A stretch of 45,960 nucleotides of DNA from the IMG/VR virus record IMGVR_UViG_3300028862_000042, positions 1-45,960 of that record; one strand, written 5' to 3'. The first letter of the stretch is position 1. Each line of letters opens with the position of its first letter. The notes below the pieces were generated by a model. The model made no database searches. It had not been told where the DNA came from and saw nothing but the letters and a program-made list of their open reading frames with translations. This document shows, piece after piece, positions 1 to 45,960 of the stretch. This DNA comes from a virus. The position numbers were made by a program, and so were the translations under genes.

Positions 1-460
1 TGCCTAAACAACTAGCATTTATTTTTATAGCATTCGGTAGGACTGGTAAACCAGATTTTAAACGTTCTTGATATTCTTTATGACGTTTTTTCTTTTCTTT
101 TCTATGTTCAGCTAGAAGTTTCTTTATTGTTTCATATGGGATGTCTCTTTCATATACTCCATCTAAACCTTTGATTTCGATCATAGATGTCCAAGAGTTG
201 TCATCATTTAATCTCCACCAAGAAATAACTTTTCCGCCTAATGATGTGGAATTTGTATGTCTAAATAGTGACCACGAAAAAGGATGTCGTTCAAAGATTA
301 TTTTTCTGTCGCCTTCGGGAAAATAATAATGTGACGCATCCATCACATGATGTTCTACTGGCAATGACCATAACAACTTTCCTGTTATCGGACATGTAAG
401 AATAGTAGGCAAAGGTTTTTGTTCACCGAATATTCGGTTATGTATCTCATCTAGAGTCAT
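1..460 (-). CDS. Unknown protein, cut by the window edge (C-terminus missing)
   Basis: The minus strand is open from an ATG at 460 to the window edge, giving about 153 residues without a stop. The ATG overlaps the stop of the preceding gene by one base (TGATG), which points to translational coupling. Visible features are a CPITG stretch near residue 24, a Trp-rich segment (VISWWRLNDDNSW) near residue 90, and a very basic helix (EHRKEKKKRHKEYQERLK) near residue 130. I do not recognise the family. The basic helix could contact nucleic acid, but that is a guess. It is the last visible gene of the unit that contains the putative glycosyltransferase at 460-1812. Confidence 0.7.
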   Translation of the reverse strand, partial: MTLDEIHNRIFGEQKPLPTILTCPITGKLLWSLPVEHHVMDASHYYFPEGDRKIIFERHPFSWSLFRHTNSTSLGGKVISWWRLNDDNSWTSMIEIKGLDGVYERDIPYETIKKLLAEHRKEKKKRHKEYQERLKSGLPVLPNAIKINASCLG

Positions 461-1812
461 CAGAATAAAGATATTGCTTGTTTTTCTTGATCAATAATTA
501 CTGTTTCATCATGTTTCTTAACACGTATAAGATCAGTATTTTTCAAATATAATTCTTCACTTATTTCTGGTCTAGATTCGCAATAAGTAGAAAATCTAAA
601 ATCAGATTCAGGAAGCTTAGCAAAAATTTCTTCTTTCTGCTTGCGAACCCACATTAGATAAGTTGCTGGGTTTTGCAGTTTCTCGAATATTTCGAATAAT
701 TCTTTTTCATTTTCGAAATAATACTCTGGATTGGAAAACATGATCATTTTTGAATCACATTTTTTATATACTGCAATAGGAGTTTTTGCTACTACTGCAT
801 CATATGCAGTCTTTCCGATGTATCTTGATTCTGATTGGCCTTTGCCTATAAAAATATATGCTAAGTTTTCATTCAAGAAATCGAAATATTCTTGGGAATC
901 TCCTTTTATGAAGCCTTCTTCGATATTTATATTCGGCATTCCTTCTATCTTTTTCAGAATCTCAGTACCTTTACCGAATATTTTCATAGGAATTTTATAC
1001 TTATTCTCCTTGAATAGTGTAGTGAATGCTTTTGCTCTCATTACATTTACCGTATCAAAGAAACCGATATAGCAGAATTGAAAATTCTTTGTGAGATTTC
1101 CTTTAGTATTCTGATACCATTTATCAAATCTATCGTAATTCTTACGTACTAAGAAAAAGATATCGTCAGATACGTATATTGCATTATCGATAAAGACTTG
1201 TTTTGGAGCCATTCTCATAGCTTCATCTTCTCTATCGTACATAGTTTCTGATACCCAATCACATGCTTCTTTTGAACCATTAGCAAACCAATAGACTTTA
1301 GTATAATCCCATTCATTCCATGAGACTAATTCTCTTGCTTTTGCTACATTGACAGGGTCTTTCATGAATGCAGATTCAGGCTTTCCCTGGAGACGTATTT
1401 CGCACATTCTTCTATAATCACGTACCTTTATTTCTGAGTCATTTATGCGGATGAATACAGGAATTTTCAATTCCGTTGTACATTTAGATACTATCTTGTA
1501 CATTTTCGTAACATTATCGTTTAGATAACCACCGAAAAAGTTTGAGTGTCCTGGGTATGTTACAATAGCAGAAAATTTAGACAATACATCAAATTGTGTT
1601 TCATTGAACACTGGAATGATTTCATGTGGAAAATCGTATGATGTATTTTTTTCTTTTATGACTCTTTTTGTGATAGACGGATTAACCGTTAGAATAAAGA
1701 ATTTGCAATCTTCTTTATTATAGTCATAAAGGTTAGCTAAAAATTTAACTTCAGATGCTATTGTTCCACCTCTAGTGGGGTCTGTAAAAATAAGAATACC
1801 GATATTTTTCAT
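460..1812 (-). CDS. Putative GT-B-like glycosyltransferase
   Basis: A 450-aa protein with two alpha/beta halves. The N-terminal half starts MKNIGILIFTDPTRGGTIAS, a Rossmann-like strand followed by a glycine-rich turn. The C-terminal half (about residues 235-400) has the pattern FCYIGFFDT, MKIFGKGTE, IFIGKG, then an IGKTAYDAVVAKTPIAVY segment. This resembles the nucleotide-sugar domain of retaining GT-B enzymes, where a conserved acidic region lies before a helix and a hydrophobic strand. No single diagnostic motif settles it, so the call rests on overall pattern. It directly follows the 63-aa gene (the stop and start abut) and overlaps the next gene by one base. Other glycosyltransferases in the window lie at 12788-16874, which makes a sugar-modifying role plausible. 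A non-GT Rossmann protein remains possible. Confidence 0.45.
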   Translation of the reverse strand: MKNIGILIFTDPTRGGTIASEVKFLANLYDYNKEDCKFFILTVNPSITKRVIKEKNTSYDFPHEIIPVFNETQFDVLSKFSAIVTYPGHSNFFGGYLNDNVTKMYKIVSKCTTELKIPVFIRINDSEIKVRDYRRMCEIRLQGKPESAFMKDPVNVAKARELVSWNEWDYTKVYWFANGSKEACDWVSETMYDREDEAMRMAPKQVFIDNAIYVSDDIFFLVRKNYDRFDKWYQNTKGNLTKNFQFCYIGFFDTVNVMRAKAFTTLFKENKYKIPMKIFGKGTEILKKIEGMPNINIEEGFIKGDSQEYFDFLNENLAYIFIGKGQSESRYIGKTAYDAVVAKTPIAVYKKCDSKMIMFSNPEYYFENEKELFEIFEKLQNPATYLMWVRKQKEEIFAKLPESDFRFSTYCESRPEISEELYLKNTDLIRVKKHDETVIIDQEKQAISLF

Positions 1813-2004
1813 TTAATCATCATTATTTATGCACATTGAACGCGAACGGCGTTTTAAAAATTCTTCTAATGTTATCAATTCTTCGAACCATGAGTATTGA
1901 TAGGTTTTTCTGTTCCATCCTATTGCCTCTAATACAATTCTGTCAGAATGTTCATGTTGCCATTCATCAGAAGTTTTGAGAACTGGATCTAGTGTGTTGT
2001 CCAT
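1813..2004 (-). CDS. Small protein of unknown function, 63 aa
   Basis: A short acidic and aromatic ORF (MDNTLDPVLKTSDEWQHEHS...), rich in Trp, Glu and His, with a basic RRSR patch near the C-terminus. Its ATG lies inside the 3' end of the upstream gene (38-nt overlap). Its stop abuts the ATG of the 450-aa gene, so it fits a tightly packed operon. I do not recognise a family. The overlap and the lack of competing ORFs support that it is translated. Confidence 0.5.
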   Translation of the reverse strand: MDNTLDPVLKTSDEWQHEHSDRIVLEAIGWNRKTYQYSWFEELITLEEFLKRRSRSMCINNDD

Positions 2005-2203
2005 TTATTATGTTTTTGATAAGATTATTAATATGTGAAGGATTTTGTTTATACGTTATGTACCATATAATTTGATTCAATTCTAAGAAGTGAAATTTGG
2101 AAAAAACAGATCGCCATTTCTTTTTGTATTTCCTCGGTACTCTATTATAGTTGAAATGCATATTCATAATTTGATTTATAGATAATAACACATTTTTGTT
2201 CAT
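1967..2203 (-). CDS. Small basic protein of unknown function, about 78 aa
   Basis: A basic, Asn- and Lys-rich helical ORF with an RVPRKYKKKWRS patch. The frame opens with a GTG at 2227, but the ATG at 2203 is preferred. It begins MNKNVLLSINQIMN after a T/A-rich leader, and the GTG sits almost inside the hairpin at 2233-2258. The 3' end overlaps the next gene by 38 nt in another frame. It is the first gene after the hairpin. No family is recognised, and it could be a chance ORF. Confidence 0.4.
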   Translation of the reverse strand: MNKNVLLSINQIMNMHFNYNRVPRKYKKKWRSVFSKFHFLELNQIIWYITYKQNPSHINNLIKNIINGQHTRSSSQNF

Positions 2204-2232
2204 ATAGAAATTTAAGCAATTTAACACTCGAA

Positions 2233-2258
2233 TAGGGAGCTGTTTTAATTGCCCCCTA
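2233..2258 (-). terminator. Hairpin terminator with a G-U pair, minus strand
   Basis: Read on the minus strand, TAGGGGGC and GCTCCCTA form an 8-bp stem with one G-U wobble around a 10-nt loop. It lies after the 144-aa gene. The U tract is weak (UUCG). The wobble means the fold is perfect only in minus-strand RNA, in agreement with the direction of transcription. The remaining bases up to 2338 hold no gene that I can see. Confidence 0.5.
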
Positions 2259-2338
2259 GTCAGAACTTATGCAGTCGAGTAATACAATAATTATCTAATG
2301 ATTCTGAGTGGAAAGTATGTAATCTAGCTTAGTTAAGA

Positions 2339-2773
2339 CTAGCGATCTCTTGGTTTGAGCTCTCTTGCTAATTTAAGCGCTCTAGAATACTCTGAATTAG
2401 TCGGAAACATTTTAGATAACATTTCAGTAGCGTTTATTATTCTTAAAATATTTTTAGAATCTTGTATTCCTCTTCCTACCATAGTGTAAGTCATACCGGA
2501 TATAATTTCTTTAGCATCAAGATTAAATGAATCGATCTCTTTTAATTCATCTGCTGTAGGTAATCTGTATTTAGTCTCTGAAAAGAAATCTGGTTTTGTA
2601 TTTTCTTTCAAAACTTTGTTAGGGGTGGAAGTGCTCGGTTCTCCTAAACTAGGAAAACAATCTCCTGATCCTTCTGTATTTGAAGTCGGTGGGGTAACAT
2701 CTCCCATTCCAGGCATACTACCGACTTCTGCAAAATCTTCATTAAGCCATTCGTTAAATAATTTTATTCTCAT
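2339..2773 (-). CDS. Putative internal or processed head protein with capsid-targeting-like N-terminus, 144 aa
   Basis: The N-terminus MRIKLFNEWLNED has the same layout as the T4 capsid-targeting sequence (basic start, F-x-x-[FW], then an acidic cleavage site). L-N-E at residues 10-12 fits the [LI]-x-E consensus for T4 gp21 cleavage. A Gly/Pro/Ser/Thr-rich linker follows (about 17-55). The C-terminal 80 residues are helical (DELKEIDSFNLDAKEIISG...). It is the last gene of the unit AAA+ ATPase, 688-aa, 200-aa, 144-aa, 12 nt after its neighbour. The function of the mature part is unknown. Packaging into the head is inferred from the leader and the position. Confidence 0.6.
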   Translation of the reverse strand: MRIKLFNEWLNEDFAEVGSMPGMGDVTPPTSNTEGSGDCFPSLGEPSTSTPNKVLKENTKPDFFSETKYRLPTADELKEIDSFNLDAKEIISGMTYTMVGRGIQDSKNILRIINATEMLSKMFPTNSEYSRALKLARELKPRDR

Positions 2774-2785
2774 GAGTAGTCTTTT

Positions 2786-3388
2786 TTAAATTGCTGGTGC
2801 ACCGGCTGAAACTGTTGGTGCCGCAGTAGCAGGAGTACTAGTACTTACTTCTCTAGATATCTCATCAGCACTGATAGCATTTTGAATTACAGTTTCAGTT
2901 ACAATAGGTCTACCGTCTTTAGATATGTTCTTATACATTCTCATAGTCAGTGGTTTCCCTTTTATAAATCCGATAGCATCTAATATAGCCATTACTCCTA
3001 CTGTGTTCAATGCTTGATTATCTGTCAATCCGATAGATTTTAAAAATGTAGGGCTATCTGTTCCAGTGATCTGATATAAACCTGAACCGTCTGGCATATC
3101 TGCCAGTTTAGTAAATGACATTATCATTTTTATAGCTTCATTATCAGGTGATTGCAACTTAGCCATAATAGTAGTACCTAATGCTACGCTTTTAGATGGA
3201 ACGTTTTCGGCTTTCGTACCCAATCTTGTTGCAGCAGAATCTATCTGCTTATTTAAAATTACTGGGTCTTTGAATAAATTCATTAACTTAGCCCACATAT
3301 TTTTCAACATGTCAAATATTCCTTCATTTACTACATCTTCATTATAGCTTTCTACTATAAATTCAGAGTACGGTATTAAATTTTTCAT
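2786..3388 (-). CDS. Putative internal head protein with cleavable leader, 200 aa
   Basis: It begins MKNLIPYSEFIVES, a capsid-targeting-like leader with I-V-E at 11-13. V-N-E-G at 20-23 is a second possible cut, followed by an amphipathic helix (GIFDMLKNMWAKLMNLF). The V/L-N-E-G-I arrangement also occurs in the neighbouring 688-aa protein. The middle is helical. The last 20 residues are an Ala/Thr/Pro/Ser tail (STSTPATAAPTVSAGAPAI), probably disordered. Its start is directly adjacent to the stop of the 688-aa gene. There is no enzymatic motif. A packaged structural or ejected protein is the best guess. The family is not recognised. Confidence 0.6.
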   Translation of the reverse strand: MKNLIPYSEFIVESYNEDVVNEGIFDMLKNMWAKLMNLFKDPVILNKQIDSAATRLGTKAENVPSKSVALGTTIMAKLQSPDNEAIKMIMSFTKLADMPDGSGLYQITGTDSPTFLKSIGLTDNQALNTVGVMAILDAIGFIKGKPLTMRMYKNISKDGRPIVTETVIQNAISADEISREVSTSTPATAAPTVSAGAPAI

Positions 3389-5455
3389 TTATATTAGTGT
3401 TTTTTGATATTCTTTTCTTAGCATTTCATTATACCACAGATCAAAATTATTTCCGGCTTCAGAATATGCTAATTTTTTATACTTTAGCAATCTAAGGAAA
3501 AATAGAGATAACATAGAATCATTGAACGATAAAATATTTTCTGCATTTTCTTTTGAACGTTTTGCTATAGTGATAGCATCTTCGATAAGATAATCTGCTG
3601 CATTTTTTAATTTTGCTGGATCGATTTTACTAGCAAGTGGATTTGCAGTATCTTGAGTAGTAATATATGATTGAGCATTTTTTAAGAAAGTTTCGTTAAT
3701 ACCCTTTTTATGAGGATCAATTCCACCTTGACGATAAGATAATGTATTAGCTCTTCGTACTGCTTGATTAAATACAATCTTTCCATTTTCGTTCTTAGAT
3801 GCAGTACCTACAGTCAATATCATATCTCTTGTCATCTTTGAAGCTATTTCTGATTTATCAATCAAGAATTCTCCTACTTTATCAAATATAGCAGTATCAT
3901 CAGGTTTTGACTCAGGTTCTTCTGTATTTTCCGTATTAGATGATCCCTTTTCATATCCTGTTAATGCCAATTCTGCAATAGCATCAAGATAATAATTAGC
4001 AAAGTCTTCGGGCATAGTTTTTTCCATGTCAAGTACAACATCAGTGAACCCAATAGATTTTAAAATATCTCTTTTTGAAGCACCTTCGTCTAGTAGTCCC
4101 TGTATTTTGTCTCTTGTTTTCTCGAAATATGCAACATATTCTTCAGGTGTCTTAAAAGAAGTACGTACAATACCTGTATATTTTTCGATAAACTTTTCTT
4201 TATCTTCGAGACTGTATTTATTGTACATATCGAACGTAACTTTTCTTTTATCAGAAACGTAAGGTTCTTTTTTGTCAGGTTCCTCTTCTGTATTATCAGT
4301 TGGTTCTTCTCTTGAATCATCTTCGGAATCATCTTCAGATTCTGAAGATGACGTTTTAGTAGAAGAATTTTCTAAATAATCTTCAGCTGTTGTTATAGAA
4401 GAATCTGAACCATCAGCTATCATATCCTCAACATCAGATGCAATATCTATAAGATGTGATTCATCTACAGAAACTTTCAAATTAGATATTAAAGATAAAA
4501 CTTTATCTCTACCTTCTTGAGTACGTTTAAGTAAGTACAGTTCTATGAATCCCCAATATCTATCATTAACAGTGATAAGTTCCGTTATGTCGTCGAATAT
4601 CTTATCTTTCTGATCTTCTAAATCTTTAGCTGTAATAGTATTCAATTTAAGCCATCTAGAACCTTCGAAACAACGAATACTGTTCGTAATCATTACTCCT
4701 TTATCGTGTCTATTCTGTGTTCTATTTTCGAAATATTTTTTTTCACAATTATCGAACGATTTAGTAAGTTTTTTAATGTCATAAGACATAAAATTTTCTA
4801 CTTTTCGTAATTGAAAAAACTTAGTGATAGCTACTGCCATTTTATCAGCTTGATCAGAAGTCATCCATTTTTCTGATTCTGCTATGTAATTTGACAATTC
4901 ATCTACATTTTCTTTGAATGTGATAACATCATCAGAACTCATATCAGTATACATAGCATCTACTTTGCTATGTTGAGCAGCATATTTTTTAGTCATTGAT
5001 GTTGCGTATGCAGATTTCATACCAAGTAGTCTAGTAGCATAATCTTTCTTAGCTTTTAGTCTGCTGTCGAGAATTAACTCATTTGCCAATTTCTGATAGA
5101 CCTCTCCTTTTTCACCAAGAGATTTCATCTTAGATTCTATATCGTTAGATACTTTTTCTCTTCTATAGAATTCATCTAAAGCAGTATCTTTTTTTGCACC
5201 TTTATATGTTGAAGTGTATTCATTAATAAGCCATGCATAATATTCATTAGACAAGTCTTTTAATTTAGAAGCAGTAGGTGAAAAATGTCTTTTTACCCAA
5301 TTACTTATCGAACTTAGAATACCCTCATTTAAGTTTTCATCTAGTTCATATCTAGTCTGCATATACTCATATACTCGTGCCTGTTCAGGTACTTTAATAT
5401 TAGAAAGAGCTAATGAACGTACTTTTTTAAACTCGTTAAATTTCATAGTGAACAT
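3389..5455 (-). CDS. Large putative internal head protein with cleavable leader, 688 aa
   Basis: This large, mostly helical, charged protein has a basic N-terminus containing MKFNEFKK. L-N-E-G at residues 42-45 is followed by an amphipathic helix (GILSSISNWVKRHFS), as in the 200-aa neighbour. An acidic Ser/Glu/Asp-rich linker sits in the middle (SSESEDDSEDDSREE), and a second Glu-rich linker (TENTEEPESKPDD) lies nearer the C-terminus. So there are about three helical domains joined by disordered segments. No TM segment or catalytic motif is evident. It overlaps the AAA+ gene by 13 nt and abuts the 200-aa gene, so the three proteins are likely made together. By analogy with T4 internal proteins or Alt it may be packaged and ejected. 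That is inference. Confidence 0.65.
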   Translation of the reverse strand: MFTMKFNEFKKVRSLALSNIKVPEQARVYEYMQTRYELDENLNEGILSSISNWVKRHFSPTASKLKDLSNEYYAWLINEYTSTYKGAKKDTALDEFYRREKVSNDIESKMKSLGEKGEVYQKLANELILDSRLKAKKDYATRLLGMKSAYATSMTKKYAAQHSKVDAMYTDMSSDDVITFKENVDELSNYIAESEKWMTSDQADKMAVAITKFFQLRKVENFMSYDIKKLTKSFDNCEKKYFENRTQNRHDKGVMITNSIRCFEGSRWLKLNTITAKDLEDQKDKIFDDITELITVNDRYWGFIELYLLKRTQEGRDKVLSLISNLKVSVDESHLIDIASDVEDMIADGSDSSITTAEDYLENSSTKTSSSESEDDSEDDSREEPTDNTEEEPDKKEPYVSDKRKVTFDMYNKYSLEDKEKFIEKYTGIVRTSFKTPEEYVAYFEKTRDKIQGLLDEGASKRDILKSIGFTDVVLDMEKTMPEDFANYYLDAIAELALTGYEKGSSNTENTEEPESKPDDTAIFDKVGEFLIDKSEIASKMTRDMILTVGTASKNENGKIVFNQAVRRANTLSYRQGGIDPHKKGINETFLKNAQSYITTQDTANPLASKIDPAKLKNAADYLIEDAITIAKRSKENAENILSFNDSMLSLFFLRLLKYKKLAYSEAGNNFDLWYNEMLRKEYQKTLI

Positions 5456-6621
5456 TGTTGTTTTATCATTCTTAGTGCAATATCGTCAGATTTAACTTTA
5501 CTTACAATTGCAATAGTCTTAAGTAAAGTACGTAAATTCAATTCTACATCTGTTGTTTCTTCTGCAGCTTGTGTAAGTAGAAGCATAGATTTATCCTTTA
5601 TAGCACCAGATACTTCTAGTCCTTTAGGAGTTTCTATTTCGGGTAATAAATCCCACATACGTGAAATCATGTCTTCTTTAGTTAATGCAATTTCTAACAT
5701 GAATGCTCTACTTCGTATAGCAGCATCGATTTTCTTTCTTGGTACATTACTAATGAAGATTATCTTACCATTAAAATCAAACTTCTTTGGAATTTGATTC
5801 TTTTTATCAGTTTTTAAAGCAGCTCCTGCAGCATTCCAAGAAATTTCTCTTAGTACTGATGTATCTAATGCTCCTTTTAGTACATTTACTGCGGTAGGAT
5901 CTTTAAATACACTATCACAGTCATCATATATTAGCATCTTACCATTATTCTCATACAGTGAAATATATAGTCCAGCAGCAGTTGTTTTACCAGTTATCTT
6001 GAAATAATCTTCATTACGTTTAAGACCATTAGCTTCCAATCTTTTCATGACTAAGAAAGATTTACCAACACCAGCTTGTCCAGTTAGTAATAAAGAATTC
6101 ATTGCACCTTCAATTACCATGTCAATGTAAGTAGTCATGTCGTCGAATACTACATCTGGATCGCCATAATCATAATCTAAATCTTTTTGAGCATTATCAA
6201 TGGATTTATCTGCGGCTTCTTTTGCCTCTTTAGAAGATACAATTTTTATTTCGTCAGAAGATTCTTGCAATGAAATTTTAGTTGGGTTCTTGTATATGTA
6301 CATTATTTTTGGTAATGCTTTATCTACTGGAACACTGTTTAGATATAGAGTCAATACGGGTTTTAAACCTTTGCCGTTCCAGATATCTATGCTATACAGA
6401 TTTGTATCTACGAAATTTAATCTCATTGATCTTAGATCATCAGTAGTTATAAGATATCCAATCTGAGTAGGCTCACCATTTCTCGTAAATTTATCGAATT
6501 CAGGGAAGAAATAAGTTTCTTTTCCTGTCTCCTTTTCTATATAATCACGAAAAATAGAAGATACTTGTGTAGGATTGTTATCTGTTATACTTTCTAAAGT
6601 ACTCCAACTTGAAAAATTCAT
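5443..6621 (-). CDS. AAA+ family ATPase
   Basis: A 392-aa protein with an N-terminal domain of unknown type (1-160) and an AAA+ core. Walker A is GQAGVGKS (181-188), Walker B is MLIYDDCD (229-236), a sensor-1-like Asn sits in IIFISN (287-292), and an arginine-finger candidate is IRSR (302-305). A Lys-rich loop precedes sensor 1. It should hydrolyse ATP and act on a protein or nucleic-acid partner, but the partner is not shown. It is the first gene after the promoter-like element at 6645-6653. It overlaps the next gene, which encodes a putative internal head protein, by 13 nt. The operon suggests a remodelling or chaperone-like role in head maturation or in handling the internal proteins. A DNA-metabolism role cannot be excluded. 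Confidence 0.85.
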   Translation of the reverse strand: MNFSSWSTLESITDNNPTQVSSIFRDYIEKETGKETYFFPEFDKFTRNGEPTQIGYLITTDDLRSMRLNFVDTNLYSIDIWNGKGLKPVLTLYLNSVPVDKALPKIMYIYKNPTKISLQESSDEIKIVSSKEAKEAADKSIDNAQKDLDYDYGDPDVVFDDMTTYIDMVIEGAMNSLLLTGQAGVGKSFLVMKRLEANGLKRNEDYFKITGKTTAAGLYISLYENNGKMLIYDDCDSVFKDPTAVNVLKGALDTSVLREISWNAAGAALKTDKKNQIPKKFDFNGKIIFISNVPRKKIDAAIRSRAFMLEIALTKEDMISRMWDLLPEIETPKGLEVSGAIKDKSMLLLTQAAEETTDVELNLRTLLKTIAIVSKVKSDDIALRMIKQQCSL

Positions 6622-6644
6622 AGTATTATGTTATATTGTGTGTT

Positions 6645-6653
6645 CTATATATC
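6645..6653 (-). promoter_or_regulatory. Promoter-like element GATATATAG
   Basis: On the minus strand GATATATAG lies 23 nt before the ATG of the AAA+ ATPase gene. It is one of at least ten copies of [AG]ATATATA[GA] that precede transcription units in this window. It probably acts as a phage promoter element. Confidence 0.55.
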
Positions 6654-6672
6654 TCATGTACATCAAATATGA

Positions 6673-7761
6673 CTATTGTAATAATTCATTAGCTAATTGA
6701 ATAGTCATAGCTATTGACCATGCTAATGGAGTATTATCGTTAGGAGTCAAAGTTCCATTATAGTATAGTTCAGGTACTTCATAATCAGAGATATTTGACA
6801 TTATAGTTTCGTACAGGCTTTTTGCTCTAGACTTATCTCCTAATTTACAGTAAATAATACCCAAGAAACAAAGTCCAAATACCCATTCAGCCTCTTTTCC
6901 GTTACTGTAATATTTATCTTTCTTATATCTGTATACACCATTTTCGCCCAGTAGGTATTTTTCAATATTAGATACAACTTTCATTTTCATTTTATCATCT
7001 AATATGTCACATGGATAGATTAGAAACAATTGAGCTAGATCATAACTTCTGCTAGGTGTTTCTCTTGGAAGAATAGAGTTTAATGCTAATATCGATGCAT
7101 CTATCAATTGTTGATCGACTTCAACTATTCCACTTTTCTTGATAGCATTCAATCCTGCTATAACTACACCAATTGTGGATGCTCTAGGAGTTTCTCTGCC
7201 TTCTTCCCATGCTCCAGATTCAGCTATATTGTAGAACTGTATAGCGCTTAACATTTCTATGCATAACGATATGATTTTCTTATCATTATCATCTCTTATC
7301 ATTTTAATTCCAGCTTCTGCTCCTTTTGCTATTCCCAGTAAAAAATATCCTATTTGATCAATTTGTACATGGTTCCATCCACTGTGAATTTCCGATAAGT
7401 CAAAATGTATACGTGGATTTGGAAATTCCCATTCATTATCAATAGTCTTCTTATCGATTAGTGAACTGAATTTCTTGTATCTATCTTCTATCTGTATATA
7501 GTAATCTAACCAAGTATGATAAGTTTGTCTGTATAACGCTTTATTGTTATCTAATTCTGGTAGTGAACAAAAGAAATTATCGCGTAACCAAGTGTATGCA
7601 TAATCATCAGATGAAGAAGCACTGTAGAACCCATTTTTTAATCGCAATGAATGCAAAACTTCGAATAAGTTATCTATGTCTATTTGCAATAAGCTTCTGT
7701 ATACCCTATCGTAATCATCACAATTTTTAAAGTTTCTTTTGTAGTTAACAGTATATCGCAT
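6673..7761 (-). CDS. GH15-like (glucoamylase/phosphorylase-kinase-alpha type) glycosidase
   Basis: This 362-aa protein has the hallmarks of the (alpha/alpha)6-barrel GH15 superfamily. They are YAYTWLRDNFF (54-64), the WEEGRETPRAS segment (185-195) with the likely catalytic acid Glu186/187, and the C-terminal VPELYYNG (329-336) followed by DNTPLAWSIA (342-351), where Glu331 matches the position of the catalytic base. GH15 members hydrolyse alpha-glucosidic bonds (glucoamylase, dextranase, trehalase); some relatives only bind. There is no signal peptide and no TM segment. It is shorter than many bacterial glucoamylases, which carry an extra N-terminal beta domain, so only the catalytic barrel is present. 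It sits alone between the capsid gene and the AAA+ operon, with its own promoter-like element and an upstream terminator. Substrate and virion location are unknown. Confidence 0.75.
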   Translation of the reverse strand: MRYTVNYKRNFKNCDDYDRVYRSLLQIDIDNLFEVLHSLRLKNGFYSASSSDDYAYTWLRDNFFCSLPELDNNKALYRQTYHTWLDYYIQIEDRYKKFSSLIDKKTIDNEWEFPNPRIHFDLSEIHSGWNHVQIDQIGYFLLGIAKGAEAGIKMIRDDNDKKIISLCIEMLSAIQFYNIAESGAWEEGRETPRASTIGVVIAGLNAIKKSGIVEVDQQLIDASILALNSILPRETPSRSYDLAQLFLIYPCDILDDKMKMKVVSNIEKYLLGENGVYRYKKDKYYSNGKEAEWVFGLCFLGIIYCKLGDKSRAKSLYETIMSNISDYEVPELYYNGTLTPNDNTPLAWSIAMTIQLANELLQ

Positions 7762-7776
7762 TTTATTATCTTTTTT

Positions 7777-7785
7777 CTATATATT
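7777..7785 (-). promoter_or_regulatory. Promoter-like element AATATATAG
   Basis: Minus-strand AATATATAG lies 15 nt before the ATG of the GH15-like gene and just downstream of the terminator that follows the capsid gene. It thus starts a separate transcript. Confidence 0.55.
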
Positions 7786-7804
7786 CATTTGAGGCTAAAC
7801 CAAG

Positions 7805-7834
7805 AAAAGGGAAACAATTTCTTGTTTCCCTTTT
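7805..7834 (-). terminator. Rho-independent terminator after the major capsid gene
   Basis: A perfect 13-bp stem (AAAAGGGAAACAA with TTGTTTCCCTTTT) closes a 4-nt loop, and the minus-strand RNA ends in a short U run. It lies 22 nt after the stop of the capsid gene. Confidence 0.8.
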
Positions 7835-7856
7835 TAAGTAACTATTATTCTATAGC

Positions 7857-9506
7857 TTAGATAATGCTAGTAGAACCCATTCTAAAGTGAATAGTATAGT
7901 ATTGAGTCTGTGGTAATTGACCTGCTTCAACAAGAGCGAATCTTGATTTAACAGCAATTTTAGGACTCATTGAACCTTCAGCAATAGTTTGGATAGATTC
8001 AGCCATCATATAAGGCATAAATTTCAAACCTGGTTCTTCATCTGCACCTTTTCTTCCAACCAATACTCTGTTATCAGAGAATTTCATGTTAGGATCAACG
8101 TATAGAGTCATTCCAGCGATAGTACCAACTGGGTATAGTGAACCGTTGTTTTGGTTAATAGCATTAGTTAATGGTGCAGCAGTAAACTGTGCGTTATCCA
8201 TGATAGCAGATGCTAATTGAAGGTTAGTAACTACGAAGTTAGCAGGACCTCTACGACCTCTTTGTGCTACAACATTACCAGCGGCAAGTATTTTAGACAA
8301 AATACGTCTTTGAATTGTGTACATGTTTTCGTTAGCGATACCACCAGTAGATGCGAAAGCTGAGAAAGCAGGAACTGCAATTGTAGAAGTAACACCATCT
8401 GGTCCAACATAAGCTACAGTAGTAGCAGTAGTTAAAGCAGGATCAAGAGTAGTATTTAAAGTAACACCTTCAGATGCAACCATTCCAGCGTTGTTTGACC
8501 AACCTAAAGCGAATGCTCTTGCTAAAATGTTTTTGTTAATAGCTTGAGAAAGTTCATTTACCAATGCATTTTCTACCATAGAGATAACATCGATACCGTA
8601 CTGTTTGTTCAAATCTTGGATTTGTTCAGTAGTAACAGCTGCTGCTACTTGGAAAGTTTTAGCTTCAACGAATTTAGTATAAGCTCTAAGACCCATAGTG
8701 TTGAAGTAAGTGCTTTCACCTGTACCTCTTTGCATTCCACCAGTTAAATCTTCACCGTTAGTGAAAGGACCGAAGAAATCGTCTTGGTTATGATCGCCAG
8801 CACCAGAGAAACCTTGAATGTGATCTTCAAGAGCTTTAACTAGAGAAGGAGTAATTGTTCCTGTAGAAACAATTGAACCAGCTACAGTACCTGCGTAAAG
8901 TGAACCAGCTGATGCAGTAGCAATAGTTGGAGCATTTCCAGCGTCAGGGTTTAGAACTCTGAATAATGGTTGACCATCAATTCTTGAATATCCTACGAAT
9001 TTCAAAGCAAGATTAGCTGCTGAAGTTCCAAGTGCATAATCAGCACCACTAGCAACACCTGCAGTGAAAGGATTAGCAGTAGAAAGTTTGATAACTGTTG
9101 GTTTGATGTTAGTATCAAGACCACCACCAGCGTATACATAATCAAGATAAGTAAGAACTCCGGTTGGACCACCCATAGGGATAACGTTTACGATATCAAA
9201 ACCGATTGTTCTTGCAGCAACTTGAATTGCCAATGGAAGAAGTGATGGAAATTTATCGCCTGATCCTTCTGCACCATATACTCCGATACCAGAACCTGGA
9301 GTCGATACATTACCCATAAGACCGGCAATATTACCGCCTGGAGCAACTCCAATTTGTGAGTATGAACCATTGAAACTTTCGTTCAATGAGTGAAAGTGGC
9401 AATATTTAGACAACCAATTAAGTTTATAAGTGTCTGTCACTCCTGCTTTAGACTCGATAATAGGAGCCCAAGTTTCGAAGATTTGAGATTCATTAATGTG
9501 TAACAT
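7857..9506 (-). CDS. Major capsid protein, T4 gp23-like
   Basis: A 549-aa protein of about the length of T4 gp23 (521 aa). The segment VTTEQIQDLNKQYGIDVISM, followed by a helix NELSQAINKNIL, matches the gp23 region with the pattern EMAQDLRxxHGxDAxxEL...EINREI. The C-terminal LKFMPYMMAE with IAVKSRFALV matches the gp23 end (PYVAL... and FKTRYGI). An N-terminal pro-region is likely. L-N-E at 41-43 before SFNGSY fits the gp21-type cleavage rule, which would give a mature protein starting at Ser44. The gene follows the protease-scaffold gene after 37 nt and ends at a strong terminator, so it probably shares the transcript from 11509-11517. The middle part, rich in Thr/Ala/Gly, has no equivalent that I can name. 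Confidence 0.9.
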   Translation of the reverse strand: MLHINESQIFETWAPIIESKAGVTDTYKLNWLSKYCHFHSLNESFNGSYSQIGVAPGGNIAGLMGNVSTPGSGIGVYGAEGSGDKFPSLLPLAIQVAARTIGFDIVNVIPMGGPTGVLTYLDYVYAGGGLDTNIKPTVIKLSTANPFTAGVASGADYALGTSAANLALKFVGYSRIDGQPLFRVLNPDAGNAPTIATASAGSLYAGTVAGSIVSTGTITPSLVKALEDHIQGFSGAGDHNQDDFFGPFTNGEDLTGGMQRGTGESTYFNTMGLRAYTKFVEAKTFQVAAAVTTEQIQDLNKQYGIDVISMVENALVNELSQAINKNILARAFALGWSNNAGMVASEGVTLNTTLDPALTTATTVAYVGPDGVTSTIAVPAFSAFASTGGIANENMYTIQRRILSKILAAGNVVAQRGRRGPANFVVTNLQLASAIMDNAQFTAAPLTNAINQNNGSLYPVGTIAGMTLYVDPNMKFSDNRVLVGRKGADEEPGLKFMPYMMAESIQTIAEGSMSPKIAVKSRFALVEAGQLPQTQYYTIHFRMGSTSII

Positions 9507-9543
9507 TTGTGAATGTATTTTTTGTTGTTTTTTTGCTGTTTTA

Positions 9544-11472
9544 TTAGCGAGTGTATTTGCCTAAAAGAGTTTTCATGTGTTGTAAATATTCTTCAGAATA
9601 TCCTAATGAAGGAGCTTTAAATCCTTCTACTTTTTCGCTTTCATTTAGGTTCTGTGAATTAGATGAAGTTGTCAAATTAGCAGATCTAGTTTCCCAGAAG
9701 TTTTTAATTTGATAATCTGTATCTAATTTGTAAGTTCTAGATTGTGCAACTAAAGTACGTTTTTGGTTTTCATCAAGTGATTCCCAAACTGTTTTGTATT
9801 TTAGCGGTGCTTCTTCTATCCATTTTTCTGAACGAGGATGTAATGCAGATTCCCACAACTGTAGAATTTCTTCTTCGGTTGTCAACGTTTTACCATTCAG
9901 CGCGGATGCTACTTTCTGTTTTTTAGCGTCATCTAAATTTCTGAATTCTTCACGTTTTGTTTCATTTAGCAAACTTACGAAACTATACATGATAGATTCG
10001 TCTGGAAGTCTTACATTTCCATGTTTCATTGATTCATTAAGGTCACCTATCTTCTGTTTTTTGACAGATTCCAAAATAGCATCAACTTTACCTGAGAGAG
10101 AAGAATAATCCATATCTGCTTCTGAAACTGTGGTTAAGTTAGTATTTGTATTTGTTGTATATATCTTTTCTGACTCAGTAATTGCGAATTCTGTGTAGTC
10201 TGCAACTGCTTGAGCTTGTTCACCAATATATTCAGTATATTTTATACCTTTTTCAAGGTTTTCAGCTAAATAATCTTGGTGTTCTATTGCGTTACTTAAT
10301 TGTTCAGCTAAATACTCAGCATAATCAATTCCTTTGCTTGAATTTTCAGCAATATGTTCAGTGTAAGCAATACCTTGATCTAATTTCTTGGCAAGATAGT
10401 TTGAATATTTAATACCTGATTTAAGTTTTTCAGATATCATCTTGTTTTTCTTATCAATACTTTCACTTATTTGTTCAGCATATTTGATAACATTACCGGT
10501 TAGATCGCTATTCTGTCTAGTTTCTAAAATATTAGCATTTATACTTTCAGATAGCTTAAGATTTTCATTTTCCATGACTGTTGATACATATTCAGTATAT
10601 GAAATATTCTTGTCAAGCAAAGTGGAAACACTTTCTAATTGAGCAGCTAAATATTCACTGTATTGAATATTATGATCAGAAACTCCGCTCATGTATTCCA
10701 AATACTTTTCTATTTTACTTACCGCTTTATTAAGAGTGCTAATCTGTTCGTTAACAGGATTCTCAACTTTTAGTGTATCAATATTCTCGTTTAGTTTTTC
10801 AATTTCTTTTTTTACTATTAGAGAATAATCATGTAATTCTTTTGGTGTTACGAAGTCCATGTTTTCGTTAGTTTTTTGTGTATTGTCGATTTCTTCTCCT
10901 AGAAGATAATTATTTAAGTCTTCACCAACTTCATACACAGAAATTAAATCACTATGGATTCCCAAACTTTCATTAATTCTGTTAAGAACAGCATTTTCGA
11001 AGCCTGGATCAGCTACAAGATCATATGTAAAAATCTTTTTAATTCTTACCTTCTTGTTACTTTCTACTAATCCTGCCGCTCTAGAAGAGATGCTGATTGG
11101 AACACCACCTTTAACTAATTCTTTTGCGATTCTTCCAGAAGGAGTATCAAGTAATCTTAGTCTACCTTTTATCTGTCGTGATTCCTTGATGTAATCAAGT
11201 TTTTCGATAACATGAGAAACTTTGGAGAGAGATATATCGAATTTTTCAGGATGATCAAGTTCTCCTAATAATCTTTTACCTTCTATTTTCTTGTTTAAAT
11301 ACTCCATGTGAGGAAGATATTCGCTTTCTTCATAAATTCTATCATTATTATTAACGATACCGAATTGAGCAAAAATACCTTCGAGGATCACATCGTCACC
11401 ATCTGAACTTACGCTCAGATTATGAGAAGATTTCTCAAGTATCATCACAAATTTTTTCGTTGTGTCTTCCAT
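9544..11472 (-). CDS. Prohead protease fused to scaffold/core domain (T4 gp21 plus gp22-like)
   Basis: Residues 1-170 match the T4 gp21 prohead-protease fold. GIFAQFGIVNNNDRIYEESE (32-51) is followed by GELDHP (70-75) with catalytic-type His74 and by ISISSRAAG (126-134) with the candidate nucleophile Ser. I-N-E-S at 166-169 fits the enzyme's own [LI]-x-E cleavage rule and would release the protease. The remaining 470 residues are a long helical, charged domain. About 260-435 contain repeated units of about 20 residues (YSEYLAAQL, ISYTEYVS, IKYSNYLAKKL, IAYTEHIAE, IDYAEYLAEQL, IKYTEYIGEQ). In T4 the protease and the scaffold gp22 are separate genes, while here one ORF appears to carry both. 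A promoter-like element lies 36 nt upstream and the capsid gene follows. Confidence 0.85.
   Translation of the reverse strand: MEDTTKKFVMILEKSSHNLSVSSDGDDVILEGIFAQFGIVNNNDRIYEESEYLPHMEYLNKKIEGKRLLGELDHPEKFDISLSKVSHVIEKLDYIKESRQIKGRLRLLDTPSGRIAKELVKGGVPISISSRAAGLVESNKKVRIKKIFTYDLVADPGFENAVLNRINESLGIHSDLISVYEVGEDLNNYLLGEEIDNTQKTNENMDFVTPKELHDYSLIVKKEIEKLNENIDTLKVENPVNEQISTLNKAVSKIEKYLEYMSGVSDHNIQYSEYLAAQLESVSTLLDKNISYTEYVSTVMENENLKLSESINANILETRQNSDLTGNVIKYAEQISESIDKKNKMISEKLKSGIKYSNYLAKKLDQGIAYTEHIAENSSKGIDYAEYLAEQLSNAIEHQDYLAENLEKGIKYTEYIGEQAQAVADYTEFAITESEKIYTTNTNTNLTTVSEADMDYSSLSGKVDAILESVKKQKIGDLNESMKHGNVRLPDESIMYSFVSLLNETKREEFRNLDDAKKQKVASALNGKTLTTEEEILQLWESALHPRSEKWIEEAPLKYKTVWESLDENQKRTLVAQSRTYKLDTDYQIKNFWETRSANLTTSSNSQNLNESEKVEGFKAPSLGYSEEYLQHMKTLLGKYTR
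10180..10690 (-). repeat. Degenerate approx. 20-residue coding repeats in the scaffold domain
   Basis: Within the protease-scaffold gene, at least six copies of a G-I-x-Y-[ST]-E-Y-[ILV]-A-E-x-L unit follow each other at a spacing of about 18-22 residues. The DNA copies have diverged (for example aatatattcagtatatttta and taaatactcagcataatcaa), so the repetition is kept at protein level. Confidence 0.75.
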
Positions 11473-11508
11473 TTCTTGTTTAAAGTTTTAAAGATTGTGA
11501 GTCTTTTT

Positions 11509-11517
11509 CTATATATT
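11509..11517 (-). promoter_or_regulatory. Promoter-like element AATATATAG
   Basis: Minus-strand AATATATAG lies 36 nt before the ATG of the protease-scaffold gene. It is a member of the window-wide [AG]ATATATA[GA] set and probably drives the scaffold and capsid genes. Confidence 0.55.
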
Positions 11518-11553
11518 ACTTATTCCAAAGTTTTTTCGTTAAAAATTAAATAA

Positions 11554-11856
11554 TTATACTGTTTTATCAGTATTATCAGTTTTATTTTCATCGGTAGTTT
11601 TTTTCTCTCTTTGAATCTGGGTAATCATATATCCAGCGACTGCAAACTCTATACCTGACCAAATTGCTAAATCTGAAGATGTCATAGTATTGAGATTATG
11701 TATGAAAAAGGCTATCATTCCACTTTGTGCGACAGCAAAAGATACACCCGATTCGATTCTTTTCTTAGAAAAGAATGAACTTTCACCAGAATAAATCTTG
11801 ATGAATTCTTTTATGCAATATCTTATGTTTTGCCAACCGAAAAAATACTTTTTCAT
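11554..11856 (-). CDS. Small membrane protein with two TM segments, 100 aa
   Basis: The protein has a cytoplasmic-looking basic and aromatic N-terminus (MKKYFFGWQNIRYCIKEF), then two hydrophobic segments at about 38-57 (SFAVAQSGMIAFFIHNLN) and 63-82 (LAIWSGIEFAVAGYMITQIQ). A hydrophilic charged tail (REKKTTDENKTDNTDK) follows. Size and topology would suit a class II holin, but no endolysin is seen nearby. Its place between the acidic core protein and the protease suits a head-linked protein instead. The gene starts 15 nt after the stop of the acidic protein. Function unknown. Confidence 0.65.
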   Translation of the reverse strand: MKKYFFGWQNIRYCIKEFIKIYSGESSFFSKKRIESGVSFAVAQSGMIAFFIHNLNTMTSSDLAIWSGIEFAVAGYMITQIQREKKTTDENKTDNTDKTV

Positions 11857-11871
11857 GATACTATGTAAATT

Positions 11872-12231
11872 TTATTCAGCAGCTTCTGGAGCTTCTTCTT
11901 CCTCTTCTTCTGGTGCTTCTTCTGGAGCTTCTTCTGGAGCTTCTTCTTCCTCTTCTTCTTCATCTTCTATTTCAGAAGCTTTAATAGATTTGATAGAATC
12001 TGAACCATCACCATCCCATTCAAAAGTTCTTTTTCCTAAATCTTCTTCAGTTTCAGGGTCAACAACAATTTTAAAAGTATGACCTGCAGCGCCTACAGAT
12101 TTGATACAATCCAATAGTTTTTTCAATGTTTTCGATGCATCTGTAGCTTCGACTTCATATTTTACTCCGTTAGATTTTTCTTTTTCTTCTCCACTTTCTT
12201 GTTCAAGGAGAAACTGTTTAAATGTCTTCAT
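11872..12231 (-). CDS. Acidic prohead core protein with T4-like capsid-targeting leader, 119 aa
   Basis: The first ten residues, MKTFKQFLLE, match the T4 capsid-targeting sequence (MKTYQEFIAE, removed by gp21) at five of ten positions. Four of the other five are conservative or similar, and it ends in the L-x-E cleavage signature. A small mixed domain follows (about 22-85). The C-terminal 35 residues are almost all Glu, Ala and Pro (repeated EEAPEEAPEE). T4 gp67, a highly acidic core protein, is also encoded just before the protease and scaffold, so this is a positional and chemical analogue. Whether the folded part is homologous is not known. A promoter-like element lies 18 nt upstream of the ATG. 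Confidence 0.7.
   Translation of the reverse strand: MKTFKQFLLEQESGEEKEKSNGVKYEVEATDASKTLKKLLDCIKSVGAAGHTFKIVVDPETEEDLGKRTFEWDGDGSDSIKSIKASEIEDEEEEEEEAPEEAPEEAPEEEEEEAPEAAE
11878..11970 (-). repeat. Low-complexity Glu/Ala/Pro coding repeats
   Basis: The plus strand shows tandem ggagcttcttct units between runs of cttcttcc. On the coding strand they encode the EEAP repeats at the end of the acidic core protein. The repeat is slippage-prone, and its copy number may vary between related phages. Confidence 0.8.
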
Positions 12232-12249
12232 TTAATAGTTTTATTTTTG

Positions 12250-12260
12250 TTATATATAAT
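12250..12260 (-). promoter_or_regulatory. Promoter-like element ATTATATATAA
   Basis: The minus strand reads ATTATATATAA 18 nt before the ATG of the acidic core protein gene. It differs slightly from the GATATATAG form but has the same core and spacing. Confidence 0.45.
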
Positions 12261-12282
12261 TTTGCACAACTCAAAAGCCCCA

Positions 12283-12681
12283 TCAAAGAGACTTTAAAAA
12301 TTCATCATAACGTAAAATACGATGCTCAGCTATTACGCCAGGAGTAGATACATTATCATTTTCTATGTGAGGAAATTTAGTACTTTGTAAAAGACGTGAA
12401 TAATCTACTCTGATCTTCTTACCGTTTTTAGTAGTCAATTCTATGAATAGAATACCATCACCAGCTTTATTTTTTACTATCTTAGAAACTGTGCCAGTTA
12501 CTACTTTGTTATCGATATTGACATCAATTGTAGAATTAAGAGATAGACCCATCATCTTATCAGTACCTCTGGGTTGCTGAATAGAAGTATCATACGCTAC
12601 TATACGTATTTTGAAAGCTGGATTATTATATCCCATAGAAACATGACCACCTGTACCAGTTTCTAATCCATTATATGCCAT
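12283..12681 (-). CDS. Unknown beta-rich protein, 132 aa
   Basis: A Gly/Asn-rich N-terminus (MAYNGLETGTGGHVSMGYNN) leads into a beta-rich segment (VDVNIDNKVVTGTVSKIVKN-type pattern, about 50-90). The C-terminal end is HRILRYDEFLKSL. The central part looks like a small SH3-like barrel, by strand pattern only. It forms a single-gene unit between a terminator with promoter-like element upstream and the next promoter-like element downstream. It sits in the head block, so a small head protein is likely. I do not recognise the family. Confidence 0.6.
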   Translation of the reverse strand: MAYNGLETGTGGHVSMGYNNPAFKIRIVAYDTSIQQPRGTDKMMGLSLNSTIDVNIDNKVVTGTVSKIVKNKAGDGILFIELTTKNGKKIRVDYSRLLQSTKFPHIENDNVSTPGVIAEHRILRYDEFLKSL

Positions 12682-12702
12682 AAATCTTTTACTTTTTATG
12701 AA

Positions 12703-12711
12703 CTATATATC
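12703..12711 (-). promoter_or_regulatory. Promoter-like element GATATATAG
   Basis: The minus strand carries GATATATAG 21 nt before the ATG of the 132-aa gene, directly after the terminator of the GT2 gene. Confidence 0.55.
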
Positions 12712-12737
12712 TTTTTGACAAAAAAATTAGCACAAAA

Positions 12738-12772
12738 AAAAGGGAGATTCAATTTTCATGAATCTCCCTTTT
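12738..12772 (-). terminator. Rho-independent terminator after the GT2 gene
   Basis: A perfect 13-bp stem (AAAAGGGAGATTC with GAATCTCCCTTTT) closes a 9-nt loop. In minus-strand RNA it ends in a long U run (the plus strand shows eight A). It lies 15 nt after the stop of the GT2 gene. Confidence 0.85.
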
Positions 12773-12787
12773 AAAGTTTATAAAAGT

Positions 12788-13981
12788 CTATTTGCGTTTT
12801 TTCTTTGGCGGTATTCTAAAACCTTTTCGTTGAACACTAGTAGGAACCGGCATTTTGAAATACTTTTCATTATCAAGAATAGTCTTGACTTGATCGTTAT
12901 CTAATGTATTCGGTAGTTGTACTCTCATTTGCCAGTAAGTTTTAGAAGCTTCCTCTCCTCTATTTGTATAAAAACAAGATAGTGAATGTAGCTCTAATGC
13001 TTGATATCTGTAAAATGAATCATCTATAAAAAGAATTCTATTTGGGTATGGATTCTTCATATTATACTTTAATCCGTATGAAGAATAGATATATGCTAGT
13101 TCCCAGTTTTTTATGCGTTGTAAATACAAGACTAATCCTTTGATCGCTTCACCTCTTAATGGATCGCATAACTGAGCATCATTGTAGTATGCAAGTATTT
13201 CATTTCCCGGCAAATCTAAAATATCTGCCAACTTGGCTATCATAAGTTTAGACATGAATATTTCTTCTTCGAATCCGCTTAAAATTAAAGCACGTTTTTT
13301 GTACCATTCTATAGATTCAGTGAAATTTCCAGCATCTCTATAAGACTGAGCAGTATAAAATATCCAACGCGGATCACTGTTCTCTTTTGTATACTCAGCA
13401 AGTATCTTAGCATGACCAGCATACTTTTCGGGTATATTATTCCATGAACTACCTTCAGCTTTAACTAATATATGAGCAAATGGAACAAGGCCACCCGGTT
13501 TTTCATTTTCTCTTTCTAAAACCTCGTGTATAGGACCGTTCCATTTATACCCAATATCACATTTCCAAATACTTTTTCTAGTGTATTCAATGTTACCATA
13601 TTTGATATTTAGAGATATTGAATCATCATTTTCTCCCAATGATAAACTGGACTTCATATTAAATCCTTTATCTTCAAGGATCAATTCCTCATCGGCATCT
13701 ATCCAAAATCCCCACTTACACTTTTTCTCTACTGCTTCTAGTGCTACATTTCTAGAAGTAGCAAAATCTTTCCATTCTATTTCTATAAGTTCACCAGTTA
13801 TGCCCTTGTCGATAAAAAAGTCTTTAATAATATCTTGTGTACCGTCAGTAGAACCAGTGTCAACTATTACCCAATAATCAATATGTTTGTATACTGAGTT
13901 CAGGACTCGTTCAATAACATGATGTTCATTTTTGACAATCATACTAAGCCCTATTAAATATTCTTTGCCCATTCTAATCAT
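12788..13981 (-). CDS. Family 2 glycosyltransferase with C-terminal helical repeats
   Basis: A 397-aa protein with a typical GT2 (GT-A) core. LSMIVKNE (12-19) is followed by VDTGSTDGT (40-48), with the nucleotide-binding Asp, and WIDADEE (about 92-98), with the DxD metal motif. The rest (about 190-370) is helical with TPR-like pairs (WIFYTAQSYRDAGNFTESIEWYKK). The enzyme should transfer a sugar from a nucleotide-sugar donor; donor and acceptor are unknown. GT2-TPR fusions are frequent among protein-glycan enzymes, where the TPR part can contact a peptide. The gene diverges from the plus-strand glycosyltransferase island across 84 nt and ends at its own terminator. Start ATG at 13981 follows a T/A-rich leader; a second ATG lies three codons later. 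Confidence 0.9.
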   Translation of the reverse strand: MIRMGKEYLIGLSMIVKNEHHVIERVLNSVYKHIDYWVIVDTGSTDGTQDIIKDFFIDKGITGELIEIEWKDFATSRNVALEAVEKKCKWGFWIDADEELILEDKGFNMKSSLSLGENDDSISLNIKYGNIEYTRKSIWKCDIGYKWNGPIHEVLERENEKPGGLVPFAHILVKAEGSSWNNIPEKYAGHAKILAEYTKENSDPRWIFYTAQSYRDAGNFTESIEWYKKRALILSGFEEEIFMSKLMIAKLADILDLPGNEILAYYNDAQLCDPLRGEAIKGLVLYLQRIKNWELAYIYSSYGLKYNMKNPYPNRILFIDDSFYRYQALELHSLSCFYTNRGEEASKTYWQMRVQLPNTLDNDQVKTILDNEKYFKMPVPTSVQRKGFRIPPKKKRK

Positions 13982-14008
13982 TTTTAAATAATAGTAGATA
14001 GGCTAAAA

Positions 14009-14021
14009 AGTTCTGTGAACT
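14009..14021. promoter_or_regulatory. Short inverted repeat in the divergent glycosyltransferase promoter region
   Basis: AGTTC-TGT-GAACT lies in the 84-nt gap between the divergent GT2 gene and the plus-strand island. It could be an operator or promoter part. No [AG]ATATATAG element is seen in this gap, so these two units may use another type of promoter. Confidence 0.3.
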
Positions 14022-14065
14022 ATTGCTGTTCTGAATCTAAAACAAATTCATAATAACTAATAAAC

Positions 14066-15736
14066 ATGTATACATTTGAAAGCACTGTCAACAATGCAGA
14101 AATTCCCCACAAGAATCCAATTAAGTTACCACGTGTATTATTCATAACTCCTCATTTATCTACAGGTGGATGCCCTCAATATCTACTGAAGAAAATTCAA
14201 CAATATAAGACAGAAATGGACATATTTGTCGTCGAATTTACATTCCTGAGTGATGTCTATACTGTACAAAGAGATGCTATACTTTCAATAATACCACCTG
14301 ATCACTTCTATTCTCTAGGCAGTACTAAATCAGCATTACTCTATATCATAGATGAGATAAATCCAGACATAATTCATTTCGAAGAGTTATCAGAATCAAT
14401 GGCAGAATTCTCTCTCTTAAGAAAAATATACTTAAAGGAAGATAGAAGATATTTCATCACGGAGAACACACATTCATCACATAGCAATCCAGATTCAAAG
14501 ATATTCCTACCGGATAAATTTATATTTGCTTGTGAGTATTCGAAAAATGTATATAGTAAACTAAATGTACCTTCTACAGTATGGGAATATCCAATTGAAT
14601 ATAAAAAACGTCCAAATAGAGAAGAAGCACTTACTAAACTTGGATTAGACCCATCTAAAAAACATGTATTAAATATCGGTTTATTTACACCCGGAAAAAA
14701 TCAGGCTGCTATATTCGACATAGCAAATTCTTTTAGTGATACACAATTTCATTTCGTGGGAAATCAGGCCGGCAATTTTGAACATTACTGGAAGCCTTTA
14801 ATGGAACATAAACCTGATAACTGTATCATATGGGGTGAAAGAAGTGATACTGATGCATTTCTTTTAGCATGTGACGTATTTTATTTTCCATCTTTATTGG
14901 AACTTAATCCTTTAGTCATAAAAGAAGCTCTAGGTGCACAGATTCCAATTATGATGAGAAATTTAGATGTCTATCTAAATAAGTACGATAATGAGAAAAT
15001 GATTCATTTCATAGAAGGGAATGATGAACAATTATTATCGAAACTCTTAGCAATAAAAGAAAAACGTACAAAAATAGTACATATATTATCAGATATCTCA
15101 TCTGAAATAGAACAGAAATCTATCGCATCGGTTTCTACTTTAGCAGATAAAAATATAGAGTATACCATACACTTAAATCCTGTTACTACATCATTCAATT
15201 TGGAAAAAGAACCGATGTGGATAACTGATTCATTAAATCCTGGTCATTATGGGTGCTTTGAAGCATTCAGAAAAGCTATTGTAGAAGATTTTACAAATGA
15301 TTATGACTATTTAATCGTATGTGAAAGAGACTGTATATTAGAAAAAGATTCAACAGAATTGAAAACTCTACTGTCAAAAACTTACGATGCAATGAGTAAA
15401 CATGACGTTCATTTTTTCTCATTTGGGGATAAAGTAGATTTATCAGAATGCTATTTACAGTCTAATGTAATAGAAAATATTGAAGACTTTGCATATGTCA
15501 CAGACAAGATAATTGGATTGCAATTTGTCATATTCGATAAACAAGGAGTAGATTTTTTAAAAGAAGCATTTATACATGAAAAATGGCAAGCTATGGATTT
15601 ATGGTTCGGTGTAATCTTTGAAAAATACGGTAAAAAACAAGGTATTCTGAATGAACGTGTAACGACTCAGATGAACGGATACTCATTAATCGATAAATCA
15701 GAAAAAATATTTAAAGCGAATGATAGAAATGTTTAA
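14066..15736 (+). CDS. Two-domain glycosyltransferase (GT-B plus GT-A-like)
   Basis: The N-terminal 340 residues have a GT4-type GT-B pattern. PRVLFITPHLSTGGCPQYLL (24-43) is the acceptor-side Rossmann start, KHVLNIGLFTPGKNQ is the donor-side strand with the usual Lys, and DVFYFPSLLELNPLVIKEAL carries the E-x7-E signature of retaining enzymes. The last 180 residues form a second domain with NDYDYLIVCERDCIL (about 411-425), a DxD-like metal site, and later FEKYGKK. This resembles a GT-A domain of the GT25 or related kind. The protein thus probably transfers two sugars or makes a disaccharide. It is the first gene of the plus-strand island and overlaps the next gene by 17 nt. The start ATG follows an A/T-rich leader without Shine-Dalgarno. 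Confidence 0.8.
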   Translation: MYTFESTVNNAEIPHKNPIKLPRVLFITPHLSTGGCPQYLLKKIQQYKTEMDIFVVEFTFLSDVYTVQRDAILSIIPPDHFYSLGSTKSALLYIIDEINPDIIHFEELSESMAEFSLLRKIYLKEDRRYFITENTHSSHSNPDSKIFLPDKFIFACEYSKNVYSKLNVPSTVWEYPIEYKKRPNREEALTKLGLDPSKKHVLNIGLFTPGKNQAAIFDIANSFSDTQFHFVGNQAGNFEHYWKPLMEHKPDNCIIWGERSDTDAFLLACDVFYFPSLLELNPLVIKEALGAQIPIMMRNLDVYLNKYDNEKMIHFIEGNDEQLLSKLLAIKEKRTKIVHILSDISSEIEQKSIASVSTLADKNIEYTIHLNPVTTSFNLEKEPMWITDSLNPGHYGCFEAFRKAIVEDFTNDYDYLIVCERDCILEKDSTELKTLLSKTYDAMSKHDVHFFSFGDKVDLSECYLQSNVIENIEDFAYVTDKIIGLQFVIFDKQGVDFLKEAFIHEKWQAMDLWFGVIFEKYGKKQGILNERVTTQMNGYSLIDKSEKIFKANDRNV

Positions 15737-16874
15737 TGATCTAGTAAAGAACACAAACAATTTCATTGAAAAAATGCCAGAGATCATTATCTCATATGAT
15801 AATGGAGCAAGAGTAGATATAATAGGCGTATCAGATAAAATCTATACTGTAGAATTTTACGAAAATGAAGAATTGATTGAAGAATTGATATACAGCGCTG
15901 ATATAGGAGTGGGTTGTTATGCCTCACCATATAAGAAATATTTTGTCAATTGGAGAATAAAAGTGCTAGATGGTGACAGAATAATCGTAGACGATATATT
16001 ATCTATTGAAGGAAAAAAAGTTTTTGTTGCAATAGACAGTAGATCGTTAGGTGATACATTAGCATGGATGCCACAAATCATAAAATTTGGAGAGGTTAAT
16101 CAATGCGATCTTATAGTAAGCACATTTCATAATAAGCTTTTCGATTATCAGAACGTTAAGTTCATTGAACCTGGAGAAGAAATAGGAGAACACTATGCAT
16201 CGTATACACTGGGGTATTTCATGGATGAAAATAACAGAATGTATACTCCAATTGATCCACGAGGTAGATCATTAACCGAAGCTGCTGCAGATATACTGGG
16301 CATAAGTGATACTTATGAAGAACTATTACCCGTGATGAATCTAGATTCAGTGACTATGAGACCTCTTAAAGAAAAGTATGTATGCATAGCCACTATGTCA
16401 ACAGCAGGAGCTAAATTATGGCATAGAGAGAATGGATGGCAAGATATAATTGACTATCTTAACTTATTAGGATATAAAGTGGCTATTATTCAGAAAGAAA
16501 AACATAACTTTAATAACGTTATTGATTGGTCAGGAGATTTTAGTCTAGAAAAAAGAATTTCACAGTTATATGATGCTGAGTTTTTCATAGGATTAGGTTC
16601 AGGATTAAGTTGGTTAGCATGGGCATTAAGGAAAGATGTCATTTTAATTTCAGGGTTCAGTAATCCAATTGCTGAATTTCAAACTAAATGTCATCGTATC
16701 ATAAATAAAAATGTATGTAATAGTTGCTGGAATAATAAATCTTATCTGTTTGACAAGGGAGACTGGAATTGGTGTCCAGTACATAAAGATACTATACGAC
16801 AATTTGAATGTACACATCAAATAAGCACGATATCAGTAATAGAAAAAATAAATAAGATAATCAATGAAGCATAA
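15720..16874 (+). CDS. BAHT/TibC-type O-heptosyltransferase-like glycosyltransferase
   Basis: This 384-aa protein matches the bacterial autotransporter heptosyltransferase family along its whole length. An N-terminal beta domain (about 22-95) ends in YFVNWRIKV. DSRSLGDTLAWMP (106-118) carries the conserved GT9-type Asp. ENGWQDIIDYLNLLGYKV (237-254) and FIGLGSGLSWLAWAL (289-303) form the donor side. A Cys4 metal finger uses Cys333, Cys336, Cys352 and Cys364 (CNSCW, WNWCP, FECT). Known members (TibC, Aah) bind iron there and add heptose to serines of autotransporter repeats. All four cysteines are kept, so an active enzyme is likely. Donor and acceptor in the phage are unknown; Ser-rich fibre proteins nearby are candidates. 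It overlaps both neighbours in a co-translated island. Confidence 0.85.
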   Translation: MIEMFNDLVKNTNNFIEKMPEIIISYDNGARVDIIGVSDKIYTVEFYENEELIEELIYSADIGVGCYASPYKKYFVNWRIKVLDGDRIIVDDILSIEGKKVFVAIDSRSLGDTLAWMPQIIKFGEVNQCDLIVSTFHNKLFDYQNVKFIEPGEEIGEHYASYTLGYFMDENNRMYTPIDPRGRSLTEAAADILGISDTYEELLPVMNLDSVTMRPLKEKYVCIATMSTAGAKLWHRENGWQDIIDYLNLLGYKVAIIQKEKHNFNNVIDWSGDFSLEKRISQLYDAEFFIGLGSGLSWLAWALRKDVILISGFSNPIAEFQTKCHRIINKNVCNSCWNNKSYLFDKGDWNWCPVHKDTIRQFECTHQISTISVIEKINKIINEA

Positions 16875-17214
16875 AGATGAAATTACCACTAACGGGAGAG
16901 CAGTATTTTATGCGGTTTTATGGCCAGATTTTAGATCAGCTGCATTAGAACTTGGTTGGGCTTTAGCATTACATGGAAGCATGTCATCTGATATGGATAT
17001 TATGGGAATGCCATGGACAGAAGATGCTAGGCCGGTAGAAGAATTAGTAGAAAAGATATCGGATTGTATAGGACATACTGTATGGAAAGATTATCATCTA
17101 GAGCCTCATTACGGTAAGCCTCATGGTAGAATAGTATACACATTCGCAATCTCTGGAGATTGGTATTTAGATTTAAGTATAATAGATACACGAATAACAA
17201 AAGGCAAGGATTAA
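16864..17214 (+). CDS. Conserved phage protein with nucleotidyltransferase-like motif, 116 aa
   Basis: The segment ELGWALALHGSMSSDMDIMGMPW (about 28-50) resembles the G-S-x-x-x-x-D-x-D signature of small nucleotidyltransferases, and PHYGKPHGRIVYTF and DWYLDLSIID follow. Similar small proteins with a GYALALHGS-type segment are common in phage genomes, usually without known function. It is too small for a complete classical nucleotidyltransferase with a substrate-binding domain. It overlaps the BAHT-like gene by 11 nt and ends the plus-strand island. Its TAA stop lies inside the loop of the palindromic terminator at 17199-17226. Confidence 0.7.
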   Translation: MKHKDEITTNGRAVFYAVLWPDFRSAALELGWALALHGSMSSDMDIMGMPWTEDARPVEELVEKISDCIGHTVWKDYHLEPHYGKPHGRIVYTFAISGDWYLDLSIIDTRITKGKD

Positions 17215-17226
17215 TCCTTGCCTTTT
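17199..17226. terminator. Bidirectional terminator between convergent genes
   Basis: A perfect 28-nt palindrome gives a 12-bp stem (AAAAGGCAAGGA with TCCTTGCCTTTT) and a TTAA loop. It has an A run on one side and a T run on the other, so it can work in both directions. It separates the plus-strand island from the 56-aa minus-strand gene. The stop codon of the island's last gene is in the loop. Confidence 0.85.
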
Positions 17227-17229
17227 GTG

Positions 17230-17400
17230 TTAAGCTTGTTTTTCATTCTTAGTTTTAGCTTGTATAGCAGAAACTTGTGCTTCAGCTTGTCTTCCAATCT
17301 TATTAAAAACGACATTTACATTTTTATAAGGCTGTTCACTTAAAACGTTTAGTACAAAGTTTACTTCATCTAAAGTAAGAGTAATATTTAATTCTTCCAT
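17230..17400 (-). CDS. Small helical protein, 56 aa
   Basis: The minus strand reads MEELNITLTLDEVNFVLNVL, then SEQPYKNVNVVFNKIGRQAE, and ends with AQVSAIQAKTKNEKQA and TAA. The LTLDEVNFVLNVLSEQPYxxV...KI pattern is a small helical pair often encoded near tail genes in large phages; its function is not known. The coding potential is clear and the frame is complete. It ends three nucleotides past the bidirectional terminator and starts three nucleotides after the 111-aa gene. Confidence 0.7.
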   Translation of the reverse strand: MEELNITLTLDEVNFVLNVLSEQPYKNVNVVFNKIGRQAEAQVSAIQAKTKNEKQA

Positions 17401-17403
17401 AGT

Positions 17404-17739
17404 TTATATTTTTATTGCATCTTTAAATTTTTCGAGAGTTAAAAGATAATCCTCTGCGTTTTTTCTTGGATCACCGACTAAGAAATATTTAGTGAAGTTA
17501 GATTCTATTGCTTCAGGATTTGATACAGAAGTTCCAGGGGTTTTACTATCTACAGCATTAAAATATTCAGGCTGGATAATCGTATTCAATCCAGCGTCTT
17601 TCGTTTCTTTATTTAGAAATGTTTTAAGTGTAAAATTGCAAACATTATTTGCATAGTCAAGTGTGATGTTTGTTACTTCTAGATATGCATTGTCTGAAGA
17701 TACACCATTCTTGAAATCAATTTTTTGTTGTAATGCCAT
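17404..17739 (-). CDS. Small tail/fibre-associated protein of unknown function, 111 aa
   Basis: The protein starts MALQQKIDFKNGVSSDNAYL and shows a beta pattern (AYLEVTNITLDYANNVCNFT), then a helical end (NAEDYLLTLEKFKDAIKI). There is no motif that names it. It follows the BNR fibre gene by 43 nt and precedes the 56-aa gene. The position at the end of the fibre block suggests a virion accessory or a fibre assembly factor. The leader is A/T-rich without Shine-Dalgarno. Confidence 0.65.
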   Translation of the reverse strand: MALQQKIDFKNGVSSDNAYLEVTNITLDYANNVCNFTLKTFLNKETKDAGLNTIIQPEYFNAVDSKTPGTSVSNPEAIESNFTKYFLVGDPRKNAEDYLLTLEKFKDAIKI

Positions 17740-17782
17740 TTTTATTTTATTTTTTGATTATAGAGTAACTCTACATAAGTTC

Positions 17783-18892
17783 TTATTCACCAACTGCAGA
17801 ACCACTTATTCTAGTACTCATTCCAGAAAATGTAGTGCTTATCCACGATACTCCATAGTCATATGATGTAAAAGCAGCTCCTGCTGTAGTTCTAGTAGAA
17901 ATAGACATGTATTTACCTGAACTAGAAACAGATAAACTACTTGGATCAGTTAAACCTAAATCGGATAGTGTAGTAAAACTAGATCCGTAATTATTACTTA
18001 CCCACATTGTAAAATTATTTGTGACTAGAATATATTGTCCACTAGATGAACAAGCTATGTATGTGACACTAGAATTTGATGGAGATAAATTTATAGTTGT
18101 AAATGTACTCCTATTAGTTGTATATGCTAATGTTGGAGTAGTACTACTTGCAAGCCATATCTTTTGTCCATCACTAGTCATACATGTACTATTTACTATA
18201 AATGGTGCAGTAACAGCTGTAAATGATGAACAACTATTTATTGAATAGTAATTAGTCGTCGAGGATAAATTACCAATCCAAACAATACTACCAGTGTTAT
18301 TACAAGACGGACTTCTTAATTGTTGAGAAGTTCCAAGTCCAGTAGTCTTTGTTGTCCATGACGCTCCGTAATTGTATGAATAATAGAGAGCATATGAAGA
18401 GTTCGATCTAATTTGAATCATAGCTGCGCCATTATCGGATATAGCAGAACCGAACATGAAACTGTTACTTATACCAACTGCGGTCCAGCTTACACCTGCA
18501 TCACTAGAATAATATGCAATAGGGACTGATGATGCACTATTATAACTTGCAATCATATAGTTCTTATTACCTCTAGCAATACGTATTTCTCTTAATCCTA
18601 TATCAGTAAGAGGTAAAGCAGTCTGTGTAGTATAACTGGACCCAATAAAGCTTGTACGAATATATGGATTAGGACTTGATACAGCAGGAATAGCTACAAA
18701 TAGTATATTCATAGATATATGAGAATAGTTTCTAAAATTTAGAAGACAATTTTTAGCACCTGACCAAGTCGGATCAAAAGCACCTGTAGCATTAGAAAAA
18801 CACTGTGCGAGATTTTGACCAGCTGAAGCTGATCCGTATATTTCTGTAGTCACGTCACTAAGTGAGAATGTTGAAGTATTAGGTACGCTCAT
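17783..18892 (-). CDS. Tail fibre with BNR/Asp-box beta-propeller
   Basis: After an N-terminal stretch of about 60 residues (TSTFSLSDVTTEIYGSASAG..., ending LLNFRNYS), which likely attaches to the virion, the rest is a chain of Asp-box repeats. Four are YYSSDAGVSWTA, YYSYNYGASWTT, VSNNYGSSFTT and TSYDYGVSWIS. Asp-boxes occur in sialidases and sortilin-type propellers, where they are structural turns and not catalytic. I see no sialidase active-site Arg triad or FRIP motif, so a carbohydrate-binding or protein-binding propeller is more likely than an enzyme. It is the last large gene of the fibre block, 19 nt after the S74 fibre. Confidence 0.75.
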   Translation of the reverse strand: MSVPNTSTFSLSDVTTEIYGSASAGQNLAQCFSNATGAFDPTWSGAKNCLLNFRNYSHISMNILFVAIPAVSSPNPYIRTSFIGSSYTTQTALPLTDIGLREIRIARGNKNYMIASYNSASSVPIAYYSSDAGVSWTAVGISNSFMFGSAISDNGAAMIQIRSNSSYALYYSYNYGASWTTKTTGLGTSQQLRSPSCNNTGSIVWIGNLSSTTNYYSINSCSSFTAVTAPFIVNSTCMTSDGQKIWLASSTTPTLAYTTNRSTFTTINLSPSNSSVTYIACSSSGQYILVTNNFTMWVSNNYGSSFTTLSDLGLTDPSSLSVSSSGKYMSISTRTTAGAAFTSYDYGVSWISTTFSGMSTRISGSAVGE

Positions 18893-18911
18893 TTTTTTTT
18901 GCTTTAAATTA

Positions 18912-21311
18912 TTAGATAGATTTATTTTTTAGTTCAAACAGTTCATTTTTGACATTACTTAATTCAGATTTCAAAAATGCAAGTTCTTTAATTATTAAAT
19001 CGATATACTTAACTTTATAAGTATCTTCATCATTTCCTTCTACAAGCTCATAATGTCCAAGCTCTAATAATTGTTGAGCTATTACACCATATCGCTTCAC
19101 ACCAGGAGTAGAATTAAGCTCAAATTCCATGAATTTTATACCAGAATCTCTAGTTTGAATAGGATAAATATTATGCTTTATTCTAGCATCTGAATTTAGC
19201 ACAAAATTAGATGCAGTAATAGCTCCATTATAATATGCATTTCCACCACTTAAATCGAAGTGAATAGTTCTATTACCTGCATTTGCCATGAATAATCCAT
19301 GTCCATATCCAGATACTCCACCGTATTCATAGCCAAGTCCATACATAGAGCCTATAGTAGCCCATGAAGTTCCAATTGTCCAAATTACCTTTGAGGTAGT
19401 TCCAGTAGCATCATATCCTCCACATAGTCCTTGATCTCCTGTGCACTTAAAATATGTGTCAGTGCGAATTGAACCAGTCCCTTGTATATCACCATACTGA
19501 TATAATGTTCCACCATTATCCCATCTGCCTAACCAACTTTGTGCACTATTTAAGAATCCAATACTGTTACCATTTGCGTGAACAGATTTAGCAGCATTAC
19601 TAGTTTCATCATCATCATGCATGAACAGATATGACATATTTGTCCCTATCTCTATACTAGTCCCAAAAAACGTACCAGTACCTCCGACGAGTATGTCTCT
19701 ACCTATACTAGCATCTACGCTCGTATATAAATCATGGCATTGCATCGATTTACCAGATGCAATGCCACCGACTACATACAATGCACCATTATGATTATCA
19801 AATGAACTATCAAGAGCAGAATTAATAGTAACAATTCCCGGAAAGCTTGTATTTCCACTTTCGTCAAGCAAAGTTAATGTTCTAACTACGCTCCCGAATA
19901 CTCCAGTATATTGTCTAAAATAAAAAGGCTCTGTACCATCATCACCAGTTGCAAATTCTACAAATCCAGCATTAGTAGATGTGCCCCCTACCTGTAATCT
20001 AAAATAGTCATTATCAGCCATCTGAGAATATAACAAGTTGCCTACATTAGCTCCAGCAAAATCTTGTCGTACAGTAGAAGCAGTACCAGATGTATTTGCA
20101 TATCTTACGCCTAAATCAGATGGCTCAACCCATGCCGGACCCCCACTATATGCGCCATTATTATACGTTAATCTTGCATAATCTATGAAATTAGTACCTT
20201 CACCTCTGTGAGTAGCATAATCATGTGTATGCGAAACAGGAGCTGCCCATGTAGTAAAATTATTGCTATGTAGATAATAATTCCATCCGCCATATGATCC
20301 ACCACTGATGCTTCTCGTAGCAAGTCTATTTGCATTATCTTCCCATCCCCATGCTACTTGAACACCCCAATAATTACTAGCATTTGTATGTCTAAAATTC
20401 TCCTGTATCCACCAACTTCCACCCGGGCCTCCTGAACCAGAAGCTCCTAAGTCACCTCCATATGACATAGTTCCAGCTGGCGTAGCTTGAAAATCGGCGG
20501 CCCAAGAGCCTTGTGATCCTCTTTGCGATATATAGTTACTAGAAGATAATGATCCCGAAAAAGTGGAATAATATACTGATTGACCAGCAATTGATGAAGA
20601 ATCAATTACTCTATATTGACCCTCATTTTGATAGAAAAAACCATCAGTATACACATACATCTGTCCACTGCTGTACGATAATCCAAATTCGCCTCCGTCA
20701 GGTGAAGCCATGCCTATTAATCGTGTTGATGATAAACCTGAAGGTAGCCATCCGCCACTCGCTAACCAAACACCAGTCAATCCTGATCCAGAACCACTAA
20801 ATGTAGTAGCATATAATGTTCCATTATTTCCAAATCTGAATCTATTTGTATCACCTCCATCTGGACGTATTTCAAAATAATATGCTCCATTATCGGATTG
20901 ATTAGTTCCTATATCCCATAGTCTATTGTTACCCGTGAATCTGAGATATGCCCATCCTGCTCCTCCACTTAAAGTAGCACCAGTATTTATTCCATTTGTT
21001 ATTGTAGATGTGCCAGAATTATACGCATATGCAACATATAGATCACTTGCCGTTCTCCATCCACCTCTATAATCATCATATAGTCTATGAGAGTTTTCGA
21101 TATAATCTGCTCCTTCCGGTCTATGTGTTGCAAACACATCTGACGTTATTCCATTCAAATATTGCACATTCAAATTAGATACTAATGTAGTAGAAGTTAC
21201 TGTTATCGGCGAAGTTCCCGTTGCTACTAGAGATTTTAAAACATTCGCAGATAAATCTGTTGCTACTATAAAATCTCCGCCAACGTAACTTCCTCCTTTT
21301 AATTGTGCCAT
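18912..21311 (-). CDS. Tail fibre with C-terminal S74 intramolecular chaperone
   Basis: A 799-aa fibre rich in Gly, Ser, Asn and aromatic residues. Two large repeats begin ATHRPEGADYIENSHRLYDD and ATHRGEGTNFIDYARLTYNN and continue to a [SD]DLxVxYA segment. The C-terminal 100 residues are a Peptidase_S74 chaperone: NSDARIKHNIYPI with the Ser-Lys dyad and self-cleavage site before Ser, then YGVIAQQLLELGH and a trimeric coiled coil (LKSELSNVKNELFELKN). Such domains trimerise fibres and then cut themselves off. The N-terminus (MAQLKGGSYVGGDFIVATDL) is probably the attachment end. It follows the LamG fibre by one nucleotide. The host-range determinant is likely here or in the neighbouring fibres. 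Confidence 0.85.
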   Translation of the reverse strand: MAQLKGGSYVGGDFIVATDLSANVLKSLVATGTSPITVTSTTLVSNLNVQYLNGITSDVFATHRPEGADYIENSHRLYDDYRGGWRTASDLYVAYAYNSGTSTITNGINTGATLSGGAGWAYLRFTGNNRLWDIGTNQSDNGAYYFEIRPDGGDTNRFRFGNNGTLYATTFSGSGSGLTGVWLASGGWLPSGLSSTRLIGMASPDGGEFGLSYSSGQMYVYTDGFFYQNEGQYRVIDSSSIAGQSVYYSTFSGSLSSSNYISQRGSQGSWAADFQATPAGTMSYGGDLGASGSGGPGGSWWIQENFRHTNASNYWGVQVAWGWEDNANRLATRSISGGSYGGWNYYLHSNNFTTWAAPVSHTHDYATHRGEGTNFIDYARLTYNNGAYSGGPAWVEPSDLGVRYANTSGTASTVRQDFAGANVGNLLYSQMADNDYFRLQVGGTSTNAGFVEFATGDDGTEPFYFRQYTGVFGSVVRTLTLLDESGNTSFPGIVTINSALDSSFDNHNGALYVVGGIASGKSMQCHDLYTSVDASIGRDILVGGTGTFFGTSIEIGTNMSYLFMHDDDETSNAAKSVHANGNSIGFLNSAQSWLGRWDNGGTLYQYGDIQGTGSIRTDTYFKCTGDQGLCGGYDATGTTSKVIWTIGTSWATIGSMYGLGYEYGGVSGYGHGLFMANAGNRTIHFDLSGGNAYYNGAITASNFVLNSDARIKHNIYPIQTRDSGIKFMEFELNSTPGVKRYGVIAQQLLELGHYELVEGNDEDTYKVKYIDLIIKELAFLKSELSNVKNELFELKNKSI

Positions 21312-21312
21312 A

Positions 21313-24168
21313 TTAAAGTGCTATTTCTATTGTATTTTTGTCATATACCTTAGTTCTATATATAGAGAATTGCTTGTATATGTCCATAATTTCTGCGTCA
21401 GAAGCTGATCGCTTTAATACTACCAAATCTCTGAAAAATGTATTAGTTGGGTTATCATTGTCCCATCCTCCTAATTTAAGATCATATCCATACTGTGTAA
21501 CATATGCATTAGAAGTGGTAGGTCCTGTTTTCGACCAAGTCGTAGTATCGCCATTATCGAAAAATATCTTATATTGTAATGTAGTACCAGTTTTTCTGAG
21601 AAATACAAATTGCCATTTATTAAAGTAATCACTTGGATTAAATGAATAACCGGCTACTGCAATAGCATTACCGCCATTTTCTTTTCCCCACCAAGTATAA
21701 TCTCCTCCTACTGAATTACTATTACATCCTAAACTCTCAATATTATATCCCGAAAAATTATCTGTGAAAGTGCCAATTGGTTTCTTCCAGTAACATACAG
21801 TCCATTCACTTGACCAATCTAATCCAATTGAAGAATTTAGATTGAACGTTAAACTAGAAGCACCTCTAGTACCATTTACATACGGTACATAAAACATTTT
21901 ATTCGACATCATAGGATTCTTTAAAATGTAGGAGTGCGTATATGTTACATAATCTTCACCGTCTTGAAACCACGGAAACACTTTTGCCGTGCTAGAATCA
22001 GCAAAAGAAAAAGTATTCGATACACTTTGCCAGCCCCCAATATCTTGTGTAAAATTGCCTAATGCCTGTGTCCAAATAGTACTTAAATATCCAGAGGATG
22101 CATTATATGCTTGGAGCTGCCATCTAAAAGTAGGAGTTCCGCTTAATCTCAATAACCTCGTAGATAATGTGTAATTTGTATTAGGACTGATATTTATATA
22201 GCCGACACTTAGTCTAGTATTGCTAGCTACATCATCTACTAATATGCCAGTAATTTCAGTAGGTTTTGTTGAACCGATAATAGGTTGTCCTGAACCGTTT
22301 TTGTCCCATATATTCATATTTACATTCCCTATCATGTTTGTTACGCTTGTACCTACCCATATTGCATTATCTTCATAGACTGTATTAGTCTCACTAGAAG
22401 CACTAATAGTCAATGATGTATCTTTTGTATTTGATGCTAATGGAAAGTGCCAAGCATCAGAAGGCATAACTGGTCGTTCTAAAATTAAAGATGTTACAGT
22501 ATTAGTAGTATTAAACTTTAATCCTTCTCCTATTAAAGTTTTTATTTCACTTAATGTAAGCTCTCTGTTATAAAAACTTGCGTTAGAATAAATACCTCCA
22601 AATCTACCAGTGCTTTCTTCACTATTTCTTGTACCAAAACTGAATGGAACAGTAAAAGGTGGCGGCTCATTATTATAGTACGCAGCCCCTAGTGCTACAG
22701 GAGTGTCATCAAAATAAATATCATATGAAGTAGCTCTAGCAATGCAAGTGATTCTAAAACTATCTAAATTGAAACTTGCATTAGCTCTTCCCATCTGGCC
22801 AAGAATCCCTTTGTAATATCCATTGACATCCCACCAACTTATTGGATATCCAACAGAAGTTTCACCGACGTCACTATATTGACTATTTCGTAATTGATTT
22901 TTTACTATTATGCTTACAGAAAAAGGAAAACTGAATACTGGAATTGGTAGCTGTAATCTTCCCGGACTTGTACTAGACGTTACGATACTAGTTGGGTACG
23001 GATGTTGTTCTACTTGCATATCGTAACATGCAATAGTCTGATTTCCGTCGTATTCGTAGCCTTGTATAAGAACAGCTGTACAGTTAGAAGCAGGTGTAAA
23101 AGAAGCCCATGTTAAACTATATCCATTATCTAATTTTCTAATATTAGCTGCATTGAAAATTCCATATTCACGAATTTGGCCAGAGCCTATAGAGTAATAT
23201 TCTCTTATATAGAAGAAATTTCCAGAAACTGCACCGATATTGCTAGCTTTTATTTTACTAGATACCGTATATGTAGTGCTAGGTGTCACTGAAATCCAAC
23301 CTGTGTCAGTTTTCCATTGACATCCACCTCCAGTTATTGCATTTAAGAAAATGCCTTTATGACCATTTGGTGCTATAAATGATGTAGATGTGCCAGAAAA
23401 CCCTGCCCAATTACTAAATGCAGGTGAAGGTTGTGCCGACAAATTCGTAGTGCCCTCTTGTACTGCTACACCTTCTTCAGTAAATACTAAATTAGATGTG
23501 TCAGCATTTGATGTAGTAAGTCGTAAATTTTTAAGCCAAGTTTTATCTGGATTTGAGCTATAGTTCCAAAGAATAAGAATAGTAACATACTTAGTCCCAG
23601 TATGAAATACTGTGCTACCACCATCTCCTTCTCCAGTTTTAGGAACTCCTCCACATCCTGAATTTCTAAGATGTGTCCATGTAGTTGGTACCATATATCC
23701 AGATGCTCCAGTATAGTCAAAAGTTCCATAATGAGAACTTATACCGATCTCATTAAAATTTGCATCGTAGAATCTATAACCGTAATATAGAGTAGCACCA
23801 GTTCCATTTAATGATTTTACATCAGCTTCCAAATAATAACTTTTAGACGTATCAATGCGTATATAATTACTTGTATATGATCCGCCATATTGTGTAGTAG
23901 ATGTTATTGCTTGTTCAGTACTATCCCATGTAACATATGCATTCCAATAAGAAGGATCACGCCATGAATTGCTCATTGCATCAAGAATATTCATATTAGA
24001 TTCAGAGTTATTAGAAGTGCCTGCTCCGCGAACAACGTCTATCATACCCGCTTTACTGTCTAATGGATAATGTGCTACAAGACCATTTTGTATAACGGGC
24101 AATCGTTCATTGATAGTATCTTTTATTCTTAATGTACCATCCTTCTTTACTCTTGCTATGTTTGCCAT
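21313..24168 (-). CDS. Large fibre/spike protein with LamG (concanavalin-like) domains, 951 aa
   Basis: The protein opens with a short basic start (MANIARVKKDGTLRIKD), then NGLVAHYPLDSKAG, typical of the beginning of a LamG-type jelly roll. Two more laminin-G-like signatures are seen. One is FPFSVSIIVKNQ with ASFYNRELTLSEIKTL (about 400-550). The other is WTVCYWKKP with LVVLKRSASDAEIMDIYKQF in the last 150 residues. Between them are beta-rich carbohydrate-module-like segments (TYTVSSKIKASN; NYTLSTRLLRLSG). Such modules bind glycans. No catalytic motif is recognised. Its ATG overlaps the stop of the Gly-Ser-Ser protein by one base (TAATG), so the two are coupled. Probably a receptor-binding protein. 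Confidence 0.75.
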   Translation of the reverse strand: MANIARVKKDGTLRIKDTINERLPVIQNGLVAHYPLDSKAGMIDVVRGAGTSNNSESNMNILDAMSNSWRDPSYWNAYVTWDSTEQAITSTTQYGGSYTSNYIRIDTSKSYYLEADVKSLNGTGATLYYGYRFYDANFNEIGISSHYGTFDYTGASGYMVPTTWTHLRNSGCGGVPKTGEGDGGSTVFHTGTKYVTILILWNYSSNPDKTWLKNLRLTTSNADTSNLVFTEEGVAVQEGTTNLSAQPSPAFSNWAGFSGTSTSFIAPNGHKGIFLNAITGGGCQWKTDTGWISVTPSTTYTVSSKIKASNIGAVSGNFFYIREYYSIGSGQIREYGIFNAANIRKLDNGYSLTWASFTPASNCTAVLIQGYEYDGNQTIACYDMQVEQHPYPTSIVTSSTSPGRLQLPIPVFSFPFSVSIIVKNQLRNSQYSDVGETSVGYPISWWDVNGYYKGILGQMGRANASFNLDSFRITCIARATSYDIYFDDTPVALGAAYYNNEPPPFTVPFSFGTRNSEESTGRFGGIYSNASFYNRELTLSEIKTLIGEGLKFNTTNTVTSLILERPVMPSDAWHFPLASNTKDTSLTISASSETNTVYEDNAIWVGTSVTNMIGNVNMNIWDKNGSGQPIIGSTKPTEITGILVDDVASNTRLSVGYINISPNTNYTLSTRLLRLSGTPTFRWQLQAYNASSGYLSTIWTQALGNFTQDIGGWQSVSNTFSFADSSTAKVFPWFQDGEDYVTYTHSYILKNPMMSNKMFYVPYVNGTRGASSLTFNLNSSIGLDWSSEWTVCYWKKPIGTFTDNFSGYNIESLGCNSNSVGGDYTWWGKENGGNAIAVAGYSFNPSDYFNKWQFVFLRKTGTTLQYKIFFDNGDTTTWSKTGPTTSNAYVTQYGYDLKLGGWDNDNPTNTFFRDLVVLKRSASDAEIMDIYKQFSIYRTKVYDKNTIEIAL

Positions 24169-25517
24169 TAATTAATAATAAAGTCTATTGAATTTTCTGT
24201 TGTGTTATAAATCATCTTACATTTTCCATCTGATGTACCAAATGCTATGTTACCTACTACACTTAATTTCTCAGATGCTGAAGCAGTATTTACTCCCATG
24301 TTACCATTAACATAAATAGTAGAGCCACTGTCTGTCATGATAGAGTTAACAAGACCTGATCCATTTGATTTTGGTATGTAAGTATTTGACACTGATAATG
24401 AAATGCTAGATCCACTAGATCCACTAGAACCTGATGCTCCATTAGCTCCATTGACTCCGCTTGAACCTGATGAACCAGAAGCTCCATTTACACCACTTGA
24501 ACCAGAAGCTCCGTTTACTCCAGAAGAACCTGAACTGCCTGATGAGCCGGAAACTCCATTAGCTCCGCTAGAACCAGATGAACCCGATGCTCCATTAGCT
24601 CCATTGACTCCACTTGAACCTGATGAACCTGAAGCTCCATTGACACCGCTTGAACCCGATGAACCAGAAGCGCCGGAACTTCCACTAGAGCCTGAAGTTC
24701 CTGAAGTGCCTGACCAACCCGATGAACCAGACCAACCTGACGATCCAGATGTAGCACTAGAACCGGACGATCCAGAAGCACCAGAACTTCCACTAGAGCC
24801 AGACGATCCAGATAATCCTGAAGAGCCACTAGAACCAGACGATCCTGATGAACCAGACGTAGCACTCGATCCAGATGAACCAGCTATACCGTCATTACCC
24901 GATGTACCACTTATTCCTGAAGAACCACTCGAACCACTCGAACCAGATGTCGCAGATGAACCACTGCTTCCATTCAGTCCACTAGAACCTGAAGTAGCAC
25001 TAGAACCCGAACTTCCACTACTCCCTGAACTTCCACTACTCCCTGAACTTCCACTAGTACCAAAACTTCCGCTTATACCGGACGATCCTGAACTACCACT
25101 AATTCCAGTACTTCCACTAGAACCGTTAATTCCTGATGTTCCATTAGTACCAATACCTCCTGTACCATTATATCCAGAAGAACCTGACGAGCCCGATGTT
25201 CCAGCTATGCCATTATCTTTCTTAGCTGTAGTCCAATTTACACCATCACTAGTGTAAACTACTACTTCACCAGGTGCAAGTGTCTTAGATATAGATCCAT
25301 TGATCAATCCAGACACCGCAGTTATTGTAGTATTTCCACCGCTTATATTATCGACTTCGTATTTATTAGAGCTGTAATCAACAGCAGATGGGAAAGTTAC
25401 AGTGACTGGATTAGTGGTAATAATACGATAATCTACGAATACTGCCAAGTAATCACTATCAGTAGTGACATTATAACATTGTATACCGTCTATTCGTATA
25501 GAAGTTTTAGTGACCAT
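24168..25517 (-). CDS. Collagen-like Gly-Ser-Ser repeat fibre protein
   Basis: After an N-terminal beta domain of about 100 residues (VTKTSIRIDGIQCYNVTTDS...), residues 105-375 are a nearly unbroken Gly-X-Y repeat. It consists mainly of G-S-S, G-T-S, G-A-S and G-V-N triplets, the composition of a phage collagen-like triple helix without proline. The C-terminus (about 380-449) holds a short globular part (YVNGNMGVNTASASEKLSVV), often seen before fibre tips. A trimeric stalk is expected. More than half of the repeat residues are Ser or Thr, a large reserve of possible O-glycosylation sites next to a glycosyltransferase island. It shares one base with each neighbour's stop or start. Confidence 0.85.
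   Translation of the reverse strand: MVTKTSIRIDGIQCYNVTTDSDYLAVFVDYRIITTNPVTVTFPSAVDYSSNKYEVDNISGGNTTITAVSGLINGSISKTLAPGEVVVYTSDGVNWTTAKKDNGIAGTSGSSGSSGYNGTGGIGTNGTSGINGSSGSTGISGSSGSSGISGSFGTSGSSGSSGSSGSSGSSGSSATSGSSGLNGSSGSSATSGSSGSSGSSGISGTSGNDGIAGSSGSSATSGSSGSSGSSGSSGLSGSSGSSGSSGASGSSGSSATSGSSGWSGSSGWSGTSGTSGSSGSSGASGSSGSSGVNGASGSSGSSGVNGANGASGSSGSSGANGVSGSSGSSGSSGVNGASGSSGVNGASGSSGSSGVNGANGASGSSGSSGSSISLSVSNTYIPKSNGSGLVNSIMTDSGSTIYVNGNMGVNTASASEKLSVVGNIAFGTSDGKCKMIYNTTENSIDFIIN
24400..25200 (-). repeat. Collagen-like coding repeat (GSS triplets)
   Basis: On the plus strand the DNA is a run of tccagatgaacc and tccactagaacc variants, which on the minus strand encode Gly-Ser-Ser triplets over about 800 nt. 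Codons vary, so the DNA is less repetitive than the protein. This also causes a long Pro/Glu-rich shadow frame on the plus strand. Confidence 0.85.
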
Positions 25518-25954
25518 CAGTTCTGTTCTTTTTGGAGAAGATTTATCTTGTCTCTATATCTAGCTGCATCTTCATATTGTTCATGCTCTATAGCATAGTT
25601 TAATCGTTCTTGCAAAATATCTAAATTCATATCTGAATCCATAGCATATGATTCGGCTACAACAAAAAATGCTTCAATCCTGGCACCGGGTAGATTATTC
25701 GATATAGCAAATTCCTCATTATGCCAAATTATTACCCAGTTTCCACATTCTAACATGGGAAGATTTTTTGAAATTGCATATTTAAGAACTAACAATAATT
25801 CTTCTTTTAATTCATCAACAGATGGGACATGATCATATATGTCACCGTTTTCATCTTCTGATTGCCAGACGATATTTAAGAGACTATGTGTATGACTAAG
25901 CTTAGCCCAGTCTACACCTAAGATTGTATCGTATATGAGTTTATCGTATTTCAT
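25517..25954 (-). CDS. UVR-motif protein in the fibre block, 145 aa
   Basis: The last 30 residues, LQERLNYAIEHEQYEDAARY followed by RDKINLLQ, match the UVR motif of UvrB/UvrC and of ClpC/McsA-type proteins, a helical hairpin for protein-protein contact. The N-terminal 110 residues are of unknown type, with MKYDKLIYDTILGVDWAKLS at the start and NWVIIWHNEEFAISNNLPGA in the middle. There is no nuclease or helicase part, so DNA repair by itself is unlikely. It is the first gene of the fibre operon, after a promoter-like element at 25979-25987, and overlaps the collagen-like gene by one base. It may be a fibre assembly or adaptor protein. Confidence 0.65.
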   Translation of the reverse strand: MKYDKLIYDTILGVDWAKLSHTHSLLNIVWQSEDENGDIYDHVPSVDELKEELLLVLKYAISKNLPMLECGNWVIIWHNEEFAISNNLPGARIEAFFVVAESYAMDSDMNLDILQERLNYAIEHEQYEDAARYRDKINLLQKEQN

Positions 25955-25978
25955 GACATTTATTATAATGTGTATAAA

Positions 25979-25987
25979 CTATATATC
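25979..25987 (-). promoter_or_regulatory. Promoter-like element GATATATAG
   Basis: On the minus strand GATATATAG lies 24 nt before the ATG of the UVR-motif gene. It follows the terminator at 26012-26037 and probably drives the whole fibre operon down to 17230. Confidence 0.6.
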
Positions 25988-26011
25988 TACAATTGCCATA
26001 ACATACACAAA

Positions 26012-26037
26012 AAAGGGAGCTTTTAAAAGCTCCCTTT
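26012..26037 (-). terminator. Rho-independent terminator after the propeller gene
   Basis: AAAGGGAGC and GCTCCCTTT flank a self-complementary TTTTAAAA, so the whole 26 nt are palindromic. The minus-strand RNA ends in a U-rich run. It begins one nucleotide after the stop codon of the 578-aa gene. Confidence 0.85.
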
Positions 26038-26038
26038 A

Positions 26039-27775
26039 TCAAACGCCAATTAATGCCGTTATCGGTATATCAAAATCATGAGGATTTTTAAACGTTATAC
26101 TTTCAATAGGGTATTCTGTAGTACCAGTTAAAGTTAACTGTTTACCCATATTATGCCAACCATTGATCGGTTCTTTTTCTATCGTCGTAAATGTTACGTC
26201 TGCAGATTGTCTAAAGAATGAATTATCTGTAGCAGTCAATCCTTCCATAACTTTAAAGTTTTTAGTTTCTGTGTAACCTAACTGTAAATCAGGGGTTATT
26301 TTGAACATATATCCACTGTCTAATGAAGTTATATGAAAATTTGAGATATCAGAAGTAAAGTGATTAGTGATTGAATTTACAGTAGACGGTTTACTTAGAC
26401 CGATATAAATAGTCTGTTGTCTAGATACATCATATTGATTATTTGCCGGGTATGAAAATAGAATATCAGCATTCTCATCTGTACCAGGTAAAGCATTAAA
26501 TGTAGAGTTACTTACATTGAAATTACCGTAGCCATTTGAACCAGCAAAGTAGAACTCTTTATTTAATGATCTGATAATTCCCGTTGTTACAGCTATGTCA
26601 CCAATTATAGCATATGATACTGCATCATATACAGAAATGTGTCCATTATTATGAGCTGCATAAATCTTATCACCTACTGAGCCGCTGGTGTTATTATTAC
26701 TGTATATAACAGATACTATATTTGAATAAGCTGCGGTTATATGAGTAACGTCTTGTTGACCAATTTCGAATGTATAAATACTATCCGATGTTCCAGCTAT
26801 AATTATGCCGTCAATAATATCTATCGATGATGTATTATTTGAACCATTCCATCCTGTAATATTACTATCATAGAGTTTCCAAACATTAGTTGTCAAATTA
26901 CCAACATGAATACCTTCTATTGATGCAGCAACTAAAGTGTCATTGTATAATAATGCTGCGTTAAATTCATTAGTTCGAATAGTAGTAACATTTAGTTTGC
27001 TATAATTCTTACTAGTTTCTGTTTCTGTATTAAATACTGATACGCCTTTATTTGTGCTGAGTACTAACTTGTTTCCAGAAATAGATAAGTTAGTTATATA
27101 GCTCGATAATATATTCGTATTAGTCGTGTCATATAGCTTAAAATTGTATGTAGAATCAGCATAATACATTTTTATTAATCCTTCTGCAGATCCTATCCAT
27201 AAATTACCCAAGCTATCTGATACAATAGATGTGGTTAAATTAGAAGGCATCTTAGAGTTCAATGTATTGAACAATTTAGTGCCATCTTGTTTAGACCATA
27301 ATTTTACACCTCCTGAACATATTGCATATGCAGTAGTACTAGAAAAACCGATATATTCACCTCTTATTGAAGTAACAGCGGTCGCCCAGTTTAAACTATA
27401 TCCATCTAAATCGTCAGGTTGTGATTCTTTTAGTACACCGTTAATTTCACTCTTATATGCCCATTGCAGATAATGTTTAGATGCATCATCGACAGAAAAT
27501 TTAGGAAAGAATGCTGCAAAAATAGCTTCACCTGAACCGTTCAATCCGCAGTAATCAAAACTGGTCAATGTAGATATTGATGAGTTACCGGGAAGATTAA
27601 AAGTGGTCTTTTGTGAGGAAGTTATAGGAGCTGCAAAATCCTTTAAATCTATACTTGTAATTTCAGTTGCACCTTGTACTACAGCCAATTTGGTAGGTGA
27701 AGAATATACTACATATTGTGCAGTTTTAGAGTAACCTTGAGGACAAGATAGAATGTCCAATGCATACTGATTCAT
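26039..27775 (-). CDS. Virion protein with beta-propeller repeats and an Ig-like C-terminal domain, 578 aa
   Basis: Residues about 150-420 show propeller blades like those of two-component-type or WD-like proteins (LGNLWIGSAEGLIKMY, NKLVLSTNKGVSVFN, DGIIIAGTSDSIYTF, DKIYAAHNNGHISVYD). From about 445, ENADILFSYPANNQYDVSRQ begins a domain with the DVxxxxTIxIxLSKP pattern of bacterial Ig-like (Big_5-type) modules. The end is a short beta segment (GWHNMGKQLTLTGTTEYPIE). No catalytic motif. Length and modules fit a baseplate-attached or fibre protein. It is followed by a terminator and preceded by the membrane-protein gene at 9 nt distance. Confidence 0.65.
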   Translation of the reverse strand: MNQYALDILSCPQGYSKTAQYVVYSSPTKLAVVQGATEITSIDLKDFAAPITSSQKTTFNLPGNSSISTLTSFDYCGLNGSGEAIFAAFFPKFSVDDASKHYLQWAYKSEINGVLKESQPDDLDGYSLNWATAVTSIRGEYIGFSSTTAYAICSGGVKLWSKQDGTKLFNTLNSKMPSNLTTSIVSDSLGNLWIGSAEGLIKMYYADSTYNFKLYDTTNTNILSSYITNLSISGNKLVLSTNKGVSVFNTETETSKNYSKLNVTTIRTNEFNAALLYNDTLVAASIEGIHVGNLTTNVWKLYDSNITGWNGSNNTSSIDIIDGIIIAGTSDSIYTFEIGQQDVTHITAAYSNIVSVIYSNNNTSGSVGDKIYAAHNNGHISVYDAVSYAIIGDIAVTTGIIRSLNKEFYFAGSNGYGNFNVSNSTFNALPGTDENADILFSYPANNQYDVSRQQTIYIGLSKPSTVNSITNHFTSDISNFHITSLDSGYMFKITPDLQLGYTETKNFKVMEGLTATDNSFFRQSADVTFTTIEKEPINGWHNMGKQLTLTGTTEYPIESITFKNPHDFDIPITALIGV

Positions 27776-27784
27776 ATTTTACGA

Positions 27785-28363
27785 TTAATTTTCTTTTTCT
27801 ATTCCCACGTCTTTTAATTTAGCGCGTAGATTCTCACGTTTCTGTGAATTCATATCAAATATACTGTTGGAATCTGACGAATTCAATTCTTTTACTTCTT
27901 CAGGTTTTAGATAATCCATAGCAGATTTTAGAAGAAAGACTGATATAATAGGAATAGGCCAAGATATCAGTATAGTAAGATACATCATTACATTTTTCAC
28001 GTCTACTTCTCCGGTGAAGAATTCCATCATTCCTCTGAATGAAGAAATCCAATTAGGATTATGTTTCATAGATTCAGAAATGTAATCATATGAAAAGTAC
28101 ATGTTACCTACAATCTGCATAAAGAATAAGATGATGAATACTGTCCAAACGATAGTCTTATTCAGCTTATTTAGTATAGAAAGTGTAAGAAAACTGGCAA
28201 TAGACCCTAATTCGATAGCTATTGCAAGGGCTACAGATAACCATGAAGGGTTACCTAAACTAAAGAAATCAACAATGTGTAAAGCAGATATAGCAGAAGA
28301 GATTAGTGGAACAATAATGAATGACCAAACTATTATTTTACGTAATACTTTTTCTGTGTTCAT
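27785..28363 (-). CDS. Integral membrane protein with four TM segments, 192 aa
   Basis: Four hydrophobic segments are visible: IIVWSFIIVPLISSAISAL (about 11-29), LSVALAIAIELGSIASFLTL (about 42-61), VWTVFIILFFMQIVGNMYF (about 72-90) and VMMYLTILISWPIPIISVFL (about 125-144). A hydrophilic C-terminal tail has charged residues (KPEEVKELNSSDSNS and ENLRAKLKDVG). Unknown function. It overlaps the 99-aa gene by 4 nt (ATGA), so the pair is translationally coupled. A role at the host membrane, such as lysis timing or exclusion, is possible but unsupported. Confidence 0.7.
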   Translation of the reverse strand: MNTEKVLRKIIVWSFIIVPLISSAISALHIVDFFSLGNPSWLSVALAIAIELGSIASFLTLSILNKLNKTIVWTVFIILFFMQIVGNMYFSYDYISESMKHNPNWISSFRGMMEFFTGEVDVKNVMMYLTILISWPIPIISVFLLKSAMDYLKPEEVKELNSSDSNSIFDMNSQKRENLRAKLKDVGIEKEN

Positions 28364-28659
28364 TTACCCTCCAATTTCTTTATTTCGATGTCATATTCAT
28401 TCATTCTGTCATCAGGACGAATTGCGGTACGAACAATCGCATTATTATCATAAAGCATACGCTTCGATATTTTAAATCCTTCTATCGAAAATTGTTTCGA
28501 TGTGATTTTTGTAGTAGAATCAATTTTTTCAATAGATTTTTTCAGATCATTGTACTTACGATTTACGCTACATGTTTGAAAAAATGTCAATACCAGAAAG
28601 ATTAAAATTATTAGCCAAGATTTTTCTTCAATTTTCTTTAAGAGTGTTTTCTTTTCCAT
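28360..28659 (-). CDS. Single-TM protein, 99 aa
   Basis: The N-terminus is basic (MEKKTLLKKIEEKS), then one TM segment WLIILIFLVLTFFQTCSV (15-32) and a long charged helical part (NRKYNDLKKSIEKIDSTTKI). Type II topology with an outside helical domain resembles an inner-membrane spanin, but the partner outer lipoprotein is not found. The Cys in FFQTCS does not make a good lipobox because the preceding residues are Q-T. It is the first gene after the promoter-like element at 28687-28695 and overlaps the four-TM gene. Confidence 0.6.
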   Translation of the reverse strand: MEKKTLLKKIEEKSWLIILIFLVLTFFQTCSVNRKYNDLKKSIEKIDSTTKITSKQFSIEGFKISKRMLYDNNAIVRTAIRPDDRMNEYDIEIKKLEGK

Positions 28660-28686
28660 AAATGTTTTAATTTAATATTTAGTAGT

Positions 28687-28695
28687 TTATATATC
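28687..28695 (-). promoter_or_regulatory. Promoter-like element GATATATAA
   Basis: Minus-strand GATATATAA lies 27 nt before the ATG of the 99-aa gene and follows the hairpin at 28720-28740. Confidence 0.5.
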
Positions 28696-28719
28696 TTCGC
28701 CTGCAATAAAACACACAAA

Positions 28720-28740
28720 TAGGGAGTTTATCACCCCCTA
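28720..28740 (-). terminator. Short hairpin terminator with G-U pair
   Basis: On the minus strand TAGGGGG pairs with CTCCCTA, with one G-U wobble, around a 7-nt loop. This closely resembles the hairpin at 2233-2258. It lies 12 nt past the stop of the 168-aa gene. The U tract after the stem is short. Confidence 0.55.
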
Positions 28741-28752
28741 CTTATTTTCTTA

Positions 28753-29259
28753 TTACAGACTTGCTTCAGGATTTGAAGGATCAATACCTTCTCTACGTGA
28801 TGCAGTAATGAATTCCATTTCTTTCAGTTTCTCGTTTTCTTGAGCGATAACGTTTCTTACGATATTGATATTCTTCAAGATAGTAAGATATGTATCTACT
28901 GATTCAATGAATTTGCTGTTAACAGTATCACCTGCACCTTCAATTCTAGATAAATAGAAATAAAGTGCTTCGATCGAAATAGCACTCATGAATAATTTAC
29001 CTTTTGTAACACAAACACCTAGTTCATTTACAACCTCTCTGATACCCAATGCTTCTGTGAATTTCCATGCTGCTTCTTTAGAAATATAGCCTTCCAATTT
29101 CTTGATATCTTCAAGTTTAAGATCGACTAGATACTTCTTAGTTTCTAAATCTTTCTTGAATTTGTCTAGTTCAAGTTGAGCTTGTTCATAAGCTTCTTTT
29201 TGAATTTGATTTAGACCACCTTCTAATTCTGCACTTTCTGTTGTTTTTACGATTTCCAT
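28753..29259 (-). CDS. Coiled-coil protein of unknown function, 168 aa
   Basis: A helical, charged protein. Residues 15-60 are a predicted coiled coil (AYEQAQLELDKFKKDLETKK). The middle contains AAWKFTEALGIREVVNELGV and CVTKGKLFMSAISIEALYFY. A second helix pair is at about 120-150 (IVRNVIAQENEKLKEMEF). I do not recognise the family. It follows the nuclease gene after one nucleotide and ends before a hairpin, so it is the last gene of the sigma-nuclease transcript. A small virion or nuclease accessory protein is possible. Confidence 0.65.
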   Translation of the reverse strand: MEIVKTTESAELEGGLNQIQKEAYEQAQLELDKFKKDLETKKYLVDLKLEDIKKLEGYISKEAAWKFTEALGIREVVNELGVCVTKGKLFMSAISIEALYFYLSRIEGAGDTVNSKFIESVDTYLTILKNINIVRNVIAQENEKLKEMEFITASRREGIDPSNPEASL

Positions 29260-29260
29260 T

Positions 29261-30022
29261 TTACTTTTTTATTTGTTCGTTATAATAGTTTTTAATTTTA
29301 TCTGATTCCCAGATTTCGTGATATTTATGACAATAATAAATGAATTCTTTTTTACAGCTTTCAAGTTCATCACCTTTAATTTCTACTAATTGTACACCAT
29401 CTGGATTTGATAACCAAATTTCGATTCTGTCCACTTTTCGTTTATGAATCTCTTCAAATGCTAAAGTATAGGCTCCACCTTGTAAACTATATTTGTGTAT
29501 AGTCTCAGCATCTCTAATTCCTGAAGCACTTTTAAAGTCTACAATGACTATTTTATTTTCATTGTCTAAATATGCAAAATCCGTAGTACCAGCAAATAGA
29601 TATGTTTCAGAGTATAAAAATCCTTCAGATAAAAGAATCTTTTTTACTTTATCGAATTGTCCACTGTGATAGAGATTATAAAATAATGCTCTTCCACCGT
29701 CTACTAGAGGTTTTTCGATGTCATTCAATAATTCATCAGTGCTTTTTCTCTGTGTATACAAAAGACACTTTTCAGAGTCTCCCATATTCTTCATGCATAT
29801 AACATAATTCTCCAAGAATTTATGCATTGCTGTTCCCTTAAGTGCTGCTTTCTGGCCTATTTCTGCTAATCTATCCTTGCCTATAGATTCCTCTATTTCT
29901 TTTAATCTCTTAGATGGTATTAATGATAAAATAGTTGTAACAGAGGGTAAAAATTTAGGGTCTTCTCCTTCTATAACATAAGCTCTTCCCCATTGTGTAT
30001 CTAATCGTTTTAGTTTTTTCAA
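29261..30022 (-). CDS. PD-(D/E)XK nuclease, RecB/Cas4-like
   Basis: The 253-aa protein has the order expected of RecB-type nucleases. GTAMHKFLE (63-71) carries the conserved His, followed by YLFAGTTDFAYLD (141-153) with the metal-binding Asp148, IVIVDFKSAS (158-167) with Asp162 and Lys164 as the D-x-K core, and IHKYSLQGGAYTLA (175-188), the QxxxY motif of the family. It should cut or resect DNA. No Cys for a Cas4-type iron-sulphur cluster is seen. It starts inside the end of the 132-aa gene (4-nt overlap). A similar enzyme is used by several phages for recombination or for host-DNA breakdown. Its location among late genes hints at packaging or head processing of DNA, but that is inference. 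Confidence 0.8.
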   Translation of the reverse strand: MKKLKRLDTQWGRAYVIEGEDPKFLPSVTTILSLIPSKRLKEIEESIGKDRLAEIGQKAALKGTAMHKFLENYVICMKNMGDSEKCLLYTQRKSTDELLNDIEKPLVDGGRALFYNLYHSGQFDKVKKILLSEGFLYSETYLFAGTTDFAYLDNENKIVIVDFKSASGIRDAETIHKYSLQGGAYTLAFEEIHKRKVDRIEIWLSNPDGVQLVEIKGDELESCKKEFIYYCHKYHEIWESDKIKNYYNEQIKK

Positions 30023-30417
30023 ATTATGCTAAGTAATATTCCGATAGGTAGAGCAACATTAGTTACTATCCATTTTAGTGTAAGATTGTTAAAGTATGGA
30101 GTGTAAACCACAAGATATGATCGAGAATTTGCGATTTCTTCTACTGTGGGAATTATTATTTCTTGTAATCCTAGTTTAGAAAGGTACATATTTAGTGGAC
30201 GCATCTTATCTAGAATTTTCAATTTTTTCATATCTTCCATTTCACCCATATCTTCCTCTTTCAAAGAAAGAACTGTATAGATTCTATTGTAAATATCTGT
30301 TCTAAGATTAAAGTTTTTCCACTCTTCAGTCTTTTCATTCTTTTCGATTGTAGAAAGAATAAAGAGAAAATTAGATATTTCTCTGAATACAGATTGGGTC
30401 TGTTTAAATCCTATCAT
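30019..30417 (-). CDS. Protein with C-terminal membrane anchor, 132 aa
   Basis: A mostly helical charged protein (TQSVFREISNFLFILSTIEK..., GEMEDMKKLKILDKMRPLNM) ends in one hydrophobic segment, LKWIVTNVALPIGILLSII (about 114-132), directly at the C-terminus. This tail-anchor topology is unusual in bacteria. It overlaps the nuclease start by 4 nt and follows the sigma factor by 17 nt. A weak TATATTATAG box lies in that gap. Function unknown. Confidence 0.6.
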   Translation of the reverse strand: MIGFKQTQSVFREISNFLFILSTIEKNEKTEEWKNFNLRTDIYNRIYTVLSLKEEDMGEMEDMKKLKILDKMRPLNMYLSKLGLQEIIIPTVEEIANSRSYLVVYTPYFNNLTLKWIVTNVALPIGILLSII

Positions 30418-30434
30418 AAATATTATTTTCTATA

Positions 30435-31118
30435 TTATAGTGCATCTACCTCATTGTTCAGAACAGGAGTCTTCATCGATATAAGGGCGATATTTTTTAT
30501 GTTAATATCATTCGTCGTGGTAGCTCTTTTCTTATCTATCCATTTATTTCGCACTAGTTTTTTCGCAACATGGATTCTGCTTCTTACTGTGTTAATTTTG
30601 ATACCTCTTTTTTCAGCTATTTCTTCATACTTAAGCTTATGAATTTCTCTGTCTTGTAAAATATCTCTGTATGGAGAAGGTAAATCGTCTATTTCTGCCA
30701 TAACTTCATCATATACTGTATCAACTTCGATGTTATCGACATCGTCATAATACTCATAATCTGGATTGACGGTCCACTCATCTTCTTCTGCTGGTTTCAC
30801 TTTAATATTACTTTCTTCCATTGCATTCAATGAATATGTAGCATTTTTTCTTCTAAGCTCCATTAAACATTCATTTTGGCATATTTTGTATACCCATGTA
30901 CTGAAATTCCATCGTGGATCGTACATGTCGGCAAACACGAACGCTTTAGATAGTGTAATAGCAAGTATTTCATCAATAGTTTCGTCGTCTTGATGGTATT
31001 TTGTGACCATTTTTCTTAGGCCTGGTTTCAATCTATGATAAAGTTTATTAAACGTGACTTCAGTTCGTTGTTCAACAAAATTCATTGCAATGTCTTGTAG
31101 AGATTCTTCTTTTTTCAT
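30435..31118 (-). CDS. RNA polymerase sigma factor, sigma-70/ECF type
   Basis: Region 2 is visible at about 65-92 (YDPRWNFSTWVYKICQNECL followed by MELRR), with the Trp-rich -10 recognition helix. Region 4 is at about 150-195 (LPSPYRDILQDREIHKLKYE, EIAEKRGIKINTVRSRIHVA), a clear helix-turn-helix. An acidic linker of about 45 residues joins them. It should bind host RNA polymerase core and direct it to phage promoters; T4 gp55 has the equivalent role for late genes. The repeated GATATATAG boxes in this window are its best target candidates. A 17-bp palindrome lies upstream at 31232-31248 and may regulate it. Confidence 0.85.
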   Translation of the reverse strand: MKKEESLQDIAMNFVEQRTEVTFNKLYHRLKPGLRKMVTKYHQDDETIDEILAITLSKAFVFADMYDPRWNFSTWVYKICQNECLMELRRKNATYSLNAMEESNIKVKPAEEDEWTVNPDYEYYDDVDNIEVDTVYDEVMAEIDDLPSPYRDILQDREIHKLKYEEIAEKRGIKINTVRSRIHVAKKLVRNKWIDKKRATTTNDINIKNIALISMKTPVLNNEVDAL

Positions 31119-31231
31119 TATGCGAGCGTATTAAGTAATTTGAATAAAATAACAAAGATTTTTTAAAGAGTAAATGTGTGTAAAAAATTTAAAAAAAATA
31201 ATGAGTGTCATGCTTTTCACACATAGCAGTA

Positions 31232-31248
31232 AATATACTAAGTATATT
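31232..31248. promoter_or_regulatory. 17-bp palindrome upstream of the sigma factor gene
   Basis: AATATACT-A-AGTATATT is a perfect inverted repeat with a single central base. It lies 114 nt before the sigma-factor ATG, in the 168-nt gap behind the 77-aa gene, which holds no other feature that I can see. It may be an operator for a dimeric regulator. It is too AT-rich and short to be a normal terminator. Confidence 0.45.
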
Positions 31249-31286
31249 ACCTATTAATCTAACAAAGAAAATTCATACAGGAAACT

Positions 31287-31520
31287 CTATGTATTGGACC
31301 AAATACCTGTAGTGAAAACAACATCTTTTTTTTCATTGTCATGTCTCTGGTCATCAGACCACATACCAGTGTCAACAGTCTTTGTTTTCTTAACGTCGTC
31401 CAGTGCGGTTCTTATTAATTCAAAGCCTTTATCGCCCTCTTGAGGTGCAACAACGTATTTAGGCCCTGTGTAAGGAACTTGAGAAGTTTTTACGAATTCA
31501 GCGAAGGTTTTAAGTCTCAT
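31287..31520 (-). CDS. Small protein with two TG[MI]WS repeats, 77 aa
   Basis: The start MRLKTFAEFVKT resembles the head-targeting leaders seen elsewhere in the window, but no [LI]-x-E cleavage site follows, so this may be coincidence. The C-terminal part holds two short similar units, DTGMWSDD and TTGIWSNT, separated by a charged loop. It starts one nucleotide after the tape-measure stop and is the last gene of the tail transcript. Function unknown. Confidence 0.6.
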   Translation of the reverse strand: MRLKTFAEFVKTSQVPYTGPKYVVAPQEGDKGFELIRTALDDVKKTKTVDTGMWSDDQRHDNEKKDVVFTTGIWSNT

Positions 31521-31521
31521 A

Positions 31522-34500
31522 TTAGAATGAATTTGGGAGTTTCTTTACTAGCTCTTGTACGGCTAGAGTTAAATTGCCAGTTTTTTCAGCCATAGAACTA
31601 TTTTGTTGAACCATGATCTGTATTTCTGTAAATAGCATATCGATTTTAGTCATTAAGTTAGCAGTAGTAGCAGGTACAGGTTTAGAATTATCTGTCTGTT
31701 GTCCACCAGCAGAAGTAGGCGTATAAGAAGGATGTGCAACTACCATTAAAGCTGCACTATCAGCAATCTTTTTAGCAGATTCTGCGACATCTTTAAATCT
31801 TGTAGTATCAAGATCAATCATCTTCTGCAATTCAGCAGTTATCTTTTCGAAATTCTTTATAGATGGTTCAGATATTCTAGCTATTCCATCAGCAAATATT
31901 CCCGTATCAGAAGCTATTTTAGAAAATGGACTACTTAACTTTATCATGTTCCCATAATTATTAGCTAATCCATTTGTAAAACTAATGAATGATCGGTATT
32001 GCCATATATTTCTACTGAGCTTATCGAAATTAGTACCCATTACAGCTAAAGTGCTTGCAAATCTTACTAACGGATCCTGTAATTTTATGAATGCGTCAAC
32101 GAATACTGCAAAACCAGAACCTCCGACAGATACACTTTTTAGTACATTACCTAATCGTTCAAATCTCGTTAATGAATCATCAGTTAATGAACTAGACTGT
32201 ATATTATTTGCCATATCAGTAATAGAACTGGAGATAGCTGATATAGCATCAGTTTCAAGATTCTTTACTTTTATAGGTTTCATCTTACTGTAGATGTTAC
32301 TGATACTGCCTAGATTTTCTGCAATTCCTCTGAATGTTTTAGTCAATTCATATGCAGCTTTAGCTTTATCTTCAGCATCTTCAAATGCACTTAGATCAAG
32401 TTTTGTGAATACGCTAGGTAAAACATTCAATACAGAGCTTATGCTTCTTATAATACCAGGGATATTTATAGCCCCGTATTTTGTAGGTCTTCCGTCTGGA
32501 CCATATTCGATTGGAAAATGATTCATGTTGGCGAAAGAAGTAATACCACCTGCTAAGTCAGATATTACTGAACCCATTCCAGAAACTGCATCTATACCTT
32601 TTTTGACATCACTTTTACCCATCCCAAAGAATCCTCCGGGATATTTTGCACCAATTGAACCGAAAATGTTAGCCAATGCATATAAAATTCCCGGGTTATT
32701 AGAATCTAAACCGTCACCTAATAATGATTTTTGAATGCCAGCTACAATAGTAGATAATTTAACTGATTGCCAAGATAGACCACCTTTACCGTTAGCCGTC
32801 TGTACTGGGAAATGGTCAGGATCAGAGAATGCAGCAATTCCTCCTGCTAATTCTTTAAGTATTTCACCCATTCCACTTACCATCTTGATACCTAATTGAA
32901 CAGGATCAGTTCCGGTAATTGCTCGAAGCATACCAAGTCCTAAAACTCCAGCACTTCCACTATTATCAGTGTATAATTTCTTGAAACCATTTGTTAATGC
33001 TGGTATTATGCCTTCTTCTCCAAATAATTTATCAGTAAAGTCCTTAGGATCAGGAATTTTACTGATTGCATTAGCAGCAGATATTAATCCGGCACTTATA
33101 GCGATGAGTGAAGTTCCTAAAAGTAATGCAGTTACTGAACCGATGAGTATAGGAACAGATAATATTGACATTTTAGCAATTTCTTTACCTAATGCGAACA
33201 TGATTCCCATGCCTTTCATGGTTTTCTCTTTCTCATCATATAGTCCCATCTTCATTATCGCTTTCGTAGACAGAGCAAATAGAATTAAACCTACTGAGAA
33301 TAGTCCTAATGAAGCTCCTACTATACCTAATGCTATGGCGCCTATACCTATTGGTGCTGCTAACAGACCAATTCCAGCAAATAATACACTCATACCACCG
33401 ATTATTGCAACTGCACCGATAGCAGCTTCTTTGTAATCATTTTTGAATAAAGCCATCACTCCTTTTAGAGCTAGTGCATATACCATTATTCCAGCTGAAA
33501 ATAGTAATAAAGATGCACCTATTAGACCGATTCCTATTGCTCCAGCGACTATAGAAGGTAATTCAGCTCCTATTATGCCGAACATTATAGCCATACCTCC
33601 TAATATTGCAACAGTTCCTATAGCAGCTTCTTTATAATCATTTTTGAATAAAGCTAGAACGCCTTTTAGAGCTAATGCAAATATTAAAATTCCTACTGAG
33701 AATATAGCTAGACCTGCACCAATAGATGCCACACCTAATGAACCTTGTACTATATCTTTACCAAGTTTACCGATAAGTTCAAACATTAATGCGAATGCAC
33801 CAATGACTAATACAGACAGTAATGCATCTGTCATAGAAAACTTAGAAAAAGTATACGATAATAAAAGCATAGCACCTGAAAAGAAAAATAGTCCTACAGA
33901 TAATCCAAGTATTATTGTCAATGCACCTTGTGCGATATCTTTAGAAAGTTTCCCAATTAAATAAAATGCTAATCCGTATGCCGCAAGCAATAACATTCCA
34001 CCCAATAAATCTTTCATTGGAACTAACATCATTACTAATGAAATCGTAGCTATACCAGCAGAAAGTGCAATTAAAGCTATACCTATTCCTTGGACAGCTT
34101 TTGCACCCTTATCAATATATTCAGCTCCTTTACCTAATACGATAAATGCTCCTGCTACAAGCATAGTTATAGCCGTTACTCCTAAAAGTGTAGTAACAGG
34201 AACTAATGATACTAATAATGCCATAGTAGCAAGACCTGCTGTAAGCATAACTAATCCTTTACCGATTATGCCTATTGCAGCAAACCCATCTTTAAATTCT
34301 GATAATTGGGTACCTAGACTCGCAAACATCTTTATGACTAACCATGCAACTCCAGCACCTATCATAACTAAAGGAGCGATAATAGATACTAATGCCAATG
34401 TAGCCATAGCTTTCCCTATATTCGCAAGCCCAGAGATTAAGAGGTGTATACCGATACCTGCTTGTTCCATCTTTTTAATGTCACTATCTGAAAATCCATT

Positions 34501-34947
34501 CATAGCTGACACTGCTCCATCAATAATTCTCTTAACTACTGGGTCTTTGCCACCAAATAGTACTTTACCAGCAAGCGCTATTTTTGCTATACCCATTATC
34601 GATAAGTTAGCAAACGTATTTACAAATGTAGATATAGATGTGGCTGAATTACTCAAAGAATCCAACTTAGTAGAATCGATGTTACCCGTAATAGAAACTA
34701 ATTCAGATAAAAAGTCGAGTATTACTGATCCATTAGTTGATATCGATTTATTCTTAGCAGATAACGCATCAGATATTAGTTTTATACTTGTTGCCATACC
34801 AGCCAGTACAGCAGAAGAATTCATAGAGGCACTTGGATCTGCCGCAGCATTAGATGTATTAGCTTTTGCTTCAATAGCATGTAAGCTTTTTTCCATTGAT
34901 CTGGAAATACCAATGAGTGTGTCGAGTTGTTTGTCTTGTAGAGCCAA
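31522..34947 (-). CDS. Tail tape measure protein
   Basis: A protein of about 1141 residues with a helical N-terminal part (DKQLDTLIGISRSMEKSLHA), a very long hydrophobic middle (about 180-640) rich in Gly, Ala, Ile and Leu, and a helical C-terminus ending in VQELVKKLPNSF. This layout, its size and its position after the tube and the small helical gene are those of a tape measure, which fixes tail length and may form a channel in the host membrane. A TTG at 34947 (MALQDKQLD) is taken as the start. The longest open frame begins with a TTG at 34986, inside the terminator stem, and would run across the promoter-like element at 34968-34976. Two copies of a 67-residue hydrophobic unit lie in the middle. 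Confidence 0.8.
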   Translation of the reverse strand: MALQDKQLDTLIGISRSMEKSLHAIEAKANTSNAAADPSASMNSSAVLAGMATSIKLISDALSAKNKSISTNGSVILDFLSELVSITGNIDSTKLDSLSNSATSISTFVNTFANLSIMGIAKIALAGKVLFGGKDPVVKRIIDGAVSAMNGFSDSDIKKMEQAGIGIHLLISGLANIGKAMATLALVSIIAPLVMIGAGVAWLVIKMFASLGTQLSEFKDGFAAIGIIGKGLVMLTAGLATMALLVSLVPVTTLLGVTAITMLVAGAFIVLGKGAEYIDKGAKAVQGIGIALIALSAGIATISLVMMLVPMKDLLGGMLLLAAYGLAFYLIGKLSKDIAQGALTIILGLSVGLFFFSGAMLLLSYTFSKFSMTDALLSVLVIGAFALMFELIGKLGKDIVQGSLGVASIGAGLAIFSVGILIFALALKGVLALFKNDYKEAAIGTVAILGGMAIMFGIIGAELPSIVAGAIGIGLIGASLLLFSAGIMVYALALKGVMALFKNDYKEAAIGAVAIIGGMSVLFAGIGLLAAPIGIGAIALGIVGASLGLFSVGLILFALSTKAIMKMGLYDEKEKTMKGMGIMFALGKEIAKMSILSVPILIGSVTALLLGTSLIAISAGLISAANAISKIPDPKDFTDKLFGEEGIIPALTNGFKKLYTDNSGSAGVLGLGMLRAITGTDPVQLGIKMVSGMGEILKELAGGIAAFSDPDHFPVQTANGKGGLSWQSVKLSTIVAGIQKSLLGDGLDSNNPGILYALANIFGSIGAKYPGGFFGMGKSDVKKGIDAVSGMGSVISDLAGGITSFANMNHFPIEYGPDGRPTKYGAINIPGIIRSISSVLNVLPSVFTKLDLSAFEDAEDKAKAAYELTKTFRGIAENLGSISNIYSKMKPIKVKNLETDAISAISSSITDMANNIQSSSLTDDSLTRFERLGNVLKSVSVGGSGFAVFVDAFIKLQDPLVRFASTLAVMGTNFDKLSRNIWQYRSFISFTNGLANNYGNMIKLSSPFSKIASDTGIFADGIARISEPSIKNFEKITAELQKMIDLDTTRFKDVAESAKKIADSAALMVVAHPSYTPTSAGGQQTDNSKPVPATTANLMTKIDMLFTEIQIMVQQNSSMAEKTGNLTLAVQELVKKLPNSF
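33421..33681 (-). repeat. Tandem 67-residue repeat in the tape measure
   Basis: The DNA segments starting at 33421 and 33622 are near-identical over about 60 nt (201 nt apart). They encode ALALKGVLALFKNDYKEAAIG and ALALKGVMALFKNDYKEAAIG-type segments, respectively. The spacing keeps the frame. Confidence 0.8.
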
Positions 34948-34967
34948 AATTGCAGGTTTATTTCGTA

Positions 34968-34976
34968 TTATATATC
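34968..34976 (-). promoter_or_regulatory. Promoter-like element GATATATAA
   Basis: Minus-strand GATATATAA lies 20 nt before the proposed TTG start of the tape measure and directly after the terminator at 34985-35013. Its position supports the downstream start. Confidence 0.55.
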
Positions 34977-34984
34977 TAACACAC

Positions 34985-35013
34985 AAAAAGGAAGAGCAAA
35001 ACTCTTCCTTTTT
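34985..35013 (-). terminator. Rho-independent terminator between the small helical gene and the tape measure
   Basis: A perfect 12-bp stem (AAAAAGGAAGAG with CTCTTCCTTTTT) closes a 5-nt loop, with U/A tracts on both flanks. It lies one nucleotide past the stop of the 92-aa gene. Confidence 0.85.
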
Positions 35014-35014
35014 G

Positions 35015-35293
35015 TTACAATTTAAAGTTCGGTAATGATGGCAATGAACTTGCTATACCTCTTTGCATACTACTCATCTGTGAATTAATATTCAGATTCG
35101 GTACTTGTGAATGTTGCCCCTTTTCTTGTTTCTTCCTTTCATTTTCTTCTTCTTCGCTGAGAATTTTCAATTCATCCAGCATAATCTCCAATTCATAAAA
35201 TGGCATCTGTTCAACCTCTGAAGGTTGGCATCTGACATATTTAAGAAGTGATGCTTTAAGCTTAAAGTAATTTTGAAGAGATATCTGAAACAA
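35015..35293 (-). CDS. Small helical protein before the tape measure, possible tail assembly chaperone, 92 aa
   Basis: The protein reads FQISLQNYFKLKASLLKYVR, then QMPFYELEIMLDELKIL, with a charged helix and a Ser/Asn/Pro-rich end. A short protein with the MPFYExxxML pattern between tube genes and the tape measure is typical of the second tail assembly chaperone. It starts with TTG at 35293 and overlaps the end of the gp26-like gene by 32 nt in another frame. Such overlaps, sometimes with frameshift products, are common for chaperone pairs. The start is uncertain. Confidence 0.5.
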   Translation of the reverse strand: MFQISLQNYFKLKASLLKYVRCQPSEVEQMPFYELEIMLDELKILSEEEENERKKQEKGQHSQVPNLNINSQMSSMQRGIASSLPSLPNFKL

Positions 35294-36191
35294 GGAAAAG
35301 ACTTTTGATTCCTCCTCGAAAGTTAATTGGTAAAGCTGTTGCCTCCCCGCATACAGAACAGTTGTTTAAGATTTCAGGTTTGATAGTTTCCTGCATATGT
35401 TTAACAAACCAGTCTGCTACAGAAATCTTATCAGTTCCCCAACTATATGAATCTTGTAAAGCTTTTGTGTAATATGCATCATTTAATCCTCTCCAGTCAG
35501 AAAATAAAAATGGTGCCCATTTCAAAAATGCTTTATCATATTCTACTTTATTCTGAATTTTATCTTTCACGTATCCTTTGATATAATTCATGACACCTAG
35601 AGAAGGTAGATATAATTTCAATTCTTCGCCATTAGTAAGTTTAAGATGGAAACATCTTTCATCTTCATTAAATCTAGTGGCCAATTCAGGTGATGGAGTA
35701 TAGTACGATAGCATCTCTTTAGAGATACTGCGTTCATCTACAGTTCCACAATTACTACAATTGAAAGAAATATTCAACTGATTCTCACCTTGTTTGAATG
35801 TCAATTCACGGATGGCAAATACTAAGAAAAATCTGTCAATTTCTTTAATATCTTTATATGATGCTATCGAATTACCGAATTTTATCTTACAACACTTTTC
35901 AATAATCTTGTTCAGTGCATCATCCATGTTAAAAATATCTTCCTCATCTATAGTAGACCAGTGTCTAATTTCAGCTGCCATAGCAGATCTGATAGTAATT
36001 TCAGTTGAAGCTGGGTAATAAAGACCTTGAGAAGGTAAAGTATCTGGTTTTACTCTAATCCAACCGATATCATGTACAAGATGTGTGGGTTCAGCTGTTT
36101 TAGATACATTTACCTTTTCCTTGGGTTGATTCTGTGACTCGAAGATTTTTTTAGCTTCATCTTCTGTACTAGGAACAAATGTTTCGCTCAT
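35262..36191 (-). CDS. T4 gp26-like baseplate hub/assembly protein with zinc-finger-like Cys pairs
   Basis: The segment DTLPSQGLYYPASTEITIRS (about 53-72), followed by MAAEIRHWSTIDEED and LNKIIEKCCKIKFG, matches the LPSxGxxYP...I.xRxM...EE pattern of the T4 baseplate (gp26/gp51-type) family. This family acts in baseplate-hub assembly next to the tape measure. Four cysteines in two pairs (CSNCG near 152 and CSVCG near 282) look like a split zinc site. Position between tube and tape measure agrees. It begins after a 140-nt gap that holds the tube-gene terminator and the palindrome at 36222-36235. Confidence 0.6.
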   Translation of the reverse strand: MSETFVPSTEDEAKKIFESQNQPKEKVNVSKTAEPTHLVHDIGWIRVKPDTLPSQGLYYPASTEITIRSAMAAEIRHWSTIDEEDIFNMDDALNKIIEKCCKIKFGNSIASYKDIKEIDRFFLVFAIRELTFKQGENQLNISFNCSNCGTVDERSISKEMLSYYTPSPELATRFNEDERCFHLKLTNGEELKLYLPSLGVMNYIKGYVKDKIQNKVEYDKAFLKWAPFLFSDWRGLNDAYYTKALQDSYSWGTDKISVADWFVKHMQETIKPEILNNCSVCGEATALPINFRGGIKSLFLVSDISSKLL

Positions 36192-36221
36192 TATTTTTCT
36201 ATGTTTATGTATTTATAATCG

Positions 36222-36235
36222 TACGCATATGCGTA
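36222..36235. promoter_or_regulatory. 14-bp palindrome upstream of the gp26-like gene
   Basis: TACGCATATGCGTA is a perfect palindrome 30 nt before the ATG. A TATAAATA stretch (minus strand, about 36210-36217), identical to the T4 late-promoter consensus, lies between it and the gene. It may be a promoter with an operator. Confidence 0.4.
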
Positions 36236-36286
36236 TCTGATTTATTTAAAATTATAGTATACGTCCGTAAAAGTTCAGACACAAAA

Positions 36287-36310
36287 AAGAGGGAACTTAC
36301 ATTCCCTCTT
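36287..36310 (-). terminator. Terminator after the tube gene
   Basis: A 9-bp stem (AAGAGGGAA with TTCCCTCTT) closes a 6-nt loop, and a U run follows in minus-strand RNA (six A on the plus strand). It is 21 nt past the tube stop. Confidence 0.8.
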
Positions 36311-36331
36311 CGTTTATATAAAATGATTCTG

Positions 36332-36898
36332 TTACAAAGTTGTATCGTCAAAATAATCAGCTCTGAATGTAAAACCAGTGATGGTGTATTTATCAGTAGA
36401 ATTATAATCTAATTCAATTGCGTTGATATTAGTAGTAGGCCATACAGTTGGGAAAGAATAAGTTCTGAATACATCACCAGGTCTGTTGTATACTACGATA
36501 GTCATTGGACCACCAGCATAGTCAGCTTTTAAGTGTTGCATACCTGTATTTGTATCAAAGATTTGATTACACCAAGCTTTAAGACCTTTGTACATATACA
36601 TAGAATTAGTGTCATCTAAGTTTACCTCAAAATCTATTGCGATGTCTACAAAAGTTTGATCAAGTTTTGAATTTGCATAAGAGCGAGTCCATCCTTTATA
36701 TGTCTGTTGAACACCTGCTGCAGGTGTCTTATCGACATCCAAACCACTAACCTTGATAACCTGTTCCATCAATAAAGATGTTGACCAGTTACCTAGACCA
36801 GCAGGAGGATTTATAGTAACCTCAAATAAGTTATTATAAACGGGTTCCCAATTCTCCATTGAGGCTCTTGAATTTCTATAGTGCGGAAGTTTAGCCAT
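36332..36898 (-). CDS. Tail tube protein, T4 gp19-like
   Basis: A 188-aa protein close to the length of T4 gp19 (163 aa). NLFEVTINPPAGLGNWSTSL, IKVSGLDVDKTPAA and the C-terminal INAIELDYNSTDKYTITGFT, FRADYF follow the tube pattern of two beta sheets: F-x-V.., S-G-[LV].., then a last strand with F-x-[AY]-D-Y. It should form hexameric rings inside the sheath. It follows the sheath gene after a terminator and is itself followed by a terminator, so it can be made in excess. The leader is A/T-rich and lacks Shine-Dalgarno. Confidence 0.85.
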   Translation of the reverse strand: MAKLPHYRNSRASMENWEPVYNNLFEVTINPPAGLGNWSTSLLMEQVIKVSGLDVDKTPAAGVQQTYKGWTRSYANSKLDQTFVDIAIDFEVNLDDTNSMYMYKGLKAWCNQIFDTNTGMQHLKADYAGGPMTIVVYNRPGDVFRTYSFPTVWPTTNINAIELDYNSTDKYTITGFTFRADYFDDTTL

Positions 36899-36932
36899 GT
36901 TGCTTTTATTTTCTTTTTTTCTAGTTAGTTTT

Positions 36933-36962
36933 AAAGGAGCTTGAAAAAATCCAAGCTCCTTT
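36933..36962. terminator. Terminator between sheath and tube genes
   Basis: An 11-bp stem (AAAGGAGCTTG with CAAGCTCCTTT) closes an 8-nt loop. It stops transcripts just after the sheath stop. The stronger T tail is on the plus side, so minus-strand efficiency may be partial, allowing readthrough into the tube gene. Confidence 0.7.
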
Positions 36963-36967
36963 TATTT

Positions 36968-39900
36968 TTATGCAACTGTAAATCCACCAGATGAAATCTG
37001 GCCAGTTTTTAATACAGTTACTCTATTTATGAATTTCTGAGCACCTTTGACTGGTTCAACGCCGATATCAATTATTGCAAAATTCTGATCGATTACTTCA
37101 CCGGTGTTATTTCTACCGTTCATTACTGTAGCATAGTCATATATACCACCAGCTGTCTTAACGTTAGCTAAGAATTTGTCAACGATAGTTTTAATTTCTA
37201 GACGTGTAGTTGAATCGTTAAATTCAAATACATAATTACCCAAGATATCTTCAACAGATTCTTCTATTGTGATAAGTAAATCACGAACGTGTAAGCTATT
37301 GAATGCAGTATTAGTTTTTTGATAAGCAGTTTGATTACCGTAGATTTGGAAACCTGTGTTATTTCTAAACACGATTGGATTCCATCCAAATGGCTCTAAA
37401 TAACCTCTATCTGTATCAGTAAAGTCATACTCAAGTGATACCAATCTAGGATTCGATAGAATACCTCTTCTTGGACCAGCTGCAATTGAATAAGGTTGAC
37501 CGTTCAAGAACTTTCTAATAAAGTTGTTTGATACATCAGCTGCGGGAGGAATAGAAATATTCTTGTTATTTTCTTTGATAACCAACCAAGGAGCAAAGAA
37601 TCCAGCAAATTTAGCACCATTATCTTCGTCAGGTAAACTATAAGTGTAAGATGGTCCTAGTGATAGATTTCCACCTTGTGAAATATAGTAAGTACTTAAT
37701 ACAGGTTTTGGATCAACTAAAGTTGGTACTTCAGTAAATCTAGGATCAGTACTATCAATAAACTCTTGAATAGCAGGAGCATTGATAATAGCTAAACATT
37801 TCTGTCTGTTCATAGCCAACTTAGATAGTAGATTTTTTGGATAAGATTGTGCATCTAAACCACCGTTGAAGGTATCTACGATATATCTGTAAGTTATCAT
37901 ATTTCTATCTGCTAATGCAACAGATAAATTAGAAACAGCAGGATCTAAAAGACCAAGAATTTTAGCAAGTTGAGTTTTTGAACCAGGTAAATGGTATGTT
38001 CCCAATTTGAAACCAGAAAGATAAGTGAACTGAACATTTGTTGCAGCTTCTTGAATCTTCTTGAATCTTGTTATGAAACCGTCTTGTATATGTATTCTTT
38101 GGTTAGTAGTTAATTCATAGCCATTAGTTACTTTTCGTTTTGCTATAATTCTAGTTAATACAAATTTACTTGAATCACCTGAATTTTCAGGGTCGGCTAC
38201 CAAATATTGACCAACCTCAGCTTTTGTTCCATCTTCAGTAGAAATATAAACTTTTGTTCTAGTAGAGTTAGAAGTAGCGTTTAATTCAATGCTAGTTTCG
38301 TAATCTCCTACGATAGAATAAATTTTTAGCGCATTAGCTAATGTAGAACCATTTGATTCGCGAATATCTGAAATGTCCCAATCTCCATCAAATGGTACAA
38401 GATAATCTGCAGTAGTCCATGCGAAAAGCTCAATATATTTCACATTTTGAGGATCTCTAGAATACGTAGCAGTTAAATAATGAGGATTTTGTGAATTTGT
38501 ATAAACTAAATCACCATTTGCAAGAACTCCAGTGTTAAACTTCTTGTATAAATCAGATCCTTCATATGCAATGTAGCTATTCGTTACATCAGATAGATAT
38601 TGTACTTTATCGGGTGCTACTACTAATTTGTAACCACCTGTTGCACCGATTACATCTAGAGCAGAACCATAATGTATAGTATAAGTCGTATCTATTTCAG
38701 CAAGATTAGCAGCGCCATTGAAATTAACTGTATCAATAGTTAGTATCGTGTTAGAACCTGTTTGACCGATATCGTTGGCACGGAAATAAAATCTTACACC
38801 AGCCTTTTCAGCATATACGAAATCTCCAGCTGCAATATTAGAGCCAGTACCTGCAATATGGATTTCACCATTATTTTTTGCAAATATTGGTGCAGTTAAT
38901 GAACCTTCAGATGCTTTATCAGGATGTGAAATTGAAATCTTTATAAAATCTGCAGTTTCAGTTATTGTATCAACTGTAGCTGTTTTAGTTCCAGTTTGAT
39001 CTAATAGTAAAGAGCTTCCAGCTTTTAAAGATGTGAAATAACTAATTTCTGCATTAGAAATTAACGATTTATCCAATACTAGTAAGTTATTAAATTTACC
39101 AGTGTTTGTAGTACTATAGAAACTTTCAAAGTGTGCTCCTTGATTAGTTGATGGACCAGTGTAACCATATGTCCAGTTTGTAAATGAACCGCTATTGAAC
39201 GATCCACTAATTACAGTGAAATCAGGTTTTGCTTGGAAATCAAATGTTTCTTTAGCAGCAAAGTTATACGATAAGAAATCTACAGTATCTACAGCGGCAT
39301 TATTTATCATTGTATGACCGATAACATCTAGTCTTCCCATTGCTTCTGTCGCAGTAGGATCGTAGTTATTTAGTGCATTTCTATCTAATGCAACGAACAA
39401 ACCAGTCGTTGCAAAATTACCATTGATTATAGTATCAATTGAATAGTTTACACCATTGTCATCTACTAAATCAGGAATTAATGATCCTTGGAAGCTACCG
39501 ATAGTTACAACATCAGGAGAATTTAAAAAAGCTTGAATTTTATCTTTTTTAAGTCCTTTTGAATCAAAGTATTGTGCAAATACTGGATCGATACTTAACT
39601 GTGCGTTATTTGTCCAGTCTCCTTGTACAATATCGACTTGTACAAAATATTCAGATATATAATCGAATTCTTTTATATAATCTGGAACATTTCCTGCACC
39701 GAACCATTCTCTAGCAGTCAAATTAAATCCTGTTAGATCACCAGTTTTTCTTACAATGATAGAAAAAGGAATTTGTCCTAGATTAACGACAGATAATAAT
39801 TTACCAGCATTAGCTGATTGTTCTTTGTTTGCCAACAGATAAGCTGTATCAGGGAAGAAAAATCTTTCCTTGTTAAAATACGAGCTGTATAGTTTGTTTA

Positions 39901-40276
39901 CTGTTGTCCCATTTGCTTCTGTAGCACTAAGAGAGAATGATTTGAATGAGTCATAGTCTGGGTTAGCGCTTTCAATGTCATTATTTAATGGCATCAGTGC
40001 AATTGCAAAACAAGGACCTGTTTCTAGACAAGTAAATAGAGATCTGTGAAAGAATGATCCTCTAGCTTCCAATGTCTTATCAATTTCACCAAAAATCCTT
40101 TTAGCAGTCTTTATGTCTTGACAGAACACCGGTGCGTTGATAGGACCTTTTCTAGAGAACCCTACAACGAGTCTTGTAGTCTGTGTGTTTAAAACGATGC
40201 TCTCTGTCTGATCGAATTCTAGAGTGTAAACTCCAGAAGCTTTGAACTGACTAAGATCGAGTCTTATTTTCGCCAT
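36968..40276 (-). CDS. Tail sheath protein (T4 gp18-like, enlarged)
   Basis: The N-terminus (SGVYTLEFDQTESIVLNTQT followed by RLVVGFSRKGPINAPVFC) and the C-terminus (AIIDIGVEPVKGAQKFINRV, then LKTGQISSGGFTVA) are typical of T4-type sheath proteins. NGGLDAQSYPKNLLSKLAMN and ILSNPRLVSLEYDFTDTDRG lie in the C-terminal polymerising domain (about 780-1100). The protein has 1102 residues against about 659 in T4 gp18. The extra 400 or so residues lie in the middle (about 350-750), are beta-rich, and probably form surface domains. It follows a promoter-like element and precedes the tube gene. Confidence 0.85.
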   Translation of the reverse strand: MAKIRLDLSQFKASGVYTLEFDQTESIVLNTQTTRLVVGFSRKGPINAPVFCQDIKTAKRIFGEIDKTLEARGSFFHRSLFTCLETGPCFAIALMPLNNDIESANPDYDSFKSFSLSATEANGTTVNKLYSSYFNKERFFFPDTAYLLANKEQSANAGKLLSVVNLGQIPFSIIVRKTGDLTGFNLTAREWFGAGNVPDYIKEFDYISEYFVQVDIVQGDWTNNAQLSIDPVFAQYFDSKGLKKDKIQAFLNSPDVVTIGSFQGSLIPDLVDDNGVNYSIDTIINGNFATTGLFVALDRNALNNYDPTATEAMGRLDVIGHTMINNAAVDTVDFLSYNFAAKETFDFQAKPDFTVISGSFNSGSFTNWTYGYTGPSTNQGAHFESFYSTTNTGKFNNLLVLDKSLISNAEISYFTSLKAGSSLLLDQTGTKTATVDTITETADFIKISISHPDKASEGSLTAPIFAKNNGEIHIAGTGSNIAAGDFVYAEKAGVRFYFRANDIGQTGSNTILTIDTVNFNGAANLAEIDTTYTIHYGSALDVIGATGGYKLVVAPDKVQYLSDVTNSYIAYEGSDLYKKFNTGVLANGDLVYTNSQNPHYLTATYSRDPQNVKYIELFAWTTADYLVPFDGDWDISDIRESNGSTLANALKIYSIVGDYETSIELNATSNSTRTKVYISTEDGTKAEVGQYLVADPENSGDSSKFVLTRIIAKRKVTNGYELTTNQRIHIQDGFITRFKKIQEAATNVQFTYLSGFKLGTYHLPGSKTQLAKILGLLDPAVSNLSVALADRNMITYRYIVDTFNGGLDAQSYPKNLLSKLAMNRQKCLAIINAPAIQEFIDSTDPRFTEVPTLVDPKPVLSTYYISQGGNLSLGPSYTYSLPDEDNGAKFAGFFAPWLVIKENNKNISIPPAADVSNNFIRKFLNGQPYSIAAGPRRGILSNPRLVSLEYDFTDTDRGYLEPFGWNPIVFRNNTGFQIYGNQTAYQKTNTAFNSLHVRDLLITIEESVEDILGNYVFEFNDSTTRLEIKTIVDKFLANVKTAGGIYDYATVMNGRNNTGEVIDQNFAIIDIGVEPVKGAQKFINRVTVLKTGQISSGGFTVA

Positions 40277-40325
40277 GTTTATGTCTTATTTATTTTAATT
40301 GAATATGAAATTCTGCGAATTTTTA

Positions 40326-40334
40326 CTATATATT
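40326..40334 (-). promoter_or_regulatory. Promoter-like element AATATATAG
   Basis: Minus-strand AATATATAG lies 49 nt before the ATG of the sheath gene, in the 89-nt gap after the terminase stop. Confidence 0.5.
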
Positions 40335-40365
40335 ATAGATCAGTCTTTTATTTCTCTATCGGTTA

Positions 40366-42207
40366 TCACATAAATTCTTTTACGTAACTTATGTCATCAC
40401 GTTTTTCATCATTGAGCTGACTTAATTCTACTACTGCAGTCTTAAAACGATCAGTTGCAGTATCTATCATATCTTCTACAACATAGCCAAAATCTTCAGA
40501 TAAACAAAATGTTGCACCATACATTGTAGTTACTGCTACGTCATCATATCCTGACTGTGATGAATACGATCCTTTATTGTTTATACCGAATGCACTTAGT
40601 TCATTATACGTGGTCTCTTCTGTGACTATTATTCGTTTTTCTAGTACAAGCTTTCTCAATTCACGACAGAACATCATCTTATTATGTTGGTACAATCTTA
40701 TACCCATCGAGAAAAATCTTGCCTTTTCATTATGTCTAGTATGTAAGAATATCTCATCGTAATAGTTTTCATTTTTACGCAGTTTTTCTACAAAATAATC
40801 GCCTTTGAAGTTCATTTCTAGCGCAACTTTTATGTTCTCTGTTTTGAAAACTTCGAAAAATAAAATTTCGGCTATCTGTGCCACATCTTCTACAGCCGTA
40901 AGATTCGATCTATACATGCCGACTTGTCTTAGTCTAAAGAAACTTCGTTCATCTTCAATTCTATCTTTTCTCAATTTTCTCATAGAAGCTATACTCATCT
41001 CTTCTATTTTAAAGATATTAATTACTGAAAAATCTCGCCCTACTCCATCGGCTAAATCGACTGTAAATGTAAATTTATCTGTATCTTTTATCTCATCTAA
41101 ATTAAAGTCTGGATGCCACTTTAAGTCTTTATATTTTATATCGCTGAATTCGAATGCATCAATCTGTTTCCATACATATTTCTTTACGATCTTTTTTAGA
41201 TAACGTAATGAATCAGACGTTAACAACAATGAATCTGATGAAATAAATTGGTTACCGTACTCTTGATTGAATAGTTCTTCGGAACCCAAATTGGCAATTT
41301 CTCGTTTCTTCCAATTTTCATCTCTACCTGGTACTTGCCACCAATCTACACGGAATGCAGAATACTCATTCTTGCCATCTTGTCCGGGTTCTTTCAGAGC
41401 ATTTGAATAAATTTCCCAGAACTTATTTTGACCATTAGCGGTCGAGGTTATGATTACACGTGAAATCTGTGATGATGAAAGTGTAGGATATACAGAACGA
41501 TAGAACGGTTCAATAAAGTTACCATGGATATGGGCAAACTCATCCATGAATAATAAGTGTAATGTAAAACCGATAGCTGCAGTTTTAGTAGTACTCTGAC
41601 ACATGATTCTACATCCATTGTCAAATTTCATTGTCATTACGTTATTCTGAGCTATGCCAGGTTTCATGAAGAACGGTAATCCCTTTATGACAGATTTTGT
41701 CTTGTCAACGATTTCAGCAGCAGTAGCACCTTTATTCGCTAATACCATGACATTCTTTTCAATATTGAATAAAACGTACCATGCTATAAATATACCAGTC
41801 ATAACAGTTTTACCAATTTGTCTACTAGCTAGTACAACAGACCATCTATTATGTTGATAATGGCGTAATAAATCTTCTTGATACGGTCGTAAAGTGATTC
41901 TTCGTATGCCTTCATCAGTCATTGATACGGCATAATTATTTGCGAAATAGACAATATCATTTGCACATTTTACAAGCTCTGAAAGTTCATAGTCTGTGTA
42001 CTCGTATACTAGATCAGCTCCCTTAAAGTCGATATCACCTTCATAAAACGGGGAGCCTCCTATTGGGGGATTTCCATTCTCTATCTGTGCACGTAATTCA
42101 TTAACAAGCTCAGTGTTCCAAACCCTTATTTTTCCATGTTGTTGACCAGATCGTTGATTTTGTTTAAGATTTCTATTTGTTAATGGTTGATTCATGTTAA
42201 AATCCAA
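40366..42207 (-). CDS. Terminase large subunit (T4 gp17-like)
   Basis: A 613-aa protein, the length of T4 gp17 (610 aa). ATPase part: Walker A ASRQIGKT (127-134), Walker B LLFMDE (218-223), and the coupling motif IITSTANG shortly after. Nuclease part: FTFTVDLADGVGRDFSVINI (about 375-395) with the first metal Asp, VALEMNFKGDYF with the second acidic residue, and GYDDVAVTT near the C-terminus with the third. It translocates DNA into the prohead and cuts headful lengths. The N-terminal 25 residues are Asn/Gln-rich and disordered. Its start overlaps the end of the 174-aa gene by 11 nt. Confidence 0.95.
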   Translation of the reverse strand: MDFNMNQPLTNRNLKQNQRSGQQHGKIRVWNTELVNELRAQIENGNPPIGGSPFYEGDIDFKGADLVYEYTDYELSELVKCANDIVYFANNYAVSMTDEGIRRITLRPYQEDLLRHYQHNRWSVVLASRQIGKTVMTGIFIAWYVLFNIEKNVMVLANKGATAAEIVDKTKSVIKGLPFFMKPGIAQNNVMTMKFDNGCRIMCQSTTKTAAIGFTLHLLFMDEFAHIHGNFIEPFYRSVYPTLSSSQISRVIITSTANGQNKFWEIYSNALKEPGQDGKNEYSAFRVDWWQVPGRDENWKKREIANLGSEELFNQEYGNQFISSDSLLLTSDSLRYLKKIVKKYVWKQIDAFEFSDIKYKDLKWHPDFNLDEIKDTDKFTFTVDLADGVGRDFSVINIFKIEEMSIASMRKLRKDRIEDERSFFRLRQVGMYRSNLTAVEDVAQIAEILFFEVFKTENIKVALEMNFKGDYFVEKLRKNENYYDEIFLHTRHNEKARFFSMGIRLYQHNKMMFCRELRKLVLEKRIIVTEETTYNELSAFGINNKGSYSSQSGYDDVAVTTMYGATFCLSEDFGYVVEDMIDTATDRFKTAVVELSQLNDEKRDDISYVKEFM

Positions 42208-42721
42208 ATTTTGTAGACATGATTAGACCGCGTTTATTTGTCATAAAGTCTTTTAATGACAAATCACTGTTTAACCATGCATCTAGCAAATCTTTATCGT
42301 AGATAATAGTACACTCTTCTGCTGATATTGAAGGAGTATCTTCAAATACATATCTCTCTTTGACATTTTTCGGGGCATATTCGATAGTTTCTAACTTAGC
42401 ACAATGTCTACAGTAGAAGCTTAGATCTATTCTTTCAGGTGCTCCCTTTAATGTCTTTAACTCATCACAGTTAAGAAGAAGTAATGTACCACAAATTATA
42501 CGTGGACCTCCTTCTAATGATTCAATATGAGAATTAGCACAAGAAAAATATCCATCTACTGTACCAATCTGTAACGGTAAAAAAGATTTAGCTGTTACTT
42601 TGCTAGTTCCTAACCATTCTAAATTACCATGTACATCAACTTCACCCTTTTCATTGATAGTATACGGTTCCTTTTTTGAGGTAGGGTTTTTTATGAGTGA
42701 CTTTAATTCTTGTATCGTCAT
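42197..42721 (-). CDS. Leucine-rich-repeat-like phage protein, 174 aa
   Basis: Units such as DGYFSCANSHIESLEGGPRI, CGTLLLLNCDELKTLKGAPE, FYCRHCAKLETIEYAPKN follow the phage pattern x-x-F-x-C-x-x-x-x-L-x-S-L-x-G-x-P of LRR-like modules found in many T4-type genomes. N-terminal IQELKSLIKN and a helical C-terminus frame about four units. Usually annotated only as LRR domain protein; binding function is presumed. It lies between the possible small terminase (4-nt overlap) and the large terminase (11-nt overlap), an unusual place. Confidence 0.65.
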   Translation of the reverse strand: MTIQELKSLIKNPTSKKEPYTINEKGEVDVHGNLEWLGTSKVTAKSFLPLQIGTVDGYFSCANSHIESLEGGPRIICGTLLLLNCDELKTLKGAPERIDLSFYCRHCAKLETIEYAPKNVKERYVFEDTPSISAEECTIIYDKDLLDAWLNSDLSLKDFMTNKRGLIMSTKFGF

Positions 42722-43371
42722 TTTATTTCTTCAAATTTATCTTGTCCTTGCTCTTTTATAGCATCATGTAAAAGTCCGATAAGTCCTCTTGTTCCTCTAA
42801 ATTTAGAGCTATCTTGTTGTCCCATGACTTCTACGTCACCTTCTCCGACTTCTAGAACTTTTTCTGCTTTAGAATTTTCATAGTCAAATTTAAGATTCTT
42901 GTAATTGTTTTCCATTACAACCATGAATTGTGCTAAATGTTTTACTATCTCCATTTTTGATTTCTGAAGAGAAGCTAAAACTTCAAATGATCTAGCATGT
43001 AAATTACCGTTATCAATTTCTTCCAGTAATTTTTTTATTGCATGTTCAGAGGTTTTCATTTGGGATATTAAATCGGATACTGTCAATTTATCGACCGACA
43101 TCTTTTGTTTAACATATTCATGCTCCACTACAAACTCTACAGGCAGATAAAGTAATACCACTGATTCTACTATTTCTTCTGCTTTATTGTCAGTTTCTTG
43201 TTGTAATACGGCATAGTTAAGAGGTTTAATTGAACTCATAGCAGGCAAATCAACTTTACCAGCTTCTTTTACTTCGGCTAAATCAGTCCGTAAAATTGTA
43301 TTTTCGAGGTCTTCAGCGATCTTTTTTAAATGATCCATGTGCTCGTTCGTTGTATTTCGGTTAGTTTTCAT
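42718..43371 (-). CDS. Helical protein, candidate small terminase, 217 aa
   Basis: The protein is mostly helical, with a long coiled-coil-like centre (LISQMKTSEHAIKKLLEEID and FEVLASLQKSKMEIVKHLAQ). The C-terminal FRGTRGLIGLLHDAIKEQGQ is basic and amphipathic. In T4 the small terminase gp16 (164 aa, central coiled coil) is encoded directly before gp17. Here only the LRR-like gene intervenes. Composition and position fit TerS, but I see no clear DNA-binding motif at the N-terminus. It overlaps the neck gene by one base. Confidence 0.4.
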   Translation of the reverse strand: MKTNRNTTNEHMDHLKKIAEDLENTILRTDLAEVKEAGKVDLPAMSSIKPLNYAVLQQETDNKAEEIVESVVLLYLPVEFVVEHEYVKQKMSVDKLTVSDLISQMKTSEHAIKKLLEEIDNGNLHARSFEVLASLQKSKMEIVKHLAQFMVVMENNYKNLKFDYENSKAEKVLEVGEGDVEVMGQQDSSKFRGTRGLIGLLHDAIKEQGQDKFEEIK

Positions 43372-45626
43372 TAATGTGTATATGAAATGTAAGGTAATCT
43401 TGATTGTGGAATAGCGTTATCGATTATTATTGCGTTATTTGCATCTTTAACGATATTCTGATTAAGCACTAGTGATTGTTTGTCTGTTTCGATCTTCTGT
43501 GACCAAATTCTTATGTTAGTTAAATCCATATCAGATGCTGGTATAGTATAATTGTATAGTGAGCTTCTGTCTTGTTTAACAATATTCTTATCTACTTTAC
43601 CGTATACTAATTTTAAGTCAGAAGAACCACTCTGTGTTTCCCAGATATTCATAGTTAGTTGTGAAAATAGATTACTCATACTTACACAGATACTATACCA
43701 TTTATCAGTACTTAAGTTTGGTTGAGTATTTGGGATAGCATAGAAATAACGTGTATCGTTAAATGTCGCTTGAACGTATCTTTTACCCCATAATTCTAGT
43801 TTTGTACCCTTATTGTTTAACATAGAATCGATGAATACTCTTGGTTGAGAAAGCTCAATGTACCAGCCAGAAGCAGAAACCCATGATGAGTTCCAAGACG
43901 GATAAGACAGATTCAAGTAATTTGCTATTCTATCATCTACATATAATTTTATAGTTGATCGATCAATAACTTCTATAATTTTGGCATAAACTTCGATAGA
44001 TGCATTTGACTTCTGAATAGAAATAAAGTCTCCTATCAGATAATCATGTGGTCTATCTAACGATATTATCGTTTCTTTTGAAGCTGGTGAATATGGTGAA
44101 GATATACGTATTCCACAAGTAAAACGTTTATTTGAATTTATTCTAAACCAAGTAGAATATGATCTATCACTATTTATGTCGAAACTAGATATAGCAGAAT
44201 ACTTTACAGATTCTGGCTGATAGCTTTGTGCTGTGTAATTATTGCATTTGAATATTGATACATCAGTTCCATCGATATATTCCTCTGCGAACATTTCCAT
44301 GTTCGATGTATAAAGGAATATGCTAAATATTGGATGATTTGTTTGCAGTGAATTTTTACCTGCATAGACTTCGAAATATGGGTGTCTATCTCTGGTAACT
44401 CCTACATACTTAAACTTCTTAACTGAACTATGATCATCTAATGATAATGTATTTTTCGGTCTAGCATAATATGTCTTATTTATGACTAAAGTTTTCACTA
44501 TATTATCGGGCAAATCTAATTGGACTATATTCTCCGTCAATGTAGAAGACAATTTATAGAAATGTTCAGCTATAATCAAATAGTTATTCATAAACTGTTC
44601 TTCTATTATATCTGTTAAAGGCGATAAGTAATCTCTAGTTACGTCTGATATAGTAGTAGGTTCAACGAACTGCTGAGGATTAGATACTGCTTCTGCTTCT
44701 TCTTTTTGTGCAATTCCAAATAATTTTTCTACACTTACTGACATAGATTCCAAGTCATCTAAACTTGATGATTGTTCAGAATTACTCTTTGGTTGCCATT
44801 TGATAAGCGTGGCTTTAAAATATAAAGGCTCATTCATGAAGTCACGAAATATAGTAGAACTAGATATTTCATAGATACGATTAGTTCGTGGGAAAAATAT
44901 CACATCTCGTTTCTGTGGGCCTGAACCTTCACCGAAAATTGATTGAAAGTAATCTTTGTCGATCTGAATCTCAAATGGCATTTCAAAGTCTTGACCAAAA
45001 GGACCCATATTGAGTTTATTATCTGGGAATGCATTGTTTGGAACTACTATCTTCATGCATTGTTTTTCATCATGTTGATAGAGTGAATACTCGAGTAAGT
45101 ATACGTCTTTAGTTCTACCTTTCGGTAAAGCACGATAGTATTGAACTTCATGACCAAATAGTGAATTGACCATTAAGTTCAGATCTTTATATAACCTAAC
45201 AGCTTTATTTACACGATACGGATCCCATGTAGCACCTGTCTTAAATGTTATAGGAGAGGCTGATATATTATCTTGATCTTGTATACTCACATACTCGGAT
45301 CCACTTAATGCTGGTGCAGGAAATGAATCATATTGCAAGTTGACATTATTAACGGTAACCGGTCCACCAGACATTAGAATATATCTAAATTGGAACCAGA
45401 ATGATTTTCCGTTTTCGAAAGGGAGAGTATTTAATGATGGAATATTTAGTTCAGAGTATTCGGAGAATGTTTCATTATCGTATGAATATCTGAATTCCTT
45501 TTTTAGGATAGTCCCTGGAGCATTCGCTACTAAATTTTCTTGTATAGTAGTGAATGTTTTAGGGTTGGCTATAGGAGCTGCATAAGCTAGTATGACATAA
45601 TCTCCTGAAGTAATAAGTTCTTGCAA
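43371..45626 (-). CDS. Neck protein (T4 gp14-like) with C-terminal LamG-like extension, 751 aa
   Basis: Residues about 150-280 follow the T4 gp14 pattern. GHEVQYYRALPKG is followed by MGPFGQDFEMPFEIQIDKDY, then KRDVIFFPRTNRIYEISSST and LYFKATLIKW, corresponding to gp14 RGVECYYVPREY, FGMQVQDEV, EGDLIYFPMDNSLFEI and KITAGKFIYS. In T4 the gp14 gene also precedes the terminase genes. The second half (about 480-720) looks like a LamG-type jelly roll with YSTWFRINSNKRFTCGIRIS, WYSICVSMSNLFSQLTMNIW and LTNIRIWSQKI, perhaps a collar decoration that binds glycans. Starts with TTG at 45626, 17 nt after a promoter-like element. Confidence 0.55.
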   Translation of the reverse strand: MQELITSGDYVILAYAAPIANPKTFTTIQENLVANAPGTILKKEFRYSYDNETFSEYSELNIPSLNTLPFENGKSFWFQFRYILMSGGPVTVNNVNLQYDSFPAPALSGSEYVSIQDQDNISASPITFKTGATWDPYRVNKAVRLYKDLNLMVNSLFGHEVQYYRALPKGRTKDVYLLEYSLYQHDEKQCMKIVVPNNAFPDNKLNMGPFGQDFEMPFEIQIDKDYFQSIFGEGSGPQKRDVIFFPRTNRIYEISSSTIFRDFMNEPLYFKATLIKWQPKSNSEQSSSLDDLESMSVSVEKLFGIAQKEEAEAVSNPQQFVEPTTISDVTRDYLSPLTDIIEEQFMNNYLIIAEHFYKLSSTLTENIVQLDLPDNIVKTLVINKTYYARPKNTLSLDDHSSVKKFKYVGVTRDRHPYFEVYAGKNSLQTNHPIFSIFLYTSNMEMFAEEYIDGTDVSIFKCNNYTAQSYQPESVKYSAISSFDINSDRSYSTWFRINSNKRFTCGIRISSPYSPASKETIISLDRPHDYLIGDFISIQKSNASIEVYAKIIEVIDRSTIKLYVDDRIANYLNLSYPSWNSSWVSASGWYIELSQPRVFIDSMLNNKGTKLELWGKRYVQATFNDTRYFYAIPNTQPNLSTDKWYSICVSMSNLFSQLTMNIWETQSGSSDLKLVYGKVDKNIVKQDRSSLYNYTIPASDMDLTNIRIWSQKIETDKQSLVLNQNIVKDANNAIIIDNAIPQSRLPYISYTH

Positions 45627-45643
45627 AGCAATATTATATTTTA

Positions 45644-45652
45644 CTATATATT
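45644..45652 (-). promoter_or_regulatory. Promoter-like element AATATATAG
   Basis: The minus strand shows AATATATAG 17 nt before the TTG start of the neck gene. It probably drives the neck and packaging genes down to 40366. Confidence 0.5.
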
Positions 45653-45693
45653 GAAATGCAAGAAAAGTATTCTAAATTTAGAGTGAGGTGAAG

Positions 45694-45960
45694 TTATTTG
45701 AAATATCCTTGACTTCGCAAGATTTTTTCTAAATCAATTAACTCGGCAGTGAAGCTGTCTCCGAATGTTTTAGCAGTATAGTCAAACTCTTTTCTTCCAA
45801 TTTCCTCTTTTTGACAATACCATTTTATCATTTCTTCAGAAAGACCATTCTTTTTCTTTTCTTCTATGACTTTCTTTTTAGTTTTTGCATAAATCCAAGG
45901 CGGAACAGTTTTATACATTCTACTCATATTTGCATGCCAGTAATCAGATGTTGCTGCTGC
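45694..45960 (-). CDS. Unknown protein, cut by the window edge (N-terminus missing)
   Basis: The frame is open to the window edge. Upstream of the ATG at 45927 it continues AAATSDYWHAN and reads smoothly into MSRMYKTVPPWIYAKTKKK, so the ATG is probably internal and the start lies outside the window. The visible 88 residues are helical and basic (VIEEKKKNGLSEEMIKWYCQ, then EFDYTAKTFGDSFTAELIDL). No family recognised. It may be a neck or head-completion protein by position. Confidence 0.6.
   Translation of the reverse strand, partial: AAATSDYWHANMSRMYKTVPPWIYAKTKKKVIEEKKKNGLSEEMIKWYCQKEEIGRKEFDYTAKTFGDSFTAELIDLEKILRSQGYFK

Follow-up and report, generated by a model that had tools for sequence, protein, structure and literature searches.

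The phage described here appears to possess a T4-type targeting leader, and its head proteins are very probably processed according to one shared cleavage code. The analysed stretch (the window) is one complete virus record of 45,960 bases, which contains the head, tail and baseplate genes of a T4-like phage. The head block runs along the minus strand in the order 132-aa protein, acidic 119-aa protein, 100-aa protein, protease-scaffold fusion, capsid protein, GH15-like protein, AAA ATPase, and then the 688-, 200- and 144-aa proteins. The best named relatives of its capsid protein belong to a 462-kb uncultured phage and to Prevotella Lak phages (44-47% identity). In total, 80 related loci were retrieved, some of them on contigs of up to 373 kb. 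Contig L002 is near-identical and overlaps the left 18 kb of the record, L003 is the nearest distinct relative (capsid protein 76% identical), and the large relatives G001 (373 kb, 501 ORFs) and G003 (271 kb, 344 ORFs) allowed genome-wide counts. The features are as follows, a slash marking a predicted cut:

2339..2773, minus: 144-aa protein, comprising leader, predicted cut, N-fist-like segment and C-terminal part
2738..2773, minus: its leader MRIKLFNEWLNE, residues 1-12, with the exact T4-type spacing F..WLNE
2645..2737, minus: its residues 13-43, a copy of the mature N-terminal segment of the capsid protein (capsid residues 44-89)
2786..3388, minus: 200-aa leader-bearing protein, counterpart at L003:16203-16763 (32-34% identity)
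3323..3388, minus: its leader, residues 1-22, sites FIVE13/S and VNE22/G, by the T4-spacing pattern
3389..5455, minus: 688-aa leader-bearing protein (hhalign P 4e-6, HMM domain E 5e-6)
5324..5455, minus: its leader/propeptide, residues 1-44, predicted cut LNE44/G45, by family alignment
5443..6621, minus: 392-aa AAA ATPase (phrog_1250; T4 nrdC.10-like domain)
6673-7761: GH15-like glycoside hydrolase between the capsid and AAA genes (PF00723 E 2e-10)
7857..9506, minus: major capsid protein, Gp23 family (PF07068 E 2e-35)
9378..9506, minus: capsid propeptide, residues 1-43, ending L-N-E/S (LNES in 19/19 relatives)
9249..9377, minus: capsid residues 44-86, at the position of the T4 N-fist (gp23 66-91), by gp23 alignment and the definition in PMC7136217
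9544..11472, minus: prohead protease fused to scaffold, 642 aa (phrog_207 E 4e-39, PF03420 E 2e-11)
10969..11472, minus: S77 protease part, residues 1-168, with GELDHP and SSR aligning with T4 gp21
10966..10977, minus: junction site I-N-E/S, residues 166-169, its x-E-S position kept in relatives
10162..10419, minus: 14-residue scaffold repeats, for example IAYTEHIAENSSKG and IDYAEYLAEQLSNA, sites at 374, 388, 402 and 416
11872..12231, minus: acidic 119-aa protein, leader MKTFKQFLLE/Q, by the T4-spacing pattern
12202..12231, minus: its leader, residues 1-10, by the T4-spacing pattern

Some neighbouring genes deserve mention in their own right. At the position of the GH15-like gene, L003 has a 568-aa ORF without a match to the GH15-like protein. 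ORFs that look glycosyltransferase-like by eye flank the head genes (460-1812, 12788-13981, 14066-15736 and 15720-16874) and perhaps serve in glycosylation of capsid or tail. Among the tail genes, 24168-25517 encodes a collagen-like protein of 449 aa with long GSS repeats.

The leader was defined from published T4 genetics. In the IPIII leader, targeting depends mainly on residues 4 and 7, and processing on residues 8 and 10 (PMC9026906); these residues are Tyr, Phe, Ile and Glu, respectively. The derived T4-spacing pattern, ^M.{0,8}[FYW]..[FYW][LIVM].E, i.e. aromatic, two residues, aromatic, aliphatic, any residue, Glu, with an offset free up to eight residues, matches exactly three of the 42 ORFs of the record, those of the 144-, 200- and acidic 119-aa proteins. 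All three thus carry the T4-type CTS residues (aromatics 4 and 7, aliphatic 8 and Glu 10 in IPIII numbering, with an offset allowed). Shuffled N-termini of the record ORFs gave a mean of 0.07 matches and a maximum of 1 (200 shuffles). The spacing matters, since [LIV]xE[SGDQ] without its context turns up often (at 4.5 per 1000 aa across the record ORFs, and within the first 50 residues of 4/34 other ORFs) and is therefore little proof by itself. Bare LxE was likewise dropped as stand-alone evidence because of its frequency.

An earlier note on this DNA had compared these leaders with the T4 sequence MKTYQEFIAE, which is indeed the start of T4 ipII and ipIII, and every cleavage-site residue that it named is present at the position given. 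Its T4-like leader on the acidic protein (MKTFKQFLLE10/Q11) matches the T4 spacing. As for the related leaders that it saw on the 144-, 200- and 688-aa proteins, the first two fit the pattern exactly. The third falls outside, as it has FNEF but LNE far off; its leader (KFNEFKK...LNEG) is supported instead by the L003 counterpart and the family alignment. A motif search, suggested as a way of extending the list, returned under the strict pattern only the 144-, 200- and 119-aa proteins from the record, and many more ORFs from its relatives. Also outside the strict T4 spacing is the weak leader of the AAA ATPase (MNFSSWSTLE/S; MKFKDWKLMIRE/S in L003); single weak leaders of this kind could possibly be chance occurrences.

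The cleavage sites themselves point to one code. A gp21-family protease is encoded in the same genome and gene block as the leaders, and the Gp23-type capsid protein has a predicted cleaved propeptide, recognised from its sequence and from a conserved site ahead of the fold (the match to PDB gp23* begins at residue 87). The cleavage-site motif is invariant, LNES being present in 19/19 non-redundant capsid proteins. The residues of the predicted capsid site, L41-N-E43/S44, are in place, and so are those of the predicted protease site, I166-N-E168/S169. Asn occupies P2 in 47% of leaders as against 5.9% in the background, and P1' is Ala or Ser in 63% (among the eight residues permitted there). 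As leaders and capsid protein have the same P2 Asn preference, a single enzyme preferring L-N-E is the simplest reading. P3 is L, I or V at family sites preceding conserved mature starts; Ser or Ala at P3, as in processing of the phiKZ/SPN3US type, is not found in the capsid proteins, whose sites read LNES throughout. The proposal of one processing code for the whole head thus gains support from LNES invariance, the shared P2 Asn, the gp21-type protease and the location of sites before mature starts. That of a T4-type targeting leader is likewise favoured by the specific pattern match, the clade-wide enrichment with its controls (see below) and the S77 protease with T4 motifs.

Family comparison bears on two predicted mature starts. 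The 688-aa protein is numbered from MFTM, and its Met4 aligns with the start of the L003 counterpart. Its N-terminal part is homologous to a tandem family located downstream of the capsid gene in most related loci. In at least 58/73 members of this post-capsid family, a conserved xIKNxLS start is abutted by [LIVMF]xE, after which Gly or Ala is the usual residue; inspection revealed a comparable site in most of the exceptions listed. The site directly before this conserved start lends support to Gly45, the expected mature start, which the family alignment thus favours. Comparison of the 688- and 200-aa proteins gave no support for homology between them. For the 200-aa protein, Ser14 and Gly23 had been offered as alternatives. 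The most conserved cut is NE22/G23: NE/G[IL]FD also occurs in the L003 counterpart, which makes Gly23 the preferable mature start. Ser14, not the site shared with L003, may be a first cut. The AlphaFold model of the 200-aa protein (pLDDT 43) was too poor for a fold search.

Homology searches gave no homologues of the acidic 119-aa protein. The nearby 132-aa protein (12283-12681) ends with ILRYDEFLKSL, resembling the leader aromatic pair at a C-terminus, and a 149-aa family described below has a similar C-terminus. A C-terminal signal Y-x-[DE]-F-[LIV] was nevertheless rejected as not significant (7 occurrences versus 1.9 in shuffles, with a shuffle maximum of 7).

By analogy with T4, the following sequence of events can be proposed. 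The two leader aromatics would dock head proteins on the prohead core, and the leader would then be cut at [LIV]-x-E, typically L-N-E, by the gp21-like protease of the phage. The same protease would trim the capsid protein at LNE43/S44, release itself from the scaffold at INE168/S169, and be able to cleave the scaffold, which has many sites of this kind. Precursors of the acidic protein and of the 688-, 200- and 144-aa proteins would be incorporated into the prohead, and maturation would set the proteins free. Alternatively, the leaders might be docking signals for the scaffold that stay uncut, with cutting possibly confined to the capsid protein. Indeed, in T4 the aromatic pair provides most of the targeting, and Asp at position 10 blocks processing and not targeting (PMC9026906); moreover, a 77-aa ORF of the record has both aromatics but lacks xxE altogether (MRLKTFAEFVKTS). 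However, Glu is the commonest residue two positions past the aliphatic one (54% of anchored N-termini), the site is conserved directly before the mature start, and the leaders have the Asn preference of the capsid site. We therefore regard uncut leaders as improbable.

The leader extends well beyond this record. A looser pattern was found in 120/704 non-redundant proteins encoded near the capsid gene (58 loci), versus a mean of 15.5 and a maximum of 27 in shuffles, and within this set leaders of the same kind precede unrelated mature parts in many families. Genome-wide, a tight pattern matched 20/501 ORFs in G001 (about 1.3 expected) and 13/344 in G003 (about 1 expected), and the T4-spacing pattern 10/501 (shuffle 0.73) and 8/344 (shuffle 0.68), respectively. 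These matches are scattered across the genomes, beyond the head block. L003 retains leaders on the counterparts of the AAA, 688-aa and 200-aa proteins. Chryseobacterium phage MA9V-1, a cultured relative, has a similar code, with ...FINE/A in its capsid protein and a leader on the ORF that precedes the protease. In T4, the positive control, ipII, ipIII and one further ORF match the tight pattern; as for the negative controls, the T4-spacing pattern was found in 0/97 ORFs of crAss001 and 0/63 of a 50-kb stretch of phiKZ. No gp21-type protease was seen in the crAss001 annotation viewed. Virion proteomics for the clade was not found in the literature searched.

Three leader-bearing proteins of G001 (G001:C1:56927-58321, 83213-84040 and 84699-85520) have PG_binding_1, SLT and CHAP domains. 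They are possible packaged cell-wall enzymes, or could alternatively be tail or lysis proteins.

The dispersal of leader ORFs over 373-kb and 271-kb genomes, cell-wall enzymes included, might also suit a general localisation signal of amphipathic character that has no connection with the head and directs proteins, for example, to another phage compartment or a membrane. Such a signal seems very improbable, as the motif equals the T4 targeting sequence position by position, has the cleavage residue and co-occurs with a gp21-type protease, and crAss001 lacks the pattern and, in the annotation viewed, such a protease. Chance occurrence of a short motif, for which the frequency of [LIVM]xE (15.5 per 1000 aa in the other ORFs) could be adduced, is refuted for the leader pattern by the shuffles and negative-control phages and deserves almost no credence.

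Beyond the processing code, we tentatively propose that imitation is used twice in head building: the leader would stand for a scaffold repeat, and the 144-aa and 149-aa proteins would clip to the shell by an N-fist supplied in trans. As for the first, the scaffold half consists in most relatives of 14-residue units in tandem, ISYSEYLAENLDKN being an example, and the scaffold of the record retains a degenerate run of repeats. Every unit contains an aromatic pair and xxE. The likeness of leaders and units also reaches outside the search pattern (z 5.6 at the residue preceding the second aromatic, 4.0 at P1', and 3.7, 2.9 and 2.3 at three further positions). P2 is a mismatch, with Ala in the scaffold units and Asn in the leaders. 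A strict position matrix of the scaffold repeats recovered few leaders, because the uniform Tyr-rich repeats penalise Phe, and was replaced by the column-by-column comparison. With units that have the aromatic pair and xxE and are leader-like beyond the pattern, the leader is possibly one such unit lent to cargo; it may mimic one scaffold repeat and would, less certainly than the steps above, dock by this imitation.

As for the second, residues following the predicted cut of the 144-aa protein (WLNE12/D13) resemble the capsid protein of the same phage. Compared over the part of the latter from its predicted cut to GSGDxFPSL, the two share 41% identity (blastp, E 5e-4), and an HMM of the capsid arm detects the segment with E 1e-5; in a shuffle test, 0/5000 shuffles attained the score of the match. 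The match covers what lies between cut and N-arm in the capsid protein, the region by which an N-fist-bearing protein is recognised: the copy starts exactly at the predicted cut of the 144-aa protein and ends approximately at the start of the capsid N-arm. In T4, the N-fist comprises gp23 residues 66-91 (PMC7136217) and holds on to four subunits, of which two belong to the neighbouring capsomer, and the N-terminal regions of gp23 shift outward on expansion (PMC9958956, PMC7136217). Capsid residue 87 aligns with gp23 residue 93, so that the copied segment ends close to the end of the T4 N-fist. A separate 149-aa family, present on 13 contigs, holds an N-fist copy of its own, detected by HMM in two genomes (E 9e-11 and E 2e-9); among eight aligned members, this part is rich in invariant residues (GMGNP, TNAGF, GSGD). 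Searches with the 149-aa profile gave no N-fist copy outside the capsid protein in LR756500, Lak-C1, PTm1, MaF61 and MA9V-1; the AlphaFold model of this family (pLDDT 54) was too poor for a fold search. Owing to its N-fist-like segment, the 144-aa protein is possibly attached to the shell and not a loose head content. From these alignments, we infer that both it and the 149-aa family would attach through this segment. Cleavage of the 144-aa protein would expose the copy, which could then clip into the capsid lattice, for example next to a missing capsomer at a vertex or the portal.

It is rather unlikely, though to be taken seriously, that recombination involving the capsid gene left the N-fist-like stretch in the 144-aa protein as a neutral remnant without function. 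The gene for this protein was found only in this phage and one near-identical contig, and further parts of the capsid protein turn up in proteins that are sporadic and change fast. None of seven records searched yielded a homologue of the 144-aa protein. In the corresponding slot of L003 there is a 119-aa protein with the leader FTFNEFLNE/N, which has no detectable similarity to the 144-aa protein apart from the leader. Against a remnant speak the boundaries of the copy, at the predicted cut and about at the capsid N-arm, and the independent retention of a copy with many invariant residues in the 149-aa family. We give little weight to another alternative, that the capsid pieces found in small proteins serve as decoys against host defences sensing the capsid protein. 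Several separate capsid segments do occur in sporadic small proteins, including the PM.xPxG stretch, which aligns with T4 gp23 near the host-sensed region; however, the 144-aa protein has a head leader, and the 149-aa family copies the N-fist and not the sensed region.

Other capsid-like sequences were encountered as well. Just left of the record, L002:17626-18393 encodes a protein of 255 aa, part of which resembles capsid residues 89-139 (PMG.PTG.LMYFD; HMM E 7e-6). It lies two genes from a protein that is GIY-YIG endonuclease-like by eye, and relatives of the 255-aa protein were found only in the same phage. A 116-aa protein of G001 (G001:C1:138685-139035, L089:18685-19035), identical in all four contigs that have it, contains capsid motifs in swapped order, KYVGKSRLDGFPIF and then PVKPMDSPSGTLFYIDHVY. 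Divergent short capsid paralogues lie far from the capsid gene in G001 (G001:C1:129661-130566, 301 aa, PF07068 E 4e-11) and G003 (G003:C1:178333-179229, 298 aa, PF07068 E 8e-9).

Much of this system is known from T4. Like IPI, IPII and IPIII, the proteins described here have an aromatic pair, an aliphatic residue, any residue and Glu within the first 10-20 residues, have a predicted L/I-x-E cut and carry unrelated cargo behind one leader, as do the exchangeable internal proteins of T4; a gp21-type protease and a Gp23-type capsid protein are likewise encoded in one block. Unlike in T4, the code is Asn-rich at P2 (L-N-E/A or S), leader-bearing proteins are far more numerous, being spread across genomes of 270-373 kb, some cargo has cell-wall-enzyme domains, and some propeptides are about 40 residues long with two sites. 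The scaffold resembles T4 gp22 as a core protein with many [LI]xE sites that is predicted to be chopped at maturation, but is fused to the protease and, in relatives, built of tandem 14-residue leader-like units; annotations of such a fusion already exist for Tenacibaculum phage PTm1 and for bS21 phages (PMC9723584). As in the N-fist/N-arm of gp23, the segment copied here lies directly after the predicted maturation cut and before the conserved fold; in contrast to T4, copies occur in trans, outside the capsid protein, in the 149-aa family as well as in the 144-aa protein. With phiKZ and SPN3US, the phage would have in common cleavage after Glu and a giant head with many packaged proteins, whereas those phages use S/A-x-E and mostly long propeptides instead of L/I/V-x-E and mostly short T4-like leaders. 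Thus, neither T4-type leaders and their exchangeable cargo nor the L/I-x-E code is new. What is new is the demonstration of the code and its clade-wide extent in huge phages, the P2 Asn preference, the resemblance of leader and scaffold repeat, and the N-fist copies; no description of a free N-fist protein type was found in the literature searched.

The leader provides a sequence rule that predicts head-borne, perhaps injected, proteins among the hundreds of uncharacterised ones in huge phages. This rule takes the place of virions, which would otherwise be needed and have never been grown. Finally, the likeness to scaffold units offers a testable reason why T4-type leaders dock.
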